This document shows, one piece after another, positions 1 to 64,000 of a stretch of DNA of 64,000 nt. Within the stretch, counting starts at the first letter, position 1. Every line of letters starts with the position of its first letter. The DNA lies in contig KN832892.1 of assembly GCA_000827325.1 (NCBI GenBank), forward strand, positions 186,001 to 250,000. Reading direction: 5' to 3'. This stretch comes from Oidiodendron maius Zn (lineage: Eukaryota; Ascomycota; Leotiomycetes; Myxotrichaceae). Both the position numbers and the translations under genes were made by a program. Under the pieces are notes generated by a model. The model was not told where the DNA came from. It made no database searches and saw only the letters and a list, made by a program, of their open reading frames with translations.

Positions 1-3000
1 GTAGTTATGGCAGCGATTGGGCCGATAACTACAACCGCGAGATACTTCAGTACGGCCCGTACCAGATCAATACTACGGACGATTTTTCGTTGTCGAATCG
101 TCTATCGTATGAGATGGACTTGCGTGGACCGAGGTATGTATGTATTTATCTAGTTGTGTAGTTGTATAGCAGTATAGCGCTATATATCCTTGTTAATACT
201 CTAATCGGAATGGAACTAACGTTCTTGGTCCAGTATGACGATCCGCACTGCATGCTCGTCGAGTCTAATTGGGTTGAATGAAGCATGCAGTGCCATGGCC
301 AAGGGCGACTGTACCTCAGCCATTGTGGGGGGCACGAGTATACTCATGGCTCCTGCCATGACTACTGCTCTGTCCGAACGGGGTACGCTTTCGCCCGATG
401 GTTCTTGCAAGAGCTTCTCCGCGGCAGCCAATGGCTATGCTCGTGGCGAGGCCATCGTCGCCATCTACCTCAAGCCGTTACGTGATGCTCTTCGCGATGG
501 CAACCCCATTAGAGCTGTCGTCACTGGCACGGCGGCCAATAGTGATGGCAAGACACATGGCTTCTCAGTCCCCAGTGCCTCCGCCCATGAGGCCCTCATC
601 CGCCACACATACCGCCTCGCAGGTATCACTGACGAGGACATATCCAAGACAGCCTTCTTCGAGTGCCATGGGACCGGAACGCCTGTCGGGGATCGTATAG
701 AGACTGAAGCGGTCGCCAACGTCTTCGGCCCCTTGGGTGGCATCCACATCGGGTCCATCAAGCCGAATCTGGGGCATTCTGAGGGCGCGTCCGGCTTAAC
801 GTCTCTGCTCAAAGTTGTTCTTGCACTCGAACATAAGACTCTCCCCCCGAATATCAAGTCCTTACCGTTGAATCCGAACATCCCCTTCGAGCGTGGGAGG
901 CTTACGCTTTTACAAGAAGCAGCACCATTGCCAGAAGGACGTTGCGAGCGAGCGAGTATCAATTCATTTGGAATTGGTGGCTCAAATGCCCATGCGATTA
1001 TAGAATCTGCAGCGAGCCTTGGTGTTTCTCGAATCAAACCAAAAAGAGCATCGCCCACTATCCCTCAGCTACTGGTCTACTCGGCCAACACAGCTTGGTC
1101 CTTGGAAGGAATGATCCAAAGATACCAGAGCTTCCTAGAAACCACCTCAGAACCTCTAGCCGATATAGCATACACCCTCGCTAATAGAAGGGAGCATCTC
1201 CCATACCGATCCTATGCCGTGCGCACCGGAGAATCGCCAGGTATTGCAGCTCCTTTGTCATCTTGGGAAACAGGCCAGGTACCCTCTCTAGTGATGATAT
1301 TCACAGGTCAAGGTGCACAGTGGCCTCGAATGGGAAGAGAGTTGCGTTCCAATCCAGTCTTCAGTAGTACCATAAAGTCACTTGATAATTATCTGCACAA
1401 CCTTGGGGCGGCCTGGAGCCTAGAGGAAGAGCTCTTCAAGCCAGCCAGGACAAGCCGAGTAAATGAAGCGGAGTTCTCCCAGCCTCTTTGTACAGCGCTC
1501 CAACTTGCCCTTGTCGATACGTTTGCTTCTATCGGAATCAAACCTGCAGCTGTAATTGGCCACTCTAGTGGTGAGATTGCCGCAGCGTACGCAGCGGGTG
1601 CTCTTACAATAGAAGAAGCTATGAACGTTGCCTTTCATCGTGGAGCAGTCTCTGCTCTACAAACGAAACGCGGGGCTATGGCTGCAGTAGGGCTGAGTTG
1701 GGAAGAAGCCAAAAAACATTTAATTCCTGGCGTGGTGATAGCTTGCGATAATTCCCATAAAGGGGTCACTATTTCTGGGGACGCAGATAAGCTGGAACTT
1801 GTTATGGCTGATATCAAGAATTCGTACCCAGACATACTCACGTCTATGTTGAAAGTTGATAGGGCTTATCATTCACACCATATGATGGAGGTTGGCAAAG
1901 AGTATTACTGTGCTATGGCTGGCTCAGGAGTTGTGGGTAAAACGCCTCAGGTACCCCTCTTCTCTACCGTGACGGGCGAGCTCTGGACAAATGGCCAATT
2001 AGGACCAAAATACTGGCAAGACAACCTAGAATTCCCAGTGCGTTTCAAAACAGCAGTTTGCAGTCTACTCAAATATGCAGCGACAAAGCATCCGGTTTTC
2101 CTCGAGGTAGGACCTCATCCCTCACTCACCGGTCTGGTCAGACAGATCTTGACGCACGAGTCAAAAACTGGACCTACTATAGTGCCTACTATCAAACGAC
2201 GGCAGAACGGTATGGAAGACTTTTTATCAGCAGTTGGAAAGCTATATACCCTTCACGTTGACGTCGACTTTAATGCTCTGATGCCAATTGGTTCGGGTTC
2301 CAGCGCCCCAGGATTACCCTGCTATCCGTGGGATCACCAAAAGATTCATTGGTATGAATCAAGAGTATCCAAAGACTGGCGACACCAAAAATACCCCTAC
2401 CACGATCTCTTAGGTAGAAAGGTACTAGAAAGTACTGACCTTGAGCCAGTATGGAGAAACATCCTTCATCTTGACAACGTATCTTGGGTAAGTGACCATA
2501 AGATAAACGATGATATCGTCTTCCCTTTTTCAGCATACGTAGCTATGGCCGCCGAGGGCATGCAACAAATATCTGGAATCCAGCTAGACAGCATCAAATT
2601 TCAGAAGACAGCTGTCAGCACTGCTCTATTGTTAAGTGAGGATACACCAACCGAGCTCGTGACAGCATTCCATCGTCAGCAGTTGACTAAGGAGATGGAT
2701 AGCGAGTGGTGGGAGTTCACCATATCATCACACAACGGAAATTTATGGACTAAACATTGCACAGGCGCAGTGCGAGCAGAGTCCAAAATGCCAAGTGAAG
2801 ATGCTGAATATCCGGAAGATCTGACGCGGAAGGTCTCTAGTCAAAAGTGGTACAAGGCTGTTAGCCGACGAGGCCTCAATTACGGTCCCCACTTTAGAAC
2901 CTTGGAACAAGTAATGTCGTCTACGATGGCGCCGCATCTGGCTACAGCTCGGGTCCGCAATAACTGCCATGGCGACGAAGCCGCCTACCACTTACATCCT

Positions 3001-6000
3001 GTCATTGTGGATTCTTTCTTCCAGCTTCTCAGCCTGACGACTAGAAGTGGCCTGGCGCATACTTATAGGCGGCTCGTCGCAACAAGCGTTGAGTCTCTGA
3101 CGATATCTCGTTGCTCTTCGGACTATGTCACACTCGCTACGTCGGCTGAGCTTGTGGGAGGTGGGAGCGGAGCTCTCGGCGAAGGCTCCTGCATTGCAGA
3201 CTCTGGAATTGTGTTACAGGCTTCGGGTGCTCGCATGACTCTCCTCGACGACGATGGAGCTGATGAGTCTAATAAACTTAGAGGAGGAGGAGCTCCCATA
3301 ACGGCTCGATCCGAATGGGTGCCCCACATCGATTTTGTGGATGTCAAAGCCCTCGTGGAACCACATCAAGCTGGCAGGCCATATGCTCCTGCTTTAGCAG
3401 AGCTCACGAGCTTGGCAATTTCTCTTTCCAAGCAATTATTTACTGGTATCACGGACGTCCAACTTCCTCATTTGAAGAAGTACAAAGCTTGGCTCGATCA
3501 ACAACAGGCTCTCCCAAATTTCGATACCTTGAAGCTAGCCGGCCGCATCAATTCTCTTGTCGGGCAACAAGCTAAAAGTCCTGCAGCACCCGTTGCTGCC
3601 GCCATCTCCAGAGTCTCGGCCAATATCGTGACTATTTTGTCTGGTGAAAAAGGAGCTTTTGAGATCTTGAATGCGGACGGTACTCTGAATAAAATCAATG
3701 CATTCATGAAAGAATCTTGCTCCTCTAGTTTATCTTCAAATTTCATTCGATCCTTCGCACTCAGCAACCCTTGTCTGCGGGTCCTCGAGTTAGGTGCTAC
3801 CTATGGCGCGGCGACAGAAGGAATCTTGAAGAATCTGAAACATCCCAATGGCCAACTCCTCTATTCACAATACGTTTGCGCCGATGTTTCGATGGGTATG
3901 GTCAATGTAGCAAAAGAGCGGTTCAAAGGCATTGCCAACCTAGAATTCGCTCTTCTAGATGTTAGTAAAGATCTGTCCACTCAAGGGTTCGACGATGATA
4001 ACAAGAAATTCGATCTCATCATTGCGACGGATGTCCTCCACGCCACGCCTAGACTGCAAACAAGCTTGCACAACGTGCATAAATTGTTGAGTCCTAATGG
4101 AAGACTGTTGATACAGGAACCGGTACCGGGGTCAGCATGGCGAAAGCAAGTCTTGGGCGTTTTACCTGGATGGTGGTGTGGTATTGAGGATGGCAATGAG
4201 AGGGAAGAGGAGCCGTACATCAGTCTAACGCGATGGAAAGAGGAACTGGTGGCAACTGGGTTTGAAAGCCCGGGCGCAGTAGAGCAAGAGAACTTTACTG
4301 TCGCAATAATTGCGAAACCAAGAGGAGACAAAGAAGCGACTTCGTCAAAACGGATTACATTGTTGTGCAGTAATATTTCCACACCAGATTCGCCGCTCGA
4401 GAAAGAACTAGAGGCACGAGGGTATTCCATATCTCGTTGCACGGTCGAGATGGTGTCTCCGCACGGAGACGACATAGTCGCACTTCTTGACCTGGATGAA
4501 AAGCCATTTTTCGAAAACATAAATGAGGCCACGTTTGAAAAACTCAAATCCTTTGTCGCCGATGCTCACAAATCTGAGTCTGGTATTCTTTGGGTCACAC
4601 GACCATCTCAGACGCTTTGCCCGGATCCCAGATACGCCCCAGTTATTGGACTATCTCGAACTCTCCGATCTGAGATAGGAATTGAATTTGCTGTTTGCGA
4701 GGCGGATGATTCCGACTCTGCAGCTGGATGTATGGCTGTCGCTAACGTGATCGGCGCATTCCAGAGAAGAGAAGAAAAAGATGGGCCTGGTTTAGAGTTT
4801 GAGTATGCTATCTCTAAAGGCAAGATTTTCACTCATCGTCTATTTCCTTTCTCGCTAGAAGACGAGCTTCATGTCGAGAAGTCTTTTGATCAAGCTGTTT
4901 TAAAGATCGAAAGGCCGGGACGGCTCGATAGTATACAGTGGGTTGGACAGCCGGCGGTGGCTCCACAGGGAGACGAGGTCGAAATAGAAGTACATGTAAC
5001 TGGGGCGAACTTTAGGGTAAGTCTCAAGTTTCTGGGCATTGAAAATAGTTAACCTTATCGAAATCAGGACATCCTAGTAGCGATGGGGAAAATTGAACTT
5101 CCCGAACGCACATTTGGGTACGAAGCAGCTGGCATAGTCCGACGCATTGGACCCAACGTGACAAATTTCTGTGCCGGCGATCGGGTCATATTTATGGGAG
5201 TGAAAACTTTCTCAACCGTGGTTATAGCCACCGAAAGCCTCTGTGAAATGCTCCCTCAGGATATGAGTTTTGCTGATGGAGCTGGGATTCCTTTTGCTTT
5301 TACGACAGCTATTTATTGCCTTATTACCATTGGAAATCTTGAGAAGCAACAGGTAGCATGCCCGATAATCTGCCAATTATGTAGTGATACTAATAAAGAT
5401 TCTAGTCTGTCCTCATACACAGCGGCTGTAACGCTATTGGTCTTGCCGCTATTCAGGTATCTCGCATGCTCGGTGCCGAGATCTATACCACTGTTAACAG
5501 TGAAGAGGAAGCTATACATCTAATAGAAAACTATAATGTTCCTCGGAGCAGAATTTTTCAGATATCTTCTTTTGCGGATGGCTTGATGCACGAAACGCAA
5601 AGGAAAGGTGTTGATATAGCTTTGAATTCCCTTTCGGGGGAGCTTTTGCATGCGACGTGGCGATGTGTTGCGAAATGGGGAACGATGATTGAGATTGCTA
5701 GTGGGGAGAGTGTGTCCAGGGGCGGAAAACTGGATATGGACATATTCTCAGATAATCGCAGCTATTGCTGTGTGGATATGGATCAGATCATCAGAGAGAG
5801 ACCAACCACTGTCAACCGGTAAGTCAAAGTTTGGTCTATACCCATTTACAAAACATCAGTTCGTTTAACCTGCCTTCATTTCTTTAGTTTACTTCGTCAG
5901 ATGATGGAGTATTTCCGCCAGGGGTACCTCTATCCCATCAAGCCTGCCCGTGTATCCAACGCGACGGAGATCCAGGAGGCATTCGAGTATATGCAGCAAG

Positions 6001-7241
6001 GGAATCATATCGGCAAGATCGTCCTCGAGCTTCGAGATAATATCACAAGCAAACTTCGGCTAGGAAAAGTCTCCCTCCCAAAGAAAATTTCCGCAGAACT
6101 TGACGCGTCCGCCTCATATTTGCTAGTAGGTGGCCTTGGGGGGATAGGCCGTTCAATCTCTCTCTGGATGGCCCAGCACGGTGCCAAGAACCTTACCTTC
6201 CTCACACGAAATGCCGGGAGCAGGTCGAACGACCAGGATTTTGTAAATGAACTTGAGAGTATGGGATGTAAAGCCGTGTTGGTTAAAGGGGACGTCACGG
6301 ATGTAATTGATGTTTCGCGGGCGGTGAATGCATCCGAGAGACTAGGCCCATTGAAAGGAATCATCCAGTTATCAATGGTCCTCCGCGATCAGGCTTTTGA
6401 GCGGATGACGTTCAAGGACTGGAGTTGCGTTATGGACCCCAAAGTGAAGGGGACATGGAATCTTCACAATGTTACTCTGAAAAGGAGCCTTGATCTAGAT
6501 TTCTTCTTCCTCTTTAGTTCCCTTTCCGGGACATTGGGACAAACTGGCCAGGCGAACTACGCTAGCGCAAACACTTTCCTCGACGCTTTTGTACTATACC
6601 GTACAGGTATGGGGCTTCCTTGTTCGGCGATAGCTCTCGGCGCTATGGAGGACGTGGGGTATTTGAGCGAGATTGAAAATGAGGCATTGCTGAAGAAGAT
6701 GCAAGGTTCAGGGTGGAGAGCGAACCAAGAAGCTGAGCTTCTTGAGGCGTTCAATGCTGCCATGATTGGGGAGAGACGACAAGAGCGGGAAAAGGAAGGC
6801 AGATTGGTGGAGCCGAATATGTTCGCTCTAGGTATTGAGCCCACTCAAACTCAGCTCGAAACGGATGTTCGGATGAGTGTGTACCGCAATAGTCGAAGGG
6901 GTGACAGTAGTGGTGGTGCTTCAAACGACGTGCTGCACTCTTTCCTCACCACAGCAAAGAAAGACCCCAATGTTCTCCAGTCTTCAGACGCGGTGGCGAT
7001 TGTCGCGAGCGAAATTGGGAAGGCGATACTGAGTTTGCTTTTGAGGCCTTGCGAAGGGGTGAAATTAGAGTTGGATACGAAGGCTGATGAATTGGGTCTA
7101 GACTCAATGGTAGCTGTCGAGATGCGTGCTTGGTGGAAACGTAACTTCGGCGGCGAGATCAATATTCTTGAAATTTTAAGTGCGGGAACGATAGGAGCGT
7201 TAGGAAAGAAGGCGATAGAAGGGTTGGAAAAAAGGATGTAG
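1..7241 (+). CDS. Highly reducing iterative type I polyketide synthase, 5' end outside window
   Basis: Exons 1-133, 234-5016, 5068-5352, 5406-5818 and 5888-7241, all GT-AG and in phase, give 2,321 residues; roughly 150 N-terminal residues are missing at the window edge. Domain order: KS (TACSSSL near residue 51, ECHGTGTP, KPNLGHSEG), AT (GHSSGE near 486), DH (DHK...FP and VDSFFQ), C-methyltransferase (~1210-1330), ER (~1600-1900), KR (VGGLGGIG; YASAN) and ACP (LGLDSM near 2274). There is no thioesterase, so a separate hydrolase or transferase would release the chain. Such enzymes build reduced, methylated polyketides iteratively in the cytosol. Odd points: Arg precedes TACSSSL where Asp is usual; the ER cofactor loop reads NAIGLA instead of GGVGxA; the methyltransferase glycine motif is GATYG; the DH motif has Asp in place of the central Gly. 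The family call is firm; the activity of DH, MT and ER is uncertain. Confidence 0.97.
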
Positions 7242-7860
7242 GATCAATTGAGCCATGAGACGGGGTCTCGCGACGCAGTTTAGTCTTCTATATATGCGTT
7301 TATTTGTTTCTGCTTGGTTTCAGAGCATAATAAACCAGACTTGGCTAAGGGTAACCTGGGATAGTATCGGGGGTCGCTGGGTGGGTATCCTACTGAACTC
7401 TAACTTATTTTATAAATCTCTATGAAATAGGTAAGGCGAAGTTGAAGGTTAAACACCAACCCAGAAATAGAAGTATTCGAGTGAAAGACCCTTTAGAGGG
7501 AATAACCTATTAGTTCTATCTGGTGATATAGTTTAAGTTATTCGCAGGGAATGGTTATAGGAGCAGTTGACTTGTCTGCTTCAGCCCCTCGTAACTAATC
7601 TCATGAGAAAATAGGATATTACGATATCATAATCAAATCCCCCAGCCAAGCAATTATGACATTCCTCTATTTAACGACAACCACAAACCCTCGAATCGAG
7701 CCGTGATCACAAAATTTCCAATTATCATATTGCAGAACAAATCGCCGTCCTCGGCAGAGTAATCAATACTCACTCACCATATCCTAGCCACCCACGAACA
7801 AAATCCCATCACCCATACCTCCGTAACACCTCCCCTCATCTTTAATCAGCCCCGCCATGT
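7242..7860. other. Intergenic, no gene seen
   Basis: This 3' flank of the PKS is AT-rich with short runs of A and T. I see no ORF of note on either strand and no repeat. Confidence 0.6.
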
Positions 7861-8061
7861 TCAAAAGCTCATTGCACTGAGCGGGAACGAGATCCAAAAG
7901 ATCCAACGCTGTGCGAAATCGCCAATATAAATAAATCCAATAATTCTAGGTGCATTGTGGACTTACCCACGTAACTTTTTGGGAGAATACACCCCCAATG
8001 ATTGGTCCAGCAACGGAGCTAACAAGCCACACCAAGCTCATCATGCCGACCCTCTGCCCCC
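7861..8061 (-). pseudogene. Relic of an MFS drug:H+ antiporter (DHA2-like) gene
   Basis: Two short exons on the minus strand, about 8061-7967 and 7908-7861, are separated by a perfect 58-bp GT-AG intron (7909-7966) and read in phase. The first encodes a glycine-rich helix (SSVAGPIIGGVF), the second RWIFWISFPLSA. Together they match the TMS5-TMS6 region of 14-TMS MFS exporters, where a segment of the type SVAGPLLGGAF...SWRWIFWINLPIGA is highly conserved. Reading stops right after (TGA at 7861-7863), and nothing recognisable as the other twelve helices lies on either side. It is therefore a fragment, not a working transporter. Its position 620 bp from the PKS end suggests that the locus once carried its own exporter. 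Confidence 0.75.
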
Positions 8062-8326
8062 CTAGCTCACAATTTAAATATCAACTCTTCTTTCACAAGA
8101 TACGCGATGCATAAGAGGACGAGGGGACTTCCATTAACTTTTAAAATGGTTTAAGTCTTAGATATCGCCAAAGAATGTATTTGGGCTTGACTATCTGAAC
8201 CGCATTGCCTAACTACATAATCCTCTTGGCCCCTTGTTCCCTTCAGTTTCATCACAGACGATATTGTAAAGTATCTTCCCTTCTTAAACTTTCATACAGG
8301 CTGTGAATATATAGTAAAATAGGAAA

Positions 8327-10365
8327 TTAAGTCGTACATGCTGTAGGTGGGCAGTACCCATGATTACAAGCATAACTGCACAATCCAAGGTAGCTGTTAT
8401 CTTCACCGGGTAAAGGATAACCCGGAGTATTCGTTATTGGCGGGGGCGGGACTTGAGTACCATAGGCAGTACATGTGCATGGTCCAGGAGGACAATATCC
8501 GTAATTACAGCAGAAACTGCACAGACCGACATAGTTCCCTGGGCCAGTGCCGGCAATGCAGACGGAGGAGCCGGTTGGGCTCGCACTAGATGTTGTTGAA
8601 GTGGTGGTAGTTGTTGACGTTTTTGATGTGGAACTAGTGGTACTGGTTGTCGTCGTTGATGTTGAACTGGTGGTGCTTGTTTGGGTTTTTGTGGATGAGG
8701 ATGTCGTTGTGGGGTTTCCGGTTGGAGGAACTAGAGTCGTGGACGGTGGGGCGGGAGTGGTAGGAAGGGAGGGCGTTGCGGAACAGGTGCTAACGTGCAG
8801 ACCTGCAGTAAGTGAAGCGAGGCCATCCCTTTGCAGTTGGTCAACAAAACCTTGAGGAAGTGTTCCGACATATGCGTTGAAATTATAAATTCCGCAGATG
8901 CAGATTGAGGAGATGTCTTTAAGAGAGACACCATCCAAGACAGTGGTTGACCCACGAGTAAGTGCGAATTGCTGCTGCCCGACTTGCATAGAAACCTCGA
9001 AAGCTGATGCTCCGGCAGGGGCATTGAAACTTTGAACATTTCCACCCGAATCTATGATGACAGTGCCCGGGGCTGTGAGCAAGGCAACAACAAACACAGA
9101 GTCTTGCATATCCTCCCAGCCATTTGGTCGTCCTTCGAAGTAATTCCCACTGGCATTATTAGCAGGCACCATTGTTGTATCTGTAGCATCGCAATCAAGC
9201 CCTCTAAGTGTTGGGCGATACCAGTAGATCAGTTGATCGCTTGTGATATAGGAGTTGACAGAAGTTGCACCGGCATGATAAGCTGCGATAAACGGTTTTG
9301 CTATGTCAAGCCAGCCATCATGGGGCCTACAAGGTCAGGTGTAAGCCATTAAAATATAGTACTTGCTTAAACTTACATATCATTGGTCCATTTAGAGTTT
9401 CCATCGTCGAAATGGAGCGAATCCAGTGGACCTATATAATGGGACTCGCCGTAATCATTCCAGGTAATAATTTCTAAGAATTGCGAGCCTAAGGTAAGAA
9501 TCTCGTTCCAGCGGTCAAACCATAAAAGATCTGATGGGAAAACCCAATTCTTGCTGTAAGAGACTTCAGGACCGAAGTGGGTGCTAAACCATGCAGAGAC
9601 GGGTGCAATGTATGGTTTCCCGGCAAGAGCAGACATATAGGAAGAATCTCCTTGTTCCACAGTAATATTTGCTCCAGGGGTCGGTGCCTTGTTGTTACCA
9701 TTGTTTGGCCAGGCCTATCGCTGGCCTATTAGTTATCATATCCATTATATAGAAGGGCAGGAAACAATTACCATCCAGTTCAACGCTCCGTCAATCAGGC
9801 TGAAATCACCCACGCCAGGATGGAAGTTAGGGGCCCAGAAAACGGGAACACCAGCAGCAGATCTCATAGTAGCAACGTCCAAGGCGTCTCCAGCAAACGA
9901 CGATGCAAAGACCTTGCCATTATACATCAGCTGAGCAGGGAGATTCGCATACTGAGCAATCTTGGCACCGACAGCACTGGCACCACTTGTTGGACTGTAC
10001 CAATTAAAGTCGAAAGAGATGAATACTTTCATGCCATTGTTGGCAGCAGACTGGTAAGCAAAACCAAGTTGTGTGTCTGTATAGCCGTCGACTCCAATGT
10101 TAAGTGCAAAGGCATCAATCCCAAGGGATTTCGCTCTCTGCATATCTGCATCGAAGTCTGCAGCACTAGTACGTTCACCTACAATGCCTATCTAGGATGG
10201 TTTAGCTTTCCAGTAGGTTTGTTTGAGTTTTGGAGAACCAACCATAAAATGGGAAAAGACGAGCCTGCCTGTAGTCTGTCTCTCGTTGAGACTCTCGACA
10301 TTTGAGGCTGGAGCTGCCCAGGTAAGAGGGGCTGCAAGCAGCCATAGTACGGCTGAAAAGCGCAT
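8327..10365 (-). CDS. Secreted GH71 alpha-1,3-glucanase (mutanase-like)
   Basis: Exons 10365-10243, 10191-9772, 9714-9377 and 9326-8327 (introns 51, 57 and 50 bp) give 626 residues. The start at 10365 opens a signal peptide (RFSAVLWLLAAPLTWA). A longer upstream in-frame ATG at 10425 would bury that signal and is less likely. The GH71 catalytic domain follows, with HFM-IGIVGERTS, SLGIDAFALNIG, VFISFDFNW, SKNWVFPSDLLW and ITWNDYGESHYIGP. These enzymes cleave alpha-1,3-glucan of fungal walls, during wall remodelling or mycoparasitism. Then comes a Ser/Thr linker (~residues 480-550) and two cysteine-rich units of about 35 residues (NYVGLCSFCCNYGYCPPGPC and YLGLCSYACNHGYCPPTAC). Probably not part of the metabolite pathway. 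Family assignment is secure. Confidence 0.93.
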
Positions 10366-10470
10366 AATGTCGTGTGATGTGGTGATTGCACTTGATATTG
10401 GCCGAATTATGGAAGCAGTAGTCAATAAAGTCGAGATGGAGCTTGGAGATTGCGCATCTCTACATCTCCC

Positions 10471-10478
10471 TATATATA
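10471..10478 (-). promoter_or_regulatory. Likely TATA element of the GH71 gene
   Basis: TATATATA lies about 106 bp upstream of the ATG at 10365. Position and composition fit a fungal core promoter; no transcript evidence is available. Confidence 0.4.
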
Positions 10479-10503
10479 GCTGGAAGACGCGGCGTAGCTT
10501 ACG

Positions 10504-10513
10504 GAGGTATCGG
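10504..10513 (-). promoter_or_regulatory. CCGATACCTC decamer upstream of GH71 gene
   Basis: On the minus strand this reads CCGATACCTC, the central core of the 37-bp element found upstream of the hydrolase genes at 17867 and 24346. It lies about 140 bp from the GH71 start. The flanks do not match, so it may be chance. Confidence 0.3.
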
Positions 10514-10616
10514 ACCTACTGACTCCCAACTTTAAAGATTCGGGGCGAATGCGCATTGGCACAAGCTTCACCCTTATAGCTACCTGATCGATTCCCTTCA
10601 GTGGCTTCTGCCATCT

Positions 10617-10668
10617 GGCCGAGAAGAGCCCGAAAGAGGTATAACAAGCTATTTCGGGCTCTTCGGCC
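10617..10668. repeat. Imperfect inverted repeat upstream of GH71 gene
   Basis: The left arm at 10617-10635 (GGCCGAGAAGAGCCCGAAA) pairs with the right arm at 10652-10668 (TTTCGGGCTCTTCGGCC), with a two-base bulge and a 16-nt loop. It could be a regulator site or the remains of a small transposon. The rest of 10520-11477 shows no gene. Confidence 0.6.
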
Positions 10669-11477
10669 GACGCATTATGGTCGAAAAGATGTGCTCTTCG
10701 AGGACTAATAACAGTTAGAGGCTTGTAGCGTAATTGAATATCTAGGAGAAGCAGTTAGCGTGACCCCAGCTACCGACTTCTTCAGATGGCTGTGGGCAGA
10801 TCCGCCAATTACGCTCAACACAGATCGGGCCGTCCTCGCTTGAAACTGAAGTGCGGGGTGCATTGACCTTAAGTTGTCGGGTGTCGGATCCTCTGCAAGG
10901 ATTCTCTAAACTATCCGGAGGTGCAATCCAGGGCGTTCTCCATGGTGATTAATCCACGTCGTGATCAGTTCTGACTTCCAGGTATTTCAACCTGTGCGGA
11001 TTCGCCCGCAGCGATTAATTCCATCTTGGGGATTGTACTGTACTTAGCGGGCTGTATTGCCAGAACCCTTCAACTCCTACTCTGTGTAGGGTGTACAATG
11101 GTTAACCTGCAGGCTGTGTAAATACATAATTTCACTGATGATATGCCTCTGGAGACGTCCATTTAACCCAAAGTATGTCACCAGCACAGCGAGAAAGATC
11201 GTGGCGCCTCCACCTAGCTCACTCAGATCCATACAGCATGACCGAAGTATTCTGCCTAGCGTGGAACCAAAATGGCAGTTAGATTCAGCCTAAGCTCAGT
11301 CCCACTATTAACCGGCGAGCATTGGCTGGCACATCGTACTGTCTGCAGCACATTTAACTCGGCGCAATCTTTAGCGCCCAAAATGCCAGCCCTAAGTGGC
11401 CCCATTGGATTATTTCCTCTCCCGCTGCCAACTGCGGTAGGTCTATATCTCGGCAAAGTAAGATTACTACCCCCCCG

Positions 11478-11836
11478 GGACATGCAAGTCATGTTATGGC
11501 CGAATTTGACCAATACGCTAGACAAAACTCAATTATTATGCTCTGTATACCTCCCCACTCCTCGCATATTCTGCATCCCCTAGACGTGAGCTGTTTTGCA
11601 GTCCTAAAACGACTTTACAGACAGGACATAGAGGCGCAAATGCAGGTCGGAATCAACTACATTAATAAAGACGACATTCTAACCCTATGCAAGAGGTCTG
11701 CCAGGCTATTTCTCGTTCAGCTACAATTCCGAGTGATTTTAGGGCGACTGGGATAGTTACCTTTGACCCGGATCAGGTTTTGTCAGAATTACATGTCAAA
11801 ATACAGACATTGTCGCCTCCTCAAGCTCTGACTTAA
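11478..11836 (+). mobile_element. Fot1/pogo-type (Tc1-mariner superfamily) transposase remnant
   Basis: The reading begins GHASHVMAEFD, continues with IPPHSSHILHPLDVSCFAVL and LYRQDIEAQM, and after a frame change near 11690 continues as FRATGIVTFDPDQVLSEL to a stop at 11834-11836. This is the C-terminal half of the DDE domain of Fot1/pogo transposases. The DGH..SH and PPHSSH..PLD blocks are diagnostic, and FRATG..PFDP is the usual ending. The N-terminal half, the DNA-binding domain and clear terminal inverted repeats are not recognisable, so the copy is old and cannot move. Confidence 0.85.
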
Positions 11837-11839
11837 GTC

Positions 11840-13002
11840 CTATGGATCTGGGACCTAAAGCGCCGCATAACTTATTTAATTTTATACCCCACCACAGTAT
11901 AAAGGTGGTGGTTGAACCATCACCTAGAAATGCACAGCGTTTTTATCGTTAAATACGAGCCTAGTGTCTAGTGTCTATCATACAGAGTGAAGGAGTCGAC
12001 CATTCAATGGTGTTGTTCAGCAGTAGTGCAAGGGTAGCTGGGACCTCGCTGGAGGTTCACTAGCGATACGCGGAAGCAAAGCCATATTTAACGACTGATG
12101 ATTAGACTGATCGCTAGCCCCCCTTAAACGAGGGCCTCGTTAGTCATATATATACATAATGAATTCGTTGTCCCTAGCATGATTCGCGCCACGTAGCAAA
12201 GTGTAACACTCCAATGACCCTCTGGATTTGCATCTGACACCTAGCACGTGATGCCGCACTAAACCTACTATACGTGACAAGACTTCTTTTTAAAGTAAAA
12301 AGTAGATGCCCCCTCATTGCCGAGCCTCGCCCACTTTTTTTAGGCCTTTGGGCTTTGTGTTAGAGTGGGTGATAATAAATTTCTCTTCTAATCCTATGTA
12401 TTATATACTTTTATTTATTAGATAGGCTGAACAAAATATATAAGTTTAAATCACCTTATTACTCGATCTACCTCTCTAACTAGATAAGCCCTTTATATCT
12501 CTTTTATAATATCTTGAAAGTGAACCGATTAAAGATTTCTACAAAGCTATTATAGATAAAGAAAATTAATTAATCTTACAGAAAATTATATCTATTTCTA
12601 CAAATAACAACTTTCTTATTTGCTACAACACCTATAGACTTCTCACTCCTAATGATATCTATTGAAGTTATATTTGTGTGTTACATATATTTAAGCCACA
12701 ATCTTGCTGTCCCAAAAACTTCTTGGTATCAAAAGATCAAAATTTTCAACTCATTCTACAATCCCAATTATGAGAATGGAGTACTCATCCCGTAGCAACT
12801 TCCACCGTCAGATAGGTAGTTTACTTGATCGTGGCACTATAATTTGGAATCCTTACAAAAGTATATATAAACGTTTAGAATAGCATAAGGCAGGAGTGTT
12901 GTGTTAAGAGATTGATTGACTTTTGTATGACTTGCCATGGTATCTAGATAGCTAGATATCTGCTTAGTTCACCGGCGCTCAGCCCGATCGACGAAGTTGA
13001 AA
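11840..13002. other. Gene-free, partly AT-rich stretch
   Basis: No coding signal is seen. About 12280-12760 is strongly AT-rich with many TpA steps, compatible with repeat-induced mutation of an old repeat, though I cannot name the source. Confidence 0.5.
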
Positions 13003-13485
13003 TCAGGTGTGTTGCGACGGAAGGGATTCCAAGGCAAGTCGTGTAGTTTCTTCGTCACCGACCGGCCATATGACACGCTTCGTGATTTTCCACTCCCCGT
13101 GTTCATGGCGGAGTTCCCATCGGCTGATCAGAATGAAGCGAAGCCGATACGACTGCCCCTCCAAGGTGAATAATTGGAGATAGTTCGAGGCATGGGCTGC
13201 ATCACCGACTAGGCGAATCGCTGGCGAGGTGTCGAAATGACAAATACCAGTTTTGCGAAGCGCTGCGAGCTCCGGGCTTTTAGCTTCCTCGTGCATCACA
13301 TCCTTGCCATAGACGCCTTCGTAGGGGCCACTGTGATGCTCAGGGTCATAAGGTCTGTCTACGAGAGAGTCTTCCGTCCATTTCGACAACAAGAAATCAG
13401 TGCCGCCGCCGTCAATTGCAAGAGGATGCGTCATCAAAAGTTCTAAGATCTCTTGTCTATCTTCAAGTATCTGAATGCGCTCCAT
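13003..13485 (-). CDS. NTF2-like / SnoaL-like domain protein
   Basis: Single exon of 160 residues from an ATG at 13485. It begins with a helix of the type RIQILEDRQEILELLMTHPL, typical of SnoaL-like and scytalone-dehydratase-related alpha+beta barrels, where the first helix carries E/D and is followed by strands around a cone-shaped pocket. Later segments CHFDTSPAIRLVGDAAHA and SRWELRHEHGEWKITKRVIW fit the curved sheet, the second ending in the usual W+ITKR strand. Members act as cyclases, dehydratases or isomerases in polyketide pathways, or as detoxifying enzymes. No catalytic set can be assigned here, so a pathway role is only suggested by the setting. Confidence 0.7.
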   Translation of the reverse strand: MERIQILEDRQEILELLMTHPLAIDGGGTDFLLSKWTEDSLVDRPYDPEHHSGPYEGVYGKDVMHEEAKSPELAALRKTGICHFDTSPAIRLVGDAAHASNYLQLFTLEGQSYRLRFILISRWELRHEHGEWKITKRVIWPVGDEETTRLALESLPSQHT

Positions 13486-14861
13486 GAGCCTGGACTCGAG
13501 GCCTTTGTGTGGTTAGTATAGTATGTAGTATGTTATGTCTGAAAGGAGGTTTACTTTTCGAGTCGCTGCCTGACATGTTAATAATTTATCTTTCTGGTTG
13601 TGATAAGAGAGAGGAAGAGAATACGGGGTTGCACGTTTCCAATGATCTTGGTCGGGAATGCTTCTTATACTCGAGATTGAGGTGAAGGATGGCGGGGTAA
13701 TTCGGGTCAATTCGGGGGTACCAGAGCTTCGGAGGGGGGGCAAAGTCCATACGTAATAGTTTCGGCACATTGCCTGATTTATGGCGGCGAATAGCAGACG
13801 ATATTGTCCTGTACTCCCTGCTCTCATGCCTCTTTCCAGTCGCATTCTTACGCATCCGCAATTAGATTACGCACTGGACTTATCCTATCGACTGCATCAC
13901 ATCAGATTACGCATAGCTCCTCCAGCGCCAGAAGGTTGATGATGATCTTCCCTCTTAAGGTTATATGCCTTTGGGCTCTGGATGGTATAGAAAAGCAATC
14001 TGCGGCTAATCTGCTCCAACAGTGGGGTGATGAGAATAGGATCGATGGAATATATATCAAAGCGTTTTGGAGTACCCGATATATCAATAGCCAGGACAAC
14101 AAACACCCCCATTCAATAATCAGTACAGCACTTAAAGTAATAAAGAAACGAGATGGGATCGATTCAAATTAAAGTTATCTAAATTGCTAGATTCGTGTGT
14201 TGAGTGAATGGATCGAGTGGATTGAGTGATAAAATGCGCATAAAACGCATAAACATATTTAATTTAATGGGAACTAAGCACTTGATTTTAGAGCCCCTAT
14301 ATCCCAGGGCAACAATATATATAAATATATAAAACAAATGGGGTGCTAGACTTAGATTACTATAAAGCTCCTTTTATCTCAATATAGATGAGACTATATT
14401 GTTCCTATTACGATATTAAAATATAAGTTCTTGATATATTAAATTCGTACACGGGTTTCTTGACAGGGTTATTTGAGTTGCCTTAATTAAACAAAAGGCT
14501 GTAATTCAACGCCCGGAACCAAAATAAAGCTAGTATTAGGAGAAATTACGCAAATGTTTAATGCGCATGTTAATGGGTTTGGCCTCTATGCAGAAGATTC
14601 GGTCCGGTGCAAGTGGGGGGGGGGCCGAAAGTCGAATCAATCCAGAAAGTTGGTACACCGTATAGTTCCTCTCGCCTCGGTAATGCTAAGTGCAGCTAGT
14701 CCAATGAAGGTTAACTGCACCTGGGTCGATTCGTAATTTGACACATCTCTTAATGTACTTAAAATGTGGGCTATCTGGAAGGCAACATGATAAATATTAA
14801 CCTAAGTGTCACTGCCATATTTTACACCATTACCTCTAAGCTCATACGGCACTTTTGAATC
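13486..14861. other. Intergenic region, AT-rich at 14165-14480
   Basis: Short ORFs on both strands show no family resemblance. The stretch 14165-14480 is very AT-rich, and a run of G lies near 14617. I see no gene. Confidence 0.5.
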
Positions 14862-15459
14862 ATGGCATTTGAAGCAACGGATATCACTGTCGAAGGGCTC
14901 AGTTACCCATTACCTCGCATTAGCCGGTTCATCACGAAACATGATAGTAATGGTGACTGTTTTTTTGGGTGATATTGCTGAGACCATGGCATTTTACAAC
15001 CCTCTAGAGGACTCCCAAGTTCCTGTGGGGTTTTCCCTTGGATATACAACCTCATCGTTCCCAGCACCACTCACTGACGGCCAAGATCTGACCGATTTTA
15101 AGGGAGTCCTCGCAAGTAGCAAGTCGATTGGAACGTCCATTCACGCCGGAACAGTTTTGCGTTGCATCAACTACCCGCCAAAATTTGAGTCCCCAATGCA
15201 CCGCACTGTGAGTTTGGACTATGGTATCTTGATTGACGGGGAGCTAGACTGTGTGCTGGATTCTGGAGAGCGCAGATCATTGAAGCTAGGGGATATAACT
15301 ATTCAGAGGGGGACCATGCACGCATGGGTTAATCCGAGCCCGACCAAATGGGCGAGGATGTACTATGTCTTGTTAGATGCGAAGCCGGTGATTGTACAGG
15401 GGAAGAACTTGGCCGAAGACCTGGTAGACTTAGCGCAGCATATGCCTAGTTCACATTAG
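14862..15459 (+). pseudogene. Cupin-fold protein gene with a one-base frameshift
   Basis: Reading from the ATG at 14862 gives a proper N-terminus (MAFEATDITVEG, then PRISRFITKHDSNGDC) that runs out of frame at a tract of seven T (14960-14966). The next frame continues without a gap as GDIAETMAFYN and the cupin domain: FSLGYTTSSFPAPL, ESPMHRTVSLDYG, LDSGERRSLKLGD and IQRGTMHAWVNPS, ending at 15459. With six T the two parts would form one protein of about 198 residues. Fungal cupins of this type contain MHRTxSLDYG and RGTxHxW and are found near many secondary-metabolite loci; their function is poorly defined. Either a recent inactivation or a base-calling error. Translation from the in-frame ATGs near 14940 would give a shortened protein. 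Confidence 0.8.
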
Positions 15460-15921
15460 TGTTCAGTGATTGCAGCAGAAATCCTAATGAGCAATTTAAT
15501 TGGAATTTGCCACATTTGACAGTTATTTTCGTAGATAGTGAGGGAAATTTCCACAATTATTGGTATCGCAAACATTTATGAATGGAAGAGCAATTTGGGC
15601 TGTGCGAAACACGTGATAATTGTCTACTGGCTGAGTTCTGATTTGTATATCTCTGACGCAGTGCGAATATGATTAGGTTTCTGGAAACGCCGAAGGAGGA
15701 ATTGCTATAGTGAGCCTACCGTGAAGATAAATTGCATTAAAATAGAGCAGGTAGGCTAGAATTGTGCCAGACTTTTGTTAAGTAAGGATATATAGGGCAT
15801 CACAGTCGTAAACTTGAAATACAATACACGTCACGAGTGGAAGTTTACCATACGGAAGCTGCCCTTTGATTATATCAATGCTAGAATAATTCATTGCTTC
15901 TTCAGGAAGTGAGGATTGAGT
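15460..15921. other. Intergenic, nothing recognised
   Basis: This lies between the convergent cupin gene and the hydrolase gene. No coding signal or repeat was seen. Confidence 0.6.
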
Positions 15922-17867
15922 TTATGGTATGATAGGCAGAGTAAGATAGTTTTCGATCTCTTTCCCAAAATGAATATGGTTCATCCCGGCAAACCTTTCC
16001 TGTGGTCTGCAGTCCTCGGTGTTAGTGAAAATACCTCATTTGAGCCTACATTATACAGGAAATCGGGACCTACCTGTCAATTTCAGATGAATGACCGAAG
16101 ACTCCAACACCTTGCGTGTCCCCCGAGGAAACCTCACAGACTAGCTTTCCTCCTCTCCCTATAACCACATTAGTTGGCCAGAATTCTACATCCACACCGT
16201 AGACTTTATTTGGCTCCACAATTTGAACAGCATTCTTGGAGTAACTCCTGAACGGCAGGAACGGCCGATGCTTGGCATCAGAGTCGTCTACTTTGCGTAA
16301 AGAAAGACGAAGCCAGCCTTTCACAACGGGAATAGGGTCTCCAACCGTTCCTGTGTAATAAACCTCGGCACCATCAGCATTTAAGTGACGGACTGTGAGG
16401 AAGAGATCGATATCGTTCTCATCAGATATGTGGTCCGGTGTCACAGAGACGTTCAGATGTCCAACAATGTGGCCGGTAACTTCAGTTTCTTCCTCAAATG
16501 GCGCGGTCGTGAACTGTACCAGACTTGGGGTCTCCAATGACCCTAACGCTTTGTACGACTTCTTACCACTCTCAGTTGATCGATTTGTGCTGAATGTACC
16601 GTTATTATTGAGATAGTATTTGGTACATTGTGTTTGTGGTATAGGCCAAGCTGCTTCATCTCGGCGCGGAAAGACTTGCTCCGATTTGGGATTGTTGAAT
16701 CCTACATCACCCTTGCGGAGAACTACACTGACTGGTGGCAGCTTCCCTGGGATGGACCAACCAGCCCTGTCGTCTCCTTTAAGGAACGCATCTAGAAAGC
16801 TCCTCTGGACTGCGACCTCATCATGGTTGTAGAACGGTAGGTCATGACGACCAACGATAAATCTCAAGTACTTAATTTTCGAACCGGCCCAAGTGTAACC
16901 CTCAACGTTTCCGCGCAGGTGTAGTAAGTTCCCTCCCCAGTTCGCTACGGAAAGAAGTGGCACCTCTATATCCTCAAGCTTGATGCGTTTGGCAGCATGA
17001 CTTACATCGTCTGAGAACTTGTTCGCTTCGCCGTGTAGTTCAATGCGATTTGCCTTCAACTCTTCATCAGATAAATCACCATCAATGGTATCTTCTCCCC
17101 AATTTGCGGCTGCGCGGCCGGGTTTCCCGTATTGATTAGGCCCAATTTGGCGATTCCACCAGCGCTCAGAGAATAAATTCGAAAGAATGCCGCCATGACG
17201 ACTGAATTCACGGTAGCTGTCTGAAAATCCCTCCCAGGGGATGATTGCAGATAGACCCTTCGGTCTAAGTGCAGCTACTCCCCACTGACCAACAGCGTAG
17301 TAGGATATCCCTAAAATAGTTTGTGATTAGGGTGATGTGTCTTCAAAATATGCAGGTTTACTAACCAAGAAGCCCTATCTTTCCAGATGACCAAGGTTGG
17401 ACGGCCGCCCACTCAATGAGTTTGGCAAAACACTTGCTAGTATCCGCCGATACAACATTGAGAAGTCCAGGTGATTGTCCAGAGCCACGCTCATCCGCTC
17501 GAACTATAGCATAACCAGCCTTGGTCCAGTAAGTTGGCTCCGGTGTCTCCCACGCGCTGTACTTGCTCCTGTGGTCTGGATTAATTTCATTAAAGGAGCT
17601 TTCCAAGAAGCTGTGGGACCGATTAGTGAAGATTAATTGTTTTAGGCTATAAATCACTAACTCAGAGTATGGAATATCCTTCCCGTACGGTCCGTATGTG
17701 ACGAGGACTGGGAATTTTTCACCGTTAGGAGCGAGAGGTCTAAAGACGTTGCAGCGAACAGGGAACCTGCCGCCCATAGGAACAGACACGTTCTTCTCAA
17801 AGATCAACATATTCTCATCATCCTTAATGACTTCGCTGAAATCCTTGAACGTCGTTGCTTGAAACAT
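15922..17867 (-). CDS. CocE/NonD-type serine hydrolase (X-Pro dipeptidyl-peptidase S15 fold)
   Basis: Exons 17867-17662, 17610-17366, 17310-16074 and 16006-15922 (introns 51, 55 and 67 bp) give 590 residues. The last intron uses the inner acceptor at 16007, giving DRPQERFAGMNHIHFG. The N-terminal alpha/beta hydrolase core has VTYGPYGKDIPY, VRADERGSGQSPG and the nucleophile elbow GISYY (Ser in the CocE pattern GxSYxG), followed by a helical cap. The C-terminal jelly-roll domain is from about residue 350. Relatives hydrolyse esters or amides, cocaine esterase being the best known. No signal peptide is seen, so it is probably cytosolic. A 37-bp element shared with the gene at 24346 lies 222 bp upstream, suggesting shared control. 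Confidence 0.9.
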
Positions 17868-18657
17868 CTTAGAAATATAATAATTATTTGGAGATAAAGA
17901 AGGAGCAGTAGAGTGGATTTAATTGCATATAGGTTTAATCTGGTCTAGCTAAAAAGTGGACATATGTAGCATACATGTAATTTATAAAAGAAACTTATAA
18001 TTGTCACCTTTGTCTAATAGCCGATTCTAATGCGCTTTTCTAGGACCAAAACTGGATTCCGGTCTAAAATCCGACATCTTTCTACGGACATCGCCGATAC
18101 CTCAAATTACAGGCACCACCGATCCTTTTTACTTATATCCACTGAAAACACATGATCTCATCACGTCCGATAAATGGGGCTGTTGTGTTGCTCAGAAGCT
18201 TGGGGTTGCGCGTTTCCGCCCATTCTAAGCCTGCCTTAGTTAGCTGGTGTGAATGGGCCATTCATCAATTATTCTGATTGTCCCTTCCCCGCACCTCGTT
18301 GATTTAGTATGAGTCCCAAAAGCCGCGGGATACCGCACCACCCGACGAGTCTGGGCCCTGAAATGAGTCGACTAGTTGCCGTCCATGTCTGAGGATGTGC
18401 ATTACTAAGCTATGAAGATAGGAAGGCGTCGCATGAAACAACTTTTGTGCAGAGTCTGCAGATTTATTCGGCCGAAGCTGCCCGGAAATGATTAATAGAT
18501 GGAAGCTCGATGCTAAATGGTGGATGCATGTTCCTTGAAAAACTAACTTGAGGGACTTTGTTTCTCTCTACATACCAGGCAGTAGCTAATTGCGGGTTAA
18601 TATATTGTACATTTCAGCAGATTGAGTTCCAAATGCTGACGGACCCTATTAATAACA
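17868..18657. other. Intergenic: promoter of the CocE-type hydrolase gene
   Basis: The stretch holds the shared element at 18089-18125 listed separately. Otherwise no ORF is recognised; the right part is the 3' flank of the regulator gene that ends at 18658. Confidence 0.6.
18089..18125 (+). promoter_or_regulatory. 37-bp conserved promoter element, copy 1
   Basis: It matches 24080-24116 at 32 of 37 positions (consensus core CCGATACCTCAAA, then CAGGCNCCACCGA). It lies 222 bp upstream of the hydrolase start at 17867, in inverse orientation relative to that gene. The CGG of an adjacent CGG-N6-CCG (18086-18097) overlaps its left edge, as expected for a Zn2Cys6 regulator site. Confidence 0.6.
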
Positions 18658-21478
18658 CTAATAAAACTGCTGTTCAAGAGGAAGCAGTGGCTCGTACGGC
18701 GGGAATTCCTCGCCCCCTTCCCAGCTATTTGCGAACAAAAATTCCAGCAAGTAGTTATCGCTAACAGACTCCGCAATAGGTTCCTTACAGCCCATAGAAT
18801 ACTCTTTGGTTGGTAGTTGAGCTGTAGAACCATCGGCTAGTAATCTGTCCTGGCAAGCCATCTGTTCAACCATGCTGATTTCCGAGTGGAAAGTCGAGGA
18901 ATCAGTACTCTGAGAGTTCTTTGTTCCCGACAGATGTCTATTGCCGCACTCAGCTCGCGGAATCGCATCTCCACGAGACGTTGAACAGTAGCCAGTACGG
19001 ATGAAGGAGGCATCTGCCTGTTCTTCAGGTAGAGTGGTATTTAATGCAGGTTGGCACCGATCTTGGTCATTGGATAGACACGATTCCGGGCGGTTCCGGC
19101 TCAGTGGCACAGTTCGTTTTATCTCATTAACAGCAGAAGATAGTTTGTCCCACTGATCATACATAATGTCAGTTGTATCTCGTCCAAGACATATTTGACG
19201 AATTTAAAGAGCCACGTTGTACTAGACTTACTGGGCTCTGTAAAGGCATCCAATAGGTACGCAGAGTACCTAATGTTGCGAGACATGCTTCGATCAGTAT
19301 AGAGTCGACAGCCGGGGGTTGTATTCGGTCATTTGTGTTTCTATATATTCGCACTCTCGCTGAAATTACGAGCACCGAGCCGGCGATAAAGGCCACAAAT
19401 CCAACTAGGGGGCTTAGTTTGGTAAGATCAGGACCCGTGGACAGATATTCTTGCAATAATCGTCCCATTTCTGTGGCGTGACTGAATATTATGTCGCCAC
19501 TAAAACGTGTGGAAGCTCGTGTGAGAGCCGCATTTAATGGCCGCCCAGAGAATAGAGGAACAACACTTGCATGTAAGATGATGTGGCAAACGTGACAAAC
19601 AGAGGTAAGAAGGACTCTTAGTTCTCTCATGTCATCTGTTATAGAGCCATTAGTCATCCATCGAGAGAATGTTTCCAACTGGCAGATCGATTTCAGATTC
19701 CGTGACAGAGATTCTATTCCGTGGACGAGACGATCATCAGAGTATGACGGGCTTTCTGTCGCAAAAACCTGAATCTTCACCCTATATGATGAATCGAGGC
19801 CGTCAGCTAGGAGGAATATTATGCGAGATGGGTAGAGACATGCCAGACACCTAGAATTTTCATAAATTCTCCCCAAATAGAACCATTATACTCCTTAGAG
19901 TTTTGGCCCCGAGTGGAACATCGCCAGTTCGCATCCATATTCTGGCTAACTGCTATGTCCAATTTACATCCGCTCCTGAGAAACGTACCTGGCAATGGCA
20001 AATCGGCAACTGCAGACCAAACAGATGTAGCATTTGCTGTCAGCTCTGAGGCAATACAACAAGATGCCCAACAGGCCCAAAAACAACGTCTTTTCAATTC
20101 GTGATCCATTGCCAAAACGGATGTGGGAGCACGATCATAATCTGATAGTTGGTTATATTTCAAAATGCAACAAGATCGATATGCTAAAGCTGTCATACGG
20201 AACAAGTCAGCAATAACTTTCCTGTGCAGAAGTGTAACGTGGATCACAGATGTTAAGAGAGAAGATGTGTTTAAGGTGACATTACTGAGGTGAATATCTG
20301 CACGGTCTATTTGCCCATCTGCAAACCAGTATAATGTAAGACACTGAAGGGACTGAGTTGTAATCAAAGATGGTTGATCGGCAAGGGCGAGGACCTCCTG
20401 GCTCGCTGCTTGTGCCCAGTGCCGGCCATTTCTATAAAATAAGCTCAATGCCGAGAGCTCAGATGCTGCCCCTCCTGCATGGCGTTGTGTATTCGTTTTA
20501 CGGAGGAATCTGCGAAGGATTAGGACTTAATATATAAAGCCAAGAACGCCGGTCGCCACCATACAGAGAAGCTAGTGCAAAGACCGATCGGAGAAGAAAA
20601 CTCGGGAGCTTATCATCCAAATAATCCGAAAATAATGCGGGCTTATAGAATAGAAGCGATGCGTTATAAACACGATCGAAATAAATTTCTAAGAGCGAGA
20701 GCCCAATAGCACGTGGAGGCAACAAGGCAAGACTGCCTGCCGAGGATTCATGACTGCTCCTGCTGAGGACGGCGGAATTAGATATGCTATTGACATCTTC
20801 CTGCAATTTAAAGCCGCGTAAGCGTGGTCTGATTGTTTCGAATAGAAGTTACGCTTTGTAGGAAGGTAAGGAGTGGCACTTACAGCGAGACGGCCGCTGG
20901 CAAACGGCTCTGATGCCTCCCCCGGCTCTTGGGAAGGGAGGAGTGGTCTCTTCTGAGGTATGAGTGAGGTTTGCTCATCAAATTCGCATGCTAACCCAGC
21001 ATCAGAGGCATCAGAGGCATTGTCTAGTGGCTGAATATGGCGACCATCACCAATCTGCACCCCTTCTACCAAGGGCTGCGAACGCCCGCTATAGCTAAAA
21101 CTATCCCCATCCTGCGCCGTTTGCACTGTCCTTTTCTGCGTAGGTGGTTCTGGACCTCGTAACCTGGACGTCTTACGTGAGGTTGCAATTAGTTTGCGAT
21201 TTGGCGGCAATGGATATGAGCATGTGAGCCTTTGTCTATAGCAACGGGAACATGCAGGCCTATTACGGCTGCATCTCAGCTGGAATTCAGCCCAAGGTTA
21301 GTCGGTTGCTTGATAATGATTGGTTTGCATCAAACCATACTTTCTGCTCGCGACATCGTTGGCATGCCGTGTTTGAATTTCTCGGGAGAGTATCACGGAG
21401 CTGAGTCTCGAGAAATAACACTGGCGCATGCAGCGACGCAGAGTGTATAGCCGCAGCACCTACTTGATTCGAGCCCAT
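18658..21478 (-). CDS. Zn2Cys6 fungal transcription factor, zinc cluster intact
   Basis: Exons 21478-21341, 21279-20884, 20800-20565, 20509-19851, 19806-19232 and 19152-18658 keep phase throughout and give 832 residues. The first intron (61 bp) lies inside the zinc cluster; spliced, it reads ACQRCREQK-LRCSRNRPACSRC-YRQRLTC, with all six cysteines in C-x2-C-x6-C-x6-C-x2-C-x6-C spacing. A basic linker follows (RKTSRLRG), then the fungal-specific regulatory domain (LLEIYFDRVYNASLLFYKP, AMDHELKRRCFWACW). The ATG at 21478 was preferred because the frame further upstream has only a GTG. It is nuclear, probably binds CGG repeats, and is a reasonable candidate activator of the hydrolase genes on either side. 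The last intron (19153-19231) is the least certain part. Confidence 0.88.
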
Positions 21479-23990
21479 TCGTTCCAGCACGGTAAACTGC
21501 TATTAATTACTCGGTTCGGGATTTTAATACAATATCGCGGAGTCGTACAATGCAGACGAAGGAAAAGTCTGGCTGGTTTCGTGGAATGGGCCGTGTGCGG
21601 GCAAGTACCGTACCAGTTAAGTCATCACGTCCCGAAGTGATTGGTCCGGGATGGTCGGCTTGAGTGGAGTTATTGGCTCCGGCCGAAGAATGCCGAGGCT
21701 TTCCGTGTTTGAGACACAGGGCCATGAACGCGGTGATCACCATCACCATCACCATCATCATAGTGAATGTGGTCCTCGTTCCCAATATAATCTTACCAGT
21801 GCCTAATCTAGCTATGTCTAATTAGATTAGGCAAGGTCTGACATCAGATCGTAGACGCGCTCCTAATTCACCAACGATTCCTGCCCGTAGCTACTCAATA
21901 AAATATCGGAAAATGATTTGCCAAGTTTCAGTCATGCAGATTAGGTACTGAAGGTGCTCGCCGTCATCTTTGCAATCCCTTAACCAAGTGGTGCAGCTCC
22001 ATTGCATATGGACTGTACAATGGTCCGGTCAAATTTTGTACAGGCTCTCCGTTTTGGACCGTTTGAAAAATTATCGAAGGAATCTAGGATGTTCTCGCAA
22101 TGGCTCTCTTTTGGCCTTTAGCCGTTTTCTACGGAATACATGGTCTTTATCGCATTGAGATAGGATTTAAGCTCAAACTTTGGGATGATTATCACGCCGT
22201 CATCTCGGTATGTGGTGACATGTGCAGTGACTACGATTTCATATATGTTGTCGACGCATGAAGAGCAGTAGCTATTGACTGATTCGGAGTGTCAACAGAA
22301 TGGTGAGAGGAAGAGCAACATAGACTGAGGTAGCAGATGGGAGTGGAAGGGCTGGATCATAGATGAGGGAACTAACAGGGAGTACGACGGCAACTGATGT
22401 AGCATCGAGTGCTTCAGTAAGCTCCACCAATCATATAGCTGCAAATGACAGATTAAATGCTAAAGCCATCTCCGCGGATGACTGGCCATGATCCTCACCA
22501 ACGTCGCTCTCATGATCCGTAGCTGCGACTGGAATGTTCTCGGGTGCGAATGGCCCATCTACCTTCGTGGAATTGATTGGCCTTTCTGACTGGGAAATCC
22601 CTCCAAAGACCTCATCTTCTAGTTCTTGCTGCATTATATAATCCGAGGGTTCCAATTCCGTAGAGTCTTCCGTGGTCTTCGTCATGTCAAAATCGATTCG
22701 ACCTAACATTTACCATATATGGCTGCATGTTTGGTTTATTGATAAATCCGATTTTCCGTACATGCCGCTGCGAGCAGAGTCATCCAAATTATGCAACAGA
22801 CGGTGGAAGCATTTGGTATCGGACACTAATATAAAGGTTTGATGCTTTCGGTTTAGAGTGCCCTAATTTACGTTAGTTTGGCGAGCACTGCTTACATGTA
22901 GTAGATAGTCAGGGGCAGAAGACGTACCAGTAAGCGATGTTAGAGACCCCGCACGAAGCAAGAAAGTAAATTGAGAAACCTGGCCGCATAAATACCCACT
23001 ATGCCTGTCATTGAGGATTTAGCGAGTTCATATTCGTACTCGCAAAACTTACCCCTTTCAAGATTGGCAGCCTACAGCCCACACTAACCTTCAGATCCCG
23101 CTTCCTATATGAACACACAACCCCCTTGCAGGACGCTTATAAACGGTAATGTTTCCGATCTTCATGTATATAAGCATGGTTCACCAAGTAAGCCCGCGCT
23201 GGACAAGGTCAGAATATAGTCTAGAGGATGCTGATCAAATACTTAAGAGAGAGAAGATCTTGACGTTTTTATTTTTGTTGCACGTCGCAGTCCTGCCGGA
23301 CGAACTGCCGAATTAGTCCATATCTTCTGTGCTATTCCCGTAGAGTTGTGGATATCCTATATCAGCTGTCAACAATCGACAAATAATGCGAGTTCAAACA
23401 TCTCGCGCTTCGGAGCCCTGTCGAGCGGTTGAACTTGAGCCGTGTGCTGCCCACTGAGTACGACGGAATAACACTGGAATTTCCCATATCTTGACGTACA
23501 TAGTAGCAGTGACAATATAAGAGATGAATGGAGAGTTGACGATAAAGGTTAAAGGTGGAAGGCCAAAGAGGCGTGGAAAGGGGGTTCACCGAATGTCTCA
23601 GTGAGATATATATATATTGTATTCGTGTTTGGGCTGCAGCACATGTATGGCATAAATATAACTCTAATAGATATCTACGAGTGAGACGTCTATGGCTGTT
23701 ATAACATACAAGGAACTTATAATTCGTAGAAACTGACACATTTCTCTCAAGACTCAACTGATTTTCTTCAACCCTAATAACTTTGCGGAATCTTCAAGGG
23801 CTCGCTTTAGGGACGTCTCGGAAGAGATGTGAAACGCCCATCTAGGTAGACCGAGAAATACGGCGACTTCAACTTGCATATGGTTCATTCGGTCCATTGA
23901 ACAGGTGAAAGTATGCAACACATAAGTTTACAAGAGAAATTTATCGTGGTCGCCCACCCTCTACCCCGAAACCCAAAGGGCTAGCTATAA
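21479..23990. other. Long intergenic region, no gene supported
   Basis: It contains a CAC/CAT microsatellite near 21740, an AT dinucleotide run near 23607, and several ORFs without family resemblance. The longest acidic one (22709-22431, minus strand) has no recognisable domain or splice partner. The stretch ends with the hairpin at 23991-24077. Confidence 0.5.
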
Positions 23991-24077
23991 TCGTCGGCTC
24001 GCTTCGAGGGCCTCCCACGTCGCATTCGTTCCTCGCTCCTCGCTCCTCGCTCCTCGCTCCTAGAAGCGAGCCGACGA
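23991..24077. repeat. Perfect 15-bp inverted repeat enclosing a CCTCGCT tandem repeat
   Basis: The arms TCGTCGGCTCGCTTC (23991-24005) and GAAGCGAGCCGACGA (24063-24077) are exact reverse complements. Between them, about 24030-24061, the heptamer CCTCGCT recurs four times and a partial. The structure abuts the 37-bp promoter element and lies about 270-355 bp upstream of the ATG at 24346. Confidence 0.85.
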
Positions 24078-24079
24078 GG

Positions 24080-24116
24080 CATCTCCGATACCTCAAACTT
24101 CAGGCTCCACCGAACC
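24080..24116 (+). promoter_or_regulatory. 37-bp conserved promoter element, copy 2
   Basis: Partner of 18089-18125 (32 of 37 identical). It sits 229 bp upstream of the ATG at 24346, nearly the same distance as copy 1 from its gene, but in the direct orientation. Confidence 0.6.
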
Positions 24117-24345
24117 CAAATCCATTCAGAGTGTGCTTCCTCGAATCTCAATTATTGATTGTGCAAATCGGATAGATGGATGGCCTTGGTGAATCAGCAG
24201 CTTCCATTTAAGCCCTTGCATTCGGCGTAACATCGACCCATCTTGGTGTGTTTGAATTATCATTTAAGTCAGGAAAGCTGTGCTGTATGCGAGGACGAGA
24301 GAGACGTCCCGCAAATACATCAGACAAGTCATCGATCTTGCGACT

Positions 24346-25563
24346 ATGCCGCCTCTTATAAAGCACTTCTTCCCCAGGAATGAATCCTTTGGCTTTGAGG
24401 CTCTCCGAGCAGCTGGCTACAGCAATTCCGGGGGCGCTGATGTTGCGGAAGTCATTGCCATTTGCTCGCGCATCCCCTCTGGTGACGAGGACGCCTGGCT
24501 TCGTGAGTGGAAGGCGGCCGGAGACCGTGCTGCAACCAATGCAAAGATGAGCCTGGCTAAAGCAAACACGCCGGCCGCGAGGGACGCTTTCCTCCGTGCC
24601 TCGAACTACTATCGTACCGCCGAATTCTATCGTCGCGTGGACCCATTCAACGACGAGTTGTCTAAGAGTTTGGACAAGCTGGGCCGCACCTCGTTCTGTG
24701 CAGCAACCGACCTCATGCCGTATGTCACTAAGAGTGTAAGCATACCATACGAAGGCACGACCTTGCCTGGCATCCTCATGCGACCGGACCGGAGTGATCA
24801 ACCGGGGCCGATCTTTATTCTCAACGGCGGGTACGACTCTACCAAGGAGGAAGTTGCCTATTCAGTCGGAGCCTCTGCTCTCGAGCTTGGTGCCAGCGTC
24901 CTAGCCTTTGATGGACCGGGTCAGGGTCAGGCCCTTCGAGAGCAGCGACTCTTTTTCAGGCATGACTGGGAAAATGTCATCACTCCAGTCATCGACTATG
25001 CTCTTGCCCAGCCCTTTGTTAATAAGGACAAGATTGTGCTTCTTGGTCTCAGCATGGGGGGCTATCTCGTCGCCCGTGCTGCTGCATTTGAGCACCGTGC
25101 CGCCGCCATCGTACTTAACGATGGCATCTACGACTTTGGCAGCGCCTTTCGGAACAAAACCCCGGCCATTGGAAGGTACCTTATCAAGAACGGCTGGGAC
25201 CGCACTGTGAACTTCGTGATCCACCGAATGGAGCAATTGGACACGGGGTTTAAATGGGGGGTGTCCAATGGCAAATGGGTCTTTGGACTAAATTCTAAGG
25301 TGGACGTCCTTCGCTCGGTGGAAAAGTACACCCTCAAGGGAGTCATGGAGAATATCAAGACGCCGACATTGGTGCTGGATGCGCTGGATGATCACTTTCT
25401 AAAGGGCCAGCCGAGGGAACTATTCGATCGGCTGACGTGTGAGAAGGAGTTTGTGCAGCTCACCCGGGAGGAAGGGGCGAGTGCGCATTGTTCTGTAGGT
25501 GCGAATGCGAGACTGAACCAGGTGGTGGGGGACTGGTTGATGGATCTACTGTCGAGGCCGTGA
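24346..25563 (+). CDS. Alpha/beta hydrolase, FrsA/DUF1100-like esterase
   Basis: Single exon of 405 residues from the ATG at 24346 (MPPLIKHFFPRNESFGFE); an in-frame ATG at 24280 would add 22 residues without family resemblance. The N-terminal helical lid (~1-130) is followed by an alpha/beta hydrolase core: ILNGGYDSTKEE, FDGPGQGQALREQ, nucleophile GLSMGG, acid in LVLDALDDHF, and histidine in EEGASAHCSVGA. The pattern is that of the 2,6-dihydropseudooxynicotine hydrolase / FrsA group, which cleaves C-C or ester bonds. Fungal members occur with polyketide clusters, so it could release or trim a polyketide; no substrate can be deduced. The shared promoter element ties it to the CocE-type gene at 17867. 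Confidence 0.9.
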   Translation: MPPLIKHFFPRNESFGFEALRAAGYSNSGGADVAEVIAICSRIPSGDEDAWLREWKAAGDRAATNAKMSLAKANTPAARDAFLRASNYYRTAEFYRRVDPFNDELSKSLDKLGRTSFCAATDLMPYVTKSVSIPYEGTTLPGILMRPDRSDQPGPIFILNGGYDSTKEEVAYSVGASALELGASVLAFDGPGQGQALREQRLFFRHDWENVITPVIDYALAQPFVNKDKIVLLGLSMGGYLVARAAAFEHRAAAIVLNDGIYDFGSAFRNKTPAIGRYLIKNGWDRTVNFVIHRMEQLDTGFKWGVSNGKWVFGLNSKVDVLRSVEKYTLKGVMENIKTPTLVLDALDDHFLKGQPRELFDRLTCEKEFVQLTREEGASAHCSVGANARLNQVVGDWLMDLLSRP

Positions 25564-26557
25564 GTATTGCCTATTGTAATTAATTTCTAAAAACATTTTG
25601 TACTACTAGCTCTGGATCATGTTACCTCTTTGTCTTGGGAGACGGACGCAAAAGAGGCTTGGATAAGCCGGTGGCCAAGTACTCTAAGGGGTGGTTAGAC
25701 AATTGATTGTATATGTCAGGTTTACGAGCAATGCAGCGCTAAACTTAATACGGCTACAACTACAACGTATCGGTAATATCCTCTACAGGTTATACTGGCA
25801 GAACAATGAACCGTAAAAGGGCATGTAAATAGGGCTGTAAAGGGTGTGTAAGTGCTTCGATTAATTAAGGATATAACCCTCTGGCTTAGGGGTTTATATG
25901 CTTCTAGGGTTGGGCTTCAATCCACCGGATTGGGTATCAATTATATAAGCAAACTCTGACAGTATATTCTTTTCGATAGAGTCACATGATTTATGCTGGG
26001 CGTAGAGTTTTCGAAGCCCAGGTTTATTACCAGAGTATAAATATCGTAAATCTACATACCAGTTTGCTGAGAAGCTCTAATTCATCACTTAGGGCCTGAT
26101 TTAGCTCATCTCAATTGTCCCGTACGTGCAGATCACCAAGTTGGCATCTGCATTCATGAGGGCGCCTGCCCATCTACCGACCGACTTTCAAACCCTTGCG
26201 CGTTGCTCACCACCATGTCGCTCTCCATCCACCCACTCTTCTATGCTTTTGCACTGACTATTGGTCTAGTCATGGTACGACGGATACTAAGTCGCATCTA
26301 AGTGTAAAGCTATCAGCTATCAGCGACTCTTTGGCGGAAACTCACACAGGACCTGAATGCGAAGCCATCCTGTGCCAGGTCATTTATATCCACGGCCGCC
26401 CAGAATTTGCTGGATTTATATCAAAACCCGTTCAGTGATAATATGTAGGCTACTATCGAGTCGCAGCGTGCTTGTCAGGTTACAGCCTAGGTTGACACAT
26501 GATATCGTATGTAATCTACAAAAAGATACTACAGATGCCATTTTAGAACTATTTCAG
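25564..26557. other. Intergenic, nothing recognised
   Basis: This lies between the convergent hydrolase and carboxylesterase genes. It is AT-rich, and the short ORFs resemble nothing I know. Confidence 0.5.
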
Positions 26558-27805
26558 TCATTCTATATTACTTTGTCGGAAACTGCCTTCTCGAGCAAAC
26601 GTGGCCCACGCGGCCCGCAAATTCCATCCACGCTGGTGTATTTCGGCCCACTGTTCGGTTCCAAGCATCGGGCATCGCTGCCAAGCTTGTTGATCTCCGA
26701 AGAGAAGAGGAAGTTCAACGCAATGCGGCGCCCCAAATACACTTCCTTGTGGACACCACGAGATGGTGTACAATGCTACGGTGTTACCAGCCTCTCTTGA
26801 ACATCTTGCAAACCGTCGGGCAGGGCGTGCGAAGATTACAGAGGTCGTTATGGCAGTCAGGATGCGGTCTATAACGGACCCATATCCTTTAGCATTATTG
26901 CCTCTGCGCATAATGACGAAGGGACAACCATCGTGCTTAGTCCATCCTATGAGCATGTCGTGGGGCTTCGTTTGTTTGGGCGAATTGAGATCTGATTTAT
27001 TGATGATAGGGCTGAAGGGAAGGGCCAAGGACGAGGTAGACAAAACTATACTTTGCGCATGGAGCATCTGATCGACGGTTGCGACACTAGGATCGACTCC
27101 GAGTGCGTTTGTGAAGGACTGGTAAATCTCCTGTGCTTGAGACTTCGTGTTTTGTACTGTAAATGGGGCGCTCTGGATGATGCAGCGGTGGAATAGATCT
27201 GGGGCCTGGTTGATCAGCTGTGCTATTGAATGACCGCCCGCAGACTGGCCGAAAATTGTTATATTTTCTGAGTCGCCTCCAAATTTTTCGATGTTCTTCT
27301 GTACCCATTCCAAGGCTGCAACTTGGTCCAAAAGGCCCGCATTCATCACACCCTTTTCCTCCGGCGGACAGAGAAATCCAAACGCCCCTAGACGATAAGT
27401 CACAGTTACAACAACCACGCCGCCTTCAGCAGCGAGCTTATCTGCATCATACCAGCTTATCTCTCCACCACCCGACACATAGGCACCTCCGTGGAGCCAC
27501 ACCATTACCGCTTGACGACCTGCGAGGTCTGGCGAAAATATACTCACGTTCTGACAATCCTCTGACATCGTCATTTTAGATGGGATTGGACCCATAATCA
27601 TTTCTAGGCGCGATGGGAGCTGAGGACATACTGGCCCTCGCACGACGGCTGGCTGAATGCCATCATGGAAGGGAGGTGCAGTTGGCGCACTAAACCGACT
27701 GGAGCGAGCGTATGGAAGTCCACGAAAGACATATATGCTTCCATTAAATTCGCCGCGAAAGGCGCCCTGCACAAGCTGGACAATGGGTGTATTTTCTGGT
27801 GTCAT
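26558..27805 (-). CDS. Type-B carboxylesterase, short intracellular form
   Basis: Intronless, 415 residues from the ATG at 27805. The order is IYVFRGLPYARSSRF, the EDC motif (SEDCQNVSIFSP), oxyanion-hole strand MVWLHGGAYVSGG, VTVTYRLGAFGFL, nucleophile elbow FGQSAGG, and the C-terminal histidine in GAPHCVELPLLFG. This is the carboxylesterase/cholinesterase fold. It is shorter than the usual 500-570 residues and has no signal peptide, so a cytosolic esterase acting on small esters or lactones is likely. A perfect 13-bp inverted repeat lies 136-186 bp upstream of the start. Confidence 0.9.
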   Translation of the reverse strand: MTPENTPIVQLVQGAFRGEFNGSIYVFRGLPYARSSRFSAPTAPPFHDGIQPAVVRGPVCPQLPSRLEMIMGPIPSKMTMSEDCQNVSIFSPDLAGRQAVMVWLHGGAYVSGGGEISWYDADKLAAEGGVVVVTVTYRLGAFGFLCPPEEKGVMNAGLLDQVAALEWVQKNIEKFGGDSENITIFGQSAGGHSIAQLINQAPDLFHRCIIQSAPFTVQNTKSQAQEIYQSFTNALGVDPSVATVDQMLHAQSIVLSTSSLALPFSPIINKSDLNSPKQTKPHDMLIGWTKHDGCPFVIMRRGNNAKGYGSVIDRILTAITTSVIFARPARRFARCSREAGNTVALYTISWCPQGSVFGAPHCVELPLLFGDQQAWQRCPMLGTEQWAEIHQRGWNLRAAWATFAREGSFRQSNIE

Positions 27806-28999
27806 TGAAACTGAGGCTCCAGTAGAGCTATTTGTATGGGGATATAGGAATGCCGAGCCCAGAGAGGTTTGGGAAGGGTTTGTATAGTCGCCGTCGCATA
27901 AGTTGCCGATTTGATTACCATATCCATGCTCGAAGTACAGTAATCGCGAGGTTACCGGAAACTAGGCGAGAAGGTGGAAACCTCGCGATTAGTGCTGATT
28001 CTACGCTACAGACGAGTCAAATTGGTCACCTGTCGACGCGAGGAGCTTTTTGTGCCGTCCGAGGTTGCAGTGACTCTATATCTACATTTAGTATGCTTCA
28101 TTCATAACACGGCAAATTACGTTTGTCATACTCTTAATCACTTCCAGATCGCGAGGAATCCAGTCTCATCTTTGTTATATGTATCCTTTGATAGAAACTC
28201 GGTTTTCAGTGTATAAAGCCCTTCCATCTGAGCAGTAATATCAGCAGTAATTTCTACTAAAGCTGTTTCTCCAACCCTACGGCGTCGATGGAAATTATGC
28301 CATGATTTAAATCCAGCTAGCGCCAACATGGACGAGAGTGGGCTGTTTAGCTGGATCGCCTTCGATGTTCGAGACCTCGTTGGTTGACTGCTCAGCCCGC
28401 TTTATATTCTCAACAGTGACTGTGGCGATTTAGCCTGAGATCTTTTCGCATATGCACTATAACATCCTTGAGCTGACCAAACCTCTTCATTGCGCTATGG
28501 GATGATGTTTGCCTAGTGGGAGGACGTCTTGGGGTCAATCTCCATTCAAAACGACCTTTAGAACAGTTTTCTCAAGGGTGGATTCTATCACACCGTCTCC
28601 TTTTCATCCTACCTACCAAATATGAATAGGGGTGCAACAAGGGATTGCGAGACAGCGATGTATTAACGCAGGCTACAGATATCTGTGGGACCTGTTCTCT
28701 CGATCAAAGTATACACTGGCAGCTGGCGACCCACAAAGTGCATTACATGTCGTCAGTTTTGGTGTGAATAGACAAGAATGAAGGATTTGAAGTGGGGGCT
28801 TTTTGGAGAGCGACAATGTTAGGGTCGCTGAATTTGGCTCTTCCATACCGAAAACGTGAAGCCACTGTCTTGCGCTTTGTGCGAGCCAAACAATTTTCAC
28901 ACGATAAACCAGCATACAGGACCTAGAGGACGGCCATTGTGATGAGATTCTCCAAGGCATGTGAGTTTACGGCCCATCTTCGCCCAAGATGGTCATATT
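27806..28999. other. Intergenic: carboxylesterase promoter and gene-free DNA
   Basis: It holds the inverted repeat at 27941-27991. Beyond that, ORFs at 28138-28329 and 28673-28960 (minus) have no recognisable domain. Confidence 0.5.
27941..27991. promoter_or_regulatory. Perfect 13-bp inverted repeat with TCGCGA cores
   Basis: TAATCGCGAGGTT (27941-27953) and AACCTCGCGATTA (27979-27991) are exact reverse complements with a 25-nt spacer. The location in the promoter of the carboxylesterase gene (start 27805) suggests a dimeric regulator site; a small transposon end is the alternative. Confidence 0.6.
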
Positions 29000-30848
29000 C
29001 TAAGATGAAGCCGCCGGATTCCCGCAGTGCATTGTATTCAAGAGTATTCCCAGCGCTTGCTTGCAGCATGCTATCCCAAGGCTATTTACATCTTGCTCCT
29101 TCGATTCTACCAATGAAATGCCGTTACAATTGAGCTCCGCATTCTCATGCTGCTTTCCGAAATGCTTGGCAGCAACAAGCAGGGATCCATATGCGATTGT
29201 ACAGCCTTCCAGTCCTGAAGACAGGTACATGGCAGTCTGATATATTCGTAGCGCATACTTGGTAGGTCGGTCCTTTGGCATGCTCATAGACGAATAAATT
29301 GAGTCCAATGGCGGGACAGTATCCATATGGGAGTTATACAGCAAATCCCGTACTTCGACAATAGCCGAGAAAAGCTCGAGCATACCGCCCCAGTAAGTTA
29401 TGAGAAGGCTTGCAATGTTTGGTCTTGCAAAGTTGATCTTTCCATTTGATAGCGAAATACAACTTTTACACTCTAGTGGAAGACTCGTTTCGGCTGCGGC
29501 GTAGTTGGTTTTTGAATACCACCAGAGCGGTCCAACTTCAGATTTCTCCAGATTTTCCATCCAAGAATCCGCTTCTTGAACCAGTTCATCGCAATCTCGA
29601 AAGAATTTTGAAATGTGGCAAAATGTCACGGCTTCATGGCTTTGATCTTCACCTTTCCCTGCTTCTGCGCGCACTTCCTCGGAGCTAAGCCTGGTTATAT
29701 TATCGGCTCGGTCAAGGAGTCCAGGTATCCGTAGGAGAAAATCAAGTAAAACCTCTCCAGCTGATTTGATAGATAACTGATACGGGAGGGTGATCCAGGC
29801 ATCTTTGGCGAGAAAGGTTGCTTTCCTTTCGGAGAGAGCCACCCACAACTGTATGGTTAGAAGTCATTAGCCTAAATTTGCAAAAGGGTATAATAAATGC
29901 ATGACATAATAAAGAACAAACGACGCCCGGCTTACTACAGAGTGCCGAATTCCTGTAAAAAGATACCGCGAGACGGAAGTTTGCATTACTCGAGGCCCAG
30001 ACATCTTCAAGAGGTCAAGAGCACCGGATATATGGCCACGATACCCTTTTCCGGCTGGCCCGCCATCTGCTAACCACTTTAATAGGCATCAAGGCTGATC
30101 AGCTACCGTCTCTTTGGACTATCGATTTTGGCGTTTGAAATTCAACTTACCTCAAAGAACTGCAAGGCTATTGAAATAGCCATCAGTACATCTATATGAA
30201 TGCTCATTTTTGACCTGTCCAGCACTACCATATTAATGTAGGAACGGAAGCAGCGCAATGCGATAGGATATGACGATAGGGCCAATTCGAACAGCTTTGT
30301 GTCGCCACGAAGTCTAGCCAGACACATCGTAAAACTTACGAATGCCGATGCATCGAAGGCCCTGTTTCGAAATGCCAATGGAGATATGACTTTAAAACAC
30401 ATCGCTGCTACGGACTGGAGAGCTTGGGGCGAGGGATTCTTGTTGGTATCAAATATGCCGTTCTTAAATTCGTGAACCATACTGCAGTAGAAAGGTAGCA
30501 ATGAATCAAGCGAGGAGGCTGGTGGTATAGGAGATTGGAAAGTCGCGGATGATTTCGACTGGTTGCTTGCCACAAAAGTTCTTCGACCATTTTCCTTGTC
30601 AATATGAGGATGGAGAGCATCTGGGTGGGCGAAATCCAGGCTCTTATTTGGCCTAATGCACTGAATGTCACGTTCGCTACATCGACTACAGTTTGGTAAC
30701 GGGAGATTACACTTTGATGAGACACTAAAGATCAGTGAATGTCTTCCACGCCCGATTCAAAATCATAGGAGGCATTAAGTTTACCAACACTTACCTTCCT
30801 TCGCCGGCCCTGCTTGTAAGGTCTCTGGGAGTCTGTGATACCCACCAT
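29000..30848 (-). pseudogene. Fungal-specific transcription factor with damaged zinc cluster
   Basis: Clean exons 30724-30151, 30076-29936 and 29848-29000 (introns 74 and 87 bp) encode the second half of a Zn2Cys6 cluster (CNLPLPNCSRCSERDIQC) and a regulatory domain (LWVALSERKATFLAKDAW). An ATG at 30848 opens a short exon (to 30795) ending QGRRRK before a canonical GTAAGT; its layout matches the start of such factors. But where C-x2-C is expected it reads YKQG, so both first ligands are Tyr and Gly. Joining it to the next exon at the visible acceptor (30725) also shifts frame by one base. So either the DNA-binding domain has decayed or the true first exon is elsewhere. The regulatory domain looks well kept, which suggests a recent loss. 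Confidence 0.6.
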
Positions 30849-31488
30849 ATTAGAATTCGTAGCTCGAAGTGGATCAGTAAGTTACTAGTAATCGTTACAG
30901 CAATTCAGGGACTCGGTTCCAGCGCCGATGATTTAAAAAGATTAAACATGAAATAACCCCAGACAGTTGGAAGTCTCACTTTCTTGTGACAGAACCGGGA
31001 GGACTGTGCGGGGCTGACAATAATACGCCCCGCAGCCCCTGAATCAGGCTTATGGGCGAGGTTTTCTGGCTAATGTGAGATGAGGTCAGGGTCCTGGGCG
31101 AGGCGCCGGGGTAAGTACTCTTGAAACATGATGACTCACCATACTGCAGGACCTAACTCGAAGTTTTTCCGACTCGGGAAATACCTGCGAGTCTTGGGCT
31201 TTTTAGTTGTGTCTTGGAACCACGGTATACGCTAACATAAAAGTGCGAAGTGCTTACCTTTTACACTCACCCACCCTAGTGTGCATGAACCTTACTAATT
31301 CTTGGGGCCAGCTAAATCACGCTCAGGAGAAGCTATATCGACCGCATTGGGAGGGTACAAGACGAGGTGACATGTATGGTCTGCAAGGCGTCAATTCGTA
31401 GAGATTGGGCAGATTGGACTTAGTTTAATCGACTTTATTTTTTGTTCTCTCGTGGTACCCCCGCATAGCTTCTTATTTGGATTCGCAC
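30849..31488. other. Intergenic, nothing recognised
   Basis: No coding signal, repeat or RNA gene seen. Confidence 0.5.
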
Positions 31489-32099
31489 CTATTTGCGAGA
31501 GAAATGCTGGTTTAAGGCAGTGACGAGACCAGCAAACGGCATACTTAAAGCGCTATAAACATGATTTGCCTCGGGATTTGCATTGTCACCCAGAATCTCA
31601 ACTGCAACATTAGAGTAGCAGACCGGTATGACGCCTGCCTGAACCATCCGCATCACACCCATTTCAGCCTGCTGTTTGGAGAATGCGCCGGATGCATCAA
31701 CCATAGTATAAGCCGCATAGCCGTCGGCAAGTGCCGACATGGCTGGGAATGCTAGGCATACGTCGGTTGATACCCCCGTAACAACTATATTCTTTCTTCC
31801 TGTGTGCTTTACAGCGGTAACAATTCGAGGGTCGCCCCAAGCGTTTACAGTCGTGCGCTCAATGCACTCGATGCCATGCAGCACTTCTTGAAGCTCTGGT
31901 ATCGTTGGCCCCACAAACTCTCGGTTGTTGAGGTCAGGATGATAGGAACCTTGAGGGCTATTGCAGCCTTAGCTAGGCTAACAATATTGTGCTTAAGGTT
32001 CAAGATCTCGATGTCGCGAACGCCACTGTACAGCCCCACTTGATGATCCACGATGAGAAGAACCGCATTGTCGCGTGTCAGGCGCCCTGGGTAAGCCAT
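31489..32099 (-). pseudogene. Isochorismatase-family cysteine hydrolase with a one-base frameshift
   Basis: From the ATG at 32099 the frame gives LTRDNAVLLIVDHQVGLYSG (catalytic Asp in VDHQVG) and runs to TSTTESLW. The following segment GPTIPELQEVLHG is in the next frame, and the rest (TGVSTDVCLAFPAMSA with the nucleophile Cys, then VDASGAFSKQQAEMG) ends at 31489. One more G in the tract at 31909-31912 (CCCC on the plus strand) would join the parts into about 203 residues, the usual length of YcaC-like hydrolases. The catalytic Asp and Cys are kept. As in the cupin gene, the lesion is one base in a homopolymer, so a sequencing error is possible. Members hydrolyse amides, vinyl ethers or related bonds. 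Confidence 0.8.
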
Positions 32100-32875
32100 G
32101 ATAATATGTATAGAGCAAGGATTTACTAGCTCCGGTACTGTCCAAGCTGAAGTAGGGAAATAAGGTCAGCCGTAAATGATTGAATGGACGCTTATCGGTA
32201 AAAATTGATGTTGCCTTGGGATGGTCGCTACGACTTTGATGAAAATAAATTAGGTCTGCTTGATTTTTATAGGCAGCCAGGTCGGCGGATCGACGAGACC
32301 ATAACGTAGCCTGGGAAGCTGCACAAAACACCGCTTTACTAATGTTTGAGTAGGCGGACTTTGCCAAGAGTCCGATCTTGCTCTACCGCCCCATCCAGTT
32401 ACTCGGCTGGTGATAATTCTAATCAAGAAGCCGAACAAAGGGATCCGAATCCCCGATTAGCCCTGGTGGTGCATTGCCTCTGTCCCGTAATTTTCGCTAG
32501 CTACATTATGTTCTATCATAGTGCTCTCTGCTTCCGGATATAGTCGGATGGCCGGAGTGGTCTCATCGAAGTACAAGAAGTCTTTAGGTGTGCGGAGCAA
32601 CTGCCAACATTGCTTAACTCAGCAAACCCTTCTTATAGTAGTATGATTAGCTTGTCGAATTCAACAACATCACAGCTAGTCCGTCAAAGAAGCCCTTATA
32701 ATTTTGTGTTATTATCTAAGTAAGATATTCCCGGATCTAATATTCAACTCTATGATAAATCCGTGTAGCTGGTTTATTTTTCACTGCGACATCTAAAGGC
32801 GAATTTCGAATTAAGCCCGCTTTGCGTATTTCAGGAGGCTGTTGCAGCATTATGCCACTATCTCTAAGGAGTTTA
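32100..32875. other. Intergenic, nothing recognised
   Basis: No coding signal is evident in this promoter and 3' flank region. Confidence 0.5.
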
Positions 32876-33586
32876 TTAATAGCCATTGGCCGCATCAAGA
32901 ATGACCTTAGCCACTTTGTCTGCCTGACTAATCAAACCCGCGTGACTAGCACCCTTCAGCAAAGTAGTCTTGGCCTTCATGCGCTTTGCAAACCAGGATT
33001 GCAGCGCAGGTGGAATCATCTGATCCTCGGCGGCAACGATATAATGGATGTTTTTGACCTGCTTCCATGCAGGTGGTCCGGAAGGATAGGTGAAACGACC
33101 ACCGTCTAGCGGTCCCTGAGTAGCCGCTAAGACCCGAGCGTCACGAGGGTTGACATCAGGGGCAAAATATTTGAGATAATCGGGTTGCGTCAGAAGGAGG
33201 CGGCCATCAGGTCCATTAGGGACGAATACTTGATTCGACGGAAGAGCAGTGTAGTTCTGCTCGAGGAAAGTCACCGTCTCGCCCTCGTCAGGGGCGAATC
33301 CCATGACATAAACTAGGGCCTTGATATTCAGGGCATCGGTAACAGCATTCGTAATGGCAAAGCCGCCAAAAGAATGACCGGCCACAACAATAGGCACGTC
33401 GCTCTCGGCATTGAGTGCCGCCAGCTGGTTCTTTACCACGGCGACATCATTCGGGATACTAGTCAGTGGCTGCTGGACTGCTGTGACGTTGTGTCCAGCA
33501 GCCTGAAGGGTTGGAATGACCTTAGACCACGAGGAGCCGTCGGCAAGGGCGCCATGGACAAGAAGAATGCGAGCTGGGAGCATCAT
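32876..33586 (-). CDS. Alpha/beta hydrolase (AB hydrolase_6, EstA-like)
   Basis: Single exon; the ATG at 33586 gives 236 residues beginning MMLPARILLVHGALADGSSW. The frame is open to 33691 but the extra 35 residues look like 5' leader. Motifs: HGALADGSSW (oxyanion region), nucleophile GHSFGG, YVMGFAPDEGET, acid region VAAEDQMIPP and histidine GASHAGLIS. This is the compact lid-poor group of 230-250-residue hydrolases common in bacteria and fungi, related to salicylate- and pheophorbide-type esterases. No signal peptide. The substrate is unknown. Confidence 0.88.
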   Translation of the reverse strand: MMLPARILLVHGALADGSSWSKVIPTLQAAGHNVTAVQQPLTSIPNDVAVVKNQLAALNAESDVPIVVAGHSFGGFAITNAVTDALNIKALVYVMGFAPDEGETVTFLEQNYTALPSNQVFVPNGPDGRLLLTQPDYLKYFAPDVNPRDARVLAATQGPLDGGRFTYPSGPPAWKQVKNIHYIVAAEDQMIPPALQSWFAKRMKAKTTLLKGASHAGLISQADKVAKVILDAANGY

Positions 33587-35165
33587 AAATCTCGAAGTAT
33601 TCAGTAAAACTATGATGGAGAAGAAGATATCCGGGAGAACGGTTGTGCAGATTTTGTCGTATTTAAAGATTTGGGCCGCACCATGTTGCAATGGCTAGAA
33701 TGTCAAATTATGCAGTCATCTTTCCAAATACTTCTATGCTCCATCCTGGAATAAATATAAAACAGCTTTGGCCCGGTCAAGGGTTTTGGCCAATGACATA
33801 TTCTTAAGCCCTTCGATCTCATCATAGTTTACCAGTCTAAAAGGTTCCTCGCTCATTTCGGCTCCTTATTCTCCGAAGGAAGTTGTGTCGCAAAGCCACT
33901 AAGATAAATTACAAATTTAGCAGATCTATGACACTGCTAGATCTTGTCAGCAATGCGATGCCCATGTCATACGATGAGTCATAAAATCCCTCAAAACTGG
34001 GTATTAATGTTGGGTAATTATACTCCTTTTGGGAATTTTTGCGATGAGGAGAATAAGGCCAAGCCAGACCTATCTTTAACGTATTTGATAAATGTATGCG
34101 AGTGGCGAACTCTGTTAGCACAGCTAGCCGAGACTAGATGCCCCAGCGAGTCGGTGGCTACTAGTCAGCGTACAGTCAGCGTGCGGGGGGACTCCTAACG
34201 GACTAGGACATCCCTAAGACAGGAGATGTTCTGAATAGGAGGCATAAGCGTTACTATTGCGATTCTTAAGTGTATAAGAGAGCCTTACATAGAGATGGTA
34301 AGTAATAGTCCTGTTCTGATTCTAAGAGAGAAGTTAAACACTACTAAGAGCTATCACTTCGCCCGTGTGACCGGCTTCCCTGGCCCAAATTCTTTGATTT
34401 CTTGGCGCATTCGGCATACTGTCCAAATAAGATTAAGCGCAAGGTGCTATAATCCTGCCAATGGGTTCACTTAATATATAAGGTTTAGCAACCTGTACAA
34501 GCAGACGCTTACTGTACATACCATTATTTAGCGCCGCACGTCTCACTAGTCTACAATTTCGCATTCGCTTACAATTTCGAACCGCCTAAACATCACTACA
34601 GTCTGATCTGATGCTGCTATCTACAGTATTATTTACGTCCCTCTTAAGCATTCCTAATTTTGCTCTTTAGCTATCACCCGAAGATGAAAGTTCAAGCTCA
34701 TTTGCAACGTTGTTTGCGATTCATACACTCCTTTACTATTTGCGTGGCTTATTTTTTCAACGGCTGTCAATAACATCATCAACCTTAGACCAAGTGCAAT
34801 GCCCGAAGAATTGGCTACGGAAAGGCGTAGTACTGGTTGGGGTCTACCACCTTTGCGTTAAACCATTAGGCAAGACTTCAAGTAATAGAGAAGAGGAAGC
34901 TGTTGTGAATATAGCGCAAAAAGCATGCTCTTTCGTTGCCTCTGTAAGCAATCAAACATTTGCCAAATATATATTAACCAGGTTATTAAATAGTCAACTA
35001 TGCCCTTTTAATTTACTTTGACTTGACAGCTACGCTAGTCCATAGAGAGCGCGACTTGGGTGATATGGCTGCCCCGGGACCCGAACGCGGCTGGCTGATC
35101 ACCCAAACTCGGCGAGCATGCTACGTACCTCAGCACCAACCTTTAGGAGACGCTGAGCTGTCTTA
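33587..35165. other. Gene-free stretch
   Basis: About 1.6 kb with scattered short ORFs, no recognisable domain and no clear repeat. Confidence 0.5.
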
Positions 35166-36224
35166 TTAGTGCCAATACTTGCCTGTGATGGGCCTGACCA
35201 GCTCCCAGGCATTGTCTAGCGAGGTTATGACCTCGTCAGGCAGCGACCCTCTTTCCAAGTCGAGTATGTTCTGCTCCACGTGTTTAGGGCTGCTCGCCCC
35301 TATTATTACAGCATCTGGATATTCAGAGCCAAGTTTGCTGTGATTGGTCATCCATCGAAGAGCTATATCAGCCACACGAAGCCCATGTTTCTCTGCAGCA
35401 GGCCGTATGACCTCCAACGCCTTGAAATACGCGTCGTTCCAATAGCGTGCTCGATAGCGCTTCCCTTGCCGTGATTCTGGGTCGAACCGAGACCCTCTTT
35501 CCGCGAATGTGCTTTTCACCATGTTTCCAGTTAAAAAGCCACCAGCAAGGGGATTATACGCGTAGAAACCCATGCCATAATGCCTCAAGCAGGGAAATAG
35601 CTCCGCTTCAACCGCTCTGTGTAACACGTTGTAGACGCCCTGATATACCACTGGTTTGATCCAGTTATTGGCGTCACAGATCTCGCATATCTGCGCTACC
35701 TCCCATGCCATATAGTTCGAAATACCGAAGCGATCAAACAATCCCTCCTTGTGAAGCTCGTCGACTGCCCTTAGAGTATCAACGTAGGGTGTCGATCGGT
35801 CAGGCCCATGCAAATACCACATTGCAATTTTTTCGCCCTGCAGAGCTTTCAAGGATCGTTTGAGGTTTTCACGTAAGTGTTCCGGCCTGTGAGTCCATTG
35901 GTCTTTATCCGCCTCCACCGGTAGAACTATTGTCGGGTAGCATTTCGTATCCATAACCAAGCCGCGGTCCTGCCATTTAAGGTTGCCAAGGTACTCCTCA
36001 GAGGTGCCAGAGCCATAAAACCGCGCAGTATCGATTTCATTGTAGCCGTGAGACTGGAATGTGTCCAGGAGTTCCTTGGCGACATTGAGATCGCTTATAT
36101 GTATTAGTCAAAAACATCTAGCAGCCTGGTAGGGGACGACGACATACGGAACTCGAGACTCTTCACTACCATTGCCAATAGTCATAGCTCCTAAGACTAT
36201 GTTGACAGCCGATTTTGTCTCCAT
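35166..36224 (-). CDS. Aldo-keto reductase, AKR7/aflatoxin-aldehyde-reductase type
   Basis: Exons 36224-36148 and 36093-35166 (54-bp intron) give 334 residues. The start METKSAVNIVLGAMTIG begins directly at the first barrel strand, as in AKR7 enzymes. Catalytic residues are visible: Asp and Tyr in YNEIDTARFYGSG, Lys in VMDTKCYP, and His in MWYLHGPD. Later GISNYMAWEVAQI, YQGVYNVLHR and FYAYNPLAGGFLTG are typical. The C-terminal cofactor segment is AVIIGASSPKHVEQN. These NADPH-dependent cytosolic enzymes reduce aldehydes and dialdehydes and are common tailoring or detoxification enzymes in mycotoxin loci. Nothing is missing. Confidence 0.92.
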
Positions 36225-38452
36225 AATCAGTTCTTTTCTTCTTCCTTGTTTTCTAGCTGTTATGGCTATATTTCAGAACCAGAATAGGTTTCCCCTGAAG
36301 TGGATTCTTCCCTTATTATATGCCAAAACCCAACTGGTGAAACTGCACGATCAAATGGAATTAATGGAGTTAATCGTAAAGTCCGGCGGAAATGGGGTTT
36401 GTGATAAATACGGAAACGGAACGCTGTTTCAATACTCCGACCCAGACCGCGATACGGCGATCTCAATGCTTGCGCGCTAGCCCAAAGATGCGGACTCCAC
36501 AAACCCGATACATCCACGTAGACTGGCAATTTTCACTGGGCATTTACCGTCAGAGAACAACCAGTTACGGCCGATAGTGGTTGATCTTGGGCAATGGGTA
36601 CCATGCCGAGGAAAATATGTATCGAGCAACCGAAGTAGCCCTGTGTATTAATGCTTGCATGTGCACCATGATAGAGGGATGCATTATCCCCCTATTTGGA
36701 AGGACCTTAGTAGATCCGAAGTAATGAAGATTTGAGTGTGATGCTTTGATCAAGCGCTCATTGTACGTAGCGGCGCTATCGATTTCACTAGTCGTGAGCT
36801 TTTGGTGAAGTATCATGTCGCGAATAACATTGTGCTGGGGAGGAGCGAGGTTTGGGGCCATGAATTGGAAGACGAGGTGCAGTAGGTATAAATAGGATCG
36901 GCATGCCTCTCTAGAGTCAGAATCCGCTTCTTTCGTAGAATTGGTCGGAGACGTGCTAGCCACCCTCAAGTGTCTCTCGCTACCCCAGCTACTCTGCACT
37001 AGCGACGATATTTCGTTGTTAACAGAGTGGTGTAGGCACCCTTTCTACGAGGACATAACAATATACTAAGCATTAGAGTGCTAGAATTGAAGGGATTCAG
37101 CTTAGGATTCGATTCATACTAATTTTAAGTAGCTAGCTAGCTAATTGGTTGAGTTATAATTAATTTAATTTAGTTGAGTTATCCTAAAAAATAAGGGGGA
37201 AGCAGCTTGAGCACAGACTTTTGGTGACCCACTGTACTTACTCGGCTATATTTGCCACTTTCTGATTTTAAAGTCTTAGGCATAAAGATCATCTAACGTG
37301 AGTCTCTAGGTGGAGAGACGCACCCATCGCGAGACAAATTCATGGTTAAGACCTCTCAAGTTTCCCCCTTGTAAGTTTATGAATACAAGCTTGATGTTTC
37401 ACTGGTCTCCACCCATTTCTCCCTTGGAAACCAGCCTATAATAAGAACTACCGCGGTGTTGACCACGCTGTTAATCGTTTCGTTGGCGCTATCAACCATT
37501 GCTTCAGCTGCTACCCCCTGCTTAATCACGACTGTAGGCGTGTCTCTGGTGTTATTTCAACATGGACAATGCAATTAATCTCGCATGATCACACTTCGAC
37601 GATATCGAAACATTATAAGTTGTATTCGAATGCATATTTTGTAGTGCTGGTGCGAGGTGGCATGATGTGGTGTCGGCTGCCAGAAACAACAGTCCTTCGA
37701 GAGAACCTCTAAAACACTAGAACAACGGTCATTTCAACACCGTCCTTCTACACAGGATCGACCAAGACATCAACGATATCTGGACCAACGTCTTGAAGAT
37801 CATTTTGAGCATGGAATACCTCTTAACCCGTCGTATCAAGTCGCTTTACGAATGTATCAGCAGGTGACAGATGCAAAAGTAGGCACAGCTCAGTTGATTC
37901 AGGACTGTGAAAAACATCGAATTAAAGCTCAAAAAGAAGAGATGCGACGGAAGGAAGGAAGGCAGTGGAGCCTAAGGCTACCGCTCAGATTACTGAGAAG
38001 TAGAAGGGTTTGCAACAAATCGGGCCAGAAGGTCAAGAATATGAAGCTTAATCGCCCGACTAAAAGGGCTAATGAGATCTGGAAAAAGCAGATTATCAAG
38101 CACGTTGCTAAGATTCAAGACTATTGGCAGTCTTAGTGAGGCAAGGTAATTGCTCAAAATTTCAAGGTCTTAGGTGGGTTAATGAAACCAGCGATTATGA
38201 TTTGGATTATACGGGATCAGTGATCAGAAGTGATCCAACAGAACGAAGGTTCTATATAAGTAGATAAGCTTTCCTTGGATAGGAGCTCAGTGCTCAAACT
38301 CACTATAGTTTTGCAATCATACTCTTTTTGCATTACTTCGTAACACCTTTACTTCCACGTAAAGAAACCCGATCTTATATCAGCTACTTCTACCGCAATA
38401 CCAACCCGACACCTTTAGGACCCCTACTCGGTAGGATCTTAGAATTGTTACA
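36225..38452. other. Gene-poor stretch with uncharacterised ORFs
   Basis: A minus-strand ORF (36999-36565, 144 residues) and a plus-strand basic ORF (37852-38136, 94 residues, Lys/Arg-rich) are open but show no family motif or splice partners. They may be decayed gene or transposon ends. No terminal repeats found. Confidence 0.4.
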
Positions 38453-39679
38453 CTAGGCTATGCTGGACAAGGCAGGGATGGTGAAAGCTGGGTCGGCGGC
38501 GGCAAAGGCTTCGGCCCGGTTGGCGTTTGGTGGGTAGATTAAAACGCCATTAATCGTTTGCTTGACCGACTTAGCTGCAGAGCCAGAAAGCATGACTTTG
38601 CGGTCCCAGCCTTCGGTTACAACGGCGCCCCACGGGCCCAAATCAAGGCAAGTTCCAAGGGCGGGTTGCGAATAGGGCTGGGTCTCAATATTGAGTAGAT
38701 CTGCCGCTGCGTTGTGCCCCGCTGAGCGGCCGAGACGCATTGCGTGTTGACACGACATCATGGAATAGTTATTGTCATCATCCGTCGCCGCAGACGCTGT
38801 GTCACCTGCTGCGAATATGCCTTTGGTTGCTGTCACGCGCAAATCACTATCGACGTGCAGGCGGCCGTATTTGTCCTTCTTGCCATTTATCTGTTTGGTC
38901 AGCGGACTCGCCTCTGGACCGGCTGTCCAGACGACTGTGAGGGCCTCGATACGTTCGCCGCGGGTGGTAATGACACCGCCAGCGTCGACGGACGCAACCG
39001 CGGCTCCGAGCTTCAACTCTACGCCCAGCTCTGTGAGGGCCTCAAGAATCACTGGGCGCGGACCCGGCCCAAGACCAGGCCCGATCTCAACTCCACTTCC
39101 CACAATCACGACACGCACATCAGCACCCTCGGCGAGAATCGAGCGTAAGCGCGCGGGTAGCTCGGTCCCTATTTCGATGCCTGTGAACCCCCCGCCCACG
39201 ACCACAACGGTATTGCGAGCCGGACTGGGGGGCAGGGACGCCAGGCTACTCAAGTGCGTTTCGAACTCCGCCGCCTCCTCCAACTGGTCGATGCTGAATG
39301 TATGGTCGCGTAGGCCGGGGATATCTGGACGCACCAAGCGGCTTCCGGCAGCCACGATCAGCCGGTCGTAGGACAGCGTCGACCGCGCACCAGACGGATC
39401 AACAATATGCACCTCACGCTGTTCCGAGCTGATGGTATCGACCGTGCCTTTAACAAATTGGACGCCAGTCACGTGAAAAAGCTCACTCAGCGGGGCGCTC
39501 ATTGTTGCTGCATCCGCCTCATAGAGCCTCGGTCGCACAACCAGTCTCGGTTCAGGTGCGATAACTATTACTTCGATTCCTGCTGCCTCCCCTCCGTTAA
39601 GGTCGATCAAGCGCATCGCGGCAATCGCGCTCCACATGCCGGCAAAGCCCGCGCCGACTACCACTATTCTCTGTGACAT
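38453..39679 (-). CDS. FAD-dependent pyridine-nucleotide oxidoreductase, NDH-2-like
   Basis: Single exon, 408 residues from the ATG at 39679; an in-frame ATG at 39733 precedes it but the FAD motif starts right after MSQ. N-terminal FAD Rossmann motif VVVGAGFAGMWSA, ATG-like motif LIVAAGSRLVRP, second Rossmann fold VVVVGGGFTGIEIGTEL for NAD(P)H, and the FAD-closing motif GIFAAGDTA. The order is that of type II NADH dehydrogenases and related quinone reductases. No membrane segment or presequence is seen. By eye it is much richer in G and C, especially at third positions, than its neighbours, and has no introns. This suggests acquisition from a bacterium or a GC-rich fungus. Confidence 0.9.
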   Translation of the reverse strand: MSQRIVVVGAGFAGMWSAIAAMRLIDLNGGEAAGIEVIVIAPEPRLVVRPRLYEADAATMSAPLSELFHVTGVQFVKGTVDTISSEQREVHIVDPSGARSTLSYDRLIVAAGSRLVRPDIPGLRDHTFSIDQLEEAAEFETHLSSLASLPPSPARNTVVVVGGGFTGIEIGTELPARLRSILAEGADVRVVIVGSGVEIGPGLGPGPRPVILEALTELGVELKLGAAVASVDAGGVITTRGERIEALTVVWTAGPEASPLTKQINGKKDKYGRLHVDSDLRVTATKGIFAAGDTASAATDDDNNYSMMSCQHAMRLGRSAGHNAAADLLNIETQPYSQPALGTCLDLGPWGAVVTEGWDRKVMLSGSAAKSVKQTINGVLIYPPNANRAEAFAAADPAFTIPALSSIA

Positions 39680-40592
39680 ATTGAAATCTTCTTGTTTAAT
39701 CCTCTTTAAAATGAATGGGATGGAATGAGGCAAGGCTGGCTATCGCTATACCACGGCGAGCTGATGGCGTCTTTATAGACGGTTTTCAACAACCTGATCG
39801 ATTGTTGGGCCGGGTACCGGGTATCCCTTCAATACCTGACTCCCTTGCCACTTTCAGTGGGCAAGGTAAATATCCAATAGCCTTACTGCAACTCCCGCAG
39901 TCAGGTGGAGGGGGGTATACGGGTATGCGGGTATACCACGTGGTAAGGTACACTGATTACCGATGCACAGTCCGGCGTTCGTTTTTCTCCATGAGTACCC
40001 ATTTCGATTAAGCGAGGCCCCGAGAACCGTCACTGCCAGAGATTTAAGTGCACGAATTTACAAACTGTTCTGAGGATGCTAAACTGCGGGTACAGGAATC
40101 TTAATAAGCATATAATCTTTGCTCGGGCTTTTACTTTGACGCTGGTGTTTGAGGGATGGTGGCGTGCAAAAAGGGTTCCGAGTTCGCACCCTGCTAATAG
40201 ATTCAAAATTTAGAGATCGAGTTGGAACCAAAATTGTAAAGCACATGATTTATGTTTCTATTTCCTCCAAGCACTTAGGACTAGGTACCAATTTGTTGTC
40301 TAGATGATCCTCAATATTGAACCCTTGTACTCGATAAGCACTTTAAATGTGAAATACAACCAATAATTTATTCACAGCGCCTCCCGAGAGCCTGGCACAC
40401 TCGTTCTGCGGGCGGCAATGTGGGACGCAATGCGGGACGCAATGTGGGACAGTATTCCAGCAATAGCCTATCGGCATCCTTACAACAGATCGTATATCAT
40501 TATATCATCTTTGCGAATGGCTCACAGTTTCTTATCTGTTTTACTAACACCTATTTCATCTCATTCGGGTTTCCCATCAATTATTTTATGTT
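39680..40592. other. Intergenic, with a small tandem repeat
   Basis: This divergent promoter region of the FAD oxidoreductase and the next hydrolase contains three copies of a 12-bp unit at 40415-40450. Nothing else was recognised. Confidence 0.5.
40415..40450. repeat. Three tandem copies of GCAATGYGGGAC
   Basis: The 12-bp unit occurs three times head to tail with a single C/T difference, about 145-180 bp upstream of the hydrolase start. Confidence 0.85.
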
Positions 40593-41555
40593 ATGCCAAA
40601 TTCCGAGCCACTATTATTGGATATGAATTCATTCACGTTAACACTCTCCACCGGCTCGATACTCTCAGGTCTCTCCTGCATCCCTTCTCATATACCGGCA
40701 CAACTTTCTCAACCCCTCATCGTTGGTATCCATGGAGGCACTTATAGCTCGCGATATTTTCATCCAACGCCAAGTACATCTGCGGCCTCCATATCAACCG
40801 TCCTCGGTATTCCATTCATAGCCATTGATCGTGCAGGGTACAACAAAAGCACGAAGCTGCCGGTTTGTCCTGCAGGTTCTACATTTCTCCAGGAAGAAGG
40901 GAAGCACTTGCACAAGTACATTCTCCCTGCAATATGGCAAGAGTTCGGCAAATCGTCCGGCAGCACCAGCATTGTACTTCTCACACACTCTCTGGGCTCC
41001 GGCAGTGCCATCATCGCTGCATCTCTCCTTGCCCAAGAGGAAGAGACGCTATACCCTCTGAGCGGCTTGATAATTTCTGGCTGGGGTACTACAACCTCTA
41101 TTCCTCGAACAGAAGCGGAAAGGCTTCTATCTTCACATACAACTTCAGACCGCCTACATTTCCCTCTCGCAATGAAGGATCTCCTTATGTTCGGCCACCG
41201 GGAATCCAAATGTGTCGACCCCAGAATGTATGATCTTACAGAGTCGCTAGACAATGGTATGTCGTATGGAGAATTTCAAGATGTGAACATGACTTGGCTC
41301 ATGTACTGGAAGAAATACGCGGCCACGGTTCAGGTGCCTGTTATGTATTGCTTAGGGGAAAGAGACTCAATTTGGGAGGCGACAAATAGCAATATAAGAA
41401 ACTTTTCAGAAGCCTTCAAAGCCTCACCCAGGGTGGAGAGGGTTTTGATTCTAGGAGCACCGCATTGTATAGAGCTGAGCTTATGGTCAAAGAGTTGGTA
41501 TTTACGGGCCTTCGGGTTTGCTTGTGGGTGTGCTGTAAGTGACGCGCAACAATAA
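40593..41555 (+). CDS. Alpha/beta hydrolase
   Basis: Single exon of 320 residues; a second in-frame ATG at 40623 (MNSFTLTLSTGSILSG) may be the real start. Motifs: GIHGGTYSSRYF (oxyanion), AIDRAGYNKST, nucleophile THSLGS, acid region YCLGERDSIWE and histidine GAPHCIELS. The family of such enzymes in ascomycetes is broad and mostly uncharacterised. No signal peptide or membrane segment. It is one of several unrelated hydrolases in the window, so a role in releasing or trimming a polyketide is possible but not shown. Confidence 0.85.
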   Translation: MPNSEPLLLDMNSFTLTLSTGSILSGLSCIPSHIPAQLSQPLIVGIHGGTYSSRYFHPTPSTSAASISTVLGIPFIAIDRAGYNKSTKLPVCPAGSTFLQEEGKHLHKYILPAIWQEFGKSSGSTSIVLLTHSLGSGSAIIAASLLAQEEETLYPLSGLIISGWGTTTSIPRTEAERLLSSHTTSDRLHFPLAMKDLLMFGHRESKCVDPRMYDLTESLDNGMSYGEFQDVNMTWLMYWKKYAATVQVPVMYCLGERDSIWEATNSNIRNFSEAFKASPRVERVLILGAPHCIELSLWSKSWYLRAFGFACGCAVSDAQQ

Positions 41556-42705
41556 GCTCACATCTCGAGGACCGACTGTTATTGAATTGATATCTCAACA
41601 AGCATTAGTTTATGTGCGATAATTTCTATCGCAGTTGTATTTTGAGACTATACGCCTAGAAACACTTAGTCGCTTGTCAAGTTACCATGCGTATAGCCCT
41701 GCTACAACTATCTAGGCTTAACGATTGTGACGTGACTTGGATATATGGATCTCTTTATACGAATGGAGACAAGCCATTAAATAATTCCATTTACTTCCTC
41801 ATCAGGTGCAGTGTCACCAAAGACTAAATCATATCATATAAAACACCTGGTATTCAGGAGAACTGGAATTTCTCTTGATCCTTCTTAATCACCAATATCA
41901 TAACTATAGAGCAGTAGACGTTGCTCAGTATCTAACCCGTATACTGATTGGAGTCCTGGTGACAACATTAAGTTGATCTAGCTACATTTAGGTAGTCTCT
42001 TGCGCTCGGTAACCTCGACAGGTCTAGGGACCAGGGCGCGATCACGTGCATTGATTTTGGTCCTTAGGCTTTTAAAAGCCCAAATAGCCTATTGCTAAGA
42101 GACCAAAAGCGGACCTGGAAGTTGAGTTACGCGATACTGTCCTGCTCTGCGACTGGCCAGTTTCAGATGGGGTTGCACTCGCCGACTCCCGCAAACAGGA
42201 GAGGTCGCCGAATTGTCAATATTAGGCTCGACTTCCCACCGCCATTCTTGAAAGGTTCGCACAGAGCGCGTTTGATTATTTAGTCTACTGTTTTTTCACG
42301 TGTTGAAGCCACTCAGAGCTCTGATGCAGATCAGGTATAGCACGCACTATTGGAGACTGGATGCAAGGGTCTGAAAGCGGATGTAACTGTCTTGTGCCAT
42401 TTGCCCTGTAGAACGGCTATTGTAAGGTTGGCCAACTGCCGCTTCCCGAATACCCTGGCGGGCACGGGTATTCATAGTAGGTTTGATGCATAGACGGTGC
42501 GGGTATTCATATGTAGCCAGTACGGGTACCCACAACTCGCTAACCACATTTGCAGATCTCTGGTTTGGATGTATGCTGTATGCGGAGGTAGAGGTAAGAC
42601 ATGCCGAAACAAAAAGCCCTGCGCTTCAAAAGTAATTAATTACTGCTTCTTAAGCTTTCAATAGGAGGACCACAGTGAACTGTCTTATACTGCAGGTACC
42701 AAAAC
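41556..42705. other. Intergenic, promoter side of the NDUFS7 copy
   Basis: No ORF with family resemblance. The motif CGGGTATTC/ACGGGTA recurs around 42460-42530 and a related form near 39915, of unknown meaning. Confidence 0.4.
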
Positions 42706-43600
42706 ATGACTACCTCACTTAGCGTGATTTTGCGAAACTCGCAGCGGGCGAGGACGGTGGGAATCCTACAGCCTCTGGTAATCTTAAATTCACCCGAACT
42801 ATAATCAGTCAGATGGATACTGATATTTCAGCCTTCAATCCTACCGCTAGCATACTCTCTGGTCAAGCAGAGACCCCTGTCAAGTTCGACAGCGTATGGT
42901 CAGAATCGAATGTCAACAGAAGCCGCCGTCCCGATTGTACCACAGACTCAATTGCCTCGAATGCCCCTCAGGCGACCACTGCAAAGGCAATATTCTCTGC
43001 TTCCCAGCCAAGATGGACAAAAAGGGGTCACAGAATACGCGTTGTAAGCCCCCTTGCTTCTCACAACACTGCTCGTGGCACTGTTCTAAAATCACAGAAC
43101 CTCAATGGACAAACTCGCCAACTGGGCACGCCAAGGCTCACTCTGGCCCGTAACTTTTGGCCTCGCATGCTGTGGAATAGAAATGATCCAAACATCGATG
43201 CCACGCTACGACCAAGATCGGCTAGGGGTCATATTCCGAGCTTCGCCGCGCCAGGCTGATGTCATGATTGTAGCAGGGACGTTGACGAACAAAATGGCGC
43301 CGGCACTGAGACTGGTATATGATCAAATGCCAGACCCGAAGTGGGTTATCAGCATGGGAAGCTGTGCAAATGGGGGCGGGTATTACCATTACAGCTATTC
43401 AGTTGTGCGCGGTTGTGATAGGATCGTGCCAGTCGATATCTATGTGCCTGGCTGTAAGTTGAGAGAAAGGAGAGCTGGTTTATGAACTAAGGCTGATAAA
43501 AGCAGGCCCACCAACCGCGGAGGCATTGTTGTACGGTATCTTCAGGCTGCAGAGAAAAATGCGGCACTCGAAAACAACGAGGATGTGGTATAGAAAGTAG
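42706..43600 (+). CDS. Mitochondrial complex I PSST subunit (NDUFS7/NuoB), divergent copy, candidate self-resistance gene
   Basis: Exons 42706-42777, 42832-43043, 43098-43453 and 43506-43600 (introns 54, 54 and 52 bp) keep phase and give 244 residues. Exon 1 encodes an Arg-rich amphipathic presequence ([19 protein letters not shown]), so the protein is imported into mitochondria. The mature part starts near [20 protein letters not shown]. All four ligands of cluster N2 are present: two Cys in [10 protein letters not shown], one in [10 protein letters not shown], one in [26 protein letters not shown] and [18 protein letters not shown] are as in all eukaryotes, and the end RMWYRK is typical. 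It passes electrons from N2 to ubiquinone. The segment after the double Cys reads GIEMIQ instead of the usual fungal AVEMMH. Setting and divergence suggest a resistant second copy. Confidence 0.95.
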
Positions 43601-43821
43601 AGTACTAGTTGGCGTATTTCTGTAGAGATAAAACTGCACGTAAATAATAATAACATGCCAAAAATGCAGCAATAATACTCTTGTTTCTAATGGATACATT
43701 TTCTTCTTCTCACATCCTCCTACTCCAATTGGTCATGCCCTTCTCGAAACTTGAAACCGATCCAAACTCTTGCCTCTGGCCAAGAATATAGAGAGCAAAA
43801 AACGGTTCCTCTCAACAGCCT

Positions 43822-45447
43822 TCATTCCCCGTCTATCCTTCGCATTAATGGCCACACCTCGACAAACGCTTTACAGATGCCCAACACAAGTCTGTTACAT
43901 TTCCTTCCGTCTATAGCTTCCATGGGTTTCGCTGTAGATGCTTGCAATACTCGTTGTACGAGAGCCGTAAAAGAGGTGCAGCACGTGACGTGTGAGTATC
44001 TTGACATAACTTCCACCGAACTGTATGGCAATCGAGACTGCGGTGCATCAATGTAGAGTTTCATCCTTGCGAAAAGTTAGAAAAACGGCTAAATCAAGAT
44101 CGATATGACAGGCTCTCGAAGATTGAACAGGCCACACTCACGTGTTGATGAGGATATGTGCCTGGAAAAGTATCTCATTTGTCCTACCGTTAGCTTTCAT
44201 CATGTCCTGCTTGGACGGTGGGAGATAGAGAAACCAGTTCGTCCATCTTATATTCGCCCTGCCCACAATCGAGTCGAGGGTAACTCCATATTCTAAATTG
44301 GCTTCCATCGTAGCACCAATTATATGGACAGCATCTATAAGATATGTGAAAGGTGAGAAAACAATTTCATCTTCAGCGAACTCTCTGCTTTCATATTCGT
44401 CTAGAGTCATCGGAACAGGAATTTTCTAGGTGACTCCCAGTTAGCGCAGGCTCCAGTCCGAAGAATGTTTCATACCCCTCTGGAGTATTCCCTCTCCTCA
44501 CACGGCAGGTCTGTATTTGTGACTGCAGTCCAACACGTGAAATATGATTCGCGTCTGATACCAGCAAATGTGCCATCAACAACAAATAAACCCCACCAGG
44601 TCCTCCGCCAGCATTCCTCCAAAACGGGATTGCCCTCTCCATTCTCCGTTGCAAATTCTCTAGAATTCATCTTGATCTCCAACGCCATAGAGATCGCTCG
44701 ATCTAATGTCTTCCTAGCTTGATCAGACTTGCCGCAGCAAAGGGTCGTAATTGCCAGTAGAAGCAGAGCCTGCACGGAAAATCCATTAGGTGGTAAAATT
44801 CCAAACTCCATGTCGAGTTCCGCGTGCAGTCCATGTGATACACTATTTAGAGCATAGATAGAACTAATGAATTTGAGAATAAGAACAAGGTGCATCAATG
44901 ACGCATAGTTGGTCTGAAGTCGAGAAATTAAGTGGCGTCTAGGCAAAATATAGGGGTGCGCATCATTGAAGTACTGATAGTAAACAGTCAAGATCTTGTC
45001 CATGCCATTACTGGCGTAATTTTGACTTGGAGTGAGCCTATGAGAAGTTTCCGAAGCTTCGAGGCTGTCAACGCTTCCAGTGGAGGAAGATCTCAATGCT
45101 GATGTACTCGGTACCCTTGGTTGAACCTGTCGCCAGAATTTTGGTCAGTTGAGTTGTATATGATGAATTGCGGGCTTTCTTCGAGGCAGGCTTTGTCTGG
45201 TTCGTCTCCCTCTGCATTTGGCGTAGGAGCAACGGTTGTTATCATGCCAGAATCGTGAACATGATGGAGCATTTGTATCGCATTTCACATGTCGTGTTCC
45301 GCATGCTGCACAAGCCAAAGAAATTCGACTTCCATTGCCGGAGATTGAAACGAATATGGTCTCATCAGGCTTGTTTGGAAGGTGCATGGGCATGATGTTT
45401 ATTCCTAGCTACTGTAGCAGATCAAGGTTGAAGTCGAAGTTTGCGTC
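43822..45447 (-). pseudogene. Decayed paralogue of the regulator at 49793-47840
   Basis: Homology to the regulator at 49793 runs the whole length, but damage is visible. At the N-terminus the homologous stretch DANFDFNLDLLQ is followed by TAG (45411-45409). In the zinc cluster the fifth Cys is Phe (CSRFWHDNNRC against CSRCQPDNRAC). After CRGRRTRQSLPRRKP no GT donor is found and the frame ends. The next parts are recognisable: from VQPRVPSTSA to EREYSRG (ends 44476), KIPVPMTLDEYESREF to HILIN (44425 to about 44151), and KLYIDAPQSRLPYSSVE onward. The last part lacks about 45 residues between AKPMEAIDG and the segment RLVLGICKAFVEVWPL. With this many lesions a working regulator is unlikely. Confidence 0.8.
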
Positions 45448-46065
45448 GACGCCTATTTAAAATGTATCCTCAAAATAGCCACAATGCGTGTATAAAGATA
45501 GAGATAGGTAACTGTGATAAATGATGGACAGACTTCGGGACAGAGCAAACCAAGGCAGGACTTGGGGACTTCGAACCCTTAAGATCGTCGGGTAGAGTAC
45601 AGAATCTGCGTCTCACCTATAAGAGACTCAAAGATCGAGTGAGCGCATGCTGGATGTCCTGATAGAGCCATAATGCTGAGGGGAATGACTTCTGTGGTGT
45701 TGCTGCACTGGAAAGAATCATGTGCTCTGCGGAAGCCGTGCGGAAGCCGGCCGGAAACCCAGCAGCAGGCGGAGGGTATCGAATAGGCTACTGACAGTAG
45801 CGTCCAAACAATTACGGGTATTCGGGAATTGAAACAGGATCGCGACAAAAAGGATACGGCCATGTATCAGCCACACACTCGAATTAAGAATGACGAATAT
45901 TGCTTGTTTGTAAGGTGCAAATCTTCCTAGTCTTTAGCACTTTAACCATTCACGTCACGTCTCTGGACGTCAATTCCCACCAGATATTATTATATTCCGC
46001 TAAGAGCTTTCGTTCCTTCGTACTGCGATCTTCGTTCTACCGCCACCTTTTCATAGTGCTTCCAG
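45448..46065. other. Intergenic, promoter side of the fatty-acid hydroxylase
   Basis: No supported gene. A pyrimidine-rich stretch precedes the ATG at 46066. Confidence 0.5.
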
Positions 46066-47298
46066 ATGCCTTCTCAAACATTGCCCACGATACCCCAACG
46101 AGCCATCGCCGAGAGCAACACGACAGAGAAGTGCTACATTACGATGGGAGCAAAGGTTTACGATATGACAGACTTCCTGGATTCGCATCCTGGCGGCGGA
46201 GATCTTATTCTTGAGTATGGTGGAAAGGACGTGGAGGGGATTCTGCAGGATAATGGCTCGCATGCTCACTCCGAAGCTGCCTACGAGATCTTGAAGGACG
46301 CTCTCATCGGGCTTGTTGTTACTGATGCAGTTATGGACCCTTTGCCGAGTAGCATGTATCCAGCACGCATTCTTCCTCTACAACCAACCGAGAAGGGAGT
46401 GCAGCAGAATGGTCCAGCCAACGACGTTATCTCCAATGCGTACTTGAGGACAGGTGTGGCGACAGCTGAGGACTTCTCGAAGGACACAGACCCTGACGAC
46501 GACTACAGGACGCATAAGTTTCTCGATTTGAACAAGCCTTTATTCCTTCAGATTTTGTTCGGGGGGTTTAGTAAAGAATTCTATCTCGAGCAAGTACACC
46601 GTCCGCGTCACTACAAGGGAGGAGAATCAGCACCCATTTTTGGCAACTTCCTCGAACCGCTCACCAAGACGCCTTGGTGGATGATTCCATTGCTCTGGGG
46701 CCCTCCTGTCGCATACGGTACATTCATCTCAAGAGACGGTTGTGCTAGCTGGGTTCAGGTGGCGGTATATTGGGGTTTTGGTCTCTTCATGTGGTCCTTG
46801 GTCGAATATGGCCTTCACCGTTGCCTGTTCCATTTGGACTAGTAAGTTTGGATCCGTAGCTGCTCATAATTAAGTCACCACTAACGTAAGAAAAGCCACC
46901 TCGCAGACAACCCTGTTGCAATTACCGCACATTTCCTGCTCCATGGGGTCCACCACTATCTTCCTATGGATAAATACCGACTTGTTATGCCTCCTACGAT
47001 GTTTATTATCCTTGCATTCCCATTCTGGATGCTAGCACACGCCATTTTCTACTGGAATTGGCACGTAGCCACTGCTGTGTTCTGCGGAGGTGTCTTTGGA
47101 TACATTGGTTACGACTTAACACACTACTTCATACATCACTGCAAACTCCCATCTTTCTACCAGGATCAGAAGAAATACCATCTCCAGCACCACTTCATAG
47201 ATTATGAGAATGGGTTTGGTATAACCAGCCGCTTTTGGGACAGAGCTTTTGGCACGGAACTAACGTTATCACCCTCCAAGGTCTTCAAGTCTATCTGA
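46066..47298 (+). CDS. SCS7: Fatty-acid / ceramide 2-hydroxylase (cytochrome b5 fusion)
   Basis: Exons 46066-46841 and 46896-47298 (54-bp intron) give 392 residues. The N-terminal cytochrome b5 domain has MGAKVYDMTDFLDSHPGGGD with the first haem His, and the second His in GSHAHSEAA. The C-terminal di-iron hydroxylase has the histidine boxes EYGLHRCLFHLD, HGVHHYLPMD, THYFIHHC and KYHLQHHF. Hydrophobic segments around IPLLWGPPVAYG, VYWGFGLFMWSL, MFIILAFPFWMLA and TAVFCGGVFGYIG span the ER membrane. The enzyme puts a 2-hydroxyl on the fatty acyl chain of ceramide. Ascomycetes normally carry one such housekeeping gene. Whether this is it or an extra copy belonging to the locus cannot be told from the window. 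Confidence 0.94.
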
Positions 47299-47839
47299 AA
47301 ACGACCATAAATCATGATTCGTGTCACTCCTGCTACTTAACACTGAACTTGGAGGCGGTTTTCTAGTATGATAAGGTCTTAGGCGTGGCAGGAAGTTCGT
47401 TGTACGACCAGCAGGTGTGGATTGAGAACTCAGTTAATTGTAAAGTTTGTTTAAATTCTGCAGGTATTCCAGAATTCTTTGTGAGGTCCGGAGCCTTGTG
47501 ATCTGGTCCGACGAAGAAATACACGTTGATCGTATAGCATAGAAAGTTACATAGGATTCAACAAGCAGACAGCTGTCGAGACTAAACGAAAGTTAAAAAA
47601 ATGCAATTTGAAAGGATCCGGTGGTGTTCAATATCGTGGGACATGCTCCCATATATGATTCATTATCAAACAGTACTGGCTTCATGCTATAACCATGCCT
47701 GTTTTGCTGCTTTGATTGCCATGATCGTGAACGTTTTAAGATGTTCCCCCGAAGCTGAAGCATTTACAGTCTATGGCTGTTGGCGTAAATAGCACAGGGT
47801 CAAGTCTGAAGGCCGCATTTTCACAAATTACAACTCATA
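47299..47839. other. Intergenic, nothing recognised
   Basis: Convergent 3' flanks of the hydroxylase and regulator genes. Confidence 0.6.
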
Positions 47840-49793
47840 TCAAACTGACCACGAGCTCGTGTACACACCTTCACGGGTCAGCACCTGGCCTACAGGTGTC
47901 TCGTTCCCTTTAGCATGTGGAATGTTCAGTAACTCCCGGGCAATAGTCTTCATCTCCAAAATCGTTTTCCTGCCCAGTGGCCAAATTTCCGTAAACGCCC
48001 TCAAAGCCCCAATACCGAGACGGATGCGTTCTCGAGCCTCAATGACTTCCTTAGGCTCCAGCACCAATCTACAGGCAGATATTTGACCCATGATAGCCAT
48101 GGCGAGAGCACATATTATAAGCGGCGTGTGCTTCATGATAGGGGTCGGGAGGGTCATCATGCCGAGTAGTGATTCGAGGGACTCGAGTGCCTTGTTGGTG
48201 TGAAGTGCACGGGCCGTTTGTCTCATCCCCATCATCTGTTCTGCTAGAGGTGCAGGTGTGCATTTTGACGTCCCTTCCACGCTGCTGTACGCGAGACGTG
48301 ACCTCGGGCGATGTAGGTAGAGTCCGAGTCTGTCCCAAATCAGCATTGGAATTTACAAGCGAACTGCGCGGGCTCTATATTTGTGTGAAAATTATCTTGC
48401 ATTGTGGAAGCCTGTCGTTAAGAAAGAAACAGTTTGGCTTCGAAAGGAGGCACCTACAAGTTGATGAGCATGTGCGCCTGAAAAATAACTTCATCCATGC
48501 TTCGATTCTCGTTGATCATCTGCTTCTTACACTCTGGCAGATGCACGATCCAACTGACTAGTTTTGCATCTGCAGGAGTTGCCACAGGATCATAAGCCTC
48601 TCCGGTATCACTGCTGGCGGCTAGCACAGCGCCAGCGATTCGTGCCCCATCAATTAGGTATGCGAATGAAGAGAAGGTGATTTCCTCATCTGCAAACTCT
48701 CGTGTTTCATATTCCTCCAACAACTTTGGGGTGGGTATTGTCTGCAGGTCTGAATTAGCCTGTCTTATAAGAGTTGCTCCGGATTTCGACATACCCCTTG
48801 GGCATATTCTCGCTCCTCGCATGGCAGATCAACATCAGTGTTGATATTCAACAGTTTAAATGACTTCTCATGCCTGATACCGGCGAATGTGCCGTCGATA
48901 ATGAAGAGCAGCCACCACGTCCTCCTCCAACTCTCTTCCATAACATCATTTCCCTCTCCGCTCTCATATGCAAATAACCTAGACTGCATTTTGATCTCTA
49001 ACGCCATAGTAATGGCCGTATCAAGAAGCACCCGAGCCTCTCCGAAGTTGTTACAGCAGTGTGTCGCTAGTGCAAAAAGCATGAGAGCTTGCACGGAGAA
49101 GCCAGTCATCGAAAGGTTGCCTGTCACCAGTTCGTTACTTATTCTTTCTTTCAACCCCTCCGATGGAATGTGTGGCAAGTACAGCGATCCAATATATTCC
49201 ATCACGAGCATCACGTGCTGCAGGGACGCCGAGTTCGATTGTAGTCGTGCCATTAGATGTACCTGAGGCAGAAGAATGGGATGGGCATCGTGAAAGTTCG
49301 TGTAGTACGAATCGCGGAGCTGTCGTGACAAGTGGTCACCGTCATCATGAGCCGAACTATGGCTACCAGAGGTGTCAGAAATCTCGGGCGTTGTGCCGGC
49401 AGAAAGAGACATCGGCGCCGTATTGCTTGCAGATTGGAATTGAAGATGATCACGAACGTCCGGTCTTCTGGGCATATCTGCGTCTAAGGCAGCTTGCCTC
49501 CGCAGCAACTTCGATCGCTGCCCACCTCGCTTTGATTTAGTATAAGAGCAAGCCCGATTGTCCGGCTGACATCTTGAGCAGGATGGGGTGCTCGCGTCGC
49601 ACCTGATGTGGCGTGTCCTGCATGGTATGCAGGCCAGGGAGACTCGGAGCCCAGCTTTCCGATCGACTTCTGCGACTTCTGTCACTCCAAGCTGGTCTAA
49701 GGGCATATACGTCTCGTCTTGCTGAAAGGTGAGAAGGTCGACATCAAAGTAGAAGTCCGCATCCAAGTCTAGCTGTGACCTGTCCATACTCAT
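47840..49793 (-). CDS. Zn2Cys6 fungal transcription factor, intact member of a paralogous pair
   Basis: Exons 49793-48795, 48741-48458 and 48329-47840 (introns 53 and 128 bp) give 590 residues. ATG codons at 49793 and 49787 are both possible. The zinc cluster CIPCRTRHIRC-DASTPSCSRC-QPDNRAC has all six Cys. The basic stretch SKRGGQRSKLLRR follows, then the xylanolytic-activator-like domain (YYTNFHDAHPILLPQVHL, EESWRRTWWLLFIIDGTFAG). It is nuclear. It shares its whole architecture with the pseudogene at 43822-45447, and the fatty-acid hydroxylase lies between the two. A local duplication, or insertion of hydroxylase and NDUFS7 copy beside such a pair, would explain the layout. It is the best candidate for the regulator of the NDUFS7 side. 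Confidence 0.92.
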
Positions 49794-50579
49794 GTGATGA
49801 AGTAGTGGTCGGCGTGCAGTGATATGGAGCTCCCTTGAAGCGGCAGGGTAGGAGGTCAATCTGAGTTGATTGTGTTGTAGATAGTAAAGTGCACAGAATC
49901 CGTGGCCGTGCGAGACGGCAGGTTCCGTTGTCGGGGCGGGTGGCGAAAATGCAGTTAAGCTCTCTCGGCCTTCGAACGAATCAAGTCCTACATCACGACT
50001 CGTTCAACTAATTGTCCAATGTGTGACTGGTTGTCTTCCACAGCAACGAAGCGAATAAGATGAGTCCAGGAAGGCATGTCGGCATGCATACAGGCGTCCA
50101 GATATCCGATGCGTTTCTCCTGTTGCATGGATCGGAGGATTATAAGGTTTGGTATCGGCAAGACGACTGCTGACAGAAGCATGTAAACTCGGGGCGAAAA
50201 CGGTTCGTTGGCCTGCGTTGTTTGGGTGTGGCGAAAAGTGCTATGTGTCTTACATTGTCCTACACCGTGCAACTATCAACGCAATCGTGGCGGGACTTAT
50301 GTAACAACCCGACGGTAAGAGGCAGCAAAGAGGGGCACACAAAATCCGTGGGAGATATCATCGCATACGGCTACTTATGGGAATGGACAGTGCGTGCCAT
50401 ACACTGATATTTGAAATTTCTAAAATATTAATCCAGCCAAATTTCTTAGGAACACAGACAAGACGAGTCCATCTGCCATGGCGAGAACTCTATGAATGTA
50501 CTCAAAGCGCATGCCGTCCTCAACTAACAAACATTGGACCTCGTCCGCCCCAGATACTGCCAACAAAGGCTACACCCTT
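49794..50579. other. Intergenic, nothing recognised
   Basis: Promoter of the regulator and gene-free DNA. Confidence 0.5.
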
Positions 50580-50835
50580 CCTGGGGGCACTTACACGCTC
50601 TCAGGGCTGCAAGGATGCCGGGCGCTACTAAAGTTGAAGAGTTGACAGACGCTCCTGGAGGTGGCTCGAGAGTCACAATATTTGACCCCGAAGGATTTCC
50701 TGTGAATCTTGTCTTCGGCCAGGAGAGAACGGAGATTGGAACGCTGCCAAAGAAGTTGGTTTACAACTGGTAACAGGAAAAGCCTAGAGAAGGAGCGTGT
50801 CAACGCTTCTCCACAGGTCCTGCTGCTGTGCCGGG
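50580..50835 (+). pseudogene. Relic of a glyoxalase/VOC-fold protein gene
   Basis: The frame reads ARMPGATKVEELTDAPGGG, RVTIFDPEGFPVNLVFGQE and LPKKLVYNW, then TAA (50771-50773), then EKPREGACQRFSTGPAAV in the same frame. The block PGGG..VT..DPEGFPVNL is typical of fungal extradiol-dioxygenase-like VOC proteins, as is the EKPR..FQRF..GPAAV continuation. The first part of the protein and anything after GPAAV are not recognisable, so it is a decayed fragment. Confidence 0.7.
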
Positions 50836-53800
50836 TTGTAGTTGTAGTATAAGTCGAGGAGCTATCTTCTGGCAGGATATGTTTTCAACATTTCCAGTAC
50901 TGTAATCTAATAGATAACTCTAGTCAATCTGAACACCTTCGTCCTTGCTCTTGCCCTGCTTCCCCTATATTGCTTTCATCTTTATGCCCTGTAGTTGTAG
51001 CCTTTCAATAACATCCCCTATTGGCGAGATAGTTACCATCCTTTCAAATCATCATCTTCTACGACCTATACCTCAAATCCAGTCTCCTGTGGTCGCTCTG
51101 TTATGGCGGCCGAGAACTGAGATTATGTAAGATAATGTAAAGCACATGATGATTGAATCCGAGGTACCAACTGATGTGGTGCCTTCGCACGACACGAATA
51201 TACACGGCCGCCACAGAACTGACGATAACTGCTTAATGCAGGAGAATGGCCTAGAAACCTAGATTAGACTGTTCTATGAGTTTAAAAGGCAGAATGAGGT
51301 AGTGGTGCTATGATAGGTCGTTGCTGTATCGCTGTAAAAGGAGGCTCTCTAGAAACTAGTAGAGTAACAATACACCTAACATTTAACTAGATCCATTGCT
51401 ATATCTTTGGAAGTTGCTACAGCCATAGAGCGAAACAATGAAGATAATTTATATGCTACAGAAAACTGTAGGGAGAGAAGCCAAAAGAGCCTTACGAACT
51501 GAATGATTATTGATTAGGACGCGTTTAGAAGACAGGCTTTGATCCCAGCTCCAACATATGTCTTACATTATCCCACTGTCGAATTAGAAACATCATTAGT
51601 GCCGGTCACTTTACCTCCTCAGCAAGAGCTATCTTTAATGACTAGGAGTATTCCTCGAGCAATATGCTGTAGCAAATTGCCGGCTGCTTCTCCAACTACC
51701 CTTGGTCTCCTTGGCCGTACTACAAGTGGCCATGATTGTTGGTATGCTTTGTACACTACACTCCATAGATAATTGGAATCAGACTCAGTATGAAGAGGAT
51801 ATGATCGGTAGCTATTTCAGTGCCTAGGGACAAATTTCTTTTTGGAGATAACACGAAAAGTGGTTGAGAGGTTATTTCGTACGCAGAAGAGTGTTGTTAA
51901 AGCTCAATGGACAGAATTGAGGAGCTAGAGGAGAAGGTGTTTTTAGATGCCGACCTTGAATCATTTCACGATGAGGAAGAGTCAAACACTAAGGAAGAAG
52001 TATTTTAGGAAATTCTGACAAAGATAAGGAGCCTTGGTAATAATGGGGGAAACAGCATTCAGTTCTCCGCTTGAGGTTGGAATTGGAAAGCTACATGAAT
52101 GACTTGGACAGACCAGAGGACGAGAGCAGAGCTACTCGAAATGTCGGACACTCAAACCAAGCCATGCTCCTCGAGCACTGTACTGTAGTTAGTCGCAAAT
52201 ATGTTTATAGGGATATACTTGCCTAGCCATATTTCCTTCCTTAATCACCTTCGGCCAGTATAACGGAATTTTTGATATACAGTAGACGCACAATTTATTA
52301 ACGTCCGACGGGTAACCGAAAAGGCAACAACTATTACTAAATCTGCAAGTACATTTCCAACGTTTCCTAAACTGGCTCCAGGTCTCCTTAAGCCCCTGCA
52401 GTCTTTGTTTCTGGCTTATGTCATCTCTAATCTGCTTATTCGCTGTAGGTTCCTATTGGGTAGTATTTGCTAGGAGGCTAGCCTGAAGGGTGTTCTTCTA
52501 GTGTACAATGTCCTATCGTGGTGCAACTCAAGCGGTGCCTGTTGTCTCTGGCATGGGGTGATTAGTATTGGTTAGGTTAGCAGAAGTGGGTCCAATATAT
52601 CTCTTTCTGAGGCTTGTAAACGTTAAGTTAGCCTGTGGTTATTGTAAATCGTATCGATGTGCGAACTGCTTCTATAGCTTATTTAGTGTCAATTATGTCA
52701 TCGGACGGCGATTTCCCTCGCGGCTAGAAGGATGTATTGCTTCTATGAGTGTCCATGCATTAGAGATTCTCTAATCGGTATGCTGTCCATTTAGTGCATC
52801 AGAAGAGGAGGTGGTCCTCTATCGCCGGCAGCCGTTGGTATTCTTTAGCTAGCTAAACAATACATTACAAAGTGTGACTTCCCTGCCTACTCATGGGCTC
52901 TGTTTTTCTTCCCCTTACTTTACTTCCTGCCTCAGGTGTTTTAATTTCGAGGAGAAGGGTTAGCCCCCTCCTACAAGTTAATATCTGTTTACTCCTTAAG
53001 CTAACTTCAATACTCGCCGCCCAGGTCCTTACATTCTCCGTAGAGAGACACGCGCATCTACCCTGTCGGGCCATACAGAAGGTGTCAGCCGTCGCTTCCA
53101 TTATACGCCGCGCCCCGTGACTGTGAACCACTTCTACCCTGGCAGGCCTCTCCTCCCCACCGCTTCAAGCAAGATTTATCAACCATACACCCGAGCCAGG
53201 TGGTGCATAGCGACGTGCCACCTCCAACTAATCGAAGCGTAACATTATCTTCCCTCCTTCTGTCTCCCCGTGTCTCTGAGGCCCGCAATTTATGGGCTCA
53301 GCTATTGCCGCTCGGGAGAGTTGTCCTCCATTTCGTTCAATATCGTCCCCATGTGCCTTTCACCGCCCTCAGTCGTGTCAATTCGCGATACAGTATTCCC
53401 GTCTGATGCAATCCTGACCGCAAGAAGTCCTGCCTTAACGAATGACGGGTGGGCAGTGACTTGACGTTCCAGTGCCATGTCTCTCTAAAATGATGATTCA
53501 TTTCACCGCCCCACGCGTCTCTAAAATGAGAATCCATCTCGCAGCCTACGTAACGCCTCGGCATGAAAACTGGTCCAACGCCCAGAGGTTCCTTATCGAA
53601 CGTCATAAGCCATGATTCTGCAATCCCAAGCTGCAGGCTTTGAGAGGCTTGGCTTCGACACAAGTAGAACGTTCTATAGGTGGTTCGATACTTATTTTGC
53701 TTGTAGTCCTCGGTTCGTTGTGGGCACGCCGTCCTATCGCCCGATGCTTGCCGGCATGACGACAACTACGACGGGCCAACAACACTCCAGCTATCCTCTC

Positions 53801-54448
53801 CTAGCTCCATTCAATCCTGCAAACAAGATGAATAGGATTTCAAGACCGCGACACGTGGAGGCGGAGGACATTGAGGCATCTAAGGAGATTATGCTCCCAC
53901 CCGGGTATAGGTTGTGCACGGCATAACTACAAGAAGCCTATGGAGTCGATTTAGTTAACTCTCGCATCGATTTAGCTGAGCCATTAAATCAGGTAATATC
54001 TGTAATGATTGGCTCCGGCATGACAGTCTCGGCATGGTAGTCTCGGCAACTCGCGTGATCATGCGGGAAATGGCGGCGCGGCATGATATCCCAACACTAC
54101 GATTCTAACCCACATAGGATCCCGTAAAGACCTTCTCCCCGCAATGCCGTTCCTTACGCCACGTATGCATATGCATACATTCCCCAGGTTTGATAGTGTG
54201 TAGAACATGAACCCCGTGGGGTATGGTACAACCTTCCCCTTCTCAGCAGAATAAAATGAAATTAGACCTTGCGCGGATTCTTTCCGCTCTTTCATCAGGT
54301 TGGTCTTAACTCCTGCGGGAAATGAATAGAATATACAAAGTAGAACTATTTCCTCGCTCAAGAGACCCTCTTCTCCTTGAAATTATTCATATTGTGCTCT
54401 GTGAAGCTAGTCTAGCAAAATTTGAGCAAGTGAAACGCCTTGGAAACA
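50836..54448. other. 3.6-kb gene-free stretch
   Basis: Many short ORFs and no recognised domain on either strand. Around 53476-53550 a roughly 36-bp sequence starting TCTCTAAAATGA occurs twice in tandem with several differences. Old repeat DNA is likely, but I cannot name a family. Confidence 0.45.
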
Positions 54449-56736
54449 ATGAAATATCTTATCATTAGTCTTAATCTGTTGGTTATTGATTTCTCGCTCC
54501 TATATTATGGGGCGTGCCAAGCTCAGCCGTTGAACACGAGCCTAACCATCTTATTACAAAATGATTTGTTAGGTATAATTCCGAACTAGTACCGCAGCAG
54601 CACGTTTAATACTAGATAGGTGCATCAAGTAACACATCAGAGGGTGTCATCCTTACTGGCAATGCCTCCTACGAGAAAGCGTCACAAGCCTGCTCTGATA
54701 TCCAGGAAAAGCTTTTCGATCTCCAGGACGCTAGTCCGTCGTTTAACTTGACTGCTATCTTGGGCCACCTTGCATACGACTCGCCGTTAAATACTGCCCA
54801 GCAGTATTGGGTGTCATCTTACCCCGGCTACTGCCAAGCAACTAATGCATATGGGAAGATTAGCGACGTTAATTGTCTCGAGCAGCTCCCAGCCTTGTGC
54901 TCCCAGAGTGCGCCGTTCTCGAATGTAAGCTATGCGGATACTACATCGAAGTGGCAAGTCACGGTCCAAGCGGGAGAGCAGCTCACTACAGGGTAAGTTC
55001 AATTATCATACAGTTTTCATACAACCTACTTAAGAATCGTTGTAACCGAGCTCTCACTCAGGTATCGCGATCGAGCCTCATTTCGTTTTCTTGGTGTCCG
55101 ATATGCCGACCAACCTAAGCGTTTCACTTACTCCGAGGTGTTTGCCGGCTCAGGAACTCAGACAGCTCTAGCCTACGGCTCCGAATGCATCCAGCTGCCC
55201 GGAGAGGGAGAAGAGGACTGTCTCTTTCTCAATATCTTCACGTCGTATCTCCCAAACACCGGTGTCAGTGACGAACTGCGGCCAGTCATGTTCTACATAC
55301 ACGGGGGTGCATTTGTTGCAGGCACAGGAGCGAATCCGGACTACGATGGAGGCAATCTTGCTTCCAGAGGGGATGTCGTGGTTGTGACGATCAACTACCG
55401 TCTCGGAGTGTTTGGATTCCTCGCACTTGACAGCTCTACGCCTGGGAATTATGGGATGGCAGATCAAGTTGTCGCATTAGATTGGATTAGAGCCAACATT
55501 GCTGCCTTCGGAGGCGATTCTAATCGCATAACTGTGTTCGGTCAATCTGCTGGTGCAAATTCTGTCGTCTCTCTTCTTGGCTCGCCAGAGGCTATTGGAA
55601 AATTTGCCGCGGCAATGCCCATGAGTCATATTGCTGGACTGGGCCTCCTAGGCGATTTCTATACAACGTATTCGAGCATAGCGGATGCAGCGGCTTCCGC
55701 AGTAAGCTCGGTGCTAGACCCTACCAACTGCACTAGTGCGACGTCCCAGGTTAACTGTCTGCGGAGCTTTGATGCTCAAGATCTACTTCTCCTGACTAGT
55801 GGCATGATCCCGTAAGCTTCTAACATATATTGAAACATTCGTGAGGACTAACATGACGGTCAGGCTTCTAATTCAAGACGGCACGTATATCAACTCTCCC
55901 TATCTGCTCCTGAATGGGTCGGGGAATGTTGCAAATGTTCCTCTAACCATTGGCATCTTGCACGACGAAGCTGGTGCTCTCATACCATATCCTAGTGGCA
56001 CAAACCTTAGCCAGGAAATCGAGAATGCTGGGCTCTCACCACAGATATATACGGACAACTCTGCCTTATTTCCAGAGCCATCGGGGGCAAACGTGACTCT
56101 CGATATCTTTAACGTAACGGTGCACATGGCCACAGATGGCGAGCTGCGCTGCCTCGATGAGGCAATTGCATATGCAGGAGTTCAAAACAACATTTTCAAA
56201 AGTGTCTGGTTCTATGAATTTACCAGAAGTTACCAGCCTGCAGATTTCGACGTGAACGTCCCTGTTTGCCAGGCACCGATTGATGCCGCACACCCATATG
56301 GAGACACGTCGAAGCCATACTTCAGGTACGTAAATTGCGGTCTTTCTCTTGTTACCAGTCCTAAATCTCATCGAAACAATCTCACTGGATTTTTTGCAGG
56401 TGCCACGGCGGAGACGTGTATTACACATTCGGCAACCTCATTCGCCAAGGTCAGCCTCAGCGGGATGGTATAGACATCTTATTCTCCCAATTTATCGCGG
56501 ATCTGTATACATCATTTGCCCGCACCTACAACCCCAATCCTCAGGCTGAGTATCTCCTGGCAAGGGACTACGTGAGTACCTATGAGCAGATATATGGATC
56601 CGGGGGGCTATGGGAGGAGGTTAAGAGTGGAGAAACCCCAACGCTTTACCGCCTTGATTGGCCCAGCCTGCAAGTTACATTTGACGAGATTGGACAGTGT
56701 GAGGCACTTGGATTCCCCTTGAACTATTATCTATAA
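54449..56736 (+). CDS. Secreted type-B carboxylesterase/lipase
   Basis: Exons 54449-54572, 54620-54992, 55062-55811, 55864-56325 and 56400-56736 (introns 47, 69, 52 and 74 bp) give 681 residues. The start opens a hydrophobic signal (KYLIISLNLLVIDFSLLYYG). An N-terminal region of about 140 residues, rich in Ser and Cys, precedes the esterase fold, as in a group of fungal extracellular esterases. Core motifs: ASFRFLGVRYADQP, EEDCLFLNIFTS, oxyanion strand VMFYIHGGAFVAG, nucleophile FGQSAGANS, acid in HDEAGALIP, and His in CHGGDVYYTFGN. Several N-glycosylation sites (NGS, NVT, NLT type) fit secretion. Unlike the short form at 27805 it is spliced and exported. Confidence 0.93.
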
Positions 56737-56954
56737 GTTTATCTTAAAATGCAGCTAGCCCAAAGGCGTGTCGTTAGCCTTCAAATATCAGTCGCATTTC
56801 TTGTTAGTTCGATACGTTACGGCGGCCGAGACTCTACTCAAGTAAATAAGTGACCAGCTATATCCCGCACGTTAGTAGGTAAATCCCGTCTATCTTTCCT
56901 CTTATAGAACGATCTACCAATAATATCACGACATTTTAGCTCCTTACTATGTAA
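56737..56954. other. 3' flank, nothing recognised
   Basis: Short AT-rich flank between the esterase and the MITE. Confidence 0.5.
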
Positions 56955-56956
56955 TA

Positions 56957-57141
56957 CTATCCCCCCCCCTTAATAATTGTATATTCTCCACTCTGTGGCT
57001 TAGCTATTTCTAGCCAATAAAGGGTGTTATGGTAATCCGTGCAACCAATCGTTGCTTAGGAAATCCCCTCTGTTTACTTTCCTCAGTTAGACCGTTTTAG
57101 CCACAGAAAGTGGAGAATGTACAATTATTAGGGGGGGATAG
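56957..57141. mobile_element. TA-flanked MITE with long terminal inverted repeats
   Basis: The left arm (56957 to about 57000, starting CTATCCCCCCC) and the right arm (about 57099 to 57141, ending GGGGGGGATAG) pair over roughly 43 bp with a few differences. Shared blocks are AATAATTGTA, TTCTCCACT and TGTGGCT. The element is 185 bp and is flanked by TA on both sides (56955-56956, 57142-57143), as expected for Tc1/mariner-type insertion. It has no coding capacity, so movement would need a transposase from elsewhere. The low divergence between arms suggests moderate age. Confidence 0.82.
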
Positions 57142-57143
57142 TA

Positions 57144-59666
57144 TTCTTAAGGCATCAACTTCCTTACGGGCTAAATCTTGAAGCCCTTTTTAACGCAGAG
57201 GTTAGGGTTTAGGATTGGTTAGGATTAGTCTCGTGGAAGGGGGGGGGGGGTCTGACCCCCATCTTTGTATATATTCTAAAAGATAGGGTGTGTTTTAGTA
57301 GGTATTGAGGTTTAGGCAGCAGACAGGATTTAGCTGGTCCCTAAATATATTTCTCACAATCAAATTAAACTGTTATCTAACATCTGAATACCAGGGCGTT
57401 CTCCATTCTAACCACACTCCAGTCTATCCCAGATCATGAAAATGGCATGATCTTAATGAAATAGATGTTTAATAACATCCCCCCAAACGGATGCCATGCA
57501 TTACTCCTTCTTCAGAGTAGAGTGGATGTCCATGCTCATGCCGCTGGACTCCTCAGCGACTATGGACCCGATCTGCTCGGTCACGACACCTAAATTCTAT
57601 ACAGGGAATGATGAGCCTTGTCGAGTAGCCACACCGTTGAGATGCGCTTGTCGCGAGGAGACGACGAATTGCAGCGGAAGTTGCGAGACCTGGACTTAGA
57701 GAAAGGTGCCATATCGGGGTGCGAGGTGAATGTCATCCATGGTGCAGGGTTTCAATGCCCAAATACTATCATCTAGTGTATTTAGAGACAACTGGAACTG
57801 ACAGTTACCCACTCCGAGACTTAGCACTTTGAGAACATAGGCGAGCTGGCTACTCAAATGTAAAACCTGTATGGAGAGAATCGTAAGATTCCAGAGTGAG
57901 AAAATCTTGTGATCTTGGCAAGAATTGTGTAGCACGCAGTTATCACTTCCCGGATTAATCCAGAGTTCGCCTCGCTCATATCCGTAGGTCGTCCGTGTTC
58001 AAAAGCCATTCCCGGATTTGAGTCGACCTGCGCTCGTTCGACAACAGCTTGGATACCGAGCCGAGTTTATAAGATTACGTACTTACTGATATTCAATGTA
58101 TAATAACTTAAGATACAGGACAACTCTTTCTGCCCGCGGAGACATCATGCAGTGAGCGGTCGGCCATTGAGATGCAGGCTACCCCGCACTTTCCAGTCAC
58201 TGCATGGATGCAGGTCCTCTACGCCCGCTGATCTTGAGCAATCTATTGTTCATATTTGCCTACAGGGTATTGCCCAGTGGCGACTTATCGGATGGAAATA
58301 GCGGATGATATCGAGGCACGGAGTAGGGCATTTATGTCACATGACGTTCTAGCATAATTCAGTCCTTAGGGTAAATGGGGATCAAAATACAGGACGCTGC
58401 TGGTAATATGTTATTATATTAGGTCAAGATCGCTCTCCTACGAGTCTAAGCGACGCCGGAGCATTGGCTCTAAGAAGAATGAGTGTTTAATCGGGGAGAG
58501 CTACGTCTAGATAACGCGGCACACCCATGGAATCTTCATGTATTTGAAAGGCACATAGCCAGCAGCATCTATAGCTGTGTCTTCGTACAGTCAATTTGAC
58601 TTGAATATGGTCATCAAGGCATGTACAGGCATAGAACACAAAACGAGAGGGTTTATATGGAGGGGCTTATCATCATACATCAGATTGCTTATACGGAGAT
58701 GCGGCAACAGCTATTGCGACAGTGATGGAGTGGCCCGTAATTGATAACATTGAACTGGAGGATACAATTGGGGTAGAGATTAGCAAATGGCTGGTATTAA
58801 ATTGGGTATTTAGAGGTACCTGCGATCACTAAGAGTACTGTGGCCACGGATCATGTAGATTTAGCTGGCCCCTGTTCTTATTCTGCGAAGAAAATTTATG
58901 GGGACTAGGTTTTATGTTCTTATTAGTCAGGTATTCTTACATGCGCTAATGAATTTTGTTCGAAGGTACTGTACTGTATCCTAGATTTTCGGCTAGAGCT
59001 AGTTTTGACATGCTGCCGTTAGATCGCGTTAGTAAAATCAGGTGTCTACCCGTCAACTTCATTGGCCAGGACATTTGCCTCGTTGTGACATCTTTTCTAG
59101 CTAGTAATAATTAAAGTAGATCTAGCATGGTTAGGACTCAGCTGAAGTGCAGAGAGCAAAAAATCTATGATTTTATATATTGTGTATAAGATGCTGCTCA
59201 GAGGATGACACATACAGGTTTCGACATGGCTGTCATGTGCTTGGTTGTTTCCTACGAACCACATGTAAGAACGAGACGGCCTATGATGCGGAGTAATTCC
59301 GCTTAGGTAGCATGGACTATAATAATTCCATCATATTAGGTTTCGGTGGAGATTGTACAGGGTTTGTGAAGCGCCTTGGTTTGCTTCCGAAAGAGGCAAG
59401 GATTCTATGGCGGGCAGTGGAAACTAAACATAGCTTTCAATACCTAGTAGGTTAATGAATACGAACGCAAGAATACCAGCCTTCCATACTGCTAACACAA
59501 AGCAGAGAGAGAAACGTGATATCTAATATCATTTCAACTCGCAAGCTACACATTATACTTACTTTAATAATCATCGACGAGCAGAAATTTGTAATTCAAT
59601 TACGTTAACACTATAAAGAAGGTACAAAGGCAATCGTCTGATCCATCTCCAAATGCATCAAAGCAA
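57144..59666. other. 2.5-kb gene-free stretch
   Basis: It includes a run of 12 G near 57240. A short open stretch at about 59310-59456 (GFGGDCTGFVKRLGLLPKEA) looks protein-like but could not be tied to a family or extended by splicing. Confidence 0.45.
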
Positions 59667-60825
59667 TCACTTGGTCTGATCGGCAGACTTCTTCTTCTTA
59701 CTCGCCGCCTGTATAAGCCTATCTGACAGGTCTCCAATTGGCAAAGTGAACGGGAAATCAAGCGTTAATAGCATCTGTGCGAAGAGAATATACCAGCCAG
59801 CCATACAAAAAGTAAATGCGCAAGCTCCCGCAGCCTGTCGTTTGTTGTCAGTAAATCTATCTAAGAAATAGTTGAGAAGAAACGAGATCTAAACTTGTAC
59901 TGGGGGTGGTGTATCATACCGTTTCAATCCTTGCACCGAGAGCAGTCTTGCCTTGAGCCAGAACCCAGTACGCAGCTGCCAGAAGGGCAAATGTGGTAGT
60001 CAAAAGCAAAAATATGAAGACAAAGACAATATTAGTACGGAGGGAGCAGACAAAGAACATTGCAGACGCGATTGACATAAAGAGAAGGAAGAACGCTAAA
60101 TTGTACGTGTCAGCATGAAGGTACATTGGACATGAAAGATCCTCACCAAAACTAGCCAGAAACTCAGCCTCACCAACTGCCGGATTGGATGCGCCGTTGG
60201 TGTATGCCCCTACTGCGTTATAAGATGGTTGAAGGGTTGCCGCCAAAGATAGCCAGAACGCTCCTATTTGCCGCAGATGATTTGTCAAGTTGATGCTCTT
60301 GGGTAGTGCTTTTGCCAAGGGAAAGGGACTTACCGTAAGTGCCAAATACGACAAAAGGGAAGGTATTGCCAAGAATCCATTCCATTACGCTTCCTATGAT
60401 TTGGAGCATGCCGCCGCAGAAGTAGAATACACCACTTAATTTGTGAGCATTAATATCATATGGCCACCGGCATTTTCCTCTTACATGGTAGCAGCACCTC
60501 CTCCGCCAGCGCCCTGCCATCCCATCAACGAACAGGCAAGAGGACTTCCTGCTAATAGGAAGCCAATCATGATTCTAACACATACAGACTTAGTACCATC
60601 ATGGTGGCAGCGTATGAATACTATGAGTATGGAGACTTACAGAGGTGTTGGGTTGCCGAACGTCTTCCTCAAATCTCCTTTAACCGAGTTTTGGGGAGTT
60701 AAATACATCTTCTCGAAAACATCTAGAGGGATAGCAACGCTATGGGCAGTTGCATGACGTTGAAGCTGCTCTTGCTGATAAGCTTCTACATCGGTGCCGT
60801 CCTTACTAGAGTAAACGTTCGCCAT
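59667..60825 (-). CDS. GPR1/FUN34/YaaH family membrane protein (acetate transporter-like)
   Basis: Exons 60825-60641, 60574-60485, 60434-60334, 60263-60147, 60095-59920 and 59834-59667 (introns 66, 50, 70, 51 and 85 bp) give 278 residues. The family signature is present: FGNPTPL, then GFLLAGSPLACSLMGWQGAG, FYFCGGMLQIIGSVMEWILG, NTFPFVVFGTYGAFWLSL and CSLRTNIVFV. Six hydrophobic helices are visible; the N-terminus is hydrophilic and the C-terminus Lys-rich (ASKKKKSADQTK). Homologues such as Ady2 and AcpA move acetate with protons across the plasma membrane. The short intron at 60096-60146 is a multiple of three, so retention would not break the frame; family alignment favours splicing it. Confidence 0.92.
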
Positions 60826-61456
60826 TATTGCGATTTGGGTTTGAGGTGCGTGATGTTGTTTGGTTTGGAGATTTTCTTAGCACTAATTGCGAGTAGCAGA
60901 TAAAATAGATATTAAGGATAGACTAGGATGATGTTGCTCATATATGCGCATTTAAGAACATGACGACCTGTCCACTAGAAAATCAATTGTGTTATAAAAG
61001 GGGTGTTATATGCAAACGCGGGTGAACAGAGGCCACTCTGACTAGCCCGTATTCGTGCTTGGTCAAGCGGACCATTTCCGTAGTACCCAAGACATGAGGG
61101 TATCAGCTCAATCGCACCCCTAGTAATCACTTACCCTTTCCGGCAGTTAGGGTGCGAATAAAATCCATACTACCCTCACCGGGGAGAACTAGACTGATGA
61201 AGAGATGCAGGCCTGATGCTATTATGATGAGTTTGAAAAATCAACAATTGAGGAGCAAGAGGCAGCTATTTTTAATAGCCACACCTCCAGAGAGAGATTG
61301 AGCGTATCAAATTTACTGACTAACGTAGTTTGGAGGCCCGCGGAACGGGTAACTCAACTCGCGGATCTGGGGGCGGAATAGGAAGCCGACCCAGATTAGG
61401 AAATAATTGCGAATGATTTTGAGGCTACGCATAGAATCAGCGGAATATTTAGGGGG

Positions 61457-61890
61457 CAGCTCTATCGACTCCAGACTTGGCTGTATCCACACCCTAGTCC
61501 ATTTTCAGCACGATCTGCCTGAATCGGCCTTTTATTCGGCATCAACAAACACTATTCTATTTACCTTCACATCAACGCCACCTGACACCAGGACCACCTC
61601 CTCCCTCCTACCTCCTACCTCCTACTTCCCGCCGACACAATGTAACCCTAAAGTAGCTGCAGGAGTAGCGGAGGGTGACTTGGTTAAGGGGATCGAGATT
61701 GAGTGTGATGTGATTGAGGTGGATTGTAGTTAGAGGCTTTTTCACTTGAATTAATGCTGAAACTGCACATGTGATTGCGCGTCAAAATGTAAACGCGGCC
61801 TTAGCGGGTGAGATTTAGCTGTGGCTTAACTTATTTGTGCCAATACGGGCTAGGGCGTCTATAAAACCAAGTCTGGAGTCGATATAGCTG
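61457..61890. repeat. Widely spaced inverted repeat upstream of the P450
   Basis: The 24-bp arms 61457-61480 (ending TCGACTCCAGACTTGG) and 61867-61890 (starting CCAAGTCTGGAGTCGA) match at 23 of 24 positions in inverted orientation, 386 bp apart. Possibly the ends of a small non-autonomous transposon; target duplications are not clear. Confidence 0.7.
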
Positions 61891-61951
61891 ACCCAATATT
61901 TATTGTGATGTTTAACGCAACGGGACAGGATCCCTGCAGAGAGAGTATGGA

Positions 61952-61965
61952 CGGAATATTTACCG
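61952..61965. promoter_or_regulatory. CGG-N8-CCG site 1 in P450 promoter
   Basis: CGGAATATTTACCG is an inverted CGG pair with an 8-bp spacer, the classic target form of a Zn2Cys6 homodimer, about 200 bp upstream of the P450 ATG. Confidence 0.55.
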
Positions 61966-62025
61966 TGTTGATCTGGAAGGAGAGACAGGGCAAGGGAGCG
62001 AAACTACTTCCCAGGAGCGAATCGA

Positions 62026-62039
62026 CGGAATGTATGCCG
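62026..62039. promoter_or_regulatory. CGG-N8-CCG site 2 in P450 promoter
   Basis: CGGAATGTATGCCG has the same half-sites and spacer length as site 1 and similar spacer bases, about 127 bp upstream of the P450 ATG. Confidence 0.55.
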
Positions 62040-62165
62040 TGACGGCGGAGGTTATCCAGAAACGATGGAACAGGACAAGACGGTAAAAGGAATATTTATC
62101 CTTTGCGGAATGGGAGTGATGCTGTCTTGGGGGGTTTTTTAATTTCTTTAGCAGATACCATAACT

Positions 62166-63921
62166 ATGGGTTACGAGACAATTGCTCTGGCCGTCTTGTC
62201 GGTCCTTGTCGTGCTTTACCATTATCTCAACCAGACGGATGTACCAAAAATCAAGGGCCTCCCAGAGATCCCCGGCGTCCCGATATTTGGCAACCTGATA
62301 CAGCTGGGCGATCGCCATGCAAAGGTTACTGGAGAGTGGGCAAAGAAGTACGGCCCAGTCTTTCAAGTTCGCATGGGCAACAAAGTGAGTCGCATGTCTA
62401 AATTCGTGCCGTTGCTGGCATAAGTTGCGACAGGCTAATCTCGTTGGAAGAGAATCGTATTTGCAAATAGTTTTGAATCCGTCAGACAGCTCTGGCTGAA
62501 AGAGCAATCAGCCCTTATTTCCCGCCCAACCTTCCACACCTTTCACAGCGTGGTGTCCAGCTCTCAAGGCTTCACAATTGGGACCTCGCCATGGGATGAG
62601 TCGTGCAAACAGCGACGCAAGGCCGCAGCCACGGCTCTCAATAGACCGGCCGTCCAGTCGTATATGCCAATCATTGACTTGGAATCGACGACAAGCATAT
62701 GTGAGCTATGGAGCGATAGCGAGGGGGGCAAGACGGATATAAATCCAATTCCCTACTTTCAGCGTTTTGCTCTGAATACAAGTCTGACCCTCAACTATGG
62801 CATCCGGATTGACGGCAACGTCCAGGACAGCTTGCTACAAGAAATCGTCGCCGTGGAGCGTGGAGTGTCAAATTTCCGCAGCACAAGTAACAACTGGCAG
62901 GACTATGTCCCACTGCTTCGTATCTTCCCCAAGATGAGTAACGAGGCTGAAGATTTCCGTGTCCGCCGTGATAAGTATCTGACCTATCTGTTGAACCTGC
63001 TGAAAAAACAGATAGCAGATGGCACCGACAAGCCTTGCATTACTGGGAATATCCTTAAGGACCCCGAGGCCAAGTTTAATGATGGTGAGTTACATGAACT
63101 GCCTCAAATATGGCGATCTAACATGTACCTAACCCGTCAACTGCTATACAGCTGAAATCAAATCTCTCTGTCTAACCATGGTCTCGGCTGGCCTGGATAC
63201 GGTTCCAGGCAATCTAGTGATGGCCTTGGCCTACCTCGGAGGGTGTGACGATGGCCAACGCATCCAAAACAAGGCATACGAGGAGATCATGAAGGTTTAC
63301 CCGCATAACGACGCGTGGAGTAAATGCCTAGTTGAAGAGAAAGTGCCGTACATCACGGCGTTCGTCAAAGAAGTCCTTCGCTATTGGACTGTGATCCCAA
63401 TCTGCCTGCCTCGGAAGAGCATTAGAGATATTAAGTGGGGCCCAGCCGTTATTCCAGCTGGTACTACGTTTTTCATGGTTAGCATGTTTCCCATTTCTTA
63501 TGATGGATCGCGACCGAAACGCTAACCAGGCCATATTTGGGGTCAGAATGCCTGGGCCGCAGACTACGATGCCGAATACTTTCATGAGCCCGAAAAGTTC
63601 ATCCCAGAGCGGTATCTCGATAGCCCTGAGAGCACTGGAACGCCCCACTATGGCTACGGTGCTGGGTCCCGTATGTGCGCGGGATCGCATTTGGCAAACA
63701 GGGAGCTCTACACAGCCTTCATCCGGTCGATCACGGCATTCACTATCCACCCACCGCAGGACTCCACAGACTTGCCGATATTAGATGCTCTAGAGTGTAA
63801 TTTGATCCCTACTGCACTCACTACGGAGCCAAAGCCTTTCAAGATCAGATTCAAGGTGCGAGATCCTGTTCTCCTACAACAGTGGATTGCCGAAAGCCAG
63901 GAACGCACCAAGGGCCTTTGA
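62166..63921 (+). CDS. Cytochrome P450, CYP504 (phenylacetate hydroxylase)-like
   Basis: Exons 62166-62384, 62451-63084, 63152-63477 and 63547-63921 (introns 66, 67 and 69 bp) give 517 residues. The ATG at 62166 opens an ER anchor (TIALAVLSVLVVLYHYL), then the proline hinge KGLPEIPGVPIFGNLIQLG. The I-helix is SAGLDTVPGN, ExxR is KEVLRYW, and the haem loop is YGAGSRMCAGSHLA with the Cys ligand. The hinge, TGEWAKKYGPVFQVRMG and SSSQGFTIGTSPWDESCKQR are characteristic of CYP504 enzymes, which hydroxylate phenylacetate or 3-hydroxyphenylacetate in catabolism. Relatives also occur in metabolite clusters, so a tailoring role is possible. Two CGG-N8-CCG sites upstream suggest Zn2Cys6 control. Confidence 0.93.
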
Positions 63922-64000
63922 CCGATGGTCAACGTTAGCAGTTATGGGGGCCACGGAAACAAGCTTTTGAATTGCTTGAATATGGAGAGGCAGAGATGCT
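63922..64000. other. 3' flank to window end
   Basis: Nothing recognised in the last 79 bases. Confidence 0.6.

Follow-up and report, generated by a model that had tools for sequence, protein, structure and literature searches.

Does an extra complex I gene of Oidiodendron maius Zn protect the fungus against an inhibitor made at the same locus, or does it supply an alternative form of the subunit? The question is raised by PSST2, an alternative NDUFS7/PSST gene located at 42706..43600 on the forward strand of a 64,000-nucleotide stretch of contig KN832892.1 (positions 186,001 to 250,000; assembly GCA_000827325.1), which is referred to as the window and to which all coordinates without a prefix relate. 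The original prediction, made from the letters of the window, was that the gene is the self-resistance copy of a metabolite cluster. Duplicated resistant targets are carried in fungal clusters for IMPDH (mycophenolic acid), SDH (atpenin, harzianopyridone) and F1-ATPase beta (citreoviridin), and complex I is the target in none of the 13 such clusters listed in the available text of that source (PMC10320164). PSST2 resembles these cluster-borne genes in being an additional, diverged copy of a target essential to respiration or metabolism, and differs from them in that no cluster was found around it and in its membership of a paralogue group with a wide distribution.

Identity of the PSST2 gene

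In a four-exon model (exons 42706-42777, 42832-43043, 43098-43453 and 43506-43600), PSST2 encodes 244 amino acids and is interrupted by GT..AG introns of 54, 54 and 52 bases. The Oxidored_q6 domain (PF01058) was recognised with 84.3 bits at a curated cut-off of 27, which identifies the product as the PSST/NDUFS7 subunit of complex I. Cysteines occupy all four N2 positions, C85, C86, C150 and C180 in Yarrowia numbering, which we take to be the ligands of cluster N2, in agreement with the original prediction. NDUFS7 carries the four cysteine ligands of this cluster (PMC9503403), and the residue numbering was checked on W77, M90, M91, I106, F107 and R108 of a table in the same source. Together with the core and the N2 cysteines, W77, M90, I106, F107 and R108 are common to PSST2 and housekeeping PSST/NUKM/NDUFS7 proteins (Yarrowia NUKM, 6gcs_K; Chaetomium-type, 7zm7_K).

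The public model of the gene (OIDMADRAFT_137110; P0005) starts at 42961, and its 177 residues are identical to the last 177 of the four-exon reading. The closest homologue, V500_10808 of Pseudogymnoascus sp. VKM F-4518 (P0006; 90% identity), has its annotated start at the same methionine. Because of these two starts, the first 67 residues, encoded by exon 1 and the beginning of exon 2, are uncertain, and so is the exact presequence. Of the complete four-exon gene with a mitochondrial presequence that had been described, the intact frame and the GT..AG introns stand, and the presequence is uncertain in its exact form. P0006 also has G87, I88, T93, M95 and K142 in common with PSST2, but keeps M91 and Q133 and has N92.

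PSST genes in the O. maius genome

A PF01058 profile search of the O. maius genome returned three places, and a protein search gave the same three: C2:2788426 (2.79 Mb), a housekeeping-type PSST gene that adjoins a HECT ubiquitin ligase gene; C2:2368039 (2.37 Mb), designated paralogue B; and PSST2 in the window. NDUFS2, the partner of PSST at the quinone site, was found at one place. Among the matches listed in the protein searches, no O. maius protein corresponding to paralogue B was present. PSST2 is thus one of three NDUFS7 genes and, as had been proposed, an extra copy, namely a divergent duplicate distinct from the housekeeping gene; the objection that it might be the sole NDUFS7 gene, foreseen with the original prediction, does not hold. 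One mark of a self-resistance gene is a diverged duplicate of an essential target that exists alongside the housekeeping gene, and it is found here with 18 differences in the 142 residues of the core.

Across this core, 125 residues are identical between PSST2 and B, 124 between PSST2 and the housekeeping protein and 123 between B and the housekeeping protein, so that of the 142 residues PSST2 differs at 17 from B and at 18 from the housekeeping protein (12-13% protein change). Fourfold-degenerate third positions were changed at 39 of 56 sites (PSST2/B), 41 of 55 (PSST2/housekeeping) and 41 of 54 (B/housekeeping), which places silent sites near saturation in all three pairs. The three genes have therefore long been separate and conserved, and the few residue changes set against nearly saturated silent sites show that PSST2 is held by purifying selection; both divergent paralogues, PSST2 and B, are under such selection. 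In the gene models made here, an intron at the YAL/T position is common to PSST2 and the housekeeping gene, the housekeeping gene has two 3' introns that PSST2 and B lack, and a single 3' intron is peculiar to PSST2.

Changes in the quinone and inhibitor pocket

The codons for residues 87-95 lie at 43174..43200 on the forward strand and read GIEMIQTSM in PSST2 against AVEMMHLST in the housekeeping protein. The 18 core differences between the two include A87G, V88I, M91I, H92Q, L93T, T95M, Q133L and R142K. Six of the 18 fall within segment 87-95 at the N2/ubiquinone site (hypergeometric P 1.2e-4, for a segment picked after the data had been seen), compared with four of the 19 differences between paralogue B and the housekeeping core (P 0.019). 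B keeps M91 and H92. Met91 of Yarrowia faces the middle of the ubiquinone headgroup, and Met59 and Met60 of ovine NDUFS7, which align with Yarrowia Met90 and Met91, help to form the rotenone pocket (PMC9503403). Variants of Yarrowia Met91 (mouse Met70) were reported to be resistant to DQA and rotenone and to have a raised KM for Q1 and Q2, with Vmax hardly affected (PMC7567858, citing Fendel 2008). From their adjacency to Met90 and Met91, residues 87, 88, 92, 93 and 95 would also lie close to a bound inhibitor.

Isoleucine at position 91 was present in four of 250 PSST proteins: PSST2 itself (P0005), a metagenome protein (P0162), Aspergillus avenaceus P0206 and Purpureocillium takamizusanense P0208. 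When all 250 proteins were retained, I91 occurred in 4/109 proteins with M95 and in 0/141 without it; M91 was found in 141/141 proteins without M95 and kept in 105/109 with it, P0006 included. The first two protein searches gave a full core in 145 of 151 proteins, and after exclusion of the PSST2 protein itself and P0006, M91 and H92 were invariant in all 143 others. After the third search, full-core proteins without M95 had M91 and H92 throughout (136/136 each), and those with M95 had M91 in 92/94 and H92 in 83/94 cases; this count excludes five animal or oomycete proteins (P0001-P0004 and P0007), P0163 and the PSST2 protein itself. The number of M95 proteins is no estimate of their frequency, since many were recruited by a query carrying the PSST2 motif. 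In the 80-row tree described below, the four rows with M91I imply three or more changes, and every one of them lies within the group that contains PSST2.

The comparisons support a concentration of PSST2 changes at what would be the quinone and inhibitor site, M91I included, and O. maius PSST2 is among the most altered copies in the pocket segment. Altered drug-binding residues, a further mark of self-resistance genes, are represented by M91I, a change at a position with resistant variants, of which isoleucine is perhaps not one. Since Met91 variants of Yarrowia are resistant, M91I may lower inhibitor sensitivity, with the same proviso that isoleucine was perhaps not among the variants tested. 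As B and 105/109 M95 proteins keep M91, this strongest change is no common feature of the paralogue group. PSST2 and other paralogues are also altered outside the pocket, for example at positions 123, 131, 134, 142, 167, 198 and 200, and these changes, together with the longer branches of the paralogues, indicate that faster evolution accounts for part of the residue pattern. The emphasis of the original prediction on the inhibitor pocket was borne out by the clustering of changes there; the residue pattern itself, which the prediction did not contain, is the stronger evidence, and the cluster is the weaker part.

PSST2-type paralogues in the Pezizomycotina

A second type of PSST, recognisable by T95M and in most cases by A87G, occurs in Penicillium, Aspergillus, Fusarium, Colletotrichum, Metarhizium, Hypoxylon, Sporothrix, Coniochaeta, Aureobasidium and others. 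Among the matches listed, both types were present in four or more species apart from O. maius, including Thermomyces lanuginosus, Xylariales sp. AK1849, Coniochaeta pulveracea and Aureobasidium pullulans. PSST2 is like Penicillium fimorum P0167, Aspergillus arachidicola P0243, Thermomyces lanuginosus P0102 and Aureobasidium P0079 in having M95 and, usually, G87 (A87 is kept in Aureobasidium); unlike these copies, it keeps L123 and C167 and adds M91I/H92Q.

A PSST tree was calculated from 80 hand-chosen rows (82 picked, two without a recognised core dropped). PSST2, B, P0006, P0162, P0188, the second Thermomyces copy and other M95 copies formed a group of 50 rows (support 97/97, with a bootstrap not fully settled), with longer branches than the housekeeping copies. 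The housekeeping PSST of O. maius falls outside this group, nearest to Ciborinia, so that the tree of fungal NDUFS7 proteins proposed with the original prediction sets PSST2 apart from the housekeeping copy. In a 46-row tree calculated without ten pocket positions, the group dissolved (a single clade was not rejected; p-AU 0.52), and B, P0188 and the second Thermomyces copy returned among the housekeeping rows; the grouping of PSST2 with other second copies leans on these ten positions. As judged from these sequences, PSST2 belongs to a patchy, widespread paralogue group of the Pezizomycotina and is not private to its locus.

In Thermomyces lanuginosus, the two PSST genes (P0102 and P0147; VTN49DRAFT_2906 and _2908) lie two locus tags apart, and the pocket is altered in one of them. 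The second copy carries A87G and T95M, and its presequence is identical to that of its own housekeeping copy at 65 of 82 positions, compared with 30/78 and 42/81 between the housekeeping presequence and those of two other species, which suggests that the gene was duplicated recently and acquired A87G and T95M anew, or that gene conversion took place. The second PSST type of Aureobasidium, a dothideomycete, is represented by P0079, P0086, P0119, P0126, P0132 and P0141. Five Aureobasidium second copies fall among the Aspergillus and Penicillium copies in the 80-row tree, and this nested position suggests transfer or loss.

The wide distribution of the group would suit a physiological isoform that tunes quinone affinity or the back-reaction to low oxygen, ROS control, temperature or developmental stage and has no link to an inhibitor. 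The residues altered outside the pocket agree with such a role, and paralogue gain, transfer and loss are described for the alternative oxidase of Aspergillaceae (PMC10744626). Taken alone, this explanation gives no reason to expect that Met91, a residue tied to inhibitor resistance, should change repeatedly, and the patchy presence of the paralogues would be more in keeping with a contingent need than with a general one; the explanation is regarded as doubtful. Among the papers listed in a literature search that covered few subscription journals, none was seen that treats PSST paralogues in fungi or a self-resistance role of NDUFS7. Six respiratory terms were all absent from the main text of the FRIGG paper (PMC6517689), and the available text of a paper on gliotoxin and mitochondria deals with complex I subunits other than NDUFS7 (PMC12505978). 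The available text of a paper on hypoxia in A. oryzae treats paralogues of alternative oxidase and sugar-metabolism genes and does not mention NDUFS7, NUKM or 20 kDa (PMC13208471).

Surroundings of PSST2

The neighbours were scanned as chosen open frames rather than full gene models, and small genes can be missed in this way. At the left edge of the window lies a highly reducing PKS (1..7238, forward strand), whose first ketosynthase hit starts at C23:185631, left of the window, and whose last open frame ends 35 kb from PSST2. Between the PKS and PSST2 there are a GH71 glycosidase, a DDE transposase piece, a SnoaL-like frame, a PepX-type hydrolase and a likely Zn2Cys6 regulator with a Pfam match just under the cut-off (the last three between the transposase piece and 24268), followed by an alpha/beta hydrolase at 24268, a carboxylesterase and an isochorismatase-like frame between 24268 and 32879, a further alpha/beta hydrolase at 32879, an aldo/keto reductase (35169..36107, reverse strand), a pyridine nucleotide-disulphide oxidoreductase (38456..39739, reverse strand) and a probable alpha/beta hydrolase (40548..41552, forward strand; Pfam matches just under curated cut-offs).

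To the right of PSST2 lies a decayed Zn2Cys6 regulator (44473..45456, reverse strand), which is 44% identical to the intact regulator whose main exon is at 48768..50003 (reverse strand); two stops interrupt its frame within the aligned part, and one of its zinc-ligand cysteines is replaced. A duplicate of ceramide/fatty-acid 2-hydroxylase (cytochrome b5 and fatty-acid hydroxylase domains; OIDMADRAFT_137013; 46066..47295, forward strand) lies 2.5 kb from PSST2, flanked by the two sibling regulators, and is the second housekeeping-type duplicate of this neighbourhood; its other copy, at C4:2699859, is 57-69% identical. A carboxylesterase at 54997 and a Gpr1/Fun34-type membrane protein at 59917 follow, and a P450 at 62043 marks the right edge of the window. 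The regulators, hydrolases, reductases, highly reducing PKS and P450 named in the original prediction were thus broadly confirmed, with the PKS and the P450 at opposite edges.

The oxidoreductase at 38456..39739 is weakly like bacterial type II NADH dehydrogenases. Its best PDB match is a bacterial FAD-dependent pyridine nucleotide-disulfide oxidoreductase, which we take to be a type II NADH dehydrogenase. AQxAxQ is the quinone motif of the type II family. A role of the window protein as an NADH dehydrogenase bypassing complex I was rejected, as it scored below all 24 NCBIfam cut-offs shown and the AQxAxQ motif was not seen in its sequence.

Left of the window are an NRPS-like open frame (C23:167079-170606; L015:1079-4606; condensation match under cut-off), an aminotransferase and an MFS transporter. 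Their position near the PKS would fit a cluster centred on the PKS rather than on PSST2, and the stretch from the NRPS-like frame to the PKS (to 7238 in the window) is likely to be a biosynthetic cluster separate from PSST2. The PKS is the gene with the ketosynthase nearest to PSST2, at 42-43 kb from the ketosynthase hit and 35 kb from the end of the PKS frame. About 8% of the genome lies within 43 kb of a ketosynthase (51 loci in 45.9 Mb, from 98 matches merged by eye). The PKS was judged not to be in one unit with PSST2.

Around paralogue B, nine of 15 scanned open frames had a family and six had none; these neighbours are mostly housekeeping genes (WKF, PhyH, three RRM, RabGAP, TPR with a match under cut-off, a DNA polymerase subunit and FUSC_2). 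The FUSC_2 frame, of the 'fusaric acid resistance protein-like' kind (L013:1922-2620), lies about 20 kb from B. No ketosynthase or condensation-domain match was found on contig C2, which holds B. Open frames of the window of at least 50 amino acids matched only PSST genes (E 1e-4) in a comparison with three regions: some 70 kb surrounding B, some 30 kb surrounding the housekeeping gene, and 40 kb of sequence that flanks the window. A cluster common to the PSST2 and B loci was rejected, as the window frames match only PSST genes around B. A chimeric query of pieces of four PSST2 neighbours, with the regulators left out, gave no named hit from Pseudogymnoascus VKM F-4518 in the best 120 of 1037 matches, among which the PSST of this strain itself was present; this result is weak, the strain contig being 13.7 kb long and many rows nameless.

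That PSST2 confers self-resistance to a product of its own locus, a complex I inhibitor from a cluster at 42-50 kb to which the PKS and P450 of the window might belong, is considered unlikely. The divergent duplicate with its pocket changes is what such a gene would look like, and it has sibling Zn2Cys6 regulators within 8 kb, one of them intact, the fatty-acid hydroxylase as a second housekeeping-type duplicate, the PKS end at 35 kb and the NRPS-like frame further left. Against this, the chosen open frames at 42-50 kb revealed no enzyme that would form a scaffold, the proximity to a ketosynthase is that of about 8% of the genome, and GH71 and transposase pieces separate PSST2 from the PKS. 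B, moreover, lies among mostly housekeeping genes on a contig lacking ketosynthase and condensation-domain matches, and the four neighbours had no named VKM F-4518 hit in the best 120 of 1037 matches (weak). PSST2 was accordingly not found to be located inside a biosynthetic gene cluster. The predicted metabolite unit at 42-50 kb with the PKS in the window was supported neither by a scaffold enzyme nor by the distance, and the assignment of PSST2 to a metabolite-type locus runs against the surroundings of B and the widespread paralogue group; the cluster reading of the locus is possible but unsupported.

A redundant or decaying duplicate under relaxed constraint, as the longer branches and the adjoining decayed regulator might suggest, is improbable given the intact frame, the conserved cysteines, the excess of changes at fourfold sites (39/56 and 41/55) over those in the protein (17 and 18 of 142 residues) and the 90% identical homologue retained in another genus (P0006).

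PSST2 as a proposed alternative PSST isoform

The reading preferred here, with a probability of about 0.5, is that PSST2 is an alternative, inhibitor-tolerant PSST isoform in general. It is favoured by the three PF01058 places compared with one for NDUFS2, by the kept N2 cysteines and by silent sites near saturation. Also in its favour are the six of 18 core differences in segment 87-95, the restriction of M91I to M95 proteins, its at least three changes on the tree, the resistance of Met91 variants in Yarrowia, and the A87G and T95M of the second Thermomyces copy. PSST2 would keep the parts for electron transfer to ubiquinone, with a remodelled headgroup pocket, and, when expressed, would be imported and assembled in place of the housekeeping PSST in new complex I. 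Complex I containing PSST2 may then respond less to Q-site inhibitors, its affinity for quinone being somewhat reduced, and the inhibitor that it would withstand could be either made or met by the fungus.

An extension of this isoform reading is offered tentatively, namely that the PSST2 type may be a patchy inhibitor-resistance isoform throughout the Pezizomycotina, with independent duplications converging on T95M, usually on A87G and in a few lineages on M91I. PSST2 provides a natural, selectively maintained variant in which the ubiquinone-headgroup methionine is replaced and with which it can be tested how the complex I pocket discriminates between quinone and inhibitors. Its sequence also provides a tag by which fungi that produce or tolerate such inhibitors can be sought. 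If the convergent resistance isoform is real, carriers of PSST2 would mark undiscovered fungal complex I inhibitors or ecological pressure from them.
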